From Pelagibacterium luteolum (GTDB lineage: Bacteria > Pseudomonadota > Alphaproteobacteria > Rhizobiales > Devosiaceae), in assembly GCF_900100665.1 (NCBI RefSeq), contig NZ_FNCS01000018.1, positions 1 to 57,831 on the forward strand: a stretch of DNA of 57,831 bases, read 5' to 3'. Below are positions 1 to 57,831 of the stretch, piece by piece. The position numbers and the translations under genes are program-made. Every line of letters starts with the position of its first letter. Position 1 is the first letter of the stretch. Below the pieces are notes generated by a model. That model had not been told where the DNA came from, did no database searches, and saw only the letters and a program-made list of their open reading frames with translations.

Positions 1-317
1 CCCCCGGTTGCATTCACCATTCGGACCGCGGCTGCCAATACGCAAGTGAGCGTTATCGCAATGAGCTTGAAGCCGCCGGACTGCGGGGCTCGATGAGCGC
101 CATCGGCAATCCTTACCATAACGCTCAGGCCGAGAGCTTCATGAAAACGCTCAAGGTCGAGGAGGTCTATCTCTGCGAATACGAAACCTTTGCCGATGTC
201 GTCGACAGCTTGCCAAGGTTCATCGAGGAAATCTACAATACCCGAAGGCTCCACTCTGCCCTCGGCTATCGCTCACCAGAGGAATTTGAAACCCAACTCG
301 CCCAACAGGCGGCTTAG
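1..317 (+). CDS. IS3-family transposase OrfB, C-terminal fragment
   Basis: The reading frame is open from base 3 to the stop at 317 and begins outside the window, so only the C-terminal part of the integrase-like (rve/DDE) domain is present. The visible part has HHSDRGCQY, which holds the second catalytic Asp, then [17 protein letters not shown], which holds the catalytic Glu, and ends with [18 protein letters not shown], the usual IS3-family tail. The encoded enzyme would move the element by copy-paste transposition; this copy cannot be judged complete. It marks the left edge of the segment, and contig ends often fall in such repeated elements. Confidence 0.93.
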
Positions 318-330
318 TTTGGAACGCTGC

Positions 331-352
331 GCTGGTCCAGTCCCAGGGGTTC
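331..352. repeat. Possible right terminal inverted repeat of the IS3 element
   Basis: Fourteen bases after the transposase stop lies a stretch containing GGTCCAGTCCCAGGGG, of the kind found at the ends of IS3-family elements. The left end is outside the window, so the pairing cannot be confirmed and the limits are a guess. Confidence 0.25.
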
Positions 353-467
353 ACTCCAATACCGGGTCAGATCTCAACGGCAATCAACACAGGCTGCCCC
401 GGACGTGCTGATCGATGCCAACGACGGTCGGGGTCAGGCGGCGGGCGCGAGGGCGCCTGCGATGGTA

Positions 468-1274
468 TTACAGTGCAAACTTTTGCCGATGATATCGCAG
501 ATATTCAGCAGTGCGATCATTCGGACGGGACCTAAGACCGCGCTCGAGCTGAACATTTTCTTCGGCAAGAACATCCGCATGTTTTAGCATGTTTCCTGAA
601 TCGTCAAACGAGATAAGGCCAGCATCGAACAGCGCGTCCAACGTAGCGACAAGCGGCAAGCCGTTGTCGGCGTCTAGGCGCTCTGCATGCGAAGCTTCGC
701 GCCAGGGCTTGATGTGGGACGCTCTTATTACGCGAGTCAGCCTCACACCTGTCACAGCGCAAGCTCCCTGCCATTTGGCAAGCACCTGATCTCTAAACCG
801 GCCCTGTCCCAGCCTAGCCTCTACAAGCCTAAGGCGTTCAGTTTCAGTAATGCCCTCAAGCGCTAAAAGCTGGGTTACGTCAGTTGGCTCAGTAGAAGTG
901 TTAGCGTAGGCCGCGAATAATTCTGGCTTTATAGTCACGCCGACGATGAAGCCATCAACCTCAACAAAGTCGACAACACCCTGACCATCAGGGCCGACAA
1001 ATTTTAAACAGCCACCATCCATAGATCTGCGCTGCCCGCGACCGTCGGTAAAACGGTATGGCACGCTGGGCTGATTAATCTGCTCCGCAATTCGAACGAG
1101 TTGTTGCTTGAAATAGTTGGTGCGAGGACCGTCGCCATTGCCGGGGCTACTTAGAGAAACTCGTGTGAAAAGGTCATGGGTGGACTTGCTAAATGGAGCA
1201 GATGCCTTCGTCCCGTCTAATTTCTGGTACTCCGGGAGGTCAATCGCTATCGGAACAAAAGTTGGGTTGACCAT
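468..1274 (-). CDS. HNH endonuclease domain protein
   Basis: A 268-residue protein. The last third is an HNH_2-type nuclease module: CAVTG, then ASHIKPW with the HNH histidine, then ERLDADNGL and LDALFDAGLISFDD. Proteins of this family resemble modification-dependent or phage-defence restriction nucleases that cut DNA with a beta-beta-alpha metal finger. The N-terminal 150 residues show no motif I recognise and may recognise the substrate. The start is supported by GGAGAG seven bases upstream. The gene stands alone beside an IS3 remnant with no methyltransferase partner, which suggests an accessory gene. The nuclease fold call is firm; the biological role is unknown. Confidence 0.8.
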   Translation of the reverse strand: MVNPTFVPIAIDLPEYQKLDGTKASAPFSKSTHDLFTRVSLSSPGNGDGPRTNYFKQQLVRIAEQINQPSVPYRFTDGRGQRRSMDGGCLKFVGPDGQGVVDFVEVDGFIVGVTIKPELFAAYANTSTEPTDVTQLLALEGITETERLRLVEARLGQGRFRDQVLAKWQGACAVTGVRLTRVIRASHIKPWREASHAERLDADNGLPLVATLDALFDAGLISFDDSGNMLKHADVLAEENVQLERGLRSRPNDRTAEYLRYHRQKFAL

Positions 1275-1498
1275 CGGCTCTCTCCAAGAGGTGTGGCATT
1301 CAAGACTTGAAGTACCATAGTCTTGGGTCCAGTCGAACTAGTTCGCTACATCACTTGGCCTTATGGGTCGCTATACCCTAGCTAGCGATAAGTTTGTACG
1401 AGAGGCAACTTGAGCCCCTCGCCAAATATTCGCACCACGTCGCGTCGGAGGTTTTGCAAGCGCGACCTCCCACGCGAACTCAAATGCTCGGCGGAATG

Positions 1499-2773
1499 TT
1501 ATCCAGCGAGGCTGGGTAGAAACAGCGTTAGCGGAGGGAATAGAGTTATGAGAGCAAGCACCACCAGAGGTGGGATGAGCCAAGGAAGAATTGCGTAAGC
1601 AAGCTTTTGAAACGGGATATTTCCGACTTTCGCCACTACGAACAGCGCCATCCCCATCGGCGGTGTCAGGGTGCTGATCATTATATTAAAGCAGACGATG
1701 ATGCCGAATTGAACAGGGTCGATACCGAAGGCGAGCGCTGAGGGCACCAGTATGGGAACCAGGATCAAAAGGATCGCCATCGATTCAATGAATGCGCCCA
1801 AAAAGAAGATCAGTATGTTGACCATCAGCAGGAACATCAGCGGGTCTTCAACGAAATTTAAGAACAATGCCGCAATCTGTTGCGGTGCTTGTTCTCGCGC
1901 AAATATGATGCCCAACATCCCGACGTTGGCAACAATGAACGCAATGCTCGCCGACAGGGTCGCTGACTCGTAAAGCGAATCCCAGATTTTGCGCCAAGTG
2001 AGCTGCTTGTAGATGAAGAGGTCGATCAAGATCGCGTAAACTACTGTTGCGGCCGCGGCTTCCGTTGGCGAGAATATTCCTCCGAAAATTCCTAAGATGA
2101 TAATCAGTGGGGTAAGGAGGGCCCAAAAGGCGCTACGGAAGCTCGACAAAATCTCGCTGAGGCGAGCTCGGGGCAGGGCCGGGTAGTTACGTTTTACCGA
2201 GACAATATAGACCATAACCATGAGGGCGAGCGCGCAAGCCAGCCCAGGTATGATACCTGCCAAGAACAGGGCGCCCACCGACACGTTGGCGCTGACGCCG
2301 TAGAGTACGAGGGTGATAGATGGCGGAATGATCGGCCCTATCATCGACGATGCTGCAGTGACCGCGCCAGAAAAGTCGTCGTCGTAGCCCGCTTTGCGCA
2401 TCGCGTCGATTTCCATCTTTCCCAACCCAGAGGTGTCGGCAACTGCCGACCCAGACATGCCTGAGAAAAAGACACTCGCGAGCACATTGACGTGTCCAAG
2501 ACCGCCACGTACGTGGCCTACAAGCCGAGTTGCGAAGCCGAAAATATGATTGGTGATCCCGCCATTTGTGAGCAGCGAAGCAGCGAGGATAAAAAGTGGT
2601 ATAGCCAGGAGAGGGAAGCTGTTGAGGCTGTCTACAAGGCGCTGGGTGGCGAACGATAGACCAGTGCCCGTGATGTAAAAATAGCCCATTGAGGTGAAGA
2701 GCATCGCGACCGCGATGGGCACGCCGATGAAAATCATGCCGAGCATTGCGCCCGCGATAATGAGCAAAGTCAT
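1499..2773 (-). CDS. dctM: TRAP transporter large permease (DctM family)
   Basis: A 424-residue, almost wholly hydrophobic protein with about a dozen membrane segments, the usual size for the DctM subunit. Family signatures are FFSGMSGSAVADTSGLG near residue 90, MIGPIIPPSITLVLYG, and ESMAILLILVPILVP. DctM forms the ion-coupled channel of tripartite ATP-independent periplasmic transporters, which import organic acids (often sugar acids or sialic acid) at the cost of a sodium gradient. It overlaps the dctQ stop by 4 bases, so the two are translationally coupled, and it is the last gene of gntR-dctP-dctQ-dctM. Confidence 0.95.
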   Translation of the reverse strand: MTLLIIAGAMLGMIFIGVPIAVAMLFTSMGYFYITGTGLSFATQRLVDSLNSFPLLAIPLFILAASLLTNGGITNHIFGFATRLVGHVRGGLGHVNVLASVFFSGMSGSAVADTSGLGKMEIDAMRKAGYDDDFSGAVTAASSMIGPIIPPSITLVLYGVSANVSVGALFLAGIIPGLACALALMVMVYIVSVKRNYPALPRARLSEILSSFRSAFWALLTPLIIILGIFGGIFSPTEAAAATVVYAILIDLFIYKQLTWRKIWDSLYESATLSASIAFIVANVGMLGIIFAREQAPQQIAALFLNFVEDPLMFLLMVNILIFFLGAFIESMAILLILVPILVPSALAFGIDPVQFGIIVCFNIMISTLTPPMGMALFVVAKVGNIPFQKLAYAILPWLIPPLVVLALITLFPPLTLFLPSLAG

Positions 2774-3300
2774 GACTTGTCGCTCCCCGACGCGCCGCTA
2801 AATAGGCTCTTTCCATCGCTGAAAATACGAAGGACCAAACGGATTAGGATCAACATGCCGCCGATGGGAAAGGCCGCGTAAAGGAAGGCGGTAGGGACGG
2901 GCAGGGCGACTGATGAGTAGGTCGCTGTGCGCTCAACCATGGCCCATCCAATTTGGATGAGATGAATGAGAATGGCCACGAACGCAATGTCGATGACAAT
3001 ATCCAGAGCTGTGCTAGCCTTCCGAGGCAACGCCCCCGAAACGATCTCCATCCGGAGACTTCCCCGCTGACGCTCTACCTCTGCGGCACCGATGAAGGCC
3101 ATCCATACCCAAACCCAGCGTGAAAGTTCTTCTGTCCAAACTGGTCCAATGCCCCCTGCTAAGCGGCCGACAACTTGAACCGCCACGGTCAAAAGCAGGC
3201 AGCCCATAAGTGCTGCAGCAATCGATCCTTCGATAGAGTAGGGCTTCAAGCGCCTCTCAGACCCTAAATCGCTGGCTTGATCATTTTCTGAATTCGACAA
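2770..3300 (-). CDS. dctQ: TRAP transporter small permease (DctQ family)
   Basis: A protein of about 176 residues with four membrane segments, the normal plan for DctQ. The motif WTEELSRWVWVWMAFIGAAE around residue 70 is typical of the family. DctQ forms the membrane complex with DctM and receives the substrate-loaded binding protein. I prefer a TTG start at 3300 because GGGAGG lies six bases upstream of it; a GTG at 3333 would add 11 residues (MWQEGQIGRPS) but has no visible ribosome site. The 3' end overlaps dctM by 4 bases. Confidence 0.9.
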   Translation of the reverse strand: MSNSENDQASDLGSERRLKPYSIEGSIAAALMGCLLLTVAVQVVGRLAGGIGPVWTEELSRWVWVWMAFIGAAEVERQRGSLRMEIVSGALPRKASTALDIVIDIAFVAILIHLIQIGWAMVERTATYSSVALPVPTAFLYAAFPIGGMLILIRLVLRIFSDGKSLFSGASGSDKS

Positions 3301-3413
3301 GGACGGCCTCCCAATTTGTCCCTCCTGCCACACCGGGCAAGAGGGTGGTCGCTGACAAGATGCGAGATTTCACCTGTCCCAATCGAGGAACCGAGAAATC
3401 GGCGTCCAGTGAG

Positions 3414-4385
3414 TTAAGGTTGGGTAATAGCGATCAGGTTTGACACGCTGCCTTCTCCAAACCGGGATTCGAGCGTGTCGTAATAAGGCTGCATAGCTTC
3501 ACGGAAACCCGTCAGTTCAGGCTCGGTCACTTCAAGACCTTGTTCCTCAAAGAACGCCAGCAGCTCCGCCTCGTCGGTGTAAGTCAGTTCATCCGAGACC
3601 TCACCACCATGTTTCACGGCTTCGAGGAGCCAGCCTTGCTGCTCTTCAGTCAGGTTCTGCCATGTTGCGTCGCCCACCGTGACCTGCATCGCGGCCATGA
3701 AATGTGATGTGAGTGCGATATAATCCTGCACTTCAAAGAACTTCATGTTTTCGATGGTTGGAAGGGGATTTTCCTGCGCATCGACCTGGTTTGTCTGGAG
3801 GGCTAGATAAACCTCCTGGAAGGCGACAGGGGATGCTTGAGCGCCGACACCTTCTGCGAACGCAATCAGAAAGTCGGTGTTGGGGACGCGGAGCTTGAGC
3901 CCCCGCATGTCATCGATTGAGTTGATGGGGCGATTGGACGTCATCTGACGCATGCCAAGATACCAGGAGTCCAGGGGGCGCAATCCCTGCGCTTCATACA
4001 GCGCAAGCGTCTCGTCACCCCATTCACTTTCGAAGAGATCTTCGTAGGCCTCAAAGCTCGGCAGCACATAGGCGGCGCCGATCAGCGTCAGCTCAGGGAT
4101 CATATAGTTGAGGTCGGTGTGGCCGTGAATAAACAGATCCAGTTCGCCGGCTTGTACCTGCCCCGCCATGGCTCGGAAATCGCCTAGCTGCGCGCCCGGA
4201 AAGATGTCGAGGCTCATTGTCCCACCGGACAGTTCCTGCAGTTTTTCATCGAGAGCCTGAGCGCCAACGTAAAGATTGTGGCCCTGCGACTCCTGAAGAC
4301 CCAGTGTGAGCGTTTGCGCTTGAATAGGTGCTGACACCGCGCAGAGGGCGGTTCCTAGAAGTAGGGCTAGGCGAGAATTGGACAT
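3414..4385 (-). CDS. dctP: TRAP transporter periplasmic substrate-binding protein (DctP family)
   Basis: A 323-residue protein with a Sec signal peptide (cleavage after APIQA, about residue 23). The mature part follows the DctP/SiaP plan: LKLRVPNT carries the arginine that usually grips the substrate carboxylate, and AFQEVYLALQTNQVDAQENP is the following family block. It captures an organic acid in the periplasm and hands it to DctQM. A strong site, GGAGGAAA, precedes the start. Only 18 bases separate it from gntR upstream. The neighbouring NanA/DapA-type lyase on the other strand suggests a sialic acid or a related keto-deoxy or sugar acid as ligand; that is inference. Confidence 0.93.
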   Translation of the reverse strand: MSNSRLALLLGTALCAVSAPIQAQTLTLGLQESQGHNLYVGAQALDEKLQELSGGTMSLDIFPGAQLGDFRAMAGQVQAGELDLFIHGHTDLNYMIPELTLIGAAYVLPSFEAYEDLFESEWGDETLALYEAQGLRPLDSWYLGMRQMTSNRPINSIDDMRGLKLRVPNTDFLIAFAEGVGAQASPVAFQEVYLALQTNQVDAQENPLPTIENMKFFEVQDYIALTSHFMAAMQVTVGDATWQNLTEEQQGWLLEAVKHGGEVSDELTYTDEAELLAFFEEQGLEVTEPELTGFREAMQPYYDTLESRFGEGSVSNLIAITQP

Positions 4386-4403
4386 GGTTTCCTCCAGTTG
4401 TGT

Positions 4404-5111
4404 TTAGTCGTTAGGTTTCGTTGATACGGTGGATGTGTAGGCGTCCATCAAGTGATCCTCGAGGACGCGTGCGGCGGTCGTTTCGTCGCGATTGCGAATG
4501 GCTTCGACAATCTGTCGGTGTTGATCGAGAACCCGTGGCCAACGCGATCGATCGACAGCTAGTGCCGTACGCCGCTCAAAGAGTTCGTCGATGAAACTTC
4601 CGTAGAGATTGGTAATGACTGGATTTTCGATGCTGGAAATCAGGGTCTTGTGAAACCCTGCATCTGCCGCAACAAATTCCTCGGGAGACTGCGCGGTTTC
4701 GCCCGCGCGAAGATGCACTATGAGCTTACCGATGTGATGGAGCGCTCCGCCCCGGGCTATGAAGCGAACAGCACCTAGCTCTATGATTTGGCGGAACTGT
4801 TCTAGGCTGGCATGGCCCTCTGGCTGACGCAAAATCGCAGTAACAGCTTGAGACTGAAATCCTTCAAGTGCCTCGGCCCGCGGCATGGCGACCCTCGGAC
4901 GATGACCCTCACGTAGGGTCAAATATCCTTGGCGAGAGAGGGTCAGTACGGCTTGGTGCACTGTCGGCCGGGACACCCCAAATCGTTCCGAGATTATGCG
5001 CTCAGACGGCAAAGGCGACCCCACCTCAATTCGGGACATTTTAATGTCCTGGGCGAGTTCCTCAGCGATGTCCTCGGCAGAGATGCGCTGTGATTTGGTA
5101 GTGGTCGTCAT
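4404..5111 (-). CDS. GntR family (FadR subfamily) transcriptional regulator
   Basis: A 235-residue regulator. The N-terminal winged helix-turn-helix reads PLPSERIISERFGVSRPTVHQAVLTLSRQGYL (shown here in part as SERFGVSRPTVHQAV), followed by an all-helical FCD ligand domain with the metal-binding type histidines (AADAGFHKTLI and the final DHLMDAYTS). The start at 5111 has AGGAGG four bases upstream; a longer frame to 5183 has no such site. It heads the TRAP operon and is divergent from the lyase gene, so it probably controls both in response to the imported acid or a catabolite. Confidence 0.9.
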   Translation of the reverse strand: MTTTTKSQRISAEDIAEELAQDIKMSRIEVGSPLPSERIISERFGVSRPTVHQAVLTLSRQGYLTLREGHRPRVAMPRAEALEGFQSQAVTAILRQPEGHASLEQFRQIIELGAVRFIARGGALHHIGKLIVHLRAGETAQSPEEFVAADAGFHKTLISSIENPVITNLYGSFIDELFERRTALAVDRSRWPRVLDQHRQIVEAIRNRDETTAARVLEDHLMDAYTSTVSTKPND

Positions 5112-5224
5112 GACGCCTCCTGAAGCGGGTTGTTGCATCGCCCAGCTGTTTTGTAAAGCCAAAATAATTAATTGACTTACCAAACGAGATCAAACACAAG
5201 CCAGATGATAAGAATTTTTGGAGT

Positions 5225-6106
5225 TTGATGATGCGAGAACTATATTCGGCTTTGGTCACGCCCTACAACGCGGGCGGCGAGTTCGATCCCACCCTTCTTG
5301 AGGGACTCCTAAAATTCCAAAAGAAACAGGGACTAGACGGGGTCTACGTCGGCGGCAGTAGCGGAGAGGCAGTGCTTCAGTCGGTTGCGGAGCGGCAAGC
5401 CGTTCTAAAAGCAGTTGCTGAGCACAACCCAGGGCTAAAGCTGATTGCTCACGTAGGCACAGTGGCTACGCGGGATGCTCAATCATTGGCAGAAGTGGCT
5501 GAGAGGGCGGGATATTCCGCTATTTCCGCAATCTCTCCGTTTTACTACGGATTTTCGGAAGATGAGTTGTTTGCCCATTATACTGCGATCTCGGAAGCAT
5601 CAGCGCTCCCGCTCATCGTGTATTCCTTTCCCCAGAAGGGACTAGGACTTTCGCGGGAGCTCTGTGATCGCCTTCTCGCAAATCCGAAGATTTCCGGCGT
5701 AAAATACACGTCGGCCGATCTCTACATGCTCGATCAGCTCAAACGCGCCTATCCCAACAAAATCTTCTTCAACGGTTTTGATGAGATTTTGCTCGCGGGG
5801 CTGACCATGGGCGCCGACGGGGGCATCGGTACGACGTACAACTTTATGGGCGATGTGTTCGTTACCATTCGTTCGGAATGGGAGGCAGGCAATCAGTCCA
5901 AAGCACTGCGTTTGCAGGGCATAGCCAATGATATGATCGAGCGGGTCTACCCGTCCATCATCGATGGCACAAAGTACGTGTTGGCGCGAATGGGTTACCA
6001 AACCGGACGGGCGCGAGCGCCCTTTCAGCCGCACGACTGGACTGCGGTTCCAGGGTTGGATGCGGCCATCGATAACCTGATCGCTTGGCGAGAAAGCCGG
6101 AAATAG
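5225..6106 (+). CDS. DapA/NanA family lyase, N-acetylneuraminate lyase-like
   Basis: A 293-residue class I aldolase of the dihydrodipicolinate synthase/N-acetylneuraminate lyase family. The GGSSGEA carboxylate-binding loop is at residues 42-48, the catalytic tyrosine at Tyr132 (VYSFP) and the Schiff-base lysine at Lys159 (GVKYTSADL). The later block NGFDEILLAGLTMGADGGIG is closer to NanA than to DapA, as I recall these families. NanA cleaves sialic acid to pyruvate and N-acetylmannosamine. A 2-keto-3-deoxy sugar acid aldolase is the main alternative, favoured by the dehydratase next door. No other sialic-acid gene (nanK, nanE) is in the window. Two ATGs lie in tandem at 5225 and 5228, with GGAG a few bases upstream. 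Confidence 0.85.
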   Translation: MMMRELYSALVTPYNAGGEFDPTLLEGLLKFQKKQGLDGVYVGGSSGEAVLQSVAERQAVLKAVAEHNPGLKLIAHVGTVATRDAQSLAEVAERAGYSAISAISPFYYGFSEDELFAHYTAISEASALPLIVYSFPQKGLGLSRELCDRLLANPKISGVKYTSADLYMLDQLKRAYPNKIFFNGFDEILLAGLTMGADGGIGTTYNFMGDVFVTIRSEWEAGNQSKALRLQGIANDMIERVYPSIIDGTKYVLARMGYQTGRARAPFQPHDWTAVPGLDAAIDNLIAWRESRK

Positions 6107-6221
6107 GCAAATCGACCGCTACCCGACGGCTGTATTTTTATGAAGCTGGATACGTCATATTCTGATCTGCGGATAGCGGTCTCTCGGTAAGTTCGCCAAG
6201 TCAAGCATCGGTCCGTTCCGC

Positions 6222-7376
6222 TCAGATCGCACGCCAGAGCGTGTCCTCGAGCGATTTTCGGTCCGCTTTTACCCCTAAACCTGGTCCGGTGGGGTACGCG
6301 AGTTTTCCGTCGACAATTTTGGCCTCGAACGGTTCTTCGATCACGGGCCGATAGCCGGGTTCTTTTTCGAAGTCAGGGAAAATTTCAAGTATTAGTGGGT
6401 TCGAGATCGCGGCGCAGGCATGGAGGGATATCGCTGTGGCGAGTGGACTGCCATAATTATGGGGGGCGACGCGCAAATTATATGCCTCAGCCATAGCCGC
6501 GATCTTTTTTGTTTCCATTAGTCCACCCGTATTGCACACATCCGGTTGAGCTATAGTAATCGCCCCGGCGGAGAAAAGCGCATGAAAGCCGTATCGGGTA
6601 TAAGTGCGCTCACCAGCTGCGATCGGGATCGAGGTGCGTGCTGCCACGCGCGCCATGGCTTCGGGCAGGGCAGGGTCCACCGGCTCCTCGACAAAACCGA
6701 TATCTAGAGGCTCGATCGCTTCAAGAATTGTCATGAGCTGGTGATGGCTCAGCCCGCCCCCGAAATCGAGCAGGATCGCGACGTCCGAACCCACCGCCTC
6801 GCGAATGGCCTTACATCTTTCTACGACTAACCGTTGGGCTGAAGCGTCGAGAGCACGGCGCACCGGATGCTTGACCACTGTGATCGGATCCGCCATCCCA
6901 AGCGGATACAGCTTAAGCGCATTAAAGCCACGGGCTGCAGTTTGCGCTGCCGCACGCGCGTAGCTTTTGGCATCGTCGCACCCAATCCACCAGCCATTGG
7001 CATAAACTGCCACATGATCGTCGACAGGTCCGCCCATCAGCGAATGAACCGGCGCGCCCAGATCCTTGCCCTTTATGTCCCAAAGCGCGTGCTCGATAGC
7101 ACTCAAAGCGGAGAAGGTTATCGCGCCTCCGCCCTTCGTCCAGAAGGCGGTGTCGTAAATCGTGTTCCAGATGCGTTCGATCCGACTTGCGTCCTCCCCA
7201 ATGACGAACCGCTCGATCATTTCTCCAGCAAGCTCGGCCGCTGCGGTCGTGCCAGCACCATATGCCATCCCGGCCTCTCCGAGGCCAGTGAGCCCTGTAT
7301 CGGTCTCCAGTTCGATGATGACGGCACGGCGATTGCCGCAGGGAACGACGTGGACGCGGGCGGATTTGACTTTCAT
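6222..7376 (-). CDS. Enolase-superfamily sugar acid dehydratase (mandelate racemase/galactonate dehydratase-like)
   Basis: A 384-residue protein with the two-domain plan of the mandelate racemase subgroup. Metal ligands appear as Asp204 (LLDFGGG), Glu230 (FVEEP) and Glu256 (AAGER); Lys155 (ALKLYP) and His306 (APHNYGSP) fit the acid/base positions. Related enzymes dehydrate sugar acids such as galactonate to 2-keto-3-deoxy acids. The substrate cannot be read from sequence. It is downstream of, and in the same direction as, a LysR gene (110-base gap) and convergent with the NanA-like lyase, which could cleave its product. GGAAGG seven bases upstream supports the start and lies inside a perfect palindrome. 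Confidence 0.87.
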   Translation of the reverse strand: MKVKSARVHVVPCGNRRAVIIELETDTGLTGLGEAGMAYGAGTTAAAELAGEMIERFVIGEDASRIERIWNTIYDTAFWTKGGGAITFSALSAIEHALWDIKGKDLGAPVHSLMGGPVDDHVAVYANGWWIGCDDAKSYARAAAQTAARGFNALKLYPLGMADPITVVKHPVRRALDASAQRLVVERCKAIREAVGSDVAILLDFGGGLSHHQLMTILEAIEPLDIGFVEEPVDPALPEAMARVAARTSIPIAAGERTYTRYGFHALFSAGAITIAQPDVCNTGGLMETKKIAAMAEAYNLRVAPHNYGSPLATAISLHACAAISNPLILEIFPDFEKEPGYRPVIEEPFEAKIVDGKLAYPTGPGLGVKADRKSLEDTLWRAI

Positions 7377-7381
7377 AGGAG

Positions 7382-7395
7382 ACCTTCCGGAAGGT
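7382..7395. promoter_or_regulatory. Perfect 14-bp palindrome over the ribosome site of the dehydratase gene
   Basis: ACCTTCCGGAAGGT reads the same on both strands and contains the GGAAGG ribosome-binding sequence of the dehydratase gene, six bases before its ATG. It may be a protein operator or limit translation by pairing with itself. Confidence 0.45.
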
Positions 7396-7486
7396 TGGTT
7401 ATCCGGCCATTGTCGGACCGGTGCTCTCTTCGGCCAACCGAATTCTCTTCCGACCCGTAGGACTTCGGGGAATAGCTAGCGCGGCA

Positions 7487-8407
7487 TCATGCGAGCAGCT
7501 CTTCCAGTTCCGCTTCGTCTTTGTGCATCTCCTTGATCAGCCATTCGCGGACCGCCTGAACGATCGGCCGTGTTGCCCTCTGGCTCGAGGTCACAAAGTG
7601 ATAGCTGCGCCCGGTGACCACCACGGTATCGCTTGCCGTTACCAGGAGACCGTCAGCTAGAAGTCGAGAAGTAACAGAAGTCCACCCCAGTGCCACTCCT
7701 TGCCCACTCAGCGCCGCCTGTACACAGACCGAATAGTCGGAAAACGACAGCCGATCGCCGTCAGAAGTCAGCCTGTATTGTGCTGCATGGGAGAACTCGG
7801 GCCAACCAAACCAGTGGTCGGGCAGGGCGATCAATGTCTGAGGACGCCGTGGAGATTCAAACTTGCCGAACTCGGCTAGGTAGGCTGGTGAACAGACTGC
7901 GAGGATGCGTTCGGGTGCGAACCGTCCGTCAAGCTCTGCCGAGTCCTCCCCCGAAGCTACCCGCAAACCCAGATCGCAATTGTACAGCGGCCCCCCGACG
8001 CTGCCAGGGATAAGCTGGAACTGCAAGTCCACTTGGGGAAAATGGTCCCGGAAGCGATCGTATCGGGGCATGAGCCAATGGGTCGCCATGCCTGAGGAGA
8101 TCGAAAGCATGACTGTTTCCCGAGTAGGGTCGCGGCCTTCGATGTCCTCGAAGACCTCTTGAATCGCGCTGAATGATCGGGTCGTCACACGGCCAAGTTT
8201 TTCTCCGTTTTCCGTCAATATGAGGCGCGGGCCGGAACGTATGAACAGCTTCTGGCCCAGATGTCTCTCCATGGCTGCAATGGCATGGCTGACCGCAGGC
8301 TGAGTGATATTGAGTTCCTCTGCCGCCCGCGAAAAAGATCCTAGCCGCGCGGCGGCCTCAAAGGCCAAAAGCGCGCTAGCAGAGGGTATGTGACGACGTA
8401 GTGACAT
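7487..8407 (-). CDS. LysR family transcriptional regulator (GcvA-like)
   Basis: A 306-residue LysR-type regulator. The N-terminal helix-turn-helix includes GSFSRAAEELNITQPAVSHA at about residues 23-42, and the rest is the two-lobed effector domain beginning near SISSGMATHWLMPR, a GcvA-type sequence. It sits directly upstream of the dehydratase gene on the same strand and diverges from the class V PLP enzyme gene, so either or both may be targets. A 6-bp inverted repeat lies 8 bases upstream of its start codon. The effector is unknown. Confidence 0.92.
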   Translation of the reverse strand: MSLRRHIPSASALLAFEAAARLGSFSRAAEELNITQPAVSHAIAAMERHLGQKLFIRSGPRLILTENGEKLGRVTTRSFSAIQEVFEDIEGRDPTRETVMLSISSGMATHWLMPRYDRFRDHFPQVDLQFQLIPGSVGGPLYNCDLGLRVASGEDSAELDGRFAPERILAVCSPAYLAEFGKFESPRRPQTLIALPDHWFGWPEFSHAAQYRLTSDGDRLSFSDYSVCVQAALSGQGVALGWTSVTSRLLADGLLVTASDTVVVTGRSYHFVTSSQRATRPIVQAVREWLIKEMHKDEAELEELLA

Positions 8408-8414
8408 GAGCCAA

Positions 8415-8433
8415 ATTCATACTCACAATGAAT
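8415..8433. promoter_or_regulatory. LysR-type operator candidate, ATTCAT-N7-ATGAAT
   Basis: A perfect 6-bp inverted repeat with a 7-base spacer lies just upstream of the lysR start and in the divergent interval before the class V enzyme gene. It contains the T-N11-A spacing expected of LysR boxes. Autoregulation with control of the divergent gene is the likely role. Confidence 0.45.
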
Positions 8434-8572
8434 CTTATCACTCTTTCGTGGCGCAAAATTTGGTGCCAGTCTACCCATGTCATGCGGTGATACAGGGCGT
8501 ACAGCGCTCTCTTCACCAGAAGAAAACTATACGCTGCTCACGGAAAGCGTAACAGAATCAACAAGCAGGCTT

Positions 8573-9835
8573 ATGGAACTTGATATTCAGGCCATGCGGG
8601 CCACCACTCCGGGTTGCTTGAATGATGTCATGCATCTCAACAATGCCGGTGCTTCGCTGATGCCGTCCCCGGTGCTTGAGGCGATAAAGGGACACTTAGA
8701 TCTTGAGAGTCGCATTGGCGGCTATGAGGCAGCAGTCGAGGCAGCAGACGCGATCGAGGGCTTCTATCTCCACGTAGCAGCGATGATCGGTGGGCACCCA
8801 GATGAGATCGCCTTTCTAGACAGCGCAACTCGCGCTTGGCTCGCGGTTTTCCATGCAATGGACTGGAAGCCCGGCGATGTCGTCCTGACGGCACGGTCAG
8901 AATACAATGCTAACATGGTCAGTTTTTTGCATGCCCAACGACGCCAGGGCATTGAGCTGCAGCTGGTACCAGACGCTGAAGATGGAACCATCGACCTGGT
9001 GGCGCTCGCGGCGATGATTGGCCCGCGCACTCGGCTCATCTGCCTCTCGCACATGCCGACCAATGACGGTTTGATCAATCCCGCGGTAATGGTTGGCCAA
9101 ATCGCCGCCGCCCATGGCGTTCCCTTTCTGCTTGACGCTTGCCAGTCGGCAGGCCAGATGCCGCTGGATGTAGCGACCCTAGGCTGCACGATGCTGTCTG
9201 CGACGGGCCGAAAGTATATGCGTGGCCCGCGCGGCACGGGTTTTTTGTGGGTGCGCCGTGACTGGCTCGATCGCCTGGTGCCTCACGCGCTTGATATTCG
9301 CTCGGCAAGTTGGTCTGGAGTAAACGAGTACGAGATCGCAGCCGATGCGCGCCGGTTCGAGCTGTGGGAGGCGAGTATTGCTGGTCAGATCGGTCTCGGC
9401 TGCGCCGCTCGGTATGCGCTCGACGTCGGCATTGAACCGATGTGGAACCGCATCCGCATGCTTTCGGAACATCTTCGTTCTTCGCTCTCGGACTTGAGTG
9501 GCATCACCGTCCATGACCGCGGCACCGAAAAAAGTGGTATTGTCACTTTCTCGCACGCGGTGCTGAGTTCGCCCGAGATTGTGGCTCGCCTGCGCTCGGT
9601 CCATTCGATCAACACGTCCGTATCGGCCTGCCAACTCACACGCTTCGCGCTCATTTCCGGGGGCACGACCCACATGGTTCGGGCGTCGATCCACGCTTAC
9701 AACACTGTTGAAGAACTCGATGCGCTCATTGAGGCGCTCGATGCGATGACAGGCGCCAAGGGTGCGAGCCTGTCCCACGCCAATAAGAACGATAACAAAA
9801 GCCCCCTGCAACCTTCACTCGGAGTGGAACAATGA
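8573..9835 (+). CDS. Class V aminotransferase-fold PLP enzyme
   Basis: A 420-residue fold type I PLP enzyme of the class V group, which contains cysteine desulfurases, kynureninase-like enzymes and isopenicillin-N epimerase. The N-terminal block HLNNAGASLMPSPVLEAI is the usual opening; FLLDACQSAGQMPLDV holds the Asp that pairs with the PLP ring nitrogen; SATGRKYMRGPRGTGFL holds the Schiff-base lysine. I chose ATG 8573, preceded by GCAGG, because family members begin close to this point; an ATG at 8477 adds 32 residues without a ribosome site. The gene ends 4 bases inside the next one, so it is coupled to a Pot-type importer. The reaction (transamination, racemisation, elimination) cannot be decided; a lysine-type amine substrate is conjecture. 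Confidence 0.85.
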   Translation: MELDIQAMRATTPGCLNDVMHLNNAGASLMPSPVLEAIKGHLDLESRIGGYEAAVEAADAIEGFYLHVAAMIGGHPDEIAFLDSATRAWLAVFHAMDWKPGDVVLTARSEYNANMVSFLHAQRRQGIELQLVPDAEDGTIDLVALAAMIGPRTRLICLSHMPTNDGLINPAVMVGQIAAAHGVPFLLDACQSAGQMPLDVATLGCTMLSATGRKYMRGPRGTGFLWVRRDWLDRLVPHALDIRSASWSGVNEYEIAADARRFELWEASIAGQIGLGCAARYALDVGIEPMWNRIRMLSEHLRSSLSDLSGITVHDRGTEKSGIVTFSHAVLSSPEIVARLRSVHSINTSVSACQLTRFALISGGTTHMVRASIHAYNTVEELDALIEALDAMTGAKGASLSHANKNDNKSPLQPSLGVEQ

Positions 9836-10932
9836 AAAGCAAACTGACCCGGCGCACACTACTGCGCGGTGCTGGCGCCACGGGGCTCGCGGCCCTTGCA
9901 GCTCCTGCGATCATACGTCCCGCCTTTGCCCAGGCTGGGGAACTCAACGTCTGGTCCTATTCGGGATTTATCACCGATGACTTCCGCCGACGTTTTGAGG
10001 AGGAAAGCGGCATTCGCCTTAACATCCGGCAGGTATCGGACCAGGGTGAGCAGTTTAATCTGATGGCGGCTGAAGAGGGCAACTACAGTGCTGACATCGT
10101 GTGCTGCGCTGGACACCGGTTCTACCAATTCGTAGATGCTGGTTTTCTTGAACCCATCGACATGGGTAAGATGACCGCTTGGGACAGAATTGAGCCAGAA
10201 TACGCTGAGGCAACCTGGGTGTCTCGGAATGGTGAACGTTGGGGCGTTCCACTCGTTGTGGTCACAACCGGCCTTCTTTATGATTCTCAGCAGTTCGATA
10301 AACCAACGAGCTGGGACGTAATGTTTGATCCCGCCAATGCTGGGCGCACGACCTACCAAATCCAGGATTTCTTCCAGATCGCCATGAACTATCTTGGCTA
10401 TGATGGTTCGGCAGCATCGTACATGGATGATCCCGAGCAGGCTCAGCAAGCGGTTAACGCCACCCGGGATTTCCTTATCGAGCACAAGGGGCAGGTGCGT
10501 CGCTACTATGAGGCTGCGACTGAGATCCAGCAGATGTTCGTAAATGGCGACGTTGCGCTGGCTGAGGCCGGTTCGGGCCCGTCCGCCCAGTTGATTATCG
10601 AAGGTTTCCCTGCTGGCTATACCATCCCCGAGGAAGGGGGCCTTGCCTACGCTTACGGGTTCAACATCACCCGCAACGCCACCAACCTGGACAACGCCTA
10701 CACCTTCCTTAATGCGCTTCTATCCTCGTCCGAGAACGGGGCTGAGATTGTTCGCTCCACCGGATATGAATCGGTGATCGCCGGCACCGGCGAGCACCTC
10801 ACTCCCGAGGAGCGGGCCGTGCTGGCCCTCGGAGCCGAGGAGCGTTCACGGCTCTCGTGGGTCGATGTCGAAACAGCTCCATTCATCTTCGATCTTATCG
10901 ACACCGCGGCAGAAGAAATCCGCGCCGCCTAG
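9832..10932 (+). CDS. ABC transporter substrate-binding protein, PotD-like, Tat-exported
   Basis: A 366-residue periplasmic binding protein of the spermidine/putrescine (PotD/PotF) family. The N-terminus has a twin-arginine signal (TRRTLLRG) and a hydrophobic stretch ending at PAFAQA, about residue 35. ELNVWSYSGFITDD is the normal start of the mature fold. It binds an amine or small organic ligand for the two permeases and ATPase that follow. It overlaps the PLP enzyme gene by 4 bases, so the enzyme probably acts on the imported compound. A hairpin follows the gene. The ligand is not known; members of this family also take opines, thiamine and 2-aminoethylphosphonate. Confidence 0.9.
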   Translation: MKSKLTRRTLLRGAGATGLAALAAPAIIRPAFAQAGELNVWSYSGFITDDFRRRFEEESGIRLNIRQVSDQGEQFNLMAAEEGNYSADIVCCAGHRFYQFVDAGFLEPIDMGKMTAWDRIEPEYAEATWVSRNGERWGVPLVVVTTGLLYDSQQFDKPTSWDVMFDPANAGRTTYQIQDFFQIAMNYLGYDGSAASYMDDPEQAQQAVNATRDFLIEHKGQVRRYYEAATEIQQMFVNGDVALAEAGSGPSAQLIIEGFPAGYTIPEEGGLAYAYGFNITRNATNLDNAYTFLNALLSSSENGAEIVRSTGYESVIAGTGEHLTPEERAVLALGAEERSRLSWVDVETAPFIFDLIDTAAEEIRAA

Positions 10933-10944
10933 TCGTATCGTCGC

Positions 10945-10969
10945 GTCCCGGGCGGTAAGCGTCCGGGAC
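10945..10969 (+). promoter_or_regulatory. Intercistronic hairpin after the PotD-like gene
   Basis: GTCCCGG pairs with CCGGGAC across 11 bases, and an inner CG/CG pair extends the stem. No run of T follows, so it looks less like a terminator than a stem that protects the binding-protein mRNA, a common device where binding protein must outnumber permease. Confidence 0.5.
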
Positions 10970-10997
10970 ATACAATTATTGAAAGATCGGGTCGTCC

Positions 10998-11924
10998 ATG
11001 ACCGCATTTTTTATCTGGGCTCGACGCTTTGCTGCTTATCGGTCGCTGACCGAATTGCTAGCGCGCTCCTCGCTGGCGCGGCTAGCGATAATCTCGGCCC
11101 TACCGCTAGCCTGGATCGTGCTTGCTAACATCGCACCCCTCGTACAGATGTTTGTAATCAGCTTTTACCAATCTTACCCGTTGGCCGCGGGGACAGCCCC
11201 GGAATTTACGATCCGGCACTATTTCGCCTTCTTCGAGCGCCCCCTCTATCTGTCGGCCTTTGCCCGATCCTTTATCTTCGCCACCCTGGTAACTGCCCTG
11301 ACCCTTTTGGTGATGTTTCCAGTCGCCTATTACATCGCCAAAGTTGCGCCTCGTATCCGGCGGGTGAGGCTATTATTACTGGTGATTGCCCCTTTTTGGA
11401 TCAGTGAAATCATTCGCTCGTTCGCTTGGATGCTGATGCTATCCAATCGTGGAGCGGTCAATTCCTTTCTGTCCTCTGTAGGCTATTCGGGCCCGCCGTT
11501 TGAGCTGCTCTACAACAACATTTCGCTGACGATCGGCGTGCTCTACCTAACCTCACTTTATATGCTCCTCCCCTTATATTCTGCGCTAGAAAAGATCGAC
11601 GATCGGCTACTTGAAGCGGCCGCCGACCTCGGGGCGACTAGCTTTCGACGGTTTACGCGTATTATTCTACCGCTGGCACGCGATGGAATTGTCACCGGTT
11701 GCACGCTCGTTTTCCTGCTGGTCGTTGGCCTCTATGCCATGCCGGTGTTGCTTGGAGGCCCATCCAACACGCTGTTTGCCTCCACCATCGGCCAGATCTT
11801 TGGGCGAGCGGGAGATTCCTGGCCATTGGGAAGCGCTTTTTCAATGATCTTGATCTTTGCCGCGCTTGCTTATGTCGGTGTGTTCATGGCCGTGCTGCAG
11901 AAACAGCCAGGGAGACGGTCATGA
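10998..11924 (+). CDS. ABC transporter permease, PotB-like
   Basis: A 308-residue membrane protein with six predicted membrane segments. The cytoplasmic ATPase-contact loop reads LEAAADLGATSFRRFTRIILPLA, the EAA motif of binding-protein-dependent permeases. Its partner is the next gene, with which it overlaps by 4 bases (ATGA). It forms half of the inner-membrane channel of the Pot-type importer. The first 25 residues precede the first membrane helix, and a later start is possible because the ribosome site is weak. Confidence 0.9.
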   Translation: MTAFFIWARRFAAYRSLTELLARSSLARLAIISALPLAWIVLANIAPLVQMFVISFYQSYPLAAGTAPEFTIRHYFAFFERPLYLSAFARSFIFATLVTALTLLVMFPVAYYIAKVAPRIRRVRLLLLVIAPFWISEIIRSFAWMLMLSNRGAVNSFLSSVGYSGPPFELLYNNISLTIGVLYLTSLYMLLPLYSALEKIDDRLLEAAADLGATSFRRFTRIILPLARDGIVTGCTLVFLLVVGLYAMPVLLGGPSNTLFASTIGQIFGRAGDSWPLGSAFSMILIFAALAYVGVFMAVLQKQPGRRS

Positions 11925-12751
11925 TGCACCACTTGGGCAAAGTAGCCCTGCCAGTCTACTTTTGGCTCTTCGTCACTTGGCTCTTTTTGCCCCTGTTTGT
12001 GATGGCTGCGATGGGCTTTAGGGATTCTAACTTCGTCGCCTTTCCCATTCAGTCATGGACGACCGATTGGTATCAGTCGGTTCTCGATGACCGCGAGATA
12101 CTTGCTTCCCTCTGGGTGTCTCTCCAGGTCGCTGTCTTATCGACTATCCTCGGTCTGGGGATTGGAACACCGATGGCCTTTATGGTCGCGCGTTTCCACG
12201 GAGTGTGGCGCGCGATACTGATCACGATCATCGTCATGCCCGCCTTTATTCCCATCGTCGTCAGCGCCATCGCGCTTCGCATGTTTATCGGCAATTTCGG
12301 CATCCAAACTGGTCTGGTCGCGATCGCCTTTGGCCATGCAGTGTCGTCGGTACCTTTTGTTGTCGTCATGCTGCTCACGCGCCTCAACTCTATGAGCCCT
12401 AATCTTGCCGATGCCGCTCGAGATCTAGGAGCAGATGAGTTCATTATCTTTTTCCGCGTGGTGCTACCGTATCTAAGTCCAGCACTATTCGGCGCCTTTA
12501 TGTTCTGCATGCTGCTCTCATTCGAGGATTTCACTCGGTCCTTTTTTCTCGGCAGTTTCGATCCGACCTTCCCGGTGTTGCTCTTTGCCCGGCTGCGCTT
12601 CGGTTTCGATCCTGGCCTTGCGGCGATCTCGACACTAGTCCTCGTCGCGACCATTGCGCTGGGAATCTATGCTGAACGATTCACCCGCAAGCGTACCGCC
12701 CCTGCAAAACAAGGCCGACTTGCGGCGTCAGGAGACGACAAGAATGTCTAA
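11921..12751 (+). CDS. ABC transporter permease, PotC-like
   Basis: A 276-residue membrane protein starting MMHHLGKVALPVYFWLF, with six membrane helices and the EAA-type loop DAARDLGADEFIIFFRVVLP. It is the second channel subunit of the Pot-type importer. The start at 11921 overlaps the stop of the first permease and has GGGAG upstream; a longer frame beginning at 11699 runs inside the previous gene and is not credible. Its end overlaps the ATPase gene by 8 bases. Confidence 0.9.
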   Translation: MMHHLGKVALPVYFWLFVTWLFLPLFVMAAMGFRDSNFVAFPIQSWTTDWYQSVLDDREILASLWVSLQVAVLSTILGLGIGTPMAFMVARFHGVWRAILITIIVMPAFIPIVVSAIALRMFIGNFGIQTGLVAIAFGHAVSSVPFVVVMLLTRLNSMSPNLADAARDLGADEFIIFFRVVLPYLSPALFGAFMFCMLLSFEDFTRSFFLGSFDPTFPVLLFARLRFGFDPGLAAISTLVLVATIALGIYAERFTRKRTAPAKQGRLAASGDDKNV

Positions 12752-13850
12752 ATCTGTACCAGCCATAGAGGTACGTAACGTCGCCAAGTCGTTCGCCGAG
12801 TTCCGTGCGATTGACAACGTCTCACTCACCGTCGAGAGCGGCATATTCATTACACTTCTCGGGCCATCAGGCTGCGGAAAGTCCACTCTACTGCGGTCCA
12901 TTGCAGGATTTCTCACACCCGACTCCGGTTCAATTATGGTGGGAGGCAGAGATGTGACGGCGCTTCCTCCTCATATCCGGCCTGTCAATATGGTTTTCCA
13001 GGACTATGCCCTGTTTCCGCACATGAGCGTGCGACGCAATGTGGGATTCGGCTGCGAGATGAAAGGAATGACGCGTCTCGAGATTGAGGCGCGCGTCGAT
13101 GCCATGCTTGAACTCATCCGGCTTCCCGATGTCGGCAGTCGCGAGCCTAGCGCGCTTTCAGGCGGACAGCGTCAACGTGTTGCGCTGGCTCGTGCGCTGG
13201 CGCCCGATCCGGTTTCACTGCTCCTGGACGAGCCACTGGGAGCGCTCGACCTTAAGCTCCGGCTTGAGCTTCAACATGAACTAAAGTCCATCCAGCGCAC
13301 CACTGGTAAGACATTCGTCTTCGTCACCCACGATCAGGACGAGGCCATGTCCATGTCTGATCTGGTGGCGGTGATGAAGGATGGAAGAATTGAGCAACTC
13401 GATACACCCCGTGCCGTTTATGCGCGCCCAGCAACTGCGTTCGTCGCCGGCTTCGTGGGCGCGGCCAACATGCTGCCGGCCCGAGTCTCTGGCAACGACG
13501 GCGCTGTGCTTAACCTTGAGGTCGAAGGTCAGAATTGGGCGGTTCCGGCAGACTGCGTTACCGGTGGAAGAACCGTTGCAACAGGTGACGTCGTCACATT
13601 GGTTATCCGGCCTGAGGACGTAATTGTGGGGTCTGGCCCAGGTTTCGGGGAGCTCGCGCTGCCTGCTCGAGCCCACGAGCAGACCTTTCTCGGAGGTCGG
13701 ATCCACCTTCGTTGCCAGACCGCAAACGGCACGGCACTCACCCTGGAAGTTAGGCCCGGCAGCGTGCCTGAGGGCGACGGTACACTTGATCTTTACATTG
13801 CGCGAGAAGCCGTTGCCGTCCTCGTCGAACGAAAAGAGACAGTAAAATGA
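12744..13850 (+). CDS. ABC transporter ATP-binding protein, PotA-like
   Basis: A 368-residue ATPase that powers the Pot-type importer. It has Walker [10 protein letters not shown], signature [15 protein letters not shown], Walker B LLLDEPLGALD and the switch histidine in FVFVTHDQDEA, followed by a C-terminal TOBE region of about 120 residues. The start at 12744 (MSKSVPAIEVRNVAK) has GGAG nine bases upstream; an upstream in-frame start lies inside the permease gene. The stop overlaps the RidA gene by 4 bases, tying transport and enzyme genes into one operon. Confidence 0.93.
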   Translation: MSKSVPAIEVRNVAKSFAEFRAIDNVSLTVESGIFITLLGPSGCGKSTLLRSIAGFLTPDSGSIMVGGRDVTALPPHIRPVNMVFQDYALFPHMSVRRNVGFGCEMKGMTRLEIEARVDAMLELIRLPDVGSREPSALSGGQRQRVALARALAPDPVSLLLDEPLGALDLKLRLELQHELKSIQRTTGKTFVFVTHDQDEAMSMSDLVAVMKDGRIEQLDTPRAVYARPATAFVAGFVGAANMLPARVSGNDGAVLNLEVEGQNWAVPADCVTGGRTVATGDVVTLVIRPEDVIVGSGPGFGELALPARAHEQTFLGGRIHLRCQTANGTALTLEVRPGSVPEGDGTLDLYIAREAVAVLVERKETVK

Positions 13851-14320
13851 TTAGCGACCGCCTTGAGGAGCTCGGCCTCCAACTTCCCGTAATCGTCGCC
13901 CCCAAAGGCAGCTACGTACCATTCTTGGTCTCGCGCGGTCATTGCTTTATCTCGGGTCAGTTGCCGCCGACCACGGGGGTGGCTGAGTCTCCCGGGCCCT
14001 ATTGCGGCATTGTTGGAGCAAACGTCTCGGTGGAAACCGCTCGGGACGCTGCACGCCATTGTGCGCTCATGATCCTCGCCCAGCTCGGCGTCGCAGTCGA
14101 TGGCGATTTCGACCGTGTGGCCCAGATTGTCCGGCTCGGCGGCTTCGTTTGCGCGACGCCAGATTTCAACGCTCACCCGCAGGTAGTCAACGGTGCGTCT
14201 GACCTCATGCTCGAATTGTTCGGCGAAGCCGGGCGCCATACTCGCGCCGCTGTCGGCGTTTCGAGTCTTCCCTTGGGCGTCTGCGTCGAAATTGACGCGG
14301 TCGTCGAACTGAAAAACTGA
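13847..14320 (+). CDS. RidA family (YjgF/YER057c/UK114) enamine/imine deaminase
   Basis: A 157-residue protein of the RidA superfamily, in the slightly longer chorismate-mutase-like subgroup. The conserved arginine that holds the substrate carboxylate is seen in HTRAAVGVSSLPLGVCVEIDAVVE (shown here because it defines the family; Arg is the third residue). Family members hydrolyse the reactive enamines and imines released by PLP enzymes to ketones and ammonia. Its position in an operon with a PLP enzyme upstream and a ketimine-reductase-type protein downstream fits that role. The 4-base overlap with the ATPase gene shows coupling. Confidence 0.87.
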   Translation: MISDRLEELGLQLPVIVAPKGSYVPFLVSRGHCFISGQLPPTTGVAESPGPYCGIVGANVSVETARDAARHCALMILAQLGVAVDGDFDRVAQIVRLGGFVCATPDFNAHPQVVNGASDLMLELFGEAGRHTRAAVGVSSLPLGVCVEIDAVVELKN

Positions 14321-14334
14321 AAGGACCTTATTCC

Positions 14335-15309
14335 ATGCTGATGGTAGATGCTGAACGCGTCCATGAACTCCTCGATTTCCCTGGGCTGATCGATGCTCTT
14401 GAGAAGGCACATATGGGCGGAATGCCTAAACAGTCCGATCGGCTCATTTACCAAGAGCCGAACCCAACTGGCCAACCCGACATCTTCATCATTCTACCCG
14501 CATGGGAGCCTGGCGAGGGCATCCTCGCCAAGATGGTCACTTCCTTTCCAAACAATAAGGAACGTCATGGTTTGCCCACGGTCAATTCCATCTATGCCTT
14601 TATCAATGGCGAGACGGGGGTCATCGAGTCGCTCATAGACGGAGAAGCGGTGATATTTCGCAAGACTTCCTCGGACTCGGCTCTGGGATCTAAGATGCTG
14701 TCGCGACCCGATGCCAAGTCCTTCCTGATGGTCGGGGCAGGTGGGTTGGCACCTTATCTTATAGAAGCTCACCTAAGTGCTCGGCCAGGAATCGAGACTG
14801 TCCGAATATGGAACCGAACCACGGCCAATGCGGAGGCGCTCGTCGACAAGTTGGCGACCAAAGGCATCCAGGCCGAAATCGTTGACGATCTTGATGATGC
14901 TATATCGGAGGCGGACATAGTCTCGTCGGCGACAATGGCTTCGGAGCCTCACATCAAGGGCAAACTCTTAAAGCCTGGCGCTCACCTTGATCTTGTCGGC
15001 TCATTTACCCCTCAGATGCGCGAAGCTGATGACGACGTGCTGACGCGGGCCAAGGTTTTTGTAGATCACCGGCAGACGACGACACGATCAGGCGAGTTTT
15101 TAGGGCCTTTTGAGCGCGGTGTGATCACCATTGACGATGTGCGCGGCGATCTTTTTGAGCTTTGCCAGAACAAGGCGGAAGGCAGAACGTCAGACAGCGA
15201 TATCACCATGATGAAAAACGGGGGCGGGAGCCACATCGACTATTACGTCGCCAAATACCTCATGGACAGGCATCACGGCCGCCCCTTTTCAACCACATCG
15301 AGTACCTGA
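14335..15309 (+). CDS. Ornithine cyclodeaminase/mu-crystallin family protein
   Basis: A 324-residue protein with an N-terminal dimerisation lobe and a Rossmann domain marked by MVGAGGLAPYLIEAHL. The FRKTSSDSALGSK segment corresponds to the substrate/cofactor region WRT-A of the family. Members include ornithine cyclodeaminase, alanine dehydrogenase, and ketimine reductases that reduce Delta1-pyrroline- or Delta1-piperideine-2-carboxylate to proline or pipecolate. With RidA and a PLP enzyme upstream, a cyclic-imine reductase fits best, but cyclodeaminase cannot be excluded. A gap of 14 bases follows RidA, with AAAGGA near the start. Confidence 0.85.
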   Translation: MLMVDAERVHELLDFPGLIDALEKAHMGGMPKQSDRLIYQEPNPTGQPDIFIILPAWEPGEGILAKMVTSFPNNKERHGLPTVNSIYAFINGETGVIESLIDGEAVIFRKTSSDSALGSKMLSRPDAKSFLMVGAGGLAPYLIEAHLSARPGIETVRIWNRTTANAEALVDKLATKGIQAEIVDDLDDAISEADIVSSATMASEPHIKGKLLKPGAHLDLVGSFTPQMREADDDVLTRAKVFVDHRQTTTRSGEFLGPFERGVITIDDVRGDLFELCQNKAEGRTSDSDITMMKNGGGSHIDYYVAKYLMDRHHGRPFSTTSST

Positions 15310-15339
15310 GGAGGCCGGCCGTCGGCCCGGAGGTGACAC

Positions 15340-16245
15340 ATGGATTTTCCCCGTCGTTCGATACCTTCAGTCGCTGGACTCGTGGCCTTTGAGGCAACGG
15401 CCCGCCATCTTAGCTTCTCGCGCGCAGCCGAAGACCTCTGCCTTTCCCAGGGCGCGGTCAGCAAAAGAGTGCGCCAGCTCGAGCAGGTTGTGGGCGTTTC
15501 CTTGCTCGCCCGCACCCGCCATCAGATCTGCCTCACCGATATGGGGCGGGCCTATCTCGCCCAGATTCGCCAATTGCTAGAAGACCTTGAGGTTAACACC
15601 GAGGCGCTGCGGACCCGCGCCCGCGGTCGTGATCGCATTGTCCTGGCCTCTCCGCTTTCATTTGCCTCGCGTTGGCTTGTCCCACGCTTACAACGATATC
15701 GCGACGCCCATCCTGACATCGCGCTCGAAATAGCAACCGGTTCGGAGGCCGACGGGATCGCCGACTGCCACATCCATCTCGGACGCCCCAACGAACAGGA
15801 CGTTGTTGTTTCCCCGCTTTTCGATCTCGACTGGACCCCGGTTGCCTCGCCGGCCCTGCGAGACCACCTCGCAATTCAAGCACCATCTGACCTTTCGCGA
15901 GCCCGACGTCTTTCACAGTCGGACATGACGGGCCTGTGGCCAGCATGGTTTGCCATGACAGACTCTGAGCCCGTGCAAACCGCAACCCTCACGTTTGGCG
16001 GATTTGAGTTGGCCATCGCAGCGGCCATTGCCGGACATGGGGTGGCGATCCTGCCGCGAGCTCTTATTGCGCGCGAACTAAAGGCTCATGATTTGGTCGC
16101 CCTGTTCCAGGGCACTGACCTAAACGAACGCGGATATCAACTCGCTGTGCCGGCGCGACTGGTGGGCGACCCGGCAATCGCCGGTTTTGCTCAGTGGTTG
16201 ACATCCGAAACGAGGACCCCCGTCCGGCAGATCCGGGCGGCGTGA
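15340..16245 (+). CDS. LysR family transcriptional regulator (GcvA-like)
   Basis: A 301-residue LysR-type protein with an N-terminal helix-turn-helix (LSFSRAAEDLCLSQGAVSKR, about residues 22-41) and a GcvA-type effector lobe (LASPLSFASRWLVPRL). GGAGG precedes the start. It lies 30 bases after the cyclodeaminase-family gene on the same strand, so it is probably the last gene of that operon and may control it or the CUT1 transporter downstream. A strong palindrome follows 31 bases after its stop. Confidence 0.92.
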   Translation: MDFPRRSIPSVAGLVAFEATARHLSFSRAAEDLCLSQGAVSKRVRQLEQVVGVSLLARTRHQICLTDMGRAYLAQIRQLLEDLEVNTEALRTRARGRDRIVLASPLSFASRWLVPRLQRYRDAHPDIALEIATGSEADGIADCHIHLGRPNEQDVVVSPLFDLDWTPVASPALRDHLAIQAPSDLSRARRLSQSDMTGLWPAWFAMTDSEPVQTATLTFGGFELAIAAAIAGHGVAILPRALIARELKAHDLVALFQGTDLNERGYQLAVPARLVGDPAIAGFAQWLTSETRTPVRQIRAA

Positions 16246-16276
16246 ACATAGCGGATTGGCAGCTTTGTCGATTTGG

Positions 16277-16296
16277 CCTGACGAGCTCTCGTCAGG
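16277..16296. terminator. 20-bp palindrome after lysR (terminator or operator)
   Basis: CCTGACGAG and CTCGTCAGG form 9-base arms around a 2-base centre. As RNA this folds to an 8-bp stem with a 4-base loop that could end the lysR transcript, though no T run follows. As DNA its symmetry also suits an operator for the CUT1 transporter, whose start is 163 bases away. Confidence 0.5.
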
Positions 16297-16458
16297 TAAC
16301 TTTGCGTTGCGCGCATTTTAAACCGCTCCAAGGGTGGGCTAGTCATTCCAAAAAGGAGTTTGAGCAAGGACAATCCTAGATCGGATACTCGGTCTCAAGG
16401 TTCGGGAAACAGGGCGCAAGCCGCGGCCCATCCCGCCCGGAGAAGAAGGGGAACGTCA

Positions 16459-17709
16459 ATGAAATTTCGCATCAAAGCACCACTAGCCATTCTGGCGGCG
16501 CTGGCAATCGCGCCGCTTTCGCTCGTCTCCAACGCTCAGGAAATCGACTTTATGGTTGTCGATTACGACGCGCCAGGCATGGGGGATTGGTGGAAACTGT
16601 TAGTCGAAAAATATAATACCGAGGCAGAAGGCACGTTGGTTCCGCGCAGCGTGTCAGCGGGTCATTATTATGAGCAGCTTCTAATCCAGGCCGCAAGCGG
16701 AGCAGGTCCTGACGTGCTCACCGTCAATCCCAATAATCTGGGCGAACTTCTCGCCGCAGGATACGTGTTGCCGCTGGACTCGTTCATAGAGCAGTCTGAC
16801 TTGCGTGATGCGATCGTTCCTGGCGGCTGGGACAGCCTTACGGTTGATGGCACAACCTATGCTCTGCCGATCACCGGCCGCACCCTCCAGCTAATCTACA
16901 ATTCATGCCACTTTGAAGAGGCCGGGCTCGACGGTCCTCCGACGAGTCTTGATGAGATAATGGAATATGCAGAGGCACTGACCCAAACTGACGAATCCGG
17001 CCGCGTTACCCGTTACGGGATGAACCTGGTCAACGCCAACGAAGACCCTACCTACGAAACCCTGCTTATGCTGACACTGGCTCATGGTGGGTCCTTTTCC
17101 GATGAAGACGGAAATTTTACTCTCGACACTCAGCCTGCGATTGACGCACTGACGTATTTTAAGGCGATCTACGATTCCGGCGTCGTGCCTCAAGGTATGA
17201 GCGAGACGGACCTTCGGGCTCTCTTTGCCACAGGCGGTTCGTCCATGACGATCGATGGCCAGTGGCAGTTCCCTTTCATCGAACAAAATAATCCGGAAAA
17301 CTTTGACTGCTACCAGACCGCTGGCCATCCTTGGGACGGCCCGGCTACCGGCGGGGTCAACATGGCACTGGCAATAAGCGCCGACAGCGACAATCCAGAG
17401 GCAGCATGGGAGTTCATTTCCATGGCGGCAAGCGACGACCTTCAGTCTCAGTTCAGTGACTACAGCCCTTACATTCCCTACGGGGTCAATGCGCTCAGCG
17501 ATGAACAACTCGCAGCGCGGCCCTACCTTATTCCCTACGTTGAAAGTAGCGGGTCGGCCCATCCCATCGCCATTCCTGGCCATGCCGACCAGTTCAACGA
17601 GATCTGGCCCATCGTCGTCGATGCGGTCCTGCTTACTCTGCGCGACAATGTTCCGCCCGAAGAAGCGCTCGCTATAGCTCAGCAACAGCTTGAGGACTGC
17701 TGTTCGTAG
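16459..17709 (+). CDS. ABC transporter substrate-binding protein, CUT1 (family 1) type
   Basis: A 416-residue periplasmic binding protein with a Sec signal (cleavage after VSNA, about residue 24). The mature sequence has the family 1 plan seen in UgpB/MalE-type proteins: DVLTVNPNNLGELLAAGYVLPLD, then YALPITGRTLQLIYN, then a GGSSMTIDGQW block. It feeds the two permeases and ATPase downstream. The start at 16459 has AAGGGG upstream; an in-frame start at 16360 would put 33 residues before the signal peptide. Such importers usually carry sugars or glycerol phosphates. The nearby amaA gene raises other possibilities that sequence alone cannot settle. Confidence 0.9.
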   Translation: MKFRIKAPLAILAALAIAPLSLVSNAQEIDFMVVDYDAPGMGDWWKLLVEKYNTEAEGTLVPRSVSAGHYYEQLLIQAASGAGPDVLTVNPNNLGELLAAGYVLPLDSFIEQSDLRDAIVPGGWDSLTVDGTTYALPITGRTLQLIYNSCHFEEAGLDGPPTSLDEIMEYAEALTQTDESGRVTRYGMNLVNANEDPTYETLLMLTLAHGGSFSDEDGNFTLDTQPAIDALTYFKAIYDSGVVPQGMSETDLRALFATGGSSMTIDGQWQFPFIEQNNPENFDCYQTAGHPWDGPATGGVNMALAISADSDNPEAAWEFISMAASDDLQSQFSDYSPYIPYGVNALSDEQLAARPYLIPYVESSGSAHPIAIPGHADQFNEIWPIVVDAVLLTLRDNVPPEEALAIAQQQLEDCCS

Positions 17710-17724
17710 GCGGCATCTTCCCAT

Positions 17725-17764
17725 GGCAGGGCGTCGGGCAACTGCCCTTCGCCCTGCCTTTCTT
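17725..17764 (+). terminator. Strong terminator-like hairpin between binding-protein and permease genes
   Basis: GGCAGGGCG (17725-17733) pairs with CGCCCTGCC (17750-17758), and GGGCA/TGCCC extend the stem inside. TTTCTT follows at once, as in rho-independent terminators. Since the permease gene begins 15 bases further on, it probably acts as a partial terminator that lets the binding protein outnumber the membrane subunits. Confidence 0.75.
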
Positions 17765-17778
17765 AAGCGAGCTCCCTC

Positions 17779-18708
17779 ATGACATCAGTCAAACATGCTT
17801 TTAGGCGATCGTCTGCGATAAGCGTCCTGTTCGACGGTCCGGCGTTCCCGTTTATTATGATCCTACCTGCGCTTTTGATGCTGGGTTTTGTCATAGGGCT
17901 GCCCATGCTGGAGGCCGTTAGACTGAGCTTTGATAGCATCGCTTTGCGCCGACCCGCCGCCGCTGGAACGTACGGCGTTCACAACTATCTGCGCCTCGTT
18001 GCAGACCCCAAAGCTTACGCGGCGCTGGGGTTCTCGGCTCTCTATATGGTCGGAACCGTGATCGGGTCTGTGGGAATGGCGCTGACCGCAGCGCTGCTTA
18101 CCCGACGTGTTATATGGTTCTCTGGCCTGGCACGGGTCGCGTTCCTTTTGCCCTGGACGGTGCCTGCCGTGGTCACTGCCCTGATCTGGGGCGTCATGTA
18201 CGATGGCAATTTTGGGGTAATCAACAGGCTCCTCGACTTCGTGCCGTTCATTGACGGTCAGAATTGGCTGATCGAACGCCAGACCGCGCTTCCCGCGCTC
18301 ATCGTAGCCCAAGTATGGAACGAGTTTCCGGTCGCCTATATCTTTTTTCTCGCCGGCCTCAAAGCCATACCTGATGAACTATATGAAGCGGCACGGATCG
18401 ATCGGGCCAACGCATTCCAGCAGTTTCGACATATCACTTTACCCCATCTCCGCTTCATTATCGCGGTCATTGTCATTCTCCTCATGATCATGGGGTTTAA
18501 GTCTTTTCCCATCATATTCATCCTGACCGGTGGTGGGCCAGCAGGGGCGACCGAAACCCTCACAGTCCTGACCTACAATGCCGCTTTCCGTAGCCTTGAT
18601 TTTAGCTATGCCGCGACGTTGGGCATTTTAGCCGTCCTGGCCTCGGCAATGCTTGTGCTGGGTTATCTGCGGCTTTTGCCGCGCACCGGCCATGGAGACG
18701 TGATGTGA
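17779..18708 (+). CDS. ABC transporter permease, CUT1 type (MalF/UgpA-like)
   Basis: A 309-residue permease with six membrane helices. The EAA loop reads LYEAARIDRANAFQQFRHITLPHL and a C-terminal block GGGPAGATETLTVLTY is typical of MalF/UgpA. It is the first channel subunit of the CUT1 importer and overlaps the next gene by 4 bases (GTGA). It is separated from the binding-protein gene by the hairpin at 17725. Confidence 0.92.
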   Translation: MTSVKHAFRRSSAISVLFDGPAFPFIMILPALLMLGFVIGLPMLEAVRLSFDSIALRRPAAAGTYGVHNYLRLVADPKAYAALGFSALYMVGTVIGSVGMALTAALLTRRVIWFSGLARVAFLLPWTVPAVVTALIWGVMYDGNFGVINRLLDFVPFIDGQNWLIERQTALPALIVAQVWNEFPVAYIFFLAGLKAIPDELYEAARIDRANAFQQFRHITLPHLRFIIAVIVILLMIMGFKSFPIIFILTGGGPAGATETLTVLTYNAAFRSLDFSYAATLGILAVLASAMLVLGYLRLLPRTGHGDVM

Positions 18709-19550
18709 TCCTGGGTCGCGCTGCACCGTTTACTCCCCTGCTGATTATCACTTTGCGCACAATCGCTATCGTTGCACTCGCCATGGTTGCGCTGTTCCCA
18801 CTCTATTGGATGTTGGTGATAGCACTGACACCCACCGGGCTCGGTCGACAAGTGATGACCTTTTTTCCAACCACGCCCACGCTTGAGAACTTCGTTACCC
18901 TCTTTGCAGATCGTCCGATGGCCCGTTGGATTTGGAACTCGATTCTTGTGGCGACGCTCGCTTCGGCGATCTCTCTCGCCTTCGGCACCACGTGCGGCTA
19001 TGCGCTTAGCCGTCTGCGGTTCCGTGGAGCAAACCTATTGCTCATTGCCGTCCTGACCACCCAAATGATGCCAGCGACCAGCATTATTGTACCCCTTTAC
19101 ATGCTGTTTCGCGCATGGGGGCTGCTCGATACCATGCAAGGGATGGTCGTTGGCCATATTTCTCTCGTCGTTCCGCTCGCAATCTGGATGAGTAAAGGCT
19201 TCTTTGATTCCATTCCCACCGATCTTGAGAGTGCGGCGCGCATAGATGGCTGTACCCATGCGGGCGCCTTTTTCCATGTTGCATTGCCGCTCGCAGTTCC
19301 TGGCTTGGCAGCGATTTTCATCTACGGCTTCGTGACCAGTTGGCACGATTTCCTGTTCTCTCGAACTTTAGTCACATCTCAGGAGCTCTGGACTGCCGCC
19401 AACGGCATCGCTTCTTTCCGGGGTGAGTATTTTACGCTGCAGGAATTGCAAATGGCGGCCTCGCTCGTCTTTGCGATACCGGTTGTGGTTGTCTTTTTCG
19501 TCATGCAACGCTGGATCGTGTCCGGTGCGTTGTCTGGCTCAATCCGATAG
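18705..19550 (+). CDS. ABC transporter permease, CUT1 type (MalG/UgpE-like)
   Basis: A 281-residue permease starting with GTG, with GGAG eight bases upstream. It has six membrane helices and the EAA loop [24 protein letters not shown], followed by the [16 protein letters not shown] block typical of MalG/UgpE. It pairs with the preceding permease to make the channel. The ATPase gene starts 7 bases after its stop. Confidence 0.92.
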
Positions 19551-19557
19551 GCTGATT

Positions 19558-20604
19558 ATGGCAAGTGTAGAGTTCAAATCCATCACGAAGCGTTATGATG
19601 CACTCGACGTTCTCAACGACGTGGACATCTCTATTTCCGACGGAGAGTTCGTGGTCTTTGTCGGGCCTTCGGGGTGCGGCAAGTCAACGCTTCTGCGCAT
19701 GCTAGCGGGTCTTGAACCCATCACCGCTGGCTCAATCTCAATCAGCTCAGAAGTGGTCAACGCTCTTCCTCCACGCGACCGCGACATCGCCATGGTCTTC
19801 CAGAACTACGCGCTCTATCCTCATATGAGCGTCGGCCACAATATCGGTTTCCCGCTTCGCATGGTTGGGACCCCGAAACCGGAAATTGAGCGCCGCGTGT
19901 CGGAGGCTGCAGAGATGCTGGGGCTTACCCCGTACCTCGCCCGGCTGCCGCGCGAGCTTTCGGGCGGTCAGCGCCAACGTGTAGCCATGGGGCGCGCCGT
20001 GGTGCGCGAGCCGTCAGTTTTTCTTTTTGATGAGCCGCTGTCGAACCTTGATGCTTCACTTCGCGTCCGCATGCGAGGTGAGATTAAGCGACTGCACCAA
20101 AGGCTCGGAACGACGATGATCTACGTCACACACGATCAAATTGAGGCGATGACGTTGGCAGACCGGATCGTGGTTTTGCGCGGCGGCAAGGTCGAGCAAA
20201 TTGGCACGCCGCTCGAGCTCTACAACTCTCCGGCCAGTCCCTTTGTTGCCCAGTTCATCGGCTCACCGGCCATGAACATTTTCGAGGGGACAATGGACGA
20301 CGAGTGTTTTGTCAGAATCACTGAGACTCGCATTGCGTTGGGCACTCGACCCTCAGGAATATCTTCGGGCGCACCATTGCTTGTCGGAATTCGTCCCCAC
20401 GATGTAGCGCTTGGTGATCCGGGCAGGGGAACGCTTTCGGGCGAACTTCAGCTAGTTGAGGAAATGGGCAATGCTCGGCTACTGACAATACAGGTAGGTG
20501 GAACCTCAGTCCAAATCGAAACCCAACACCAGATAGCTTTACTGCCCGGAGCGACCGTGCACCTCACCATGCCACCTGAAAAGTTGCATATTTTTCCCAA
20601 GTGA
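19558..20604 (+). CDS. ABC transporter ATP-binding protein, CUT1 type (UgpC/MalK-like)
   Basis: A 348-residue ATPase with Walker [10 protein letters not shown], signature [15 protein letters not shown], Walker [12 protein letters not shown] and switch His in [15 protein letters not shown], then a C-terminal OB-fold/TOBE domain ([11 protein letters not shown] to the end). It energises the CUT1 importer. The ATG at 19558 ([16 protein letters not shown]) is chosen because a longer frame from 19423 would lie in the permease gene. amaA follows 108 bases downstream on the same strand and could be read from the same transcript. Confidence 0.93.
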
Positions 20605-20712
20605 GCCGTCGGCACCCTCAGCGTCGCACCAACCTGCACAACGTCATACTCTTTCGGCGTTTGCGCGAGACGCGACGATCGTTCAATTTGGGTGTCTTGA
20701 TAGGGTGCTAAA

Positions 20713-21999
20713 ATGCTGCAGGATACCAATCACAGCAATCTCTGGCAGGCTAGTGCGCCAACGCCGCCAACAACAACTCCGCTGAGCGAATCTTGCGATG
20801 CTGACGTCGCGATCATTGGCGCGGGTTATACGGGGCTTTCTGCCGCGCTCCACCTCGCAGAATCTGGTCTGCGCCCGATCGTGCTTGAAGCACGGGGGAT
20901 CGGCAATGGCGGGTCGGGACGCAATGTCGGCTTGGTCAACGCCGGCATGTGGGTGATGCCCGAGGACCTCGTTGCCACGCTTGGCGAACGCTGGGGCATG
21001 ACGCTCATAACCGCTTTGGGAAACGGCCCCGCTGCCGTCTTCGATCTCATTGAGCGCCATGGCATTGAGTGCGAAGCTGAGCGAAATGGCACGCTGCATC
21101 TGGCGGTCGGTGCCTCGGGCTATGCTGAACTTGGCGAGCGCGAGCGCCAGTGGCAGGCCCTGGGAGCACCAGTCACTCGCCTTGCCCCCCACGCTGCCGC
21201 GCGCCTGATAGGTTCGGGCGCGTTCGCCGGAGCTCTGCTCGACCGGCGCGCTGGCACCATCCAGCCGCTGGCCTATGCACGAGGGCTTGCTCGTGCAGCC
21301 CAATCTCTAGGTGCTGCGATCCACACCGATTCTCCGGTCACCAAAGCAGCACAGGCGAATGGCAAATGGACGCTCTCGACGCCGTCAGCCACCGTCACAG
21401 CGCCTTGGGTCATCGTGGCCACCAATGCCTATAGTAGTCTCGAGCGCGACTTTCCCTTCGCCTCACAGGACGAAGAGTTGACCATGCTGCCCTTTTTCCA
21501 GATCGCGACCCAACCACTTTCAGACAATATTGCTGGCACCATTTTGCCCGAAAGACAGGGGTGTTGGGACACTCGAACCGTTATGACTTCGCTGCGTAAA
21601 GACAGGGCCGGCCGGCTGATCTTTGGTAGCGTCGGCGCGATCGACGCCTTCTCGCGCCGAACTCAGGTGGCCTTTGCCAGACGAAGTCTGGAAAGCATTT
21701 TCCCTGGGATCGATATTCCGCCTTTTGCCCACGTTTGGCACGGCCAAATCGGAATGACGGGCGACGCTTTGCCCAAATTCCATTCCTACGGACCCAAGGC
21801 GATAGGAGTAAACGGCTTCAATGGTCGTGGCATCGCGCCCGGCACCGTCTTTGGGCGCGCTATGGCTCAGATGATAGCCCATGGCGAGGAGATGATACTC
21901 CCGAACTCTCCAATTGGAAGGGCGCCTTTCGCCCGCGTTCGGACTGCGTTTTACCGAGCCGGTAGCCAGGCACTGCATTTGCTCTCTGGTCGGGTCTAA
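20713..21999 (+). CDS. amaA: FAD-dependent oxidase, L-pipecolate oxidase (AmaA)-like
   Basis: A 428-residue DAO-family flavoprotein. The N-terminal dinucleotide fold reads AIIGAGYTGLSAALHLAES, followed by NGGSGRNVGLVNAGMW, and near the C-terminus NGFNGRGIAPGTVFGR closes the FAD site. These blocks match my memory of Pseudomonas AmaA more closely than glycine or sarcosine oxidases. AmaA oxidises L-pipecolate to Delta1-piperideine-6-carboxylate, in equilibrium with 2-aminoadipate semialdehyde. The call is supported by dpkA, amaB, hglS and ydiJ nearby. A D-amino-acid (AmaD-like) or gamma-glutamylputrescine oxidase is the alternative. GGG sits about nine bases before the ATG. The 3' end overlaps the convergent lysR gene by 4 bases. 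Confidence 0.8.
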   Translation: MLQDTNHSNLWQASAPTPPTTTPLSESCDADVAIIGAGYTGLSAALHLAESGLRPIVLEARGIGNGGSGRNVGLVNAGMWVMPEDLVATLGERWGMTLITALGNGPAAVFDLIERHGIECEAERNGTLHLAVGASGYAELGERERQWQALGAPVTRLAPHAAARLIGSGAFAGALLDRRAGTIQPLAYARGLARAAQSLGAAIHTDSPVTKAAQANGKWTLSTPSATVTAPWVIVATNAYSSLERDFPFASQDEELTMLPFFQIATQPLSDNIAGTILPERQGCWDTRTVMTSLRKDRAGRLIFGSVGAIDAFSRRTQVAFARRSLESIFPGIDIPPFAHVWHGQIGMTGDALPKFHSYGPKAIGVNGFNGRGIAPGTVFGRAMAQMIAHGEEMILPNSPIGRAPFARVRTAFYRAGSQALHLLSGRV

Positions 22000-22961
22000 C
22001 GCCCTAAAGCTTGCGCCTCATCAACGATCCATTCGCGGAAATGGGCAAGAGGGCCATGCTGACCGCGGCCAGCGGGCCAGACAAGGAAATAGCGTTCAGG
22101 ACTTTCCATTGGAGCATTCAGCGCCGGAACCAAGTCGCCCCTATCAAGGTCGGCGGCGATTAAGAAAGTTGGCAGGAGTGCCAGCCCCAGTCCCGATCCC
22201 GCGGCCTGGGCAGCGGTTGCAAATTGATCAAAGAGCATGCCGCGCAGGCGTCCGACCGTGGTGCCGTGCCGACTAAACCAGCGCTCCCAATGATCGGGCC
22301 GGCTCGCGAGGTGCAAAAGGGGCAACTCGACCAGGTCGGCTGCCGATTTCACTGGATGGGTGTTGAAAAAGCTGGGAGCTCCGACGGGCAGTACCATCTC
22401 ACCCATCAACTCGACGCCCTCACTACCGGCCCAAGGCCTATCGCCGAAGTGGATGGCCGCGTCAAACGGGTCGGACTCGAAGTCAAAGGCCGTCAGACGT
22501 GTCGACAGGTTGACGGTGATTCCCTGGTGCAGTTCAAAAAAGCGAGGTAGGCGGGGTGCGAGCCAACGCGTACCAAAGGTGGGCAGAATGGCGAGATTGA
22601 GTGTTCCGCCATGGGGATTTGCGTGCAAGTTCAGCGACGCGGTGCCAATGCGCCGTAGCGCCTCCCCAATCTCACGCGCATAGGCGGCCCCAGCTTCGGA
22701 CAGTCGTACCGTCTGTTTATCGCGGACGAACAGCTGGCACCCAATCTGCTCCTCGAGCAGCCGAATCTGGCGCGAGACCGCGCTTTGTGTGATGGCGAGT
22801 TCTTGGGCAGCTATTGTAAAGCTCTGGTGGCGCGCCGCCGCTTCAAACGCAGTTAGCAAGGACATGGAAGGCAGGAAGCGACGGGGAATAGCCATGGGCT
22901 GTCGTACCGATTTGGACATTTGACGCCCTTCTATCAACATGGGGCTATCTTCGTCATCCAT
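21996..22961 (-). CDS. LysR family transcriptional regulator (GcvA-like)
   Basis: A 321-residue LysR-type regulator whose helix-turn-helix includes QSFTIAAQELAITQSAVSRQ (about residues 44-63), followed by a GcvA-type effector region (LAILPTFGTRWLAPRLPRF). GGGAG six bases before ATG 22961 supports the long start despite an 8-base overlap with the ydiJ gene upstream. It is the last gene of the run amaB-hglS-ydiJ-lysR and converges on amaA, so it is a good candidate to control lysine/pipecolate genes. Confidence 0.9.
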   Translation of the reverse strand: MDDEDSPMLIEGRQMSKSVRQPMAIPRRFLPSMSLLTAFEAAARHQSFTIAAQELAITQSAVSRQIRLLEEQIGCQLFVRDKQTVRLSEAGAAYAREIGEALRRIGTASLNLHANPHGGTLNLAILPTFGTRWLAPRLPRFFELHQGITVNLSTRLTAFDFESDPFDAAIHFGDRPWAGSEGVELMGEMVLPVGAPSFFNTHPVKSAADLVELPLLHLASRPDHWERWFSRHGTTVGRLRGMLFDQFATAAQAAGSGLGLALLPTFLIAADLDRGDLVPALNAPMESPERYFLVWPAGRGQHGPLAHFREWIVDEAQALGR

Positions 22962-25836
22962 TGCTATCTCCCTCGGGCGCGATCGCTCTGGCTAGCACCT
23001 CGATAGGGTGGGGCACGGAGCGGCTAGCAAGGCGCTTAGTCTGGCACCGGCAGGAAAATCCGGTTGCGGCGACGTTTCCTAGTGCAAGTGCCTTGGTCCA
23101 GGACAGATCGAATATGGCCTTAGACATCTCAGCATGTTCGGCCTCATGACCGAAAAGCCCACTCATGCCGCAACAGCCCACATCGCGTGGAGCCATTGTG
23201 ACGCCGAACCGGTCCATTATACGGGCCCATCGCAGGCCCGAGGCCGGATCGGCAGTCCGCTCTGTACAGTGGACCAATAAGGTATGCCTCACACTGTTTA
23301 ATGTTTTCGCTGTAACGCGCGTGTCAATCGCCTCGAGAAACCGGTCTATCGAAATGAGAAAATGGGCGCCCTCATTGCGGACCTGTATCGTCGTTGCTGG
23401 CTCGATTCCCACGATAGGAATGCCTCTTTCCGCGTATGATGCCAGCCCGGCATGGTGGCGGTTTTTGACTCGCTCATAGGCTTTGGAAAAGCCACGCACC
23501 TCAAGCCCTTTACCATTGGCCATGATATCGGCGACCAGGGGCTTAAATCCCAACACCGCCAGTACGCGCGCTGCCGCTACGATTGGTCCGGGATCAAAGC
23601 TCGCGAGAAAGCTATCTGGTACTAAGATGACACTCGCGGCGTCCGTCTGGGACCGCCGGGTCAGCCGTCCGATGCGCGCAGCCCTAAGTTGGGTATCCAA
23701 CGACCGTTCTGCCAATAACGGGATATCTAAAAGGCCAATCGCCCTTGTTGCGGCTTTGCCCAACGATGACCCCAAGAGTTTATTGGCTAGCTTGGGCGCG
23801 CGCCGCGCCAATACCAGCATAGGCTCCATGAAACGCACGCCGTAGTCGCGCAGGGGACGTCTGTGGCTTGCATAGTAGGCATCAAGAAATCGAGACTTCA
23901 TAGTCGGAATGTCGACCTTGACAGGGCACGCTGAGGCGCAAGCCCTGCAGGACAGGCATGTCTCTAGGCTTTCCTTGAGCGCAGCTTCTGTCTGCTGATT
24001 GGACTTTTGTGCCCATGCACGAAAAAGCGCCGCTCGTCCGTTGGGAGATTGGGTCTTGTCGCGGGTTGCTTTGTAAGAGGGACACATGGGCGCATCGGGA
24101 TCCCAATCGTGGCACGCGCCATTGCCATTGCAGGCAATGGCGCTGGCAAACTGCTTTTGCTGAGGCAGCGATACCGTCTCGTCAAGGGCTCCCCGAAATG
24201 GAACCTCATCGATTCTTTCGACTCGCTCGGGACTTCCTTCTGGTGTCGCTAGCTTGCCAGGATTGAGCCTGTTGCCAGGATCAAATACAGCCTTGATCCC
24301 TCTGACAACGGGATAGAGCTCGGGACCGAATATTTCCTCGAGATATTCCCCGCGCACTCCACGTCCATGCTCGCCCCAGAGCAGCCCACCATATGCCCGG
24401 GTCAGCGCGACGACCTCATCGGAGATCGTTCGGATCATCAAGCGATCTGCTGCGTCTGTCATGTCCAGCGTCGGGCGCACATGCAGGCACCCCACATCCG
24501 CGTGGCCAAACATGCCGTAATCGATGCCGTGTCGATCGAGCAGGGCGCGGAACTCAGCAACATATCCGGCCAGCGCCTCCGGCGGCACAGCGGTGTCCTC
24601 GACGAAAGGCACTGCTTTGCGCCGGCCCTCGAGTCCTCCCAAAAGCCCTACCGCCTTCGAGCGCAACGACCAGGCAGCCCGGATCGCCCCTGGCTCGGTC
24701 ACCGCTCGGATCAAGGTGGGTGCGTCGTCGCCCTCAATGTGTCGGGTCATCCAGTGCAGCTTGTTTTCAATTTCCCCGAAGGTTTCCCCGGTTACCTCCA
24801 CGAAATTAACAGCGCCCACCGTGCTCGGAAGTACTCCGAATAACGCACCTAGTTCTAACCACACCGGATCGGTCTGGGCTAGCGCTAGCACCTTATCATC
24901 GAGGATTTCGATCGCTAGGGGATCGGCTTCCACCAGCCGGGGTACATGATGCAGCGCAGCGGTGAAATCCGAATAAAAAACCGCTAGTATGCCGCTGACC
25001 GCTGGCTTGCGGGCCAAACGCAGGGTGATTTTCGAGATAAGTGCTAACGTGCCTTCCGACCCAGCAATGATTTTGCACAGATTGAGCCCACCATCTGCGC
25101 GCAGCGCCTGTTCGAGATTATAACCGGTCAGGCCCCGGTTCATCTTTGGAAACACGGCCGGGAAGTAATCTTTGGAGCCTTCCAGTGCCGCTCGTACTTT
25201 CCGGACGATCTCCCCTAGCCGATCGTCTTGCCGGCACGTTGCTTCGGTCTGAGCACGATCCATGTTGTCGATCGTGATGGCGCTGCCGTCCGCTAGCACG
25301 AGGTCGAGTGCTTCGATATAGTCCGAGGTGCGCCCGTATTGACGCGATCCCTTACCCGAGGCGTCGGTTGAGACCATGCCGCCGATGGTCGCACGCGAGG
25401 ACGTGGAGACCATCGGAGGGAAGAACCAGCCATAGGGCGCGAGGAACGCGTTTAGCTGGTCGAGCACGACGCCCGGCTCCACGCTCACGACTCCTTTTTC
25501 GGCATCGAAGTCTAGGATCGTGCGCATGTGCCGCGAGGTGTCGAGCACCACCCCGGTGGTAAGCGACTGCCCGTTGGTACCCGTGCCTCCTCCCCGTACG
25601 ACTAGCGCTGGGGTATCATTGCCGGACTGGGCTAGCGCCCGGCCAACTGCCTCGATGTCAGCCGTTGAAGTTGGAAAGAGCACCGCGCTTGGCCGGACCC
25701 GATAGATCGAATTGTCGGTCGCGAGCACTTCGCGGGCCGAAAAACTTGTCTCGATGCTGCCAGTAAAACCCTCGTCTTCTACCGCTTGGAGATATCGAGC
25801 GAGGCTGGCCTGCGTCCGCGACAAATGCGGAGTCAC
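22954..25836 (-). CDS. ydiJ: FAD-linked, iron-sulfur D-2-hydroxyglutarate dehydrogenase (YdiJ-like)
   Basis: A 960-residue fusion flavoprotein of the YdiJ type. Residues about 45-230 form a PCMH FAD domain (VVRGGGTGTNGQSL), about 270-530 the FAD-oxidase C domain, then a cysteine-rich region with CLSCRACASACP for an iron-sulfur cluster, and a C-terminal CCG domain (CCGMSGLFGHEAEHAEM). YdiJ oxidises D-2-hydroxyglutarate to 2-oxoglutarate and passes electrons to the respiratory chain. It lies 6 bases after hglS, whose product is D-2-hydroxyglutarate, so the two form consecutive steps. The start is GTG with AGGG four bases upstream. A D-lactate or glycolate oxidase role is less likely in this setting. 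Confidence 0.88.
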   Translation of the reverse strand: MTPHLSRTQASLARYLQAVEDEGFTGSIETSFSAREVLATDNSIYRVRPSAVLFPTSTADIEAVGRALAQSGNDTPALVVRGGGTGTNGQSLTTGVVLDTSRHMRTILDFDAEKGVVSVEPGVVLDQLNAFLAPYGWFFPPMVSTSSRATIGGMVSTDASGKGSRQYGRTSDYIEALDLVLADGSAITIDNMDRAQTEATCRQDDRLGEIVRKVRAALEGSKDYFPAVFPKMNRGLTGYNLEQALRADGGLNLCKIIAGSEGTLALISKITLRLARKPAVSGILAVFYSDFTAALHHVPRLVEADPLAIEILDDKVLALAQTDPVWLELGALFGVLPSTVGAVNFVEVTGETFGEIENKLHWMTRHIEGDDAPTLIRAVTEPGAIRAAWSLRSKAVGLLGGLEGRRKAVPFVEDTAVPPEALAGYVAEFRALLDRHGIDYGMFGHADVGCLHVRPTLDMTDAADRLMIRTISDEVVALTRAYGGLLWGEHGRGVRGEYLEEIFGPELYPVVRGIKAVFDPGNRLNPGKLATPEGSPERVERIDEVPFRGALDETVSLPQQKQFASAIACNGNGACHDWDPDAPMCPSYKATRDKTQSPNGRAALFRAWAQKSNQQTEAALKESLETCLSCRACASACPVKVDIPTMKSRFLDAYYASHRRPLRDYGVRFMEPMLVLARRAPKLANKLLGSSLGKAATRAIGLLDIPLLAERSLDTQLRAARIGRLTRRSQTDAASVILVPDSFLASFDPGPIVAAARVLAVLGFKPLVADIMANGKGLEVRGFSKAYERVKNRHHAGLASYAERGIPIVGIEPATTIQVRNEGAHFLISIDRFLEAIDTRVTAKTLNSVRHTLLVHCTERTADPASGLRWARIMDRFGVTMAPRDVGCCGMSGLFGHEAEHAEMSKAIFDLSWTKALALGNVAATGFSCRCQTKRLASRSVPHPIEVLARAIAPEGDSNG

Positions 25837-25842
25837 GGCGCC

Positions 25843-27240
25843 CTAGCTCGCCCGCGCGCGCGCCGACGCGACACGGGCCATCACCGCGTCGATCGAAGCG
25901 TCCTGCAGCGACTGGTAGAGCGAGAACTCGTCGCGCACGGCGACGCCCAGTGCCTCCTCAAAGACGGCTCGGTTTGAACCGGCTAGGGAGTCGCTCGCCA
26001 AATTGTCCCCAAGGTTGGACTGGAAGATGCCTGCCGCCGACACCGGCAGAAAGTCCTCGTAAACTAGCGGGTCGAAGCCTACATATCCTCTTGCCACAAG
26101 CATATCGATGTCATTCGATAGTCCATCCGGCGCCGCCTTGCCCTCTTCAGTGAGGAAGTAGTGGAAATAGGCAAATCCCTCTGCGCGCAATGCCTCGTAG
26201 TCATCAGGCAAGGGGGCAAAAACTTCCGAAAGCGCTGCCATGTAATCGGCCGCGTTTGATCCGTCAGCCTTGGGTTGGGCGAGCCCACGTGCCTTGTCCA
26301 GTAATTCGTCATATAGCTTGCGCCCTTTAGGGGTCAGCGCTACCCCACGTTGCTCAATCTCGCCAAACCGCGCCGTGTGGTGCCCTGTCACCCGCTCACC
26401 GTTTTTCCCGAGAAAAGCGATCTGCTCCTCGAGCGCTTTGAAGCTCGTCTGACGCAGAAGGATAGGACAGGCACGCGGCGGAGGACCTTCAATCACAGCC
26501 TTAGGAGTGATCCCCCGCTCAGGCATCATGCTCTGCACCTCGTCAATGTCGAGCGTGCGCGGGGTCAGGTGGTTGATGTGGGGGCCCTTAAAGCTTACTA
26601 CATCCGCGATGAGACGATGCGCGTCGTGCAACTTCTTATAAGTCGCCTCCGATACCGTAGCATCTGAATGCCAGCGGAACGTCTCAAGGGCCTCGATGAT
26701 GAACGCTTCAGCATCGGTCTCATTAAGCCCGCCTTCATCCTCGTGTTTGTCGATCAGGGCGCGCACGCCAGGAGTAAAGATGTCCCGCCTTGCAAGAATG
26801 GCTTCCGCCTCAGCCCGCAGGGCCTCGTCTTCGATCAAATCAATTCGCAAGAGGGACGTGAACACCCTAAATGGACTCTGCTTGAGCGCTTCGCCGTCGG
26901 TGGGCCGGAACGCTGTGGAATGAACCGGGATGCCTGCGACCGAAAGGTCGTAATATCCAACAGGCTCCATTCCCATCACCGCGAAGAGCTGTCGAATAGT
27001 TGCCAGCTCACCAGGCTTGCCCAGCCGGATCGCCCCGTGACGCTCCTCCGATATCCGCTCAAGATTGCCAAGCGCCTTGAGCCGGGTCTTCAGATCCGGG
27101 TCACGTGCCAATACGCTATCGTTCACGTCGCGGACTAACTCCATTAGGTTCCCATAAAGTGGAACTTCCAGGCGGTACATTTCTGACATGGCGCGGCAGA
27201 AGCGTCCCCGGATTTCATGGGAAGACAGATGATTAGCCAT
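25843..27240 (-). CDS. hglS: 2-oxoadipate dioxygenase/decarboxylase (HglS/YdcJ, DUF1338)
   Basis: A 465-residue protein of the DUF1338/VOC-like family represented by HglS. HglS uses Fe(II) and oxygen to turn 2-oxoadipate into D-2-hydroxyglutarate with loss of CO2. Likely metal ligands are the histidines in GIPVHSTAFRP and GPHINHLTPRTLD. The length equals the usual family size. GGAGA six bases upstream supports the ATG. It precedes ydiJ by 6 bases and follows amaB by 71, giving the order of steps in the lysine route from aminoadipate to 2-oxoglutarate. Confidence 0.9.
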   Translation of the reverse strand: MANHLSSHEIRGRFCRAMSEMYRLEVPLYGNLMELVRDVNDSVLARDPDLKTRLKALGNLERISEERHGAIRLGKPGELATIRQLFAVMGMEPVGYYDLSVAGIPVHSTAFRPTDGEALKQSPFRVFTSLLRIDLIEDEALRAEAEAILARRDIFTPGVRALIDKHEDEGGLNETDAEAFIIEALETFRWHSDATVSEATYKKLHDAHRLIADVVSFKGPHINHLTPRTLDIDEVQSMMPERGITPKAVIEGPPPRACPILLRQTSFKALEEQIAFLGKNGERVTGHHTARFGEIEQRGVALTPKGRKLYDELLDKARGLAQPKADGSNAADYMAALSEVFAPLPDDYEALRAEGFAYFHYFLTEEGKAAPDGLSNDIDMLVARGYVGFDPLVYEDFLPVSAAGIFQSNLGDNLASDSLAGSNRAVFEEALGVAVRDEFSLYQSLQDASIDAVMARVASARARAS

Positions 27241-27311
27241 TCGATCTCTCCTTGAGAGGCTCGCTCAATAACCGGAATAAATCACCGCGGCGCACCGAAG
27301 TGACAGTCGTT

Positions 27312-28832
27312 CTAGATCTCGAACTTGATCCCTTGAGCTAGCGGCAGTTCGCGGGAATAGTTCACCGTATTGGTTTGGCGACGCATGTATGCCTTCCAAG
27401 CATCAGAACCGCTCTCACGCCCGCCGCCGGTTTCTTTCTCGCCACCGAATGCTCCCCCGATCTCCGCCCCCGAAGGCCCAATGTTGACGTTGGCGATGCC
27501 GCAATCGGAGCCTGCCGCCGAGAGGAAGATTTCGGTCTCCCGCACATCAGTCGAAAAGATGCAGCTCGAAAGCCCCTGCGGCACGTCGTTCTGAAGTATG
27601 ATGGCTTCCTCCAGTGTCCTATAGGTCATCACATAGAGGATTGGCGCGAAGGTCTCGTGCCTTACGATGTCGGTTTGCCGTGGTATCTCGACGATAGCCG
27701 GGTGAACGTAGTAGCCACCCGTGACCCCTTCGGCCTTACCGCCGCCGGTTACCGTTCCGCCCTCGGCTTTAGCCTGCTCGAGCGCTTTCTTCATGCTCGT
27801 ATTGGCATCCGCGTCGATCAGTGGGCCGACCAACGTGCCATGGGCCAGAGGGTCGCCGATCGGTAGCTTAGCGTAGACGCCCTTGAGCCGTTCGACCAGT
27901 TCCTCTCGAACATCCGCGTGTACGATAAGCCGGCGCAGACTGGTGCAGCGCTGTCCGCAAGTGCCGACCGCGGAAAAGACGATGGCCCGCACCGCGTTCT
28001 CGAGATCGGCCGACGGGGCCACGATCATCGCGTTGTTTCCTCCCAGCTCCAGTACGGTTTTTCCGAACCGCTCGGCGACCTTCGGGCCCACGATCTTTCC
28101 CATGCGGGTGGAACCCGTCGCTGAGATCAGGGCAACGTCTCGAGATGTGGTCAACACTTCGCCGATCTCGCCTCCACCAATTGCGACTTGCAGCAGGCCC
28201 TCTGGCGCCTCCCCGAAGCGCTTAACAGCCTTCTCGAAGATTCTGGCGGTCGCAATTGCACTCAGCGGGGTCTTCTCGGAGGGCTTCCAGATCACCGGGT
28301 CGCCGCAAACAATCGCCAGCGCAAAGTTCCAGGCGAAGGGCGCAACGGGAAAGTTGAAGGCGGTGATTACGCCGGCTACGCCCAAGGGATGCCACGTTTC
28401 GCGCATGGTATGCCCAGGGCGCTCAGACGCGATAGTTAGTCCAAATAGCTGCCGTGACTGGCCCACAGCCAAATCGCATATGTCGATCATCTCCTGGACC
28501 TCGCCGAGGCCTTCCTGGAGGATTTTGCCACACTCGAGGGTAACCAGCGCTCCGAGTTCCTCCTTTGCTGTGCGCAGTTCCTCGCCGAACAGTCGGATCA
28601 ACTCGCCCCGGCGGGGGGCAGGCACCAGTTTCCAGGCGTTGAATGCGGATTTCGCTTGGGCGATCATTGCTTGGACATCGCTCACCGAATGAGTCGCCAA
28701 TGACCCCAAAAGAGCGCCGTCGATAGGTGAATTGACTTCTAGCGCCCCGCCGGTCAGGTCGGCATCTGTCAGAAGTGCGGCTGCGAGAATCTCTTTGTGG
28801 GCCATTGAGCGGGTATCCTTGTTGAGAGTCAT
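27312..28832 (-). CDS. amaB: ALDH7-type aldehyde dehydrogenase, L-2-aminoadipate semialdehyde dehydrogenase (AmaB-like)
   Basis: A 506-residue aldehyde dehydrogenase. The catalytic cysteine lies in GTCGQRCTSLRRLIVH, the catalytic Glu in LELGGNNAMIV, and the NAD site in ITAFNFPVAPFAWNFAL and GSTRMGK. These forms are characteristic of the ALDH7/antiquitin group, whose members oxidise 2-aminoadipate semialdehyde (piperideine-6-carboxylate) to 2-aminoadipate with NAD+. It overlaps the aminotransferase gene by 4 bases (ATGA). A second ATG at 28805 with AAGGA ten bases upstream is an alternative start that removes nine residues. Confidence 0.9.
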   Translation of the reverse strand: MTLNKDTRSMAHKEILAAALLTDADLTGGALEVNSPIDGALLGSLATHSVSDVQAMIAQAKSAFNAWKLVPAPRRGELIRLFGEELRTAKEELGALVTLECGKILQEGLGEVQEMIDICDLAVGQSRQLFGLTIASERPGHTMRETWHPLGVAGVITAFNFPVAPFAWNFALAIVCGDPVIWKPSEKTPLSAIATARIFEKAVKRFGEAPEGLLQVAIGGGEIGEVLTTSRDVALISATGSTRMGKIVGPKVAERFGKTVLELGGNNAMIVAPSADLENAVRAIVFSAVGTCGQRCTSLRRLIVHADVREELVERLKGVYAKLPIGDPLAHGTLVGPLIDADANTSMKKALEQAKAEGGTVTGGGKAEGVTGGYYVHPAIVEIPRQTDIVRHETFAPILYVMTYRTLEEAIILQNDVPQGLSSCIFSTDVRETEIFLSAAGSDCGIANVNIGPSGAEIGGAFGGEKETGGGRESGSDAWKAYMRRQTNTVNYSRELPLAQGIKFEI

Positions 28833-30049
28833 GTTAGCGCGGCGGTGGCCGCAGCGATCCTGTCCAGCGCGGCCTCGAGGGCCGTCTGTGCATAGGCGTA
28901 GGAAATTCTGAAATGTCCCGGCGCGCCGAATGCAGTTCCCGGAACCACGGCGACGCCTGCTTCACTGAGATAATAGTCGCAAAGATCGGTATCGGTTTCC
29001 AGTACCGTTCCCTCCGGTGTCCTTCGGCCCAGAAGGGCCGTGCAATCTGGAAAGACGTAAAACGCACCGCGCGGGGTGGGGCAGTCGAGCCCGGAAATCG
29101 CGTTGAGACCGGCCACCACGATATCGCGTCGGCGCCAGAAGTTCTGCCGCCGGCTCTCGAGAATTTCGGTGGGCCCATCGAGTGCCGCAACTGCCGCAGC
29201 CTGAGAGATAGAGGAGGGGGCGGACGTCGCTTGACCCTGCACTGTAGACATCGCGGCGATAAGAGACACGGGTCCAACTCCGAAGCCCAGTCGCCAGCCT
29301 GTCATCGCATGGGATTTGGAGACTCCGTTCACTACCAGCGTGCGCTCGGCAAGTTCGGGCAGGGCTTTAAGCACCGAAATGAAGGAGAAATCGTCGTAAA
29401 CAAGGTGCTCGTAAATCTCATCCGACGTTAGCCCTAGATGAGGATGTCGCTCGAACACTGGCAGGAGGGCGCGGAGTTGCTCCCGGTTATATGCGCCTCC
29501 GGATGGATTGGAGGGCGAATTGAGCAGCAACCATCGAGTGCGGCTGGTCACCGCCGCTTCCATCGCCTCGGGGTTCATTACGAATCCATCCTCACCGCGC
29601 GTTCGCACCTCAACCGGCACCCCGCCGCATATAGCAATGATGTCCACATAGCTCGTCCAGTAGGGCGTAGGTACAATTACCTCGTCGCCCGGCTCGAGCG
29701 TCGCCATCATGGCATTGAATAAGACCTGCTTGGCCCCTGTCGAAGCGATAATTTGATTGGGCTCCACGGCAATGCCTTGCCGGCGGTACCGCGCGACAAT
29801 TGCGGCCTTGAGTGCCGGAGTGCCCGTGTTGGCGGTATATTTAGTTTCGCCACTATCGATTGCCGCTTGTGCCGCGTGCTTGACGAAATCTGGAGTATCG
29901 AAATCGGGCTCGCCGGTCCCCAACGAGATAATGTCTTCTCCCGCCCGCTTGCGCGCCGCTGCCATTTCGCTAATTTTAACGATCAGAGAGACGTCCAGTG
30001 CCCTGACTCGGCTGGCGATCTGTCCAGCATACCCATTCGATATAGTCAT
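28829..30049 (-). CDS. Class I aminotransferase, probable 2-aminoadipate transaminase
   Basis: A 406-residue PLP enzyme of the aspartate aminotransferase I-gamma group. Visible are NSPSNPSGGAYN, TSDEIYEHLVYDDFSF with the PLP-ring Asp and Tyr, and VNGVSKSHAMTGWRLGFG with the Schiff-base lysine; the C-terminal FRISYA holds the carboxylate-binding Arg. Group members transaminate aspartate, aromatic or other amino acids. Coupling to amaB, then hglS and ydiJ, suggests that it converts 2-aminoadipate to 2-oxoadipate. Substrate choice cannot be read from sequence. It is the first gene after a 449-base interval that probably holds the promoter. Confidence 0.85.
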   Translation of the reverse strand: MTISNGYAGQIASRVRALDVSLIVKISEMAAARKRAGEDIISLGTGEPDFDTPDFVKHAAQAAIDSGETKYTANTGTPALKAAIVARYRRQGIAVEPNQIIASTGAKQVLFNAMMATLEPGDEVIVPTPYWTSYVDIIAICGGVPVEVRTRGEDGFVMNPEAMEAAVTSRTRWLLLNSPSNPSGGAYNREQLRALLPVFERHPHLGLTSDEIYEHLVYDDFSFISVLKALPELAERTLVVNGVSKSHAMTGWRLGFGVGPVSLIAAMSTVQGQATSAPSSISQAAAVAALDGPTEILESRRQNFWRRRDIVVAGLNAISGLDCPTPRGAFYVFPDCTALLGRRTPEGTVLETDTDLCDYYLSEAGVAVVPGTAFGAPGHFRISYAYAQTALEAALDRIAAATAALT

Positions 30050-30498
30050 GTTCTGTGCTTTCGGCGACGTGCGCTTTCCGCTTCAGTTGCAACGACTTTT
30101 GCCCACCCGGCAAATGATGTCTTCGAATGAGATCATGACTTGCTGGCATAAGTGATAACTCGAAAAGGAGCTCCAGGCGTCACATGGCGCCTCACCTGCT
30201 AGCAGCGTGGAGGCTACCCCAGATTGATACATTGCACCAACGACGAAGCGGGGCCCATGGGTTTTGACTCGCTCGGATGCGTCCAAGCTCCGTTGTCCCT
30301 CCACATTCGCCAAATGTTAGACAATTCCCGCAACACTTGCATCAGGCCGAGTAGTCTGCGGCTATGAAAAGAAATAGAAGGTTCGACGACAGGTCCGTTC
30401 CCCCCGCCATTTTCCCGATAATTTCCAAACGGCCTTAAAAGTCTCGGTAGTCCGGGTCTTGCTGACATCGTCAGTAAAACGACCGATCAACCGAAATG
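30050..30498. other. Intergenic interval, 449 bases, between xre and the aminotransferase gene
   Basis: No credible coding frame is seen. The interval includes the dyad at 30098-30114 and an 8-base inverted repeat (30461-30468 with 30496-30503) that overlaps the xre stop codon. A promoter for aat-amaB-hglS-ydiJ-lysR is expected here, but no clear -35/-10 pair could be picked. Confidence 0.5.
30098..30114. promoter_or_regulatory. Operator candidate TTTGCC-N5-GGCAAA upstream of aat
   Basis: Perfect 6-bp arms separated by CACCC lie 49 bases upstream of the aminotransferase start. Size and spacing suit a dimeric regulator. No second copy was noticed. Confidence 0.35.
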
Positions 30499-31122
30499 TC
30501 AGCTTTTTAATGGCTCGACGACCCGCGAGCATATCCAAAGCACCTCGGCATCCTCTTCGGAAGCCTTGATGAGGGCGTGTTCCATCGTGCTGTCGAAATA
30601 GCAACTGTCACCCGCCGAGAGCCGGGTAGGTGCATAAAACTGGGTGTGAAGCTCGATCGTGCCTGAAAGCACATACACGAATTCTTCTCCAGGGTGGGAA
30701 AGCATACCGTCAAAGCTCTGGACAGTGTTCGCCTTGATCGTCGCGCGCAGCGGCACGAACTGCTTGTTGGCCAGGTCCGTGCAGAGAAGCTGATAGTCAT
30801 ACTGGCGCGTATTGTGTTGAACGCCATCTCCCGCGCGCGTAACCGTGCGCCGGCCACTCACTGCCGCGGTCTGACGCTCTGAGAAAAGATCTGCCACATC
30901 GACGGCGAGACCCTCCGCAAGACTCAAAATGGTGTCGTATGTCGGGGACATCTGACCATTCTCGATCTTTGAAAGCGTGGACGGCGCCAGCGCACAGAGG
31001 CGGGCCAATTCGTTGAGCGTCAGTCCGCGGCTTTGCCGTAAATGGCGCAGCGTCTCTGCAATCGAATGCTGAGAACGGCGCTGGGTGCGGTTGGTCTGCG
31101 CCGGAGCAAGGGGCTGGTTCAT
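30499..31122 (-). CDS. XRE family transcriptional regulator with cupin domain
   Basis: A 207-residue regulator. Residues about 22-80 form a helix-turn-helix of the XRE type (LTLNELARLCALAPSTLSKI), and residues about 110-200 a single cupin barrel (HPGEEFVYVLSGTIELH) that probably senses a small molecule. Related proteins (PuuR-like) control amine and amino acid catabolism. It is 33 bases downstream of dpkA and upstream of the aminotransferase operon. It is the best candidate to bind the repeated 18-base sites upstream of dpkA; this is inference from position. Confidence 0.9.
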   Translation of the reverse strand: MNQPLAPAQTNRTQRRSQHSIAETLRHLRQSRGLTLNELARLCALAPSTLSKIENGQMSPTYDTILSLAEGLAVDVADLFSERQTAAVSGRRTVTRAGDGVQHNTRQYDYQLLCTDLANKQFVPLRATIKANTVQSFDGMLSHPGEEFVYVLSGTIELHTQFYAPTRLSAGDSCYFDSTMEHALIKASEEDAEVLWICSRVVEPLKS

Positions 31123-31155
31123 GGCTGTCGCCGTTCTATTCGGTTTCTTGAGCGG

Positions 31156-32163
31156 TCACGCTATTGCTAATGCCTTAAGACCTGCAAGGTCTTCAGCGTT
31201 AATGGGTATGCCATTCTGAGCGGCCAAAGCGCGAGTTTCCGCGCGGCGCTGTCCAGGAAGGCGGGAAACCCCAGCAGCCTGCATAGTCGCAATTAGGGTC
31301 TGCGCGCGCAACCCAAAGGGGTTTCCGGCAGCGTAAGAGGGATCGATGAGGAGAATAAGCTGGCCCGTGTGAGGGGTCTGCGCGCCCTTGTGCCCAGACC
31401 AATCAAACTCAAACGAGAAGTGCCCACCGGTGAGAGCCGCGCCGAGGAGTTCCACCATCATCGATATCGATGAGCCCTTGTATCCGCCGAATGTAAGCAA
31501 TGCACCCCCATCCAATACGGCTCTCGCATCTATGGTGGGCTGCCCCTCGCTATCAACCCCTGAGTGAGGCGGAAGCGCCTTTCCCGCGCGCGCAGCGATC
31601 TGCACGTCACCATTCGCCATGGCCGAAGTGGCAAGATCGAAAACGATCGGATCGGCATCTTCGACAGGAGCGGCAAATGCTATCGGATTGGTACCAAATA
31701 CCGCGCTCGTCCCGTCGAACGGCACAGTGCAGGCGAAACTGTTGACCACGCTGAGGGCAATCAAACCGTCCTGAGCAAACGGCTCCACGTCAGGCCACAG
31801 CGCGCTGAGATGATGTGAATTGCGAATCGCGAGGACCGCAACGCCTGTCGTGCGGGCCTTTTGCATCGCAAGTTCGCGCGCCATCGCTAGTGCCGGCTGA
31901 GCGAAGCCATTGCGCGCATCCACGCGACAAAAGGAAGGCGCCGCGTCCTCGATAACAGGCACAGCCGATCCATCGACCCAACCTGTTGCGAGCGAATCCA
32001 CATAGCCGCGCATGCGGAAGATGCCATGGCTCAGCGCACCGTCGCGCTCACACGTAGCGCAGTTTGCCGCGAGAAGCTCCGCAACACCCGCTCGCGTGCC
32101 GTGACGCAAGAAGATTGTCTCGAGAAGCGCCTCTAGCTCTTCATAGGAAATGGTGACAGACAC
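31156..32163 (-). CDS. dpkA: Delta1-piperideine-2-carboxylate/Delta1-pyrroline-2-carboxylate reductase (DpkA-like)
   Basis: A 335-residue Ldh/MDH2-family oxidoreductase. Segments such as ERDGALSHGIFRMRGYV, RNSHHLSALWPDVEPFA, FGTNPIAFAAP, VFDLATSAMANGDVQIA and FGGYKGSSISMMVELLGAAL agree closely with my memory of Pseudomonas DpkA. The enzyme reduces Delta1-piperideine-2-carboxylate to L-pipecolate (and the pyrroline analogue to L-proline) with NADPH. I prefer GTG 32163 because GGAG lies six bases upstream and the resulting N-terminus fits the family; a frame extending to 32244 would run through the operator. It is the first gene of a leftward run with xre. Confidence 0.9.
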   Translation of the reverse strand: MSVTISYEELEALLETIFLRHGTRAGVAELLAANCATCERDGALSHGIFRMRGYVDSLATGWVDGSAVPVIEDAAPSFCRVDARNGFAQPALAMARELAMQKARTTGVAVLAIRNSHHLSALWPDVEPFAQDGLIALSVVNSFACTVPFDGTSAVFGTNPIAFAAPVEDADPIVFDLATSAMANGDVQIAARAGKALPPHSGVDSEGQPTIDARAVLDGGALLTFGGYKGSSISMMVELLGAALTGGHFSFEFDWSGHKGAQTPHTGQLILLIDPSYAAGNPFGLRAQTLIATMQAAGVSRLPGQRRAETRALAAQNGIPINAEDLAGLKALAIA

Positions 32164-32194
32164 AGAGGGCTCCGACGCAAGGACAAGTTGTTTC

Positions 32195-32212
32195 CTATAA
32201 GAAATATAATTT
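32195..32212. promoter_or_regulatory. Repeated operator candidate, copy A (dpkA side)
   Basis: CTATAAGAAATATAATTT. It matches copy B at 32382 in 15 of 18 positions, in the same orientation. It sits on the near-palindrome TTTCCTATAAGAAA and includes the predicted leftward -10. Confidence 0.6.
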
Positions 32213-32232
32213 GATTTTGCGCTAGGCTGCAA
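32203..32232 (-). promoter_or_regulatory. Putative leftward promoter for dpkA
   Basis: On the minus strand TTGCAG (-35) and TATATT (-10, one mismatch to consensus) are 18 bases apart, about 40 bases before the dpkA GTG. The -35 match is poor. Confidence 0.35.
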
Positions 32233-32294
32233 GCGCAGTTTCACGCAGCCTTTGCGTCCCGCTCACATCCTAAAAATCCGCAATGCGCCACATA

Positions 32295-32311
32295 CTAGGC
32301 AGAATGCCTAG
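32295..32311. promoter_or_regulatory. 17-bp palindrome CTAGGCA-GAA-TGCCTAG
   Basis: Perfect 7-base arms with a 3-base centre, midway between the two divergent promoters. It differs in sequence from the AT-rich repeated sites, so a second regulator, such as the LysR at 21996, may bind here. Confidence 0.5.
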
Positions 32312-32357
32312 GATTTCAGCACTGCGCACCAATGCCAAAAGAATGTCAAATGCGCGA

Positions 32358-32385
32358 TTGACAGCGCATTGTTGGCATGTACTAT
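32358..32385 (+). promoter_or_regulatory. Putative sigma70 promoter for the substrate-binding protein/hyuAB operon
   Basis: A perfect TTGACA -35 at 32358 and TACTAT -10 at 32380 with a 16-base spacer. Copy B of the operator overlaps the -10, as expected for repression. Confidence 0.55.
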
Positions 32386-32399
32386 CGGAAATATAGTTT
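32382..32399. promoter_or_regulatory. Repeated operator candidate, copy B (hyuAB operon side)
   Basis: CTATCGGAAATATAGTTT, embedded in the inverted repeat GGAAA-N5-TTTCC (32387-32401). It is 187 bases from copy A and overlaps the rightward -10. Confidence 0.6.
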
Positions 32400-32493
32400 C
32401 CTTTAGGCGCACTTTTCAGGGGCGTTGAAAGTGCGCAGCGTAGAAATACGCCGGTCAACGAATGACGCCCGTGTGTCGAAAGGACATTCGAGA

Positions 32494-34080
32494 ATGCGCA
32501 TCCGAAACACCTATCGCTTACCGTTCGCAGCGGCACTTCTGTCGTCACTCGTTGCATTCGCTGGCCCTGCCTTCGCGCAGGACTCAGATCTCATCGTCAA
32601 CAGCGCCGTGGCGCCGAGCACACTAGATCCTGCCTGGGCATGTGGGCTGCAGGAAATCAGCTTCATTCAGAACTTCTACGTCCGGCTGGTCCAGTATGGG
32701 ACGGCCGAAGGCCCCGACGGCACTCGGGTCGTCGATTTCGCCACAACTGAACCTTATCTCGCCGAGTCCTGGGACATAAGTGACGACGGGCTGGTCTACA
32801 CCTTCCACCTCAAGGACGGATATACGTTTGCGAGCGGCAATCCGGTCGACGCAGAGGCAGTGCGCTATTCGTTTCAGCGCGTGCTCGATATGGCAGGTTG
32901 TGGGCGTTTCTTCCTGACTGATGGTCACATCGATCCCGTGATCATTGAGGCGATCGAGGTCATTGACCCGCTCACCGTCGCCATCACGCTCAACAAGCCC
33001 AATGGCAACATGCTGGGCGATCTGGCAACGCATGCGGCGTCGATCGTCGATCCGTCGGTTGTTGAAGCCAATGGCGGGGTAGTGGCCGGCCAGCCAAACG
33101 AATTTATGGCTGCCAACGTGACTGAGTCCGGTCCATTTCTCCTTGAATCCTACACTGCCAACCAGAGTGCCCGCATGGTCGCAAATCCCGAGTTTGCGGG
33201 AGATGCGCCAGCTTCCGAGGCCATCAACGTCAACTGGATCACGGCTGCGCCTACACTTTTGCTTCAGGCTCGCACCGGGCAGGCGGACATTACTTTCGGT
33301 CTTGCAAAGCAGGCGGTGACGACGCTCGCAGACAACTCTGGCACGCGCGCTATCGCCTATACCAACCCTTTCGTGCAGCAGATGATGCTCCCCAACACCA
33401 AGGCGCCGTGGGATAACCCCGTGTTCCGCGAGGCGGTAGCCCATGCTGTGCCCTACGAGGACATCGTCGAGCGCGTGGCCTACGGTTACGGCACGCTCTA
33501 TTACGGGCCAATTCCTCCGAGCTTGCCTGGGTTCAACGCTGAGTTGAGCCAGCCCATCCCGTTTGATCTGGATCGGGCCAGGGAATTGATCGCCGAGAGC
33601 GGGGTCGCCACTCCGGTCGATGTCGAGGTGATGATCCAGGAAGGCGACGCGACCCAACAACAGCTCGCAACGATCCTGCAGAGCACATGGGCCGATCTGG
33701 GCATCAATCTCAACATTCGCGTCGCCCCTGCGGCTGAATTCCAGGACCTCTCGCAAAGTCACGCAGTGCAATCGCTCATGCGGCTCGATGGTCCCGGTGT
33801 TTTCGAGGTCGGTTACTATTGGGGTTACGACGTGATCTGCGACAACTCCAACAACCTCACCGAGTACTGCAATCCCGAGGTCGATGAACTCGTCGACCAG
33901 TTGCGCGCGTCGTCCGACGAGGCGGAGCGCCAGGGCATTATGGATCAGGTGACCGAAATCTGGCGGGCTGAATATCCCAAGATTCTCTTCTTTGAGGATC
34001 AGCCCGTCGTGGTTCTGAGCGACGCCGTGACTGAGTTCACGTTCTCGCCGCTGCCCGACTACCGGTACTGGGCAAAATAG
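32494..34080 (+). CDS. ABC transporter substrate-binding protein, family 5 (DppA/OppA-type)
   Basis: A 528-residue periplasmic protein with a Sec signal (cleavage after PAFA, about residue 28). Family 5 landmarks are APSTLDPAWACG near the mature start, YLAESWDISDDGLVYTFHLKDG, and DVEVMIQEGDATQQQ in the C-terminal lobe. It captures peptides or other small, often amide-bearing, ligands for the Dpp-type permeases downstream. ATG 32494 is preferred because it starts the signal peptide and has AAAGGA upstream; a TTG at 32425 does not. Linkage to hyuAB suggests a cyclic amide or acyl amino acid ligand. Confidence 0.92.
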   Translation: MRIRNTYRLPFAAALLSSLVAFAGPAFAQDSDLIVNSAVAPSTLDPAWACGLQEISFIQNFYVRLVQYGTAEGPDGTRVVDFATTEPYLAESWDISDDGLVYTFHLKDGYTFASGNPVDAEAVRYSFQRVLDMAGCGRFFLTDGHIDPVIIEAIEVIDPLTVAITLNKPNGNMLGDLATHAASIVDPSVVEANGGVVAGQPNEFMAANVTESGPFLLESYTANQSARMVANPEFAGDAPASEAINVNWITAAPTLLLQARTGQADITFGLAKQAVTTLADNSGTRAIAYTNPFVQQMMLPNTKAPWDNPVFREAVAHAVPYEDIVERVAYGYGTLYYGPIPPSLPGFNAELSQPIPFDLDRARELIAESGVATPVDVEVMIQEGDATQQQLATILQSTWADLGINLNIRVAPAAEFQDLSQSHAVQSLMRLDGPGVFEVGYYWGYDVICDNSNNLTEYCNPEVDELVDQLRASSDEAERQGIMDQVTEIWRAEYPKILFFEDQPVVVLSDAVTEFTFSPLPDYRYWAK

Positions 34081-34102
34081 ACTCTTCCAGGAGAAAGAAC
34101 GA

Positions 34103-36124
34103 ATGGCAACGCGTATTGGTGTCGATATTGGCGGCACGTTTACCGATCTCGTCTATTTCGACGAGCGGACGGGCGAGACGGTCGAAGGAAAGGTACCAAC
34201 AGTACCTTCGGCGCCCGAAGAAGGGGTGGTCGATGCGATCACTCAGCACGTACCCCAAAATATCATCGAGGAAGCCGAGTTCTTTCTCCATGGCACCACC
34301 GTCGGCCTCAACGCTCTTTTGGAGCGTCGAGGTGCGAGAGTAGGGCTCATCACAACCACAGGTTTCCGCGACGTCCTTGAGATTCGTCGCGGCGACCGGG
34401 CTGAGATGTACAATCTGTTCTGGAAACAGACCGAACCTCTCGTGCCACGTAGGCTCCGGCTCGAAGTTGACGGACGTATGCTCGGCAACGGCTCGGAATA
34501 TCGTCCGCTGGACGTGGAAACCGTCAAGGCCGCGGCACAGAAACTCATCGCCGAAGGCGTCGATGCAATCGCTGTAAGCCTCATCAACTCCTACGCAAAT
34601 CCGGAACACGAACTGGCTGTCGAAAGCCTCCTGCGGGGTGAAGGGTTCGAAGGCGGCATTTCACTCTCGCACAAGATTTCCGGCGAATACCGCGAGTATG
34701 AGCGCACATCGACAACCTGCATTGACGCCTTCGTACGCGGTCGGATGTCGAACTACCTGCGCCGCCTTGACGGTCGCCTGCGTGAACTCGGTTTTACGGG
34801 AACATCCCTGATCACCCGTTCGGGCTCGGGATCGATGACATTTGCTGAAGCGGAAGACCGTCCATTTGAAACCATTATGTCCGGCCCGGTCGGCGGAGCG
34901 CAGGGTGCCAGCGAACTCGCCAAGATGCTTGGCATCAAGGCTCTCGTCACTGCCGACGTCGGCGGCACCAGCTTTGACACCGCATTGGTCATCGACGGAA
35001 AGCCGCAGGTCCTTTTTGAGGGCATGATCGACAATATGCCCATCCAGAGCCCTTGGGTCGATGTACGTTCGATCGGCTCGGGTGGTGGGTCGATTGCCCA
35101 TATCGATCCGGGCGGGCTGATGCGGGTCGGACCGCGCTCTGCTGGCGCGGTTCCCGGTCCGGCCTGCTACGGCAAGGGCGGCACGGAGCCTGCAATGACC
35201 GATGCGGCTGCCTGGTTGGGCATGCTCGGGCCGGGTGATCTCGCGTCTGGTATCCACCTCGACATCGAAAAGGCGCGCGTCGCTCTTGAAGCGGTCGGCA
35301 CCCATATCGAGCAGGATGTAGAGGCCACCGCTGCCGGTGTAATGCGTATTTCGTCCGCAGCCATGGCCAATGCCATGCGCGAAATTTCGCTCGATCAGGG
35401 CCTCGATCCACGGACGATCACGCTTGTGCCATTCGGCGGCGCAGGGCCGCTTATGGGCACGCTTTTGGCCGACGAGCTTGAGATGAACCATGTAGTCATT
35501 CCGCCGCTGGCCGGGAATTTCTCGGCATGGGGCCTCTTGGGCGCCGACATGGTGCAATCGACCGCACGTACTCGCGTTATCGATTTTGTCCCGGGCGCGC
35601 TAGATGTCGTAAACGGCGTCCTCAGCGAACTCTTTGCCACCCTCACCGAACGCAGTGCGGCGCACGCTGGCGACGCCGTCAAATCCGCGCGCCTCGACCT
35701 TCGCTACAAGGGTCAGGAGCACACGCTTTCGATCGAGGTCGACATCAGCGAGGGCGAGGTCACCGAGACCGAAGAGGTCATTCTCGACCGGTTCGTCAGC
35801 GAATATGCGCGTACCTTCGGCGGTACGATGAACCAGGACGTGGAACTGGTCTCGGTCCGCGCGAGCACGACCGTTCTGCTGCCCCGCCGCGAGTTGAGCT
35901 ACACGCCCAAGCGCTCGGACGGCCAGGACGACCGCGTAATGGATGTCTATTCATTCGAGACCGGCGCGCGTGTCCCGTTCAGGGTCATCCCCCGCGGACG
36001 GATTTCGGGCAAGGTCAGAGGCCCTGCAATCATCACCGAAGAGACGACGACGACTTACGTCGACGTCCAATGGACCATCTCGAACGGTCAAGCGGGCGAG
36101 ATCATTCTGGAACGGACACACTGA
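34103..36124 (+). CDS. hyuA: Hydantoinase/oxoprolinase subunit A (HyuA family)
   Basis: A 673-residue protein with the actin-like ATPase fold of the hydantoinase A family: the phosphate loop GVDIGGTFTDLVYFD at residues 6-20, the FLHGTTVGLNALLERRG block, and SGPVGGAQGA plus the second nucleotide motif TADVGGTSFDTALV near residue 280. Family members use ATP to open lactams or carboxylate ketones: N-methylhydantoinase, 5-oxoprolinase, caprolactamase, acetone or acetophenone carboxylase. It works with subunit B, encoded one base downstream. AGGAGA precedes the start. The substrate is not determined; context suggests a cyclic amide linked to lysine or aminoadipate. Confidence 0.93.
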   Translation: MATRIGVDIGGTFTDLVYFDERTGETVEGKVPTVPSAPEEGVVDAITQHVPQNIIEEAEFFLHGTTVGLNALLERRGARVGLITTTGFRDVLEIRRGDRAEMYNLFWKQTEPLVPRRLRLEVDGRMLGNGSEYRPLDVETVKAAAQKLIAEGVDAIAVSLINSYANPEHELAVESLLRGEGFEGGISLSHKISGEYREYERTSTTCIDAFVRGRMSNYLRRLDGRLRELGFTGTSLITRSGSGSMTFAEAEDRPFETIMSGPVGGAQGASELAKMLGIKALVTADVGGTSFDTALVIDGKPQVLFEGMIDNMPIQSPWVDVRSIGSGGGSIAHIDPGGLMRVGPRSAGAVPGPACYGKGGTEPAMTDAAAWLGMLGPGDLASGIHLDIEKARVALEAVGTHIEQDVEATAAGVMRISSAAMANAMREISLDQGLDPRTITLVPFGGAGPLMGTLLADELEMNHVVIPPLAGNFSAWGLLGADMVQSTARTRVIDFVPGALDVVNGVLSELFATLTERSAAHAGDAVKSARLDLRYKGQEHTLSIEVDISEGEVTETEEVILDRFVSEYARTFGGTMNQDVELVSVRASTTVLLPRRELSYTPKRSDGQDDRVMDVYSFETGARVPFRVIPRGRISGKVRGPAIITEETTTTYVDVQWTISNGQAGEIILERTH

Positions 36125-36125
36125 A

Positions 36126-37850
36126 ATGGCAAAGAGACACGAACCCGTCGTCCATAATGCGGGCATGTTTGGTCGCAAGACTGAAAACAAGGCCGACCCG
36201 ATCACCACCGAAGTGATCCGTCACGCGCTGAATTCGGCGGCCAACCAGATGAAGCGGGCGCTGATCCGGACGTCGTTTTCACCTATCATTTATGAGGTAC
36301 TCGATTTCGCCGTGGCCATCTACGACAAGGACGTCCGGCTTTTGTCCCAGGCGCCCTCACTCCCGATGTTCATGGGCACTCTGTCCTTCTGCATCATCGA
36401 GGCTGTCAAGGCCAACGGCGGCACCGAGACCCTCAAGCCCGGCGATGCGCTGATCTACAACTGGCCGTTCGGAACCGGATCTCATCCCCAGGACATGGTC
36501 ATCATCATGCCCGTGTTCTTCAACGACGAAGAACTGATCGGTTACACTGCTATCAAGGGCCATTGGCTCGATATCGGAGCCAAGGATCCATACTGCACCG
36601 ATACGACCGACGTGTTCCAGGAAGGCGTCATCTTCCCCGGGGTCAAGATTTACAAGGAAGGGGTCCTCAACGAGGATATCTTCCGCATGATCATGGCCAA
36701 TACGCGCGTGCCCCATATGGTGCGCGGCGATCTCGACGCTCAGGTTACGGGATGCCGGGTAGGGGTCAAATCCCTCCTCGAAGTGGTCGAGCGCTTCGGG
36801 CTCGAAACCTTTGCGTCCGCGGTCGATGACATGTTCGATCATGGCGAGCGGATCGTGAGGTCCTATTTCGAAAAAATCCCCGACGGCCGATACGTCGGCA
36901 GGGGCGAAATGGACAATAACGGCGTCACCAAGGACCGCATACCGTTCGAGATCGTGCTCGAAGTCAAAGGCTCCGACGTTGTACTTGATTTTTCGGGCGT
37001 CCCAGACGAGCAGGTTGGTCCCACCAATTCGCCTCTCCCGACCACCATCTCGGCGAGCCGCGTCGCCATCACAATGCTCGCGGGCTATGGCGAAGCCCCC
37101 CATGAGGGCCATTTCCGAGCCCTGAAGGTCATCACCCGGCCCGGATCGATGTTTGATCCGCTGCCGCCTGCGCCATCGTTCATTTACGGCTGGCCCGGCC
37201 TTCAGGCCATCGAAGTCATCTACAATGCCGTCGCAAGTGCAATGCCGAAGGCCGTTCCCGCTCAATCGGGTGGGTGTATCTGTTCGCTCGTCGCGTGGGG
37301 CCAGCGGGAAGAAACCCGCGAACCCTGGGCCGACGGCACGCCGTTGCCCACGGGGCAGGGCGCCTGGGATGGCGGCGATGGTGGCACCATGCTCCATATC
37401 GCCGAGTCGGCCACCCGGTTCACGCCGGCCGAAGTCTGGGAACACCGCAACCCCTGGATCATCGAACAGCTCGCCTTGGCCAAGGATTCCGTCGGCCCAG
37501 GCAAATGGCGAGGTGGACCTGGCCTCAATCTCGATATCCGCATGACCGAGGATACGCTGATTACCACGGTGTTTGAGCGCTCGCTCAACGCGCCCTGGGG
37601 TCTGCTCGGCGGCAAGGAAGCACGGCCCAACAACTGCTATGCCGAAATGCCGGATGGCGAAGTGCACTCGATCGCCAAATCGACCCATTTCCACATGCCC
37701 AAAGGTGCCGTGCTTCAAATGAAGACCGGCGGTGGCGGCGGCTATGGCGAGCCAAGCGAGCGGCCAGTCGAGATGGTCCAGCGCGATCTCGAAGACGGAT
37801 ACATTTCCGAGGATTACGCCCGCGAGCATTACCCTCACGCATTTGCCTGA
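36126..37850 (+). CDS. hyuB: Hydantoinase/oxoprolinase subunit B (HyuB family)
   Basis: A 574-residue HyuB-type subunit. Family blocks are DPITTEVIRHALNSAANQMKR near the start (given in part), GDALIYNWPFGTGSHPQD, GHWLDIGAKDP, and the glycine-rich end KTGGGGGYGEPSERP. HyuB supplies the site where the phosphorylated lactam is hydrolysed. ATG 36126 follows the hyuA stop by a single base; a longer frame from 35943 would overlap hyuA by 180 bases. In 5-oxoprolinase A and B are often fused, while here they are separate as in caprolactamase and N-methylhydantoinase. Confidence 0.93.
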   Translation: MAKRHEPVVHNAGMFGRKTENKADPITTEVIRHALNSAANQMKRALIRTSFSPIIYEVLDFAVAIYDKDVRLLSQAPSLPMFMGTLSFCIIEAVKANGGTETLKPGDALIYNWPFGTGSHPQDMVIIMPVFFNDEELIGYTAIKGHWLDIGAKDPYCTDTTDVFQEGVIFPGVKIYKEGVLNEDIFRMIMANTRVPHMVRGDLDAQVTGCRVGVKSLLEVVERFGLETFASAVDDMFDHGERIVRSYFEKIPDGRYVGRGEMDNNGVTKDRIPFEIVLEVKGSDVVLDFSGVPDEQVGPTNSPLPTTISASRVAITMLAGYGEAPHEGHFRALKVITRPGSMFDPLPPAPSFIYGWPGLQAIEVIYNAVASAMPKAVPAQSGGCICSLVAWGQREETREPWADGTPLPTGQGAWDGGDGGTMLHIAESATRFTPAEVWEHRNPWIIEQLALAKDSVGPGKWRGGPGLNLDIRMTEDTLITTVFERSLNAPWGLLGGKEARPNNCYAEMPDGEVHSIAKSTHFHMPKGAVLQMKTGGGGGYGEPSERPVEMVQRDLEDGYISEDYAREHYPHAFA

Positions 37851-37859
37851 GACGATTTG

Positions 37860-37888
37860 GGGTGGCGCCGGACGGTTTGGCGCCACCC
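37860..37888 (+). promoter_or_regulatory. Intercistronic hairpin between hyuB and the dppC-like gene
   Basis: GGGTGGCGCC (37860-37869) and GGCGCCACCC (37879-37888) form a perfect 10-bp stem with a 9-base loop. No T run follows. It probably sets different message levels for enzyme and permease genes. An in-frame GTG at 37862 lies in this stem and is not a credible start. Confidence 0.65.
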
Positions 37889-37918
37889 TTCAGCCTAAGC
37901 GATGACAGGAAGAATTTG

Positions 37919-38764
37919 GTGCAACGTCTTCTAGCACATTTGAAACATGATCGAGAGCTGATGGTGGGCGTTGTAATGTTCGCCATCATCATATTCATCG
38001 CGGTCTTTGGGAGATTGCTGTGGCCGGTCGATCCGTTGCGGGTCGATATCCTCGGCTCGCTCTTGCCACCCAGCCTCGAACACCCGATGGGGACCGACGA
38101 TGTCGGTCGCGACGTGTTCGCCCGCTTTATCCAGGGTGCGCAGGTTTCCATCGGGGTTGCGATCGGCGTCACGATAGCCGGAACGCTTATCGGAGGAACA
38201 CTTGGTCTATTGGCCGGTCTCGTTGGCGGCTGGTTCGATACGATCGTCTCACGGACAATGGACGCCATCCTCGCCTTTCCGCCCCTCATTTTGGCTATGG
38301 CCGTCGCCATCGGCCTGGGGCCGGGAATTGTCTCTGCAGCTCTTGGCGTGATCCTCGCCGCCATCCCTTGGTATTTCCGCTTGCTGCGTAGCGAGGTGCT
38401 GCGACTGCGCACACTTATGTACGTGGAATCCGCCCAGGCGCTCGGAGCCTCGAGCTTCCGTCTCATAAGGCTCCACATCCTTCCCCAGACCACCTCGACG
38501 ATCTTCATCCAGGCGTCGTCCGTCTTCAGCTTCTCCATCCTGACGCTTGCTGCACTGGGCTTCGTGGGCCTCGGCATCCAGCCACCGACCCCTGAATGGG
38601 GCACGATGATTACCGAGGGGCTGGCCTATGCGCTGACGGGCCAATGGTGGCTCGGCTTTTTCCCCGGCCTCGGCATCTTCATGCTGGCGGTCTCGGCCAA
38701 TCTCATCGCCGACCGTCTGCGCGATATCTACGACCCCAAATCCGGCGCCCGTCTGTCGCTCTAG
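37919..38764 (+). CDS. ABC transporter permease, DppC-like
   Basis: A 281-residue permease with six membrane helices. MGTDDVGRDVFARFIQGAQVS (in part: GTDDVGRDVFARF) is the DppC signature and SAQALGASSFRLIRLHILPQ the ATPase-contact loop. GTG 37919 is preferred because AGGAAG lies six bases upstream. Together with the following DppB-like gene it forms the channel for ligand delivered by the family 5 binding protein. The order C before B is the reverse of the usual dppBC order. Confidence 0.9.
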   Translation: MQRLLAHLKHDRELMVGVVMFAIIIFIAVFGRLLWPVDPLRVDILGSLLPPSLEHPMGTDDVGRDVFARFIQGAQVSIGVAIGVTIAGTLIGGTLGLLAGLVGGWFDTIVSRTMDAILAFPPLILAMAVAIGLGPGIVSAALGVILAAIPWYFRLLRSEVLRLRTLMYVESAQALGASSFRLIRLHILPQTTSTIFIQASSVFSFSILTLAALGFVGLGIQPPTPEWGTMITEGLAYALTGQWWLGFFPGLGIFMLAVSANLIADRLRDIYDPKSGARLSL

Positions 38765-38774
38765 GAGAAAGACC

Positions 38775-39776
38775 ATGATCAACTTTCTGCTGGCGCGCAT
38801 CGGATCGGCAATCATCACGATTTTCGGCGCATCGATACTCGCCTTTGTTATCCTTCGTGCAGTGCCCACCAATCCGGCCCGCCTGATCGCAGGACCTTTC
38901 GCGAATGACGAAGTCATCGCGCAGGTCACCTCCCAGCTGGGACTGGATAAACCTCTCTTCGTTCAATACTTCGATTACATCGTCTCGTTTTTCGCCGGCG
39001 ATTGGGGTTTTTCTTACAGCGCCGGGCAGCCGGTGCTCTCTCAAATCGTCCAGCGCCTGCCTGCGAGCGCCGAACTCGCGCTCTATGCCTTTCTGTTCGC
39101 CTTTATCGGCGCAGTCTTCGTGACTGTTCTCGTCAGTTTCCTCGCGTCCAAATGGCTCGACAGGCTCCTGCGTCTTTTGAGTTTCATCAGCGTCGGCGTT
39201 CCACCATTCTGGCTGGCACTGTTGTTCTTGATGGTATTCTTCGAACAGCTCGGCTGGTTTCCAGGTCCCGTAGGCCGTGGACCTGCTCCAGGGTCGGTCC
39301 ATACCGGCCTTTTCACCATCGATTATCTCATCGCAGGCAATTTTTCCGGCTTCGCCACAGCCTTACACCACTTGGCGCTTCCGGCGCTGGCCCTTGCGCT
39401 CGGCCCATTCGGTTATCTGGTACGCCTCTTGCGCGCCAATCTGCTCGACATCGTCAACGAGCCTTTCGTCACCGTCCTCCATGCAAAAGGCGTTGCGCCG
39501 GTCTCTACCCATTTCCAGCACATCCTGCCCAATGCATTCCTGCCTACGCTGACAGCGGGCGGACTTATCCTCGCCCAATTGCTCGGCGGCAGCGTGCTGG
39601 TTGAGCGCATTTTCGTCTGGCCGGGCATCGGCACACTCGTGATCGACGGCATTCTGCGCCAGGACTACGCGGTCGTGCAGGCTTTCATCATGCTCAGCGC
39701 CATAATCTATATCGGCGTCAATCTGCTGGTCGACATCCTCTATGGCTACGTCGATCCACGCGTTCGCAGGAGTTGA
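38775..39776 (+). CDS. ABC transporter permease, DppB-like
   Basis: A 333-residue permease with six membrane helices. The N-terminus [20 protein letters not shown], the [14 protein letters not shown] block and the C-terminal [19 protein letters not shown] are family signatures. AGGAGA lies before the ATG, 10 bases after the dppC-like stop. It is the second channel subunit of the peptide-type importer. Confidence 0.92.
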
Positions 39777-39780
39777 GGCC

Positions 39781-40799
<1,019 letters not shown>

Positions 40800-40803
<4 letters not shown>

Positions 40804-41780
40804 GCGCGCCGATCCCATTGCTTGACGTTCGTGGCCTCACCAAGCGGTTCCCGGTTAAGGCCAAGCCATTTTCACGGCAGAAAAAATTCGTGCACGCCGT
40901 CGAGGATGTGAGCTTTTCGGTCGGGCGCGGCGAAGTGGTAGGGTTGGTTGGCGAATCCGGGTCCGGTAAAACCACGATCGGGCGCACCATTATGCGCCTC
41001 ACCGATCCTACAGCAGGACAGATCGTTTACGACGGAACCGATATCGCCCATCTCCCGCGTCGCCAGATGATGGCGTTCAGGCGCAAGATCCAGATGGTTT
41101 TTCAGGATCCTTTTGCCAGCCTCAACCCGCGTAGCAAAGTCGGAGAACTAATCGCCGAAGGCATGGAAATCCACGGCATTGGCACGCCGGCAGAGCGGCG
41201 GGCCGAAGTTTCCCGGCTATTGGGCCTTGTTGGCCTTTCTGCCGAAGCCGCTCAGCGCTTCCCGCACGAATTTTCCGGCGGGCAGCGCCAGCGGATCGGT
41301 ATCGCGCGGGCCCTGGCCGTTTCTCCTGGCTTTATCGTAGCGGACGAACCGGTATCCGCGCTCGATGTCTCGGTGCAGGCGCAAGTGCTCAATCTGCTTC
41401 AGGATCTCAAAGAGCAGCTGGGGCTGACGATCCTGTTCATCGCCCATGACCTGTCCGTGGTCGAGCACTTCTGTGATCGTGTGATCGTGATGTATCTCGG
41501 CCGCATCATGGAAATCGCACCGCGCGAGCGGCTCTATGCAGCGCCCAAGCATCCTTACACCGAGGCACTGCTGTCTGCGGCACCGGTGCCTGATCCGGAC
41601 CGCGAGGGCAAACGCATCGTGCTCGAAGGCGACATCCCCAGCCCCATCAATCCGCCATCGGGCTGCGTATTGCGCACGCGCTGTCGCTACGCTTTGCCGG
41701 AGTGCGCCCAGATCGTTCCCCCATTGCGCGAAATTGCCCCCGGGCATCTCAAAGCCTGTATCCGCGACGATATCCTCTGA
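40800..41780 (+). CDS. ABC transporter ATP-binding protein, DppF-like
   Basis: A 326-residue ATPase: Walker [10 protein letters not shown], signature [15 protein letters not shown], Walker [13 protein letters not shown], switch His in [14 protein letters not shown], and a C-terminal [15 protein letters not shown] cysteine block. The [14 protein letters not shown] sequence is typical of DppF/OppF. ATG 40800 overlaps the previous stop (ATGA) and has GGAGGTG upstream; the much longer frame from 40323 is an overlap artefact. Confidence 0.93.
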
Positions 41781-41787
41781 GGTCAAC

Positions 41788-42951
41788 ATGCCAATCATCA
41801 ATTCGATCGTCGACATGCACGGGGACATCACCGCCTGGCGCCGCGATTTCCATGCGAACCCCGAGCTTCTCTATGACGTCCATAGCACGGCGGAAAAAAT
41901 TACGCGCCTGCTCGAAAGCTTCGGCGTCGATGAGGTTGTGACCGGCATCGGCCGTACGGGAGTGGTCGGCATAATTTCTGGGAGACCGGGCGGCCGCACC
42001 ATAGGACTGCGCGCCGATATGGATGCCTTGCCCATCCACGAAGCCACCAACTTAGATCATGCAAGCCGTACACCGGGGCTGATGCATGCCTGCGGCCATG
42101 ACGGGCACAGCGCCATGCTGTTGGGAGCGGCCAAATATCTGGCTGAAACCCGCAATTTCGATGGCAGAATCGTCGTCATCTTCCAGCCCGCCGAAGAGGG
42201 CGGGGCAGGTGGGCTGGCGATGGCCGAGGATGGACTGTTCGAACGCTTCGGGATCGAAACCGTGTTCGGCATGCACAATCTCCCGGGCTTGCCCGAGGGC
42301 CACTTCGCGACATGCCCCGGCGCCATCATGGCCTCGGCCGACGAATTCGACATCGCAATATCCGCCAAGGGCGGTCATGCAGCGTGGCCGCACGAGGCGA
42401 TCGACCCTATTCTTGTTGCTGGCCATATGATCACAGCTCTGCAGTCGATCGTCGCTCGGAACACTGATCCCTTGGCGTCCGCAGTGATATCGGTCACGCG
42501 TATGGAGGCGGGCAGCGCCTACAACGTCATCGCACCAGCGGCCCATCTATCGGGCACGGTGCGCACCTTGGACCCGAAGGTGCGCGACCTGGTCGAAGGC
42601 AAAATGAACGCGATCGTGACCAACATCGCCTTGGCGTTTGGCGCAAGCGCAGAGCTGGACTTTCGTCGCATGTATCCGGTTACAGTCAATGACGCTGAAA
42701 GCACCGCATTCGCATGCGGCATCGCAGCCGAGATCGTAGGGCCGGAAAAGGTAAATCCGCAGATGGTGCCGATGATGGGCGGCGAGGACTTCGCCTTCAT
42801 GCTTGAACGCAGGCCGGGCGCGTATGTCTTTATCGGCAATGGCGAAACGTCGGGGCTGCACACCGACACATACGATTTCAACGATGCTATCATCCCAGCT
42901 GGAGTGAGCTATCTCGTAAAGCTTGCGGAAACAGCGACCAGATCCCGATAA
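41788..42951 (+). CDS. M20D family amidohydrolase/aminoacylase
   Basis: A 387-residue metallopeptidase-fold hydrolase. Metal-site blocks are GLRADMDALPI, MHACGHDGHSAMLLGAAKYL (Cys-containing form typical of M20D), FQPAEEGGAGG and HNLPGLPEGH, with the lid domain between residues about 185 and 295. M20D enzymes remove acyl groups from amino acids (hippurate hydrolase, N-acyl-amino acid amidohydrolase). It begins 7 bases after dppF with GAGG upstream, so it is the last gene of the operon and probably frees an amino acid from the imported or HyuAB-opened compound. Substrate unknown. Confidence 0.9.
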   Translation: MPIINSIVDMHGDITAWRRDFHANPELLYDVHSTAEKITRLLESFGVDEVVTGIGRTGVVGIISGRPGGRTIGLRADMDALPIHEATNLDHASRTPGLMHACGHDGHSAMLLGAAKYLAETRNFDGRIVVIFQPAEEGGAGGLAMAEDGLFERFGIETVFGMHNLPGLPEGHFATCPGAIMASADEFDIAISAKGGHAAWPHEAIDPILVAGHMITALQSIVARNTDPLASAVISVTRMEAGSAYNVIAPAAHLSGTVRTLDPKVRDLVEGKMNAIVTNIALAFGASAELDFRRMYPVTVNDAESTAFACGIAAEIVGPEKVNPQMVPMMGGEDFAFMLERRPGAYVFIGNGETSGLHTDTYDFNDAIIPAGVSYLVKLAETATRSR

Positions 42952-43028
42952 GAAGTTCGCCGGTTCCTCGTCTATCGAGATCGAGGTTGTGGCTTGCGAA
43001 CAAAACGGGAATGCGGTTCTGTTGGCCC

Positions 43029-45113
43029 ATGCTTTCCACTGATCGATTCGCCGCCACCGACACGACCTATCTCGATGCGCTGAACATCAATCAGCGAAAG
43101 GCGGTCGAGCATGGAGTAGGGGCCTCTGCACCCGGACCGCTTCTGGTGATAGCTGGCGCTGGATCCGGCAAGACCAACACTTTGGCGCATCGCGTAGCCC
43201 ATCTGATGGTCAATGGCGCCGATCCCCGGCGCATGCTTTTGTTGACCTTTTCACGCCGTGCCGCGACCGAGATGAGCCGACGCGTAGAACGCATCGCCGC
43301 GCGTGTTCTGGGCGTTGGGTCTGGCGCCGTGACCGATGCGCTGACCTGGGCGGGGACGTTCCATGGGATCGGCGCGCGGCTGTTGCGCGAACATGCACAC
43401 CAGATCGGGCTCGATCCCGCGTTCACCATCCATGACCGCGAAGATGCCGCCGATCTGATGAACCTCGTGCGTCACGAACTCAAGCTCAGCGAAACCGCCT
43501 CGCGGTTTCCCACCAAGGGCACGTGCCTGGCCATATATTCGCGCGTCGTCAATGCCCAGGCCGATCTCGACGAGGTGCTTGAAAAGACATTCCCGTGGTG
43601 CGCGATGTGGGGTGCTGAACTCAGGACCTTGTTCGGTGCCTATGTCGCAGCCAAGCAAGCCCAGAACGTTCTCGACTACGATGATCTGCTACTCTACTGG
43701 GCCGCCATGATGGATGAGTCGGCAATCGCCCAGGCAGTGTCCAACCAGTTCGATCATATCCTTGTGGATGAATATCAGGACACCAACAGACTCCAGTCCG
43801 CGATCCTTTTGGCCTTGCGTCCGAACGGGCAGGGGATGACGGTGGTCGGCGACGATGCCCAGTCGATCTATTCGTTTCGGGCCGCGACCGTCCGCAATAT
43901 TCTCGATTTCCCCGCTGCGTTCTCACCACCGGCCGAAATCGTCACCCTGGATCGCAACTACCGCTCGACCCAGCCGATCCTCGCCGCGGCCAACGCCGTC
44001 ATCGAACAGGCATCCGAGCGCTTCACCAAGAATTTGTGGTCGGAACGCCAGTCTGCAGCCAAACCCCAATTGGTCACCGTCAGAGATGGCGCCGATCAGG
44101 TCGGCTACATCGCCACCTCGATCCTTGAAGCGCGCGAGGCCGGAACGCCACTCAAAGAGCAAGCCGTGTTGTTCCGCACCTCGAGCCATTCGGGTCCGCT
44201 CGAGATCGAGCTGACGCGCCGCGACATTCCCTTCGTGAAGTTTGGTGGACTGAAGTTTCTCGATGCAGCCCACATTAAGGACATGCTGTCGGTGTTGCGC
44301 TGGGTGGAAAACCCGCGCGATCGCGTGGCCGGGTTTCGGGTACTGCAGCTGATGCCGGGCATCGGCCCGGGCACGGCAGGCAGGGTCCTTGATGCTCTGG
44401 ACACCAGCTCGGACCCGGCTTGGGCTCTCTCCGAAGTGCCGCCGCCTGCAAAAGCGGGCCAGCACTGGACCGATCTCGTCACGCTGTTTGGTCGGTTGTC
44501 GGTGCGGGAAATCTCCTGGCCGCTCGAACTCTCTTATGTCCGCCAATGGTACGAGCCCCTGCTTGAGGCGGGGTATGAAGACGCCCATATCCGCACTGCC
44601 GACATCATCCAGCTCGAACAAATCGCGAGCGGTTATTCGAGCCGGGATCGCTTCCTGACTGAGCTCACCCTCGATCCCCCCGATGCCACCAGCGACCAGC
44701 CCGGCGTTCCACTGCGGGACGAGGACTATCTCATTTTGTCCACCATCCACTCCGCCAAGGGCCAGGAGTGGAAATCGGTGCATGTCCTCAACGTGGTCGA
44801 TGGATGCATTCCCTCCGACCTCGGTGCAGGAACCACCGAGGAACTCGAAGAAGAGCGAAGGCTGCTCTACGTCGCTATGACCCGTGCCAAAGACGAACTG
44901 CATCTGCTCGTGCCGCAAAAATTCTACGTCACCCAGCAATCTCGTCATGGAGACAGGCATCTCTACGCCCAGCGCACCCGCTTCATTCCGCGGTCAATGA
45001 CGCATTTGTTCGAAGATCTGCTCTGGCCACCCGTCACGCCGGTGCGTGCGGATCTTGTGCCATCGCAGCCGACGCGTGTGGACGTCGCCGCCAAGATGCG
45101 CAGCATGTGGTAG
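43029..45113 (+). CDS. UvrD/Rep-like superfamily 1 ATP-dependent DNA helicase
   Basis: A protein of about 694 residues with the ordered SF1A helicase motifs: LNINQRKAVEHG (Q motif), GAGSGKTNTLAHR (Walker A), LTFSRRAATEM (Ia), ILVDEYQDTNRLQ (Walker B), VVGDDAQSIYSFR (III), LDRNYRST (IV), STIHSAKGQEWKSV (V) and LYVAMTRAKDEL (VI). Such helicases unwind DNA in repair or replication restart. The start is uncertain: ATG 43029, ATG 43011 and TTG 42987 are all possible and none has a good ribosome site. It follows the catabolic operon by under 80 bases but has no functional link to it. Confidence 0.88.
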   Translation: MLSTDRFAATDTTYLDALNINQRKAVEHGVGASAPGPLLVIAGAGSGKTNTLAHRVAHLMVNGADPRRMLLLTFSRRAATEMSRRVERIAARVLGVGSGAVTDALTWAGTFHGIGARLLREHAHQIGLDPAFTIHDREDAADLMNLVRHELKLSETASRFPTKGTCLAIYSRVVNAQADLDEVLEKTFPWCAMWGAELRTLFGAYVAAKQAQNVLDYDDLLLYWAAMMDESAIAQAVSNQFDHILVDEYQDTNRLQSAILLALRPNGQGMTVVGDDAQSIYSFRAATVRNILDFPAAFSPPAEIVTLDRNYRSTQPILAAANAVIEQASERFTKNLWSERQSAAKPQLVTVRDGADQVGYIATSILEAREAGTPLKEQAVLFRTSSHSGPLEIELTRRDIPFVKFGGLKFLDAAHIKDMLSVLRWVENPRDRVAGFRVLQLMPGIGPGTAGRVLDALDTSSDPAWALSEVPPPAKAGQHWTDLVTLFGRLSVREISWPLELSYVRQWYEPLLEAGYEDAHIRTADIIQLEQIASGYSSRDRFLTELTLDPPDATSDQPGVPLRDEDYLILSTIHSAKGQEWKSVHVLNVVDGCIPSDLGAGTTEELEEERRLLYVAMTRAKDELHLLVPQKFYVTQQSRHGDRHLYAQRTRFIPRSMTHLFEDLLWPPVTPVRADLVPSQPTRVDVAAKMRSMW

Positions 45114-45412
45114 CGACAGGCGTACGACCACGGCCCAAATCTAAAAGAATGAAACTCTGTGGCCGCCCAACGCGTATTGTACTTGGGTTCGATGGTTCGA
45201 CCATCGATGATCGACTGTGTCGGTTGGGCAGCGCTTTCGCCGCAACGTGTGCTGCCCCCCTCAAAATTTAGGGTAAATGCAGCCTCTGCCGCTTTGTCGC
45301 CCAACTGCCGCCACGTTAACGATTTATTAAGGCTTTGGGCGAAGGAGGGCCACCCTTCGTGAAAGTGGGTCGTCGGTAGTTGCGGATCGGCGACCCCGCC
45401 CACTCTTTCCAA
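45114..45412. other. Intergenic interval between convergent genes, 299 bases
   Basis: The helicase and lipoprotein genes converge here. CGAAGG and CCTTCG (near 45340-45360) could form a short hairpin, but no T run follows. No coding frame or RNA gene is apparent. Confidence 0.4.
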
Positions 45413-45658
45413 TCAATATGTTTCTGGTGCCGGCGCTTGCGCACGCAGGTCTTCGACTGATGGCATTGGTCGATTGTCTGGCGTCAGGGTCGTGACGAGC
45501 GCGATCTCATGCTCCGTCTTGCAGCCACTGAGCAGGACGTTACTTGCGGTGCATTCGACGGTGAGCTTTTGCCGGACATCCGAATCTGCGGAATAGCGGG
45601 GCGCTGAGCCACAGGCCGCCAAAACGGTCACAATCCCAATCGCTACAACAATTTTCAT
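45413..45658 (-). CDS. Small lipoprotein, function unknown
   Basis: An 81-residue protein with a lipoprotein signal peptide: MKIVVAIGIVTVLAAC, in which VLAAC is the lipobox and Cys16 the expected lipidated residue. The mature part has two further cysteines (TVECTASNVLLSGC) that could form a disulfide, and a proline-rich end. I do not recognise a domain. It would sit in the envelope, probably anchored in the outer membrane. Confidence 0.7.
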   Translation of the reverse strand: MKIVVAIGIVTVLAACGSAPRYSADSDVRQKLTVECTASNVLLSGCKTEHEIALVTTLTPDNRPMPSVEDLRAQAPAPETY

Positions 45659-45735
45659 GGCAAAAACCCTGAACCGATTTTCGCCAAGCTATAGCTACGC
45701 TGCAAGATCCTGTCACCGCAAAACCGCGCGAGCGG

Positions 45736-45969
45736 TCATCGGACATCTTGACCATCGGGCCTGGAAATCGAAAGCGCGATGACATTGCCCTCGCGCCGCT
45801 CGGCTTGGCGGCGATATGCGATCTCCCACGCACGCTCGAGAATTTCCTCGATCGAGAGACTCAACGTGTTGGGCAGGTCCTGCGTGCGCGAAAGGTTGTC
45901 GAGCACCGCGTGGGCCTGACCGCAAACCGATTGTCCGCTTTGGGGGCGCGAGTAAAGTCCGTTATCCAT
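45736..45969 (-). CDS. Small hypothetical protein
   Basis: A 77-residue soluble protein without signal or membrane segment. Its middle, SLSIEEILERAWEIAYRRQAER, is strongly helical and charged (shown in part). I recognise no family. The ribosome site is weak (GGCGGG just before ATG). Other frames overlap here, so coding status is only probable; it lies between two other small leftward genes. Confidence 0.45.
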   Translation of the reverse strand: MDNGLYSRPQSGQSVCGQAHAVLDNLSRTQDLPNTLSLSIEEILERAWEIAYRRQAERREGNVIALSISRPDGQDVR

Positions 45970-46044
45970 CCCGCCATTGTGCGCTGAAAATCAGTATCAG
46001 CGGCAAATGCGCGTGAACCGAGTTTAATCAAAATCGCACGATCG

Positions 46045-46254
46045 TCAGAGGGTAGGGGGCTCCCGATCCTGCTTTTCGCTCTCGCTCATGCGCTGATACC
46101 GCCGACGGGTGATAAAGAACATCACTACGGCCACTGCCAGCGCGCCGCCCAGCATAACTATGCCGAACTCTGTAACGGAAGGTCCCAGCGCGACCAGCAG
46201 CAGCACCGCAACGACAAGACCTGCGGTGATGAAAAAAATGCGATTATTCTGCAT
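46045..46254 (-). CDS. Small two-helix membrane protein, function unknown
   Basis: A 69-residue protein with two membrane segments (FFITAGLVVAVLLLVAL and FGIVMLGGALAVAVVMFFI) and a short charged C-terminal tail RRRYQRMSESEKQDRE. GGAGGG six bases before ATG 46254 decides the start; the longer frame to 46380 lacks such a site. It diverges from the pxp operon. No family recognised. Confidence 0.65.
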   Translation of the reverse strand: MQNNRIFFITAGLVVAVLLLVALGPSVTEFGIVMLGGALAVAVVMFFITRRRYQRMSESEKQDREPPTL

Positions 46255-46358
46255 GCCGTGACCCTCCGCTTGCCATGGTGTCGTGTTTCGATTGCCTTTG
46301 CAAGACAAGCCCAATACCGCCATGGTCAGATGGATCGCACGAAAGCTTCGGGGATGAC

Positions 46359-47021
46359 GTGAGCGCCGCACCAGAACCAAGACCGATGCTCATGCCATTG
46401 GGCGATCGCGCGCTCCTCGTGCGCTATGGCACGGTTCTGGATGCTGCGACCAATCGAGCCGCCACCGAGCTGGCCGCGCGCCTCCTCGACGCGCCCCCGA
46501 CAGGCGTTTTGGAAATCGCACCAAACCTCATTTCTGTTCTCGTCCGCTACGATCCGTCGGAAACGACCTATGCCAGACTGGCCGCCGAAATCGGCCTTCT
46601 CGCCAATGCTCAAATTCCAGCACCCTCGACCGCAAGGCACCATTCCGTGCCGATCTTCTACGGTGGCACCGGCGGCCCGGATTTCGAACCCGTCGCAGAC
46701 CAGTTGGGCATGACACCCGAAGCCTTCGTGTCTGCCCATCAGGCCGACCGCCTGACCGTACTCGCCGTCGGCTTCGCCCCCGGGTTTGTCTATTGCGGCC
46801 TCCACGCCCCGGCGCTCATCATTCCGCGTCGGTCGACGGTGCGGGCGCAGGTCCCAGCCGGCAGTGTCCTATTCGCCGCCGGTCAAACCGCGATCGCCGC
46901 AACTCCGATCCCGACCGGCTGGTCGGTGATCGGTCGAACGCACATGCTCAATTTCGACCCAGATGAAAATCCGCCCACCTTCATGCGTGCCGGTGATACG
47001 GTCTCTCTGGTGAGCGCATGA
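46359..47021 (+). CDS. pxpB: 5-oxoprolinase subunit PxpB
   Basis: A 220-residue protein of the KipI/AHS1 family. LGDRALLVRYG at the start, and VGFAPGFVYCGLHAPALIIPRR with VPAGSVLFAAGQTAIA later, are the family signatures. With PxpC and PxpA it forms the ATP-dependent 5-oxoprolinase that opens 5-oxo-L-proline to glutamate. I prefer GTG 46359, with GGGG upstream, because it gives the usual length; ATG 46275 would add 28 atypical residues. The end overlaps pxpC by 4 bases. Confidence 0.9.
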   Translation: MSAAPEPRPMLMPLGDRALLVRYGTVLDAATNRAATELAARLLDAPPTGVLEIAPNLISVLVRYDPSETTYARLAAEIGLLANAQIPAPSTARHHSVPIFYGGTGGPDFEPVADQLGMTPEAFVSAHQADRLTVLAVGFAPGFVYCGLHAPALIIPRRSTVRAQVPAGSVLFAAGQTAIAATPIPTGWSVIGRTHMLNFDPDENPPTFMRAGDTVSLVSA

Positions 47022-47923
47022 TGAGTTCCATCGCCATCACCCGCGCCAGCCCGCTCACCACAATCCAGGATATCGGCCGCTTTGGCATGCTCGCGCACGG
47101 TATCGGCCCCTCCGGGCCAATGGACAGAACGAGCTTTCGCGAGGCCGAGGCGGTAACCGGTCGCCATTGCGGCGCCGCCATCGAATTTGGGCCCCTCGGG
47201 CTCGACATAGTCTATTCCGGCGCGCCGCGAATGATAGGGCTGGCCGGTGGTTCGTTTGCCGCCCGCCTGAACGGACGCACGCTCGAATGGCCGACCGACG
47301 CGGAAGTCTCTGACGGCGACGTCCTCTCGATAAAACCCGGATCCTCGGGAAATTTTGGCTATCTCCGTCTTGACGCAGAGATAGATGTCCCGCCGGTCCT
47401 GGGCAGCCGGTCCACCAATGCCGTGGTTGGCCTGGGCGGCCTCAGCGGCCGCGCTTTGACGGCGGGAGATGAGTTGCGCCTGAAAGACCTCCCCGCAGGC
47501 ACCATACCCAGCGACGCGACGGGATCATCACACGAGAACGGCCCCATCCGTTTCATCTGGGGCATTCACGCAGATCAGTTCCCGCTTGATCTTCGGATGA
47601 CGTTTTGCGAAACGCGCTTTGTCATTTCGCCAAGCATCGACCGCATGGGCTTCCGCCTCACCGATCCGGAAGGCATCTTCACCGATGCGACGATCCTGGG
47701 TCTGGTATCGGACGCTGTGGTCGCCGGGGATATCCAGATTCTGGGCGATGGAACGCCGATCGTCCTGATGGCAGACCACCAGCCGACGGGCGGTTACCCC
47801 CGCATAGCGACGATAATTGATGCGGACCGTGATGCGTTTTCCCAGATCAGACCGGGACGACCGGTACGCTTTACGCCGGTCTCTGTCGACCATGCACACG
47901 GCATCGCGAGAGCTCTATCATGA
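47018..47923 (+). CDS. pxpC: 5-oxoprolinase subunit PxpC
   Basis: A 301-residue protein of the KipA/AHS2 (carboxyltransferase-like biotin-dependent domain) family. SPLTTIQDIGRFGMLAHGIGPSGPMD near the start (in part) and the GYPRIATIIDAD block near the end are typical. It pairs with PxpB to phosphorylate or activate 5-oxoproline for PxpA. Overlaps of 4 bases on both sides show translational coupling in the order pxpB-pxpC-pxpA. Confidence 0.92.
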   Translation: MMSSIAITRASPLTTIQDIGRFGMLAHGIGPSGPMDRTSFREAEAVTGRHCGAAIEFGPLGLDIVYSGAPRMIGLAGGSFAARLNGRTLEWPTDAEVSDGDVLSIKPGSSGNFGYLRLDAEIDVPPVLGSRSTNAVVGLGGLSGRALTAGDELRLKDLPAGTIPSDATGSSHENGPIRFIWGIHADQFPLDLRMTFCETRFVISPSIDRMGFRLTDPEGIFTDATILGLVSDAVVAGDIQILGDGTPIVLMADHQPTGGYPRIATIIDADRDAFSQIRPGRPVRFTPVSVDHAHGIARALS

Positions 47924-48648
47924 TCGATCTCAATGCTGACCTTGGCGAAGGCGTCGCCGATGATCATGCCATGCTCGATATCGTCACCAGCGCGTCCATT
48001 GCATGTGGCGGCCATGCCGGCGATGCGACAACGATGCGCGCGGCCATCCGTGCCGCCGTCGCCCGCGACGTGCGCATCGGGGCCCACCCGGCATTTGTCG
48101 ACAGGGAAAATTTCGGACGCAAAAGGCTCGCTCTGCCAGTTCATGCGATTGTCAGCCAGGTGGTCCAGCAAGTCGCAGCTCTCGACGCCATGACGCGCGA
48201 CGAAGGCGGTGCCGTCGCCTATCTCAAGCTCCACGGCGCGCTGGCCAACATGGCTGCCGAAGACGAGGAGCTCGCCTTTGCCATCTTCGCCGCAACCGCC
48301 GAGCACTGGCCGCACATGGCCATCATGGTGCTTGCAGGCTCGGCACAGGAGCGTGCCGCCGAAGCGCTCGACCTCTCGATAATCCCTGAAGCTTATGCCG
48401 ACAGAGCCTACACTGAAGATGGCCTCCTCGCCGCCCGAAGCCTGCCTGGCAGTGTAATAGACGATCCTGAAATCGTCGTCGCGCGCTGCCTGCGGCTGGC
48501 AGAACGCGGCGAAATCGAAACGCTCGATGGCACAGTGATCACCACCTCGGCCCGCTCGATTTGCGTCCATGGCGACACGCCCGGCGTCGTCGACCTCGCC
48601 CGCGCCATAAAGAATGCGCTTGTCGGGGCAGGGCATATGAAGGGCTGA
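47920..48648 (+). CDS. pxpA: 5-oxoprolinase subunit PxpA (LamB/YcsF)
   Basis: A 242-residue protein of the LamB/YcsF family. The N-terminus IDLNADLGEGVADD, then SIACGGHAGDATTMR, then GAHPAFVDRENFGR are diagnostic, as is VKLHGAL in the form YLKLHGALANM. PxpA hydrolyses 5-oxoproline together with PxpBC. With this complex, damaged or imported 5-oxoproline can be returned to glutamate. The gene is the last of the operon. Confidence 0.94.
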   Translation: MIDLNADLGEGVADDHAMLDIVTSASIACGGHAGDATTMRAAIRAAVARDVRIGAHPAFVDRENFGRKRLALPVHAIVSQVVQQVAALDAMTRDEGGAVAYLKLHGALANMAAEDEELAFAIFAATAEHWPHMAIMVLAGSAQERAAEALDLSIIPEAYADRAYTEDGLLAARSLPGSVIDDPEIVVARCLRLAERGEIETLDGTVITTSARSICVHGDTPGVVDLARAIKNALVGAGHMKG

Positions 48649-48760
48649 TCGCGCTGAGCCGATTGCATCAGCTTTAACAGAACCTAAACCTCGCTATGGT
48701 TTTTGAAGGGTTCGACGCGCAAGCGCTTCGACAATCTCTGTATGTATTGGGTCAGATTGT

Positions 48761-49813
48761 ATGAGCTTGAACACCGTACCGGCGCGCCGCCGCTCCCTTG
48801 TTGCTGCCATCGGCGCAGCTTCGACGTCCGCAGTTCTTCTCGCCGGATGCGGCGCGGCAGACCTGTTCGCAGGCAATGAATTTTTCTCTGAATCTTCAAT
48901 GGGCGTAAAAGCCTCACCGCGTGTCACCACATCGCGCAACGTGCCGAAGGGCGGCGGGCGCTACCAGCTCGGCCAGCCCTATACGGTTGCTGGCATCCGT
49001 TTCGTCCCGCGCGAACAGCCTGACCTCAACCAGACGGGGCGGGCGTCCTGGTATGGTCCCGCATTCCACGGTCGCCTTACCGCAAATGGCGAGATTTTCG
49101 ACCAATACCATCTCTCTGGCGCGCACCCCACACTGCCGCTGCCCTCCTATGTCCGCGTTACCAATCTCGATAATGGCGCGACGACAATCGTCCGCGTCAA
49201 CGACCGCGGTCCGTTCTCGAACTCACGTGTGATCGATCTTTCCCGTCGCACCGCCGAAGTCCTGGGATATCAGCAGGCCGGCACCGCCAATGTGCGCGTG
49301 CAATATATCGGTCCGGCGCCGCTTGAAGGCGATGACACCCGATTCCTCGTCTCGTCGATCAACCAGTTGACGCAATGGGAAATCAATAATCCCGGTACGC
49401 GCATGGCCTATCAGCCAACGCAGATCGCCGATGCGACCCCAGCCCCCGTGGCTACCCCTTCAGCTCCGACGCGCCCTACGGCGCTTGATGCCGCCAACTC
49501 CGCGTCATCGGTCCCTCAAAATATACCGTTCCAAGTCCTGTCCTACGCCGATCCTGCATCGCTCACGATTGAAACGGAGCTCAATGGCACGCCGGTCGAC
49601 ATGCAGATCGGAAGTTTTTCAGATGGAGACCGCGCGCAGGACATCGGTTCTGCTTTCGCACTCCTCGGGGCCGTCGAGACGTCTACGATCACCCAGGGCG
49701 ATCAGGTCCTGACCCATCTTATGCTTCGCCATCTTCGCGAAGGTGTGACCGACACAGACGTCTCCAATCTCGCGACTTCCCTTGGCTTGGAAGCACCGAT
49801 TTCGTATGAATAG
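48761..49813 (+). CDS. rlpA: RlpA family septal ring lytic transglycosylase (lipoprotein)
   Basis: A 350-residue lipoprotein with lipobox LLAGC at about residue 30. The double-psi beta-barrel RlpA domain spans about residues 85-185: GRASWYGPAFHGRLTANGE holds the Glu/His region, and VNDRGPFSNSRVIDLSRR the catalytic Asp block. A Pro/Ala/Thr-rich linker follows, then a C-terminal region with MQIGSFSDGDRAQD that resembles a SPOR-like glycan-binding domain. RlpA cleaves denuded peptidoglycan at division sites. It precedes the D,D-carboxypeptidase gene by 71 bases, a common alphaproteobacterial pairing. Confidence 0.9.
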   Translation: MSLNTVPARRRSLVAAIGAASTSAVLLAGCGAADLFAGNEFFSESSMGVKASPRVTTSRNVPKGGGRYQLGQPYTVAGIRFVPREQPDLNQTGRASWYGPAFHGRLTANGEIFDQYHLSGAHPTLPLPSYVRVTNLDNGATTIVRVNDRGPFSNSRVIDLSRRTAEVLGYQQAGTANVRVQYIGPAPLEGDDTRFLVSSINQLTQWEINNPGTRMAYQPTQIADATPAPVATPSAPTRPTALDAANSASSVPQNIPFQVLSYADPASLTIETELNGTPVDMQIGSFSDGDRAQDIGSAFALLGAVETSTITQGDQVLTHLMLRHLREGVTDTDVSNLATSLGLEAPISYE

Positions 49814-49884
49814 GAAGCATGCGGCGAAGTGAAATCCACTTCTGCCGCGAGCTTGAAATTCCACGCACACGCTAGGAGGCTGAT

Positions 49885-51075
49885 GTGGCGCGAGACGGGA
49901 TGATCGGCGTTGTCGGGCATGCCCTGCGTTGCGCGGCCATAATTGTCGCCACCACTCTGGCGCTACCCGGATCGGCCCTGGCCCAAGTCAGTTTCGAAAC
50001 CCGCGCGCCGTTTGCGCTGCTGATGGATCACGAGTCAGGCACGGTCCTGTTCCAGAAAGAAGCCGATACGGCCATGGAGCCGGCCAGCATGGCCAAGCTC
50101 ATGACGGTCGCCGTCGTCCTCGACATGGTCAAGCGCGGGGCGCTCGACCTCGACGACCAGTTCTTCATCTCGGAAAACGCATGGCGCACAGGTGGAGCCC
50201 CTTCGGGCGGGTCGACCATGTTCGCTGAACTCGGCTCCCAGATCAGTGTCGATGATCTGCTTCACTCGGTGATCATTCAATCAGGCAACGACGCAGCGAT
50301 CGCCCTGGCTGAGGGCATTGCTGGCAGCGAAGGCGCATTCGCCGCGATTATGAACGAGATGGCCCGCGACATCGGGCTCGAAGACTCATATTTCACCAAT
50401 GCCAGTGGCCTTCCTGACCCGGATATGTATACGACAGCCCGCGATCTTGCCGATCTTGGTCGCTATATTATCCGTGAGTTCCCAGACTATTACCCGGTTT
50501 TCTCAATTCAGGAGTTCACCTGGAACAACATCCGCCAAGCCAATCGCAATGGCTTGCTCGAACTGGGTATGAATGTTGATGGCCTCAAGACGGGCCACAC
50601 CAATTCAGCCGGCTATGGCATCGTGGTCTCCACCACCGATGGTGGTCGGCGGCTGGTCGCCGTTGTCCACGGTCTTCAAAGCGTCAACGAGCGCAATGAG
50701 GCGGCGCGCAGTCTTATCACGTGGGGCGCGCGGGCCTTCGAACGCATTCCCGCGTTCGCGGATCAAGCGATCGTGGGCTACGCCAGCGTCTACGGTGGAG
50801 AAGAGGGCAGGGTTGGTCTGGTCGGCGAAGGCTCGATCGACATCTACCTGCCGCGCGGAAATCGCCAGTGCCTATCGGCCAACATTACCTACAACGCCCC
50901 CATCCTGCCGCCAGTAGAGGCCGGAGACAGGCTTGCACAACTCAATGTACTCTGCGATGACCAGCTTATTCAGTCAGCGCCGCTCTATGCGGCGGAATCG
51001 GTTGGCGAAGGCGACATCGTGCGCAAGGCCACCGATGCGATTTTCGAACTGGCATTCGGTTGGATTGGCGTTTGA
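49885..51075 (+). CDS. D-alanyl-D-alanine carboxypeptidase (penicillin-binding protein 5/6 type)
   Basis: A 396-residue S11-family enzyme with a signal peptide (cleavage after SALA, about residue 33). The active-site motifs are SMAK (nucleophile Ser, in EPASMAKLMTV), SGN (IIQSGNDAAIA) and KTG (DGLKTGHTNSAGYG). The last 100 residues form the PBP5-type C-terminal domain and a short amphipathic end. It trims the terminal D-Ala from peptidoglycan stem peptides in the periplasm. A GTG start with AGGAGG five bases upstream is clear. Its stop overlaps tmk. Confidence 0.93.
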   Translation: MARDGMIGVVGHALRCAAIIVATTLALPGSALAQVSFETRAPFALLMDHESGTVLFQKEADTAMEPASMAKLMTVAVVLDMVKRGALDLDDQFFISENAWRTGGAPSGGSTMFAELGSQISVDDLLHSVIIQSGNDAAIALAEGIAGSEGAFAAIMNEMARDIGLEDSYFTNASGLPDPDMYTTARDLADLGRYIIREFPDYYPVFSIQEFTWNNIRQANRNGLLELGMNVDGLKTGHTNSAGYGIVVSTTDGGRRLVAVVHGLQSVNERNEAARSLITWGARAFERIPAFADQAIVGYASVYGGEEGRVGLVGEGSIDIYLPRGNRQCLSANITYNAPILPPVEAGDRLAQLNVLCDDQLIQSAPLYAAESVGEGDIVRKATDAIFELAFGWIGV

Positions 51076-51773
51076 GCTTACAAAGGTTCTCTGGCAAAGC
51101 AACGATTGCCCCCCGCTTCATCACCTTTGAGGGCGGAGAAGGCGTCGGAAAGTCGACCCAGGTCAGACGGCTCGCCGCGCGACTGGGCGAACTCGGCATC
51201 GAGACCGTGCGCACCCGCGAGCCCGGTGGCACGCCAAAAGCCGAGGCGATCCGCTCATTCATCCTCCAAGGCAAGCCCGAGAGCTGGGGCGTCGGCGCTG
51301 AAGCGGTATTGTTCGCCGCTGCCCGCCTCGACCATGTCGATGAACTCATTGCACCCTCGCTCGCTGCGGGCAAATGGGTGATCTGCGACCGCTTTGCCGA
51401 TTCCACGCGCGCCTATCAGGGCCTGACAGGCGGCGTGGCGGACGGGTTTATCGACGCCCTCGAATATCTCGCCCTGAACGGGCACGCACCTGAGATGACC
51501 GTCATCCTGGACATGGATCCCGATCTCGCTTTCGCACGCGTACGCCAGCGCGCCATCGACGATGGCCTTGCCGGCACAGTCGACCGCTTCGAAAAGGAAG
51601 ATCTGAGTTTCCATCGCCGGCTCCGCGACAATTTCCTCGCCATCGCCATAGCGAATCCCGGTCGCTGCACGGTGATTTCCGCCGATCAGGACGAAGATAC
51701 GGTGACCGAGGAAATCTGGCGGGCCGTCCTCGACCAGTTCCCCGATCTGCGCCGCCTGGAGCGCGCTTCGTGA
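51072..51773 (+). CDS. tmk: Thymidylate kinase
   Basis: A protein of about 233 residues. P-loop FEGGEGVGKSTQ, TREPGGTP, the DRFADSTRAYQG block that positions dTMP, and the lid RVRQRAIDDGLAGTVDRFE are all diagnostic. It phosphorylates dTMP to dTDP. The start is uncertain: TTG 51072 overlaps the previous stop by 4 bases, and TTG 51060 is another choice; both give a short extension before FITFEGG. It is followed by holB with a 4-base overlap, as in many alphaproteobacteria. Confidence 0.94.
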   Translation: MSLQRFSGKATIAPRFITFEGGEGVGKSTQVRRLAARLGELGIETVRTREPGGTPKAEAIRSFILQGKPESWGVGAEAVLFAAARLDHVDELIAPSLAAGKWVICDRFADSTRAYQGLTGGVADGFIDALEYLALNGHAPEMTVILDMDPDLAFARVRQRAIDDGLAGTVDRFEKEDLSFHRRLRDNFLAIAIANPGRCTVISADQDEDTVTEEIWRAVLDQFPDLRRLERAS

Positions 51774-52801
51774 CCATCGAGCGCCGCGAAGCCGATCAGA
51801 TCGAAGGCGTGCCGGCACCAGAGTTCGGCACCCTCATGGGCCACGCCGAAACGCTCGAGAGCCTGACCAACGCTATGGCCAACGGACGTGCGCCCAGTGC
51901 CGTCATGCTCCACGGTCCCCGAGGCATCGGCAAGGCAACCCTTGCATTCGCCCTCGCGCGCAAAATCCTCGACCTCACGTCCGATGAACCCGCCGAACGT
52001 ATCGCCGCACAAGTCAGGGCGCTCTCGCACCCCAACCTCTACGTCCTGCGCCGCACTACCGATCCGTCCAACGCAGAAAAATACTATTCCGCCATCCGCA
52101 TCGATGACGTCCGCGCCATGCGCGACGCACTGCACCAGACCAGGGGCAGGGCCGGCTACCGCGTTGCCATCGTCGATAGCGTCGACGACTGCAACGCCAA
52201 TTCCGCCAACGCTTTGCTCAAGACCCTCGAAGAGCCCCCCGCGGAGACGCTCTTTATCGTCATCGCCCATCGCCCCGGCGGCATGCTGGCCACAATCCGT
52301 TCGCGCTGCCAGAGCTTCGGCCTGCGGCCATTGGCAGACGCCGATGTCGCCGAGGTCCTGACAGGCATCCGCCCCGATCTCGCGCCCGACGATCTGGCCC
52401 GCGCCACGCGCTTTGCCAATGGCCGTCCCCGTCGCGGCTTCGAAACGCTGATGCTGGAAGAAGGCGACGTCCTCGATGCGCTCCAGACATGGCTTACCAA
52501 CCCCGCCGGCCATCCCACCCGCGCGCACCTCACCATTGCCGATGGCCTCGCCGCCGCCAAAGGCGCTGAACTCGGCTTCGGGCAGGACATGATCCGCGAC
52601 TGGCTCGCCGCCGAAGCTGAGGCCGCAGCACGCGCCGGACGAGAGGCGCGTTTCCGCCTTGCGTCGGCCAATGCACTGTGGGACAAGGCCAACGCCCTGG
52701 TCGCCGATGCCGACATCTACAATCTCGACCGGCGACAGACCCTGGTTTCGGTCTTCGATCTGATCCGGGACCACGTCCGCAAGACAACTCCCGTGAGCTG
52801 A
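51770..52801 (+). CDS. holB: DNA polymerase III subunit delta'
   Basis: A 343-residue AAA+ clamp-loader subunit. HGPRGIGKATLAFALAR is the P-loop-like segment, SVDDCNANSANALLKTLEEPP the conserved delta' block, and FIVIAHRPGGMLATIRSRCQ the sensor 1/SRC motif. Delta' opens the ring of the clamp loader that places the beta clamp on DNA. A GTG start overlaps the tmk stop by 4 bases. metG begins 9 bases downstream. Confidence 0.94.
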   Translation: MTIERREADQIEGVPAPEFGTLMGHAETLESLTNAMANGRAPSAVMLHGPRGIGKATLAFALARKILDLTSDEPAERIAAQVRALSHPNLYVLRRTTDPSNAEKYYSAIRIDDVRAMRDALHQTRGRAGYRVAIVDSVDDCNANSANALLKTLEEPPAETLFIVIAHRPGGMLATIRSRCQSFGLRPLADADVAEVLTGIRPDLAPDDLARATRFANGRPRRGFETLMLEEGDVLDALQTWLTNPAGHPTRAHLTIADGLAAAKGAELGFGQDMIRDWLAAEAEAAARAGREARFRLASANALWDKANALVADADIYNLDRRQTLVSVFDLIRDHVRKTTPVS

Positions 52802-52810
52802 TTTCGCCCC

Positions 52811-54364
52811 ATGAGCCGCCCGACCTACTACATCACTACGCCGATCTTTTACCCCAACGGCGTCCCCCATATCGGCCACGCCTACACTGCGATCGCCAGC
52901 GACGCCATCGCGCGCTTCCAGCGCCTCGACGGCAAGGACGTGTTCTTCCTGACCGGCACCGACGAGCACGGCCAGAAGATGCAGCAGACGGCCGAAAAGG
53001 AAGGTATAACGCCGCTCGAGTTGGCAACAAAAAACTCACAGGCCTTCAAAGACTTGTGGGCGACTCTTGATATCTCATACGATGATTACATCCGCACCAC
53101 TGAAGACCGTCACCGCATAGCCGCACAGGCGATCTGGGACAGGATGGTGGCCAGCGGAGACATCTATCTCGACTCCTATTCCGGCTGGTATTCCGTCCGC
53201 CAGGAGGGCTTTTTCGACGAGAAGGAAACCACCCTCGGCGAAGACGGCATCCGCCGCGAGCCGCTTGGCTCCCCCGTCGAATGGGTTGAGGAGGAAAGCT
53301 ATTTTTTCCGCCTCTCTGCCTATGGCGAAAAGCTCCTGGCCCACTACGACGCCAATCCGGGCTTCATCCTGCCCGCCGAACGCCGCAACGAAGTGACCAG
53401 CTTCGTCAAATCCGGCCTGCGCGACCTTTCGATCTCGCGCACCACATTCGACTGGGGCATTCCGGTGCCAGGCAATCCCAAGCACATCATGTATGTCTGG
53501 GTCGATGCGCTCACCAATTACATCACCGCCGCCGGCTTCCCCGATGGCGACGCCGAGCGCCGCAAATACTGGCCGGCCGACATCCATATGATCGGCAAGG
53601 ACATCGTTCGCTTTCACGCCGTCTATTGGCCCGCATTCCTGATGAGCGCTAAGATCGAACTCCCTAAGCGCGTCTTCGCACATGGCTTCCTGTTCAACCG
53701 CGGCGAGAAGATGAGCAAATCGGTTGGCAACGTCGTCGATCCGTTCGAACTCGTCGAAAAATACGGCCTCGATGCCATGCGCTATTATTTCCTGCGCGAA
53801 GTGTCGTTCGGCCAGGACGGGTCCTACAATCACGAAGCCATCGTCAACCGCATCAATGCCGATCTCGCCAACGATCTGGGCAACCTCGCCCAACGCTCGC
53901 TCTCGATGATCGCCAAGAACTGCGATGGCCAGGTCCCAACCCCGGGCGACTTCACCCCCGAGGACGAAGCCATTCTCGCTGCCGCCGATGCGCTGCTGGA
54001 CAAGGCCCGCGCGGCCATGGACGAGCAGGCCATCCACAACTATCTCGGCGCGGTCTGGCAAGTGGTAGGCGACACCAATCGCTATTTCACCTCCCAGGAG
54101 CCCTGGGCGCTGCGAAAGACCGACCCCGCACGTATGGCCACCGTGCTCTATGTCACCATCGAAGCCGTGCGGCAGGTCGCGATCCTTGCCCAGCCCGTCA
54201 TGCCGGCATCGAGCACCAAATTGCTGGATCTCCTCAGCCTTCACGCCGAGGGCCGTTCGTTCGAGCAATTGGGCAGCTATTCCCGCTTGCAGCCCGGCAC
54301 ACCGCTACCGGCACCCGAAGGCGTGTTCCCGCGCTATGTGGAAAAGGACGAGGCCACGGCCTGA
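52811..54364 (+). CDS. metG: Methionine-tRNA ligase
   Basis: A 517-residue class I aminoacyl-tRNA synthetase. [16 protein letters not shown] carries the HIGH-type motif, GTDEHGQK follows, and EKMSKSVGN is the KMSKS loop; the anticodon-binding helical domain lies after about residue 360. It charges tRNA-Met in the cytoplasm. There is no C-terminal EMAP-like tRNA-binding extension, as is common for the shorter form in alphaproteobacteria. The stop overlaps the tatD ATG by one base. Confidence 0.97.
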
Positions 54365-55146
54365 TGCTCGTCGATAGCCACTGTCATCTCGATTTCGACG
54401 TGCTCGCTGACGATATCCACGGCGTCCTTGCGCGCGCGCGGGAGAATGGCGTCGGCCACTGCGTAACAATCTCAACCCGCATCCGCCGCTTCGATACCGT
54501 CAGAGCCATTGCAGAAGCCAACGGGAACGTCTTCTGTTCGGTCGGCACCCATCCGCACAATGCACATGAAGAACTTGATATAACTATCGAGGAAATAGTC
54601 ACTTTATCTGAACACCCGAAATGCGTTGCGATCGGCGAGGCGGGTCTGGACTACCACTACGACTCCTCGCCTCGCGACGCGCAGGCCAAGGGTTTTCGAA
54701 ACCACATCGCAGCGTCGCGCATCACCGGCCTGCCACTCGTCGTCCATGCGCGTGAGGCCGATGACGACATGATCTCAATCCTTGAAGAAGAAACCGGGCA
54801 GGGGGCCTTCCCCTTCGTTCTGCACTGCTTTTCGTCGGGCGCGGAGTTGGCCCGTCGCGGCCTCGCGCTGGGCGGCTACGTGTCTTTCTCCGGCATCGTC
54901 ACATTCAAAAATGCTGCGGAAATCCAAGAGGTCGCACGCTTCGTGCCCGCGGATCGTTTCCTCATCGAGACCGACGCGCCTTATCTCGCGCCGATCCCGC
55001 ATCGCGGCAAACCCAACCAGCCGGCCTTCGTCCGCCACACAGCCGAGAAGATCGCTGAACTGCGCGGCGTAGAGTTCGAAACGATCGCCGAACAGTCGAC
55101 CCGCAACTTCGCGCGTCTCTTTTCCAAGACCGGGCTGGCGATATGA
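54364..55146 (+). CDS. tatD: TatD family metal-dependent hydrolase
   Basis: A 260-residue TIM-barrel hydrolase. VDSHCHLDF has the first metal histidines, GEAGLDYHYD the bridging Glu, VHAREADDD and LHCFSSGAEL further histidines, and IETDAPYLAP the final Asp. TatD-family enzymes are Mg-dependent 3'-5' exonucleases acting in DNA repair and RNA quality control. The gene is coupled to metG (1-base overlap) and to the MBL gene (4-base overlap). Confidence 0.94.
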   Translation: MLVDSHCHLDFDVLADDIHGVLARARENGVGHCVTISTRIRRFDTVRAIAEANGNVFCSVGTHPHNAHEELDITIEEIVTLSEHPKCVAIGEAGLDYHYDSSPRDAQAKGFRNHIAASRITGLPLVVHAREADDDMISILEEETGQGAFPFVLHCFSSGAELARRGLALGGYVSFSGIVTFKNAAEIQEVARFVPADRFLIETDAPYLAPIPHRGKPNQPAFVRHTAEKIAELRGVEFETIAEQSTRNFARLFSKTGLAI

Positions 55147-55967
55147 GCGACGGGCCCGCAACCCGCGTGACCGCCCGCATACTCGGCTGTGGCTCATCGG
55201 GCGGCGTGCCGCGCATCGGCAATATCTGGGGCGCCTGCGACCCGCAAAATCCGAAAAACCGCCGTCGCCGCTGTTCACTTCTGATCACCGGCACCCGTGA
55301 GGATAGCGCCGGCGCAACCCGCATCCTGATCGACGCCGGTCCCGACCTCCGCGAGCAAATGCTCGATGCCAATGTGCCCGAACTCGATGCCGTGTTTTTC
55401 ACCCACGAGCACGCCGACCACACCCATGGCATCGATGATCTCCGCGTCCTTGCGCTCAATGCCCGGCGACGCGTCGACGTTTACATGACGATGTCGACTG
55501 AGGGCCGGCTGCGCGATGCTTTCGGCTATTGCTTTACCGCCCCGCAAAACAGCCCATACCCGCCCATTCTCAATGCCCACTCCATCGCAGATGGCGAAGC
55601 AATAGAGGTCGAAGGGGAAGGGGGCACCATTGCGATCACCGGGTTTGAGCAGCAGCACGGCAGCATCACTTCGCTCGGCTTCCGCGTCGGCCGCTTCGCC
55701 TATTCCTGTGACCTCTCCGGCCTGCCCGGCTCATCCGCCTGGGCCGTCAAAGGTCTAGACACCTGGGTTCTCGACGCTCTGCGCTACGAAACCCATCCCA
55801 GCCATCTCAACCTCGAAGAATCGCTGGATCTGATCGAAAATTTCGCACCGCGCCGCGCCATCCTCACCAATCTCCACGTCGATCTCGACTATACGGTTCT
55901 TGACGCCGAAACGCCGGCCAATGTCGAACCGGCCTTTGACGGCATGGAATTCGAGATAGCGCTTTAG
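55143..55967 (+). CDS. MBL-fold metallo-hydrolase (PhnP-like)
   Basis: A 274-residue metallo-beta-lactamase-fold protein. The metal motif is FFTHEHADHTHGIDDLR, with LIDAGPDLREQML before it and the distant Asp/His supplied by SCDLSGLPG and LTNLHVDLDY. The short N-terminal segment GCGSSGGVPRIGNIWGACDP is typical of this PhnP/cyclic phosphodiesterase-like group, which is nearly always found after tatD in alphaproteobacteria. The true substrate is not known; a cyclic phosphate ester is likely. It converges on the next gene with a 6-base gap. Confidence 0.9.
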   Translation: MSDGPATRVTARILGCGSSGGVPRIGNIWGACDPQNPKNRRRRCSLLITGTREDSAGATRILIDAGPDLREQMLDANVPELDAVFFTHEHADHTHGIDDLRVLALNARRRVDVYMTMSTEGRLRDAFGYCFTAPQNSPYPPILNAHSIADGEAIEVEGEGGTIAITGFEQQHGSITSLGFRVGRFAYSCDLSGLPGSSAWAVKGLDTWVLDALRYETHPSHLNLEESLDLIENFAPRRAILTNLHVDLDYTVLDAETPANVEPAFDGMEFEIAL

Positions 55968-55973
55968 CGATAT

Positions 55974-56336
55974 CTATAAAGCTAGCTTGCGTTCCAGCGC
56001 GTCCATATCGGGCACAAACCACAAATTGCCGCCCGCATTGGTCTCGAAGAGATAATCGCGAAAAGCCGTGCTGCGATCGGCGAACCGCTGAACGTCTCCA
56101 ACCACCACCATAAGCAAGCGGTAGTTGGCAAACTTCTGCGCAACATCGCCGATGATACCCGATCGCAACTCGAAAAATGCATCCGGCAAGACGGAAGCCT
56201 CCACGACGACCATCTGCGCATCGTCCGACCACGCCATGCCGATGAGATCGTTGGACAAGGTGGCAGCGGACAGGTTCTCAGCACCTGACACCATCAGAGC
56301 AGTCTTGCCAGCAATCTCTACAACGTCGTCCATCAT
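55974..56336 (-). CDS. DUF4180 domain protein
   Basis: A protein of about 121 residues matching the DUF4180 plan: SNDLIGMAWSDDAQMVVVEA, then FFELRSGIIGDVAQKFANY, then VVVGDVQRFADRS and LWFVPDMDALE at the end. No catalytic function is established for this family. The start is uncertain: the tandem ATGs at 56336/56333 are chosen for length, and a TTG at 56384 would add 16 basic residues; neither has a ribosome site. Confidence 0.75.
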   Translation of the reverse strand: MMDDVVEIAGKTALMVSGAENLSAATLSNDLIGMAWSDDAQMVVVEASVLPDAFFELRSGIIGDVAQKFANYRLLMVVVGDVQRFADRSTAFRDYLFETNAGGNLWFVPDMDALERKLAL

Positions 56337-56654
56337 CAAGCGCCATCTGGTCAGAGCACGCGCCAATGCGCGCTTCCTGCTCAATGTGCCGCCTCTGCAT
56401 CTATGTCAAGCTGACCAAACCGCAGCGCACGGATCAAGCGGCAGCGGGCTAACGCGAGGCGCTCTTTCAAATCAATCGTTTACAGCCATTCGCTCGATGA
56501 CATCTTTATCGCTATGGCCAGAGTTCGGGCTGCTCATCGATATCCAGCAGAAGCGCTGCTAACCGCAGTATTCCAAGCAAGGTGGCAAAAACTCATCGAT
56601 TTCCACACACATAAAAGTTCCATAATATATATTATGCGAATCGGATATGTAGCA
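56337..56654. other. Intergenic interval before the IS30 element, 318 bases
   Basis: No credible gene is seen. The stretch grows AT-rich to the right and holds a perfect 16-base palindrome at 56621-56636 just outside the IS30 left end. Confidence 0.5.
56621..56636. repeat. Perfect AT-rich 16-bp palindrome
   Basis: CATAATATATATTATG reads the same on both strands and lies about 18 bases outside the probable left end of the IS30 element. IS30-family elements favour symmetric targets, so it may reflect target choice. Confidence 0.5.
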
Positions 56655-57831
56655 TGGCACATTCTATTCTGAAATGCAACGCAGGCGTTATCATGCCTGT
56701 TTTTTCAGGAGAATGTTTTGGCCAGAAGCTTCACACAATTGAGCCTGCAAGAGCGCCGCACGATAGCCAGGTTGCAGGAACAGAAAATTCGCCAGTCCGA
56801 AATTGCGCGGCACCTCGGTCGTGACCGCGCTACGATCTGCCGTGAGATCAGGCGCAATTACTGGCATGACCGCGAATTGCCTGAAGCCACGGGCTATTGG
56901 GCCATAGCGGCCAACGAGATGGCCAGAGATAGACGGAGACGCGTCGGCAAGCTTTACCGCTGCGATGATTTGCGGATGAGTGTGATCAATAGGCTCAAGG
57001 AAGGCTGGTCGCCAGAGCAGATTGCTGGAAGGTTGAAGGTTGAACCTGGGATGACTGTGCGGCTGTGTCATGAAACGATCTACCGGTACGTCTATTCTCC
57101 TGAGGGTCAGCATCAACGCCTCGCGCAATATCTCCCTGAACGGCGCAGGAGGCGACGCCCATGGTACGGACGCAAGCCTCAAAGCCCCGTATTCCCCCCT
57201 GATCGGAGCATTAGGCACCGCCCTGAGCTTATCAACCAGCGCCAGCAATTTGGGCATTGGGAAGCAGATCTGATGATTTTTCGGCGGGAGCACGGTGAAG
57301 CTAATGTGGCCACTGTAATCGAACGGAAAAGCCGATTTACGCTTCTGTTCTGCAATAACGACAGGCAGTCCAGGCCGATTATGGACCGCTTGATAAAAGA
57401 GTTTAGCCCCCTGCCCTTGCCGGCGCGTCAAAGCCTTACGTTTGATCGCGGCTTTGAGTTCGTTTCCTGGCGTCGATTGGTAGATGGCATGGGAACGACA
57501 GCGTGGTTCTGCGATCCTTCCGCGCCCTGGCAAAAGGGTTCGGTGGAGAACATGAACCGCCGAGTTCGACGCTATCTCCCTCGAGAGACGGTAATCCTGT
57601 CCCTACCGCGAACGTATCTGCGCCAGCTATGCGACCGGATTAATGGGACTCCGAGAAAATGCCTGAGCTATCGAACACCGGCAGAAGCCTTCCGCGATGA
57701 AATGCTAAATTTGAAGTTCACCAACCCGCCCCCGGTCAGCCCTTGCAACCCTGACCAGCCGGTCTGACCGGGGGCTACTGCTCTGCCAAGCGTCCCTCGA
57801 ATGGAGCGTTGCATTTACATTCGAAGTCACA
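56655..57831 (+). mobile_element. IS30-family insertion sequence
   Basis: The element contains one transposase gene and has inverted ends: AAATGCAACGC at 56672-56682 and GCGTTGCATTT at 57806-57816, with weaker matching outside. The outer limits are estimates, and the right end coincides with the window end. About 1.18 kb is a normal IS30 length. Confidence 0.75.
56718..57767 (+). CDS. IS30-family transposase
   Basis: A 349-residue transposase. The N-terminal helix-turn-helix region reads LSLQERRTIARLQEQKIRQSEIARHLGRDRATICREI (key part SEIARHLGRDRATICREI), followed by the catalytic domain with HWEADLM (first Asp), TFDRGFEF (second Asp) and WQKGSVENMNRRVRRYLP (Glu). All three catalytic residues are present and the frame is intact, so the enzyme is probably active. 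The start is TTG, preceded by AGGAGA. Translation from 56718 places it 35 bases inside the left inverted repeat. Confidence 0.95.
   Translation: MARSFTQLSLQERRTIARLQEQKIRQSEIARHLGRDRATICREIRRNYWHDRELPEATGYWAIAANEMARDRRRRVGKLYRCDDLRMSVINRLKEGWSPEQIAGRLKVEPGMTVRLCHETIYRYVYSPEGQHQRLAQYLPERRRRRRPWYGRKPQSPVFPPDRSIRHRPELINQRQQFGHWEADLMIFRREHGEANVATVIERKSRFTLLFCNNDRQSRPIMDRLIKEFSPLPLPARQSLTFDRGFEFVSWRRLVDGMGTTAWFCDPSAPWQKGSVENMNRRVRRYLPRETVILSLPRTYLRQLCDRINGTPRKCLSYRTPAEAFRDEMLNLKFTNPPPVSPCNPDQPV

Follow-up and report, generated by a model that had tools for sequence, protein, structure and literature searches.

Does a stretch of Pelagibacterium luteolum DNA encode one continuous route from Delta1-piperideine-2-carboxylate (P2C) through L-pipecolate and 2-oxoadipate to 2-oxoglutarate, as an initial annotation proposed, or do its genes belong to separate units? 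The window analysed here is the whole stretch of 57,831 nucleotides (contig NZ_FNCS01000018.1). All six enzyme ORFs named for the route, and the two regulator genes between them, were found stop-free where they had been annotated. Comparison with other genomes indicates that the locus probably holds two independently conserved gene sets side by side, a pipecolate set (set 1) and a set built around the reductase DpkA (set 2). Activities given below for both sets are those predicted by family membership.

The predicted operon from L-pipecolate to 2-oxoglutarate

Set 1 would catabolise L-pipecolate. It consists of an operon with the order aminotransferase-AmaB-HglS-YdiJ-LysR (30049-21996) and of AmaA, the last gene of an ABC-transporter operon that runs in the opposite direction and also includes an OCD-family reductase candidate. 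Its core genes, with the support for each, are:

20713..21999, + strand: AmaA, predicted L-pipecolate oxidase (FAD, DAO family); NF050086, tree, P. montanilacus homologue
21996..22961, - strand: LysR-family regulator, last operon gene; Pfam LysR domains
22954..25836, - strand: YdiJ-type predicted D-2-hydroxyglutarate dehydrogenase (FAD + 4Fe-4S); NF049975, Pfam
25843..27240, - strand: HglS, predicted 2-oxoadipate dioxygenase/decarboxylase (DUF1338, PF07063); NF049974, 6w1g, residues
27312..28832, - strand: AmaB, predicted piperideine-6-carboxylate / 2-aminoadipate semialdehyde dehydrogenase (ALDH7 type); NF050084, solved relatives
28829..30049, - strand: class I aminotransferase (AatB-like), first operon gene; 6f35

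In the proposed route, AmaA would convert L-pipecolate to Delta1-piperideine-6-carboxylate, AmaB the open semialdehyde to 2-aminoadipate, and the aminotransferase, a putative 2-aminoadipate aminotransferase, its presumed substrate to 2-oxoadipate. HglS would then yield D-2-hydroxyglutarate and YdiJ 2-oxoglutarate. The operon genes are tightly spaced, with overlaps of 4 bp (aminotransferase and AmaB) and 8 bp (LysR gene and YdiJ); elsewhere they are 6 and 71 bp apart.

Family searches support these assignments to differing degrees. In NCBIfam, HglS scored 735.2 bits against NF049974 (cut-off 550) and AmaB 801 bits against NF050084, L-piperidine-6-carboxylate dehydrogenase (cut-off 730). The nearest solved sequences to AmaB were 6dbb, 6rtr and 10fm, followed by antiquitin/ALDH7A1 entries, and HglS matched the solved enzyme 6w1g with 547.4 bits. 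HglS residues aligned to His70, Arg74, His226 and Glu294 of the solved enzyme are all identical, positions 70, 226 and 294 being presumably those of the HHE triad. An HHE metal triad and a substrate Arg74 are the hallmarks given in PMC7286885. YdiJ reached 1032 bits against NF049975, below the cut-off of 1350 and the best of 13 models, and its FAD_binding_4, FAD-oxidase_C and Fer4 domains (Pfam) fit the make-up of the family. The best NCBIfam model for the aminotransferase was 'aspartate transaminase' (500.9 bits, cut-off 617), and it matched 6f35, aspartate aminotransferase B, with 495.6 bits.

The same genes recur together elsewhere. Of 80 other HglS loci, 12 of them with shortened flanks, four hold AmaA, AmaB, the aminotransferase and YdiJ together with HglS: P. 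montanilacus (L002), UBA3584 (L004) and two from Aureimonas (L021, L047). Three of these four loci have a LysR homologue; they differ from the window in having no DpkA and, in Aureimonas, in gene order. Eight more of the 80 loci hold three of the four partners and 39 hold none. YdiJ occurs in 8 and a LysR homologue of at least 40% identity in 21. The aminotransferase adjoins HglS in 11/21 alphaproteobacterial loci versus 0/59 others, where the 21 loci (picked out by record title) and the identity and coverage limits were chosen by the analyst. Gene orders may have gaps, since ORF calling used a codon-position G+C filter and missed some genes (e.g., HglS in L165). Among 327 order-level genomes, the window's included, HglS was found in 20, AmaA in 43 and both in 13, against 2.6 expected (hypergeometric p 2.4e-8, kinship ignored; overlaps counted by eye under E-value limits set by the analyst). 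Family scores, gene spacing, recurrence and the AmaA tree described below all bear out the L-pipecolate to 2-oxoglutarate part of the initial proposal, and together they make a convincing case that this Pelagibacterium locus is a compact gene set predicted for that breakdown.

The left-hand unit and the entry to the route

Upstream of AmaA lies a series of genes on the same strand:

8573..9835, + strand: class V PLP enzyme, head of the left-hand ABC/OCD unit; kept in G004, G009, G010 and G016
9832..13850, + strand: ABC transporter A (PotF/PotD-like binding protein, two permeases, ATPase); Pfam, NCBIfam below cut-off
13847..14320, + strand: YjgF/Rid family protein; Pfam PF14588
14335..15309, + strand: OCD/mu-crystallin family protein, candidate Delta1-piperideine/pyrroline-2-carboxylate reductase; PRK06141
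15340..16245, + strand: LysR-family regulator B; Pfam, syntenic in G004, G009, G010 and G016
16360..20604, + strand: ABC transporter B (MalE-like binding protein, two permeases, MalK-like ATPase), upstream of AmaA; Pfam

Synteny supports a pipecolate unit that extends left through both ABC transporters and the OCD-family reductase candidate. Transporter B, whose MalE-like binding protein has an NCBIfam match below cut-off, is 79-90% identical to P. montanilacus genes in the same order, AmaA included, and transporter A is syntenic in G004, G009, G010, G016 and G064. The OCD gene and AmaA share one syntenic unit in G004 (P. montanilacus) and G016, and an OCD homologue of 47-48% identity directly adjoins AmaA in G009, G010 and G012. 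Conserved units that lack AmaA over the stretch read contain the gene too (G064, G126 and G084, the last with a class V PLP homologue next to it). Its genome-level link to HglS is weak and a strict partnership is not supported: it is present in 10 of the 20 HglS genomes of the order sample, counted as for AmaA, where 6.6 were expected (p 0.08, kinship ignored).

The OCD gene was absent from the initial list of enzymes. Its product scored 318.1 bits against PRK06141, Delta1-pyrroline/piperideine-2-carboxylate reductase (cut-off 322). We rejected it as a lysine cyclodeaminase, which would lead from lysine to pipecolate directly: solved lysine cyclodeaminases gave only 77.8 bits, less than 7rbp (197.2 bits) or Delta1-pyrroline-2-carboxylate reductase (102.2 bits), so a ketimine reductase is likelier. 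If P2C feeds set 1, this protein would be a likelier linked reductase than DpkA.

The left-hand unit might instead import and open another nitrogen compound, such as a sugar-linked or hydroxylated pipecolate, with AmaA acting there and AmaB, the aminotransferase, HglS and YdiJ finishing a shared lower part. We regard this as unlikely. In its favour, G016 and G064 conserve the OCD gene and both transporters along with an MR_MLE sugar-acid-dehydratase-like gene, the binding protein of transporter B is of MalE type, and YjgF would suit an imine-forming step; yet G009, G010 and G012 have the OCD homologue beside AmaA and lack an MR_MLE gene over the stretch read.

Entry from lysine into the pipecolate route was said at the outset not to be obvious locally, which holds: no enzyme for lysine to P2C was recognised among the window genes scanned with Pfam and NCBIfam. 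The suggestion that the class V PLP enzyme at 8573 might supply this step found no support. Its best models, SufS (cysteine desulfurase) and EgtE, are far below cut-off, and the 60 of its 96 solved matches that were listed are desulfurases, lyases and similar enzymes, none named for lysine. A D-amino-acid-dehydrogenase-like gene near Pseudomonas dpkA has a 47% homologue on another contig of the window's genome (G000:C37:77791-79020).

DpkA and its conserved neighbours

The remaining enzyme of the proposed six lies in different company:

30153..30508, no strand: transition in synteny between the pipecolate operon and the DpkA module; blastn
30499..31122, - strand: HTH/cupin regulator of the DpkA module; Pfam HTH and Cupin_2, adjoins DpkA in 7 relatives
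31156..32163, - strand: DpkA-family cyclic imine reductase (Ldh_2); 1wtj match, tree
32425..41780, + strand: SBP_bac_5 (SBP5), HyuA, HyuB, two Opp permeases, two Opp ATPases; Pfam

By sequence, DpkA is a genuine member of its family of imine reductases. It starts with GTG (the longest ORF would begin upstream at 32244) and in NCBIfam matches other Ldh_2 models only, all below cut-off. Its best solved relative is 1wtj (431.6 bits vs 132.7 for the next; 202 of 331 aligned residues identical, 61%), a Delta1-piperideine-2-carboxylate reductase that we take to come from P. syringae. Since near copies of DpkA occur in hydroxyproline clusters, sequence does not decide between piperideine-2- and pyrroline-2-carboxylate as substrate.

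A single six-enzyme route, in which DpkA is the functional P2C reductase of the cluster and was favoured next to the operon because it completes the pathway, is what this identity would suggest, as would the position of the gene 1.1 kb upstream of the aminotransferase on the same strand and the naming of P. putida DpkA (PP3591) for the P2C step in PMC6034422 and PMC12930750. Conservation points the other way and makes this reading rather improbable. A gap of 449 bp separates the aminotransferase from the HTH/cupin gene, in contrast to the tight spacing inside the operon, and synteny breaks within it: blastn homology to P. montanilacus stops at about 30152, and homology to relatives with the DpkA module begins a short way into the HTH/cupin gene, at about 30509. 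A promoter and terminator scan of 29900-32700 gave no excess over shuffled sequence. The DpkA-HTH/cupin-SBP5 arrangement is kept in seven relatives, five of which (G001, G007, G008, G011 and G018) have no HglS match, and the genes from SBP5 through the first Opp ATPase keep their order in all six relatives' loci examined at 20 kb. DpkA was found in none of the 80 HglS loci (12 with shortened flanks), and HglS (20 genomes) and DpkA (9) overlap in 1 of the 327 genomes, the window's own.

A tree of 35 of the 44 extracted DpkA-family sequences agrees. The window copy joins DpkAs of Pelagibacterium HyuAB modules (99/94), and the three non-module copies in its group all adjoin a trans-3-hydroxyproline dehydratase. 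Trans-3-hydroxyproline clusters with a DpkA-type reductase (L131 of the window's genome, L126 and L130) resemble the window in their DpkA homologues, of 68-70% identity, and differ in that these adjoin trans-3-hydroxy-L-proline dehydratases (over cut-off) and not AmaA or HglS. Not all DpkAs from HyuAB modules group together: the copies of G018 and those of G255/G162 have other positions in the tree, whose deep forks are open, and the transporter genes of the G255/G162 module are only 27-45% identical to those of the window.

Membership of DpkA in the pipecolate cluster is thus rejected on conservation (partners, synteny break, HglS loci, tree) and not on chemistry. A DpkA of 60-65% identity is carried by 10 of the 32 HglS genomes searched for it, including all eight named Pseudomonas, so an unlinked DpkA can serve the pipecolate route, and in G218 an Ldh_2 protein of 39% identity adjoins AmaB-AmaA, which shows that pipecolate clusters can acquire a reductase of this kind. 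In the window, DpkA and the HTH/cupin regulator seem to belong to a separate conserved module in which they face SBP5-HyuA-HyuB-Opp. The proposed P2C to L-pipecolate step by the neighbouring DpkA, and the idea of six enzymes with a common history, are not supported. Both local regulators are present as described, but only LysR lies in the pipecolate operon. Neither a local first enzyme, among the window genes scanned, nor a DpkA linked by conservation was recognised, the two marks of a complete D-lysine to 2-oxoglutarate cluster, and in the 80 HglS loci the gene set recurs as its five core enzymes without DpkA.

Set 2 (30499-41780) may be a transport and ring-opening module for another cyclic amino acid, in which DpkA might reduce P2C as a side activity. 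It is highly doubtful that the module is an undescribed system of lactam, hydantoin or small-peptide import, with caprolactamase-like opening by HyuAB and imine reduction by DpkA, whose product feeds the adjoining pipecolate operon.

AmaA and the known pipecolate pathways

AmaA lies 3' of the MalE-type ABC transporter, and its 3' end shares 4 bp with the LysR gene. It is 82% identical to P. montanilacus AmaA. In the clade check that the initial annotation had called for, window AmaA grouped with Pseudomonas AmaA: a 100/100 branch separates 50 rows, these included, from 10 DAO paralogues (midpoint root; no row removed for length; L239 and L151 are one gene). Nine of the 50 rows, the AmaA of Pseudomonas and Acinetobacter, make up a 100/100 group by themselves, and 17 rows were labelled unlinked by the analyst, so that the 50 take in more than the proven pipecolate oxidases. 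Two rows were marked HglS-linked by the analyst, L144 (G016; AmaA and HglS on different contigs) and L148 (G010; about 21 kb apart). That AmaA is some other FAD amine oxidase, in a cluster degrading 2-aminoadipate or its semialdehyde, is very unlikely: its score of 413.9 bits against NF050086, L-pipecolate oxidase (an 'exception' type model with cut-off 600; best of 36 models in the NCBIfam profile search), and the separate contigs in G016 would allow it, but the tree, the presence of AmaA in 13 of 20 HglS genomes and the pipecolate build-up in Phaeobacter inhibens cured of a plasmid with that species' candidate pipecolate oxidase gene (PMC5653290) argue against it.

The core from L-pipecolate to 2-oxoglutarate is an already known pathway, in a recurrent cluster. 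YdiJ is the last enzyme of the P. putida D-lysine (AMA) pathway. The steps of this pathway down to 2-aminoadipate are described in PMC12930750 and PMC6034422, and conversion of 2-oxoadipate to D-2-hydroxyglutarate by HglS in PMC7286885. The window has the same enzymes from L-pipecolate onward. It differs in having the aminotransferase and YdiJ inside the operon, in a DpkA that adjoins but belongs to another module, and in that no first enzyme was recognised nearby. The Pseudomonas genes had been thought to be spread over several loci; this is true of DpkA, which lies on another contig than the HglS locus in the genome of L029 (the two contigs measure 980,821 and 2,815,361 nucleotides), but AmaA, AmaB, the LysR gene and HglS are likewise clustered in P. 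putida-group loci, within about 5.5 kb (e.g., L029). The lysine route of Phaeobacter inhibens shares L-pipecolate and 2-aminoadipate as labelled intermediates and a candidate pipecolate oxidase gene, whereas its scheme leads to glutaryl-CoA and HglS is nowhere mentioned in PMC5653290.

The locus would thus represent a five-enzyme, single-locus version of pipecolate to 2-oxoglutarate breakdown in Hyphomicrobiales, and a convenient place to test AmaA, YdiJ and the putative 2-aminoadipate aminotransferase together. The adjoining DpkA should not be counted into the route without a test. The locus also draws attention to the OCD-family protein as a candidate linked P2C reductase and to the uncharacterised DpkA-HyuAB-Opp module.

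Core enzymes of the pipecolate cluster

The window corresponds to contig C23 in a 4.3 Mb genome, and all six open reading frames and both regulators named in the initial annotation were found in it. Five of these genes make up the core:

20713-21999, plus strand, AmaA
22954-25836, minus strand, YdiJ
25843-27240, minus strand, HglS
27312-28832, minus strand, AmaB
28829-30049, minus strand, class I aminotransferase (AT)

Judged by spacing, with adjacent genes overlapping by 4 and 8 bp or standing 6 and 71 bp apart, AT, AmaB, HglS, YdiJ and a LysR gene form a minus-strand operon. AmaA, 108 bp downstream of an ABC-transporter ATPase gene, ends 4 bp into the LysR gene, and 449 bp lie between AT and an HTH/cupin regulator gene.

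HglS (735.2 bits, cut-off 550) and AmaB (801 bits, cut-off 730) passed their NCBIfam models. The expected model also ranked first for AmaA and YdiJ, at 413.9 bits (under the cut-off of 600) and 1032 bits (under 1350), while AT came closest to aspartate transaminase (500.9 bits versus a cut-off of 617) and, among solved structures, to AatB (6f35). HglS, 84% identical to that of Pelagibacterium montanilacus, conserves the residues aligned to His70, Arg74, His226 and Glu294 of solved HglS; PMC7286885 describes Arg74 and an HHE triad, which we take to be the two histidines and the glutamate. In an AmaA-family tree (60 rows, midpoint root), one 100/100 branch separated 50 rows, including the window and Pseudomonas AmaA and 17 rows with no known link to HglS or AmaB, from 10 remoter DAO paralogues. 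The misplacement outside the expected clades that the initial annotation had named as counter-evidence was thus not seen in the families testable; AmaA was judged from the tree, DpkA from both score and tree (below), and HglS and AmaB from score only.

DpkA and its own module

Two further genes lie to the right of the core:

30499-31122, HTH/cupin regulator
31156-32163, DpkA

The closest solved relative of DpkA is the Delta1-piperideine-2-carboxylate (P2C) reductase 1wtj (431.6 bits, runner-up 132.7), with 202 of 331 residues identical. Among 29 loci read, DpkA followed by the HTH/cupin gene, facing an SBP5 gene, recurred in seven relatives (G001, G007, G008, G009, G011, G012 and G018; loci L083-L088 and L090), and HyuA, HyuB, OppC, OppB and OppDF came next in all six such loci read at 20 kb. 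At 30499-41780 the window carries this conserved module, comprising DpkA, the regulator, SBP_bac_5, HyuA/HyuB, and Opp permeases and ATPases. The best models for HyuA and HyuB were caprolactamase subunits (422 and 219 bits, both cut-offs 1000). G255 and G162, which come from a different family, hold the HTH/cupin, Opp, DpkA and HyuAB genes in a changed order, with identities of 64-71% for HyuAB and 27-45% for the transporter.

An HglS match was absent from five of the seven module relatives (G011 being only 84% complete). In G009, DpkA and the intact HglS share a contig, separated by some 0.6 Mb or more even on the assumption of a circular contig; in G012 they occupy separate contigs. DpkA was absent from all 80 HglS loci (the best 80 of 164; E below 1e-8; 12 with shortened flanks). 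DNA homology to P. montanilacus ends at about 30,152, and that to the module relatives starts at about 30,509. The initial annotation had counted DpkA and the second regulator as part of the cluster; on the module partners, the HglS loci and this synteny break, both should be removed, DpkA belonging by gene order to the HTH/cupin-SBP5-HyuAB-Opp module. The annotation of the core is good, and its left end is to be extended.

Some observations weigh against this assignment. When HglS genomes were searched individually, 10 of 32 had a DpkA of 60-65% identity, including all eight named Pseudomonas, so an unlinked DpkA can serve the route. In G218 (contig C70, L182), an Ldh_2 protein 39% identical to DpkA (nearest solved 1wtj, 204.6 bits) lies beside AmaB-AmaA-LysR, which also counts against this assignment.

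In a DpkA tree (35 rows, several long branches), the window protein grouped with the module DpkAs of G007, G011 and G012 (99/94); an enclosing group (100/98) added both G001 copies, one outside any module, and a further one (99/96) added L131, L126 and L089, making nine rows whose internal order is partly open. Seven pseudomonad-type DpkAs formed a separate 100/99 group. The module DpkAs of G018 and G255/G162 fell outside the nine, a placement that argues against a simple story.

Trans-3-hydroxy-L-proline dehydratases adjoin the DpkAs of L131, L126 and L130, the locus containing the L089 gene (642.6, 644.1 and 641.1 bits; cut-off 550). L131 (G000:C14:308500-328400), in the window's own genome, is a hydroxyproline cluster with trans-3- and cis-3-hydroxy-L-proline dehydratases (the latter 877.1 bits, cut-off 700) and a second DpkA.

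Left unit, first step and other genes

P. montanilacus has the window's gene order across the left unit and the core: class V PLP enzyme, ABC-A, YjgF, ornithine-cyclodeaminase-family protein (OCD; 14335-15309), LysR, ABC-B, AmaA, LysR, YdiJ, HglS, AmaB, AT. G016 keeps together MR_MLE, LysR, class V, ABC-A, OCD, LysR, ABC-B, AmaA and LysR; its HglS-AmaB pair lies on a separate contig. Another Pelagibacterium, G009 (L137, L142), has a left-unit copy 91-100% identical to the window's, in which the AmaA match is limited to residues 1-39 and the HglS match to 149-465; a complete, more divergent HglS cluster lies elsewhere in that genome. The left-unit copy could be a transferred, decaying one.

OCD scored 318.1 bits against a cut-off of 322 for the bifunctional pyrroline-2-carboxylate/P2C reductase model, and homologues (47-48%) adjoin AmaA in G009, G010 and G012. 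Because the stretch read in G064 has OCD, ABC-A and ABC-B but no AmaA, and because the partners of OCD differ in G084 and G126, we infer only that OCD may be the pathway's reductase. In G084 (contig C53, L221) the class V PLP and OCD genes are adjacent and divergent, with a 661-aa ORF after OCD; in G126 (L189) OCD precedes an OYE-type flavoenzyme and an MR_MLE gene.

The window genes scanned included no recognisable enzyme for converting lysine to P2C, in agreement with the initial annotation, to which this step was not obvious. Contig C37 of the same genome encodes a 47% homologue of a D-amino-acid-dehydrogenase-like gene near Pseudomonas dpkA. PMC6034422 and PMC12930750 give D-lysine to P2C to L-pipecolate for P. 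putida, and PMC5653290 includes L-pipecolate in Phaeobacter inhibens lysine breakdown. A literature search only partly directed at Pelagibacterium found no publication on this cluster, which is weak evidence of absence.

Three other regions of the window were read:

1499-7376, TRAP transporter genes DctM, DctQ and DctP, a NanR-like regulator, an aldolase and an MR_MLE galactonate-dehydratase-like protein
46275-47923, carboxyltransferase-domain genes (CT_C_D, CT_A_B) near HyuAB
56718-57767, at the extreme contig end, a protein with HTH and integrase-core (rve) domains

The first, whose aldolase is of the N-acetylneuraminate-lyase family (296.7 bits, cut-off 281), resembles a gene set for sugar acids or sialic acid; the second is presumably of the PxpB/PxpC 5-oxoprolinase kind; the third is probably an insertion-sequence transposase.

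Recurrence of the core cluster

GTDB genomes gave 164 HglS loci; in the best 80 of them, 12 with shortened flanks, HglS had as neighbours AmaA in 38, AmaB in 33, AT in 11 and YdiJ in 8; all four were present in 4 (L002, L004, L021, L047) and none in 39. AmaA-AmaB-LysR-HglS stand together in P. putida-group loci such as L029. Of 327 genomes of the order, 20 had HglS, 43 AmaA and 13 both, against 2.6 expected (p 2.4e-8, kinship not corrected), whereas DpkA (9 of 327, E 1e-80) met HglS solely in the window's genome. The locus counts and this co-occurrence thus mark the core cluster as a recurrent arrangement, and the window locus, well annotated at the outset, is a known pathway in compact form.
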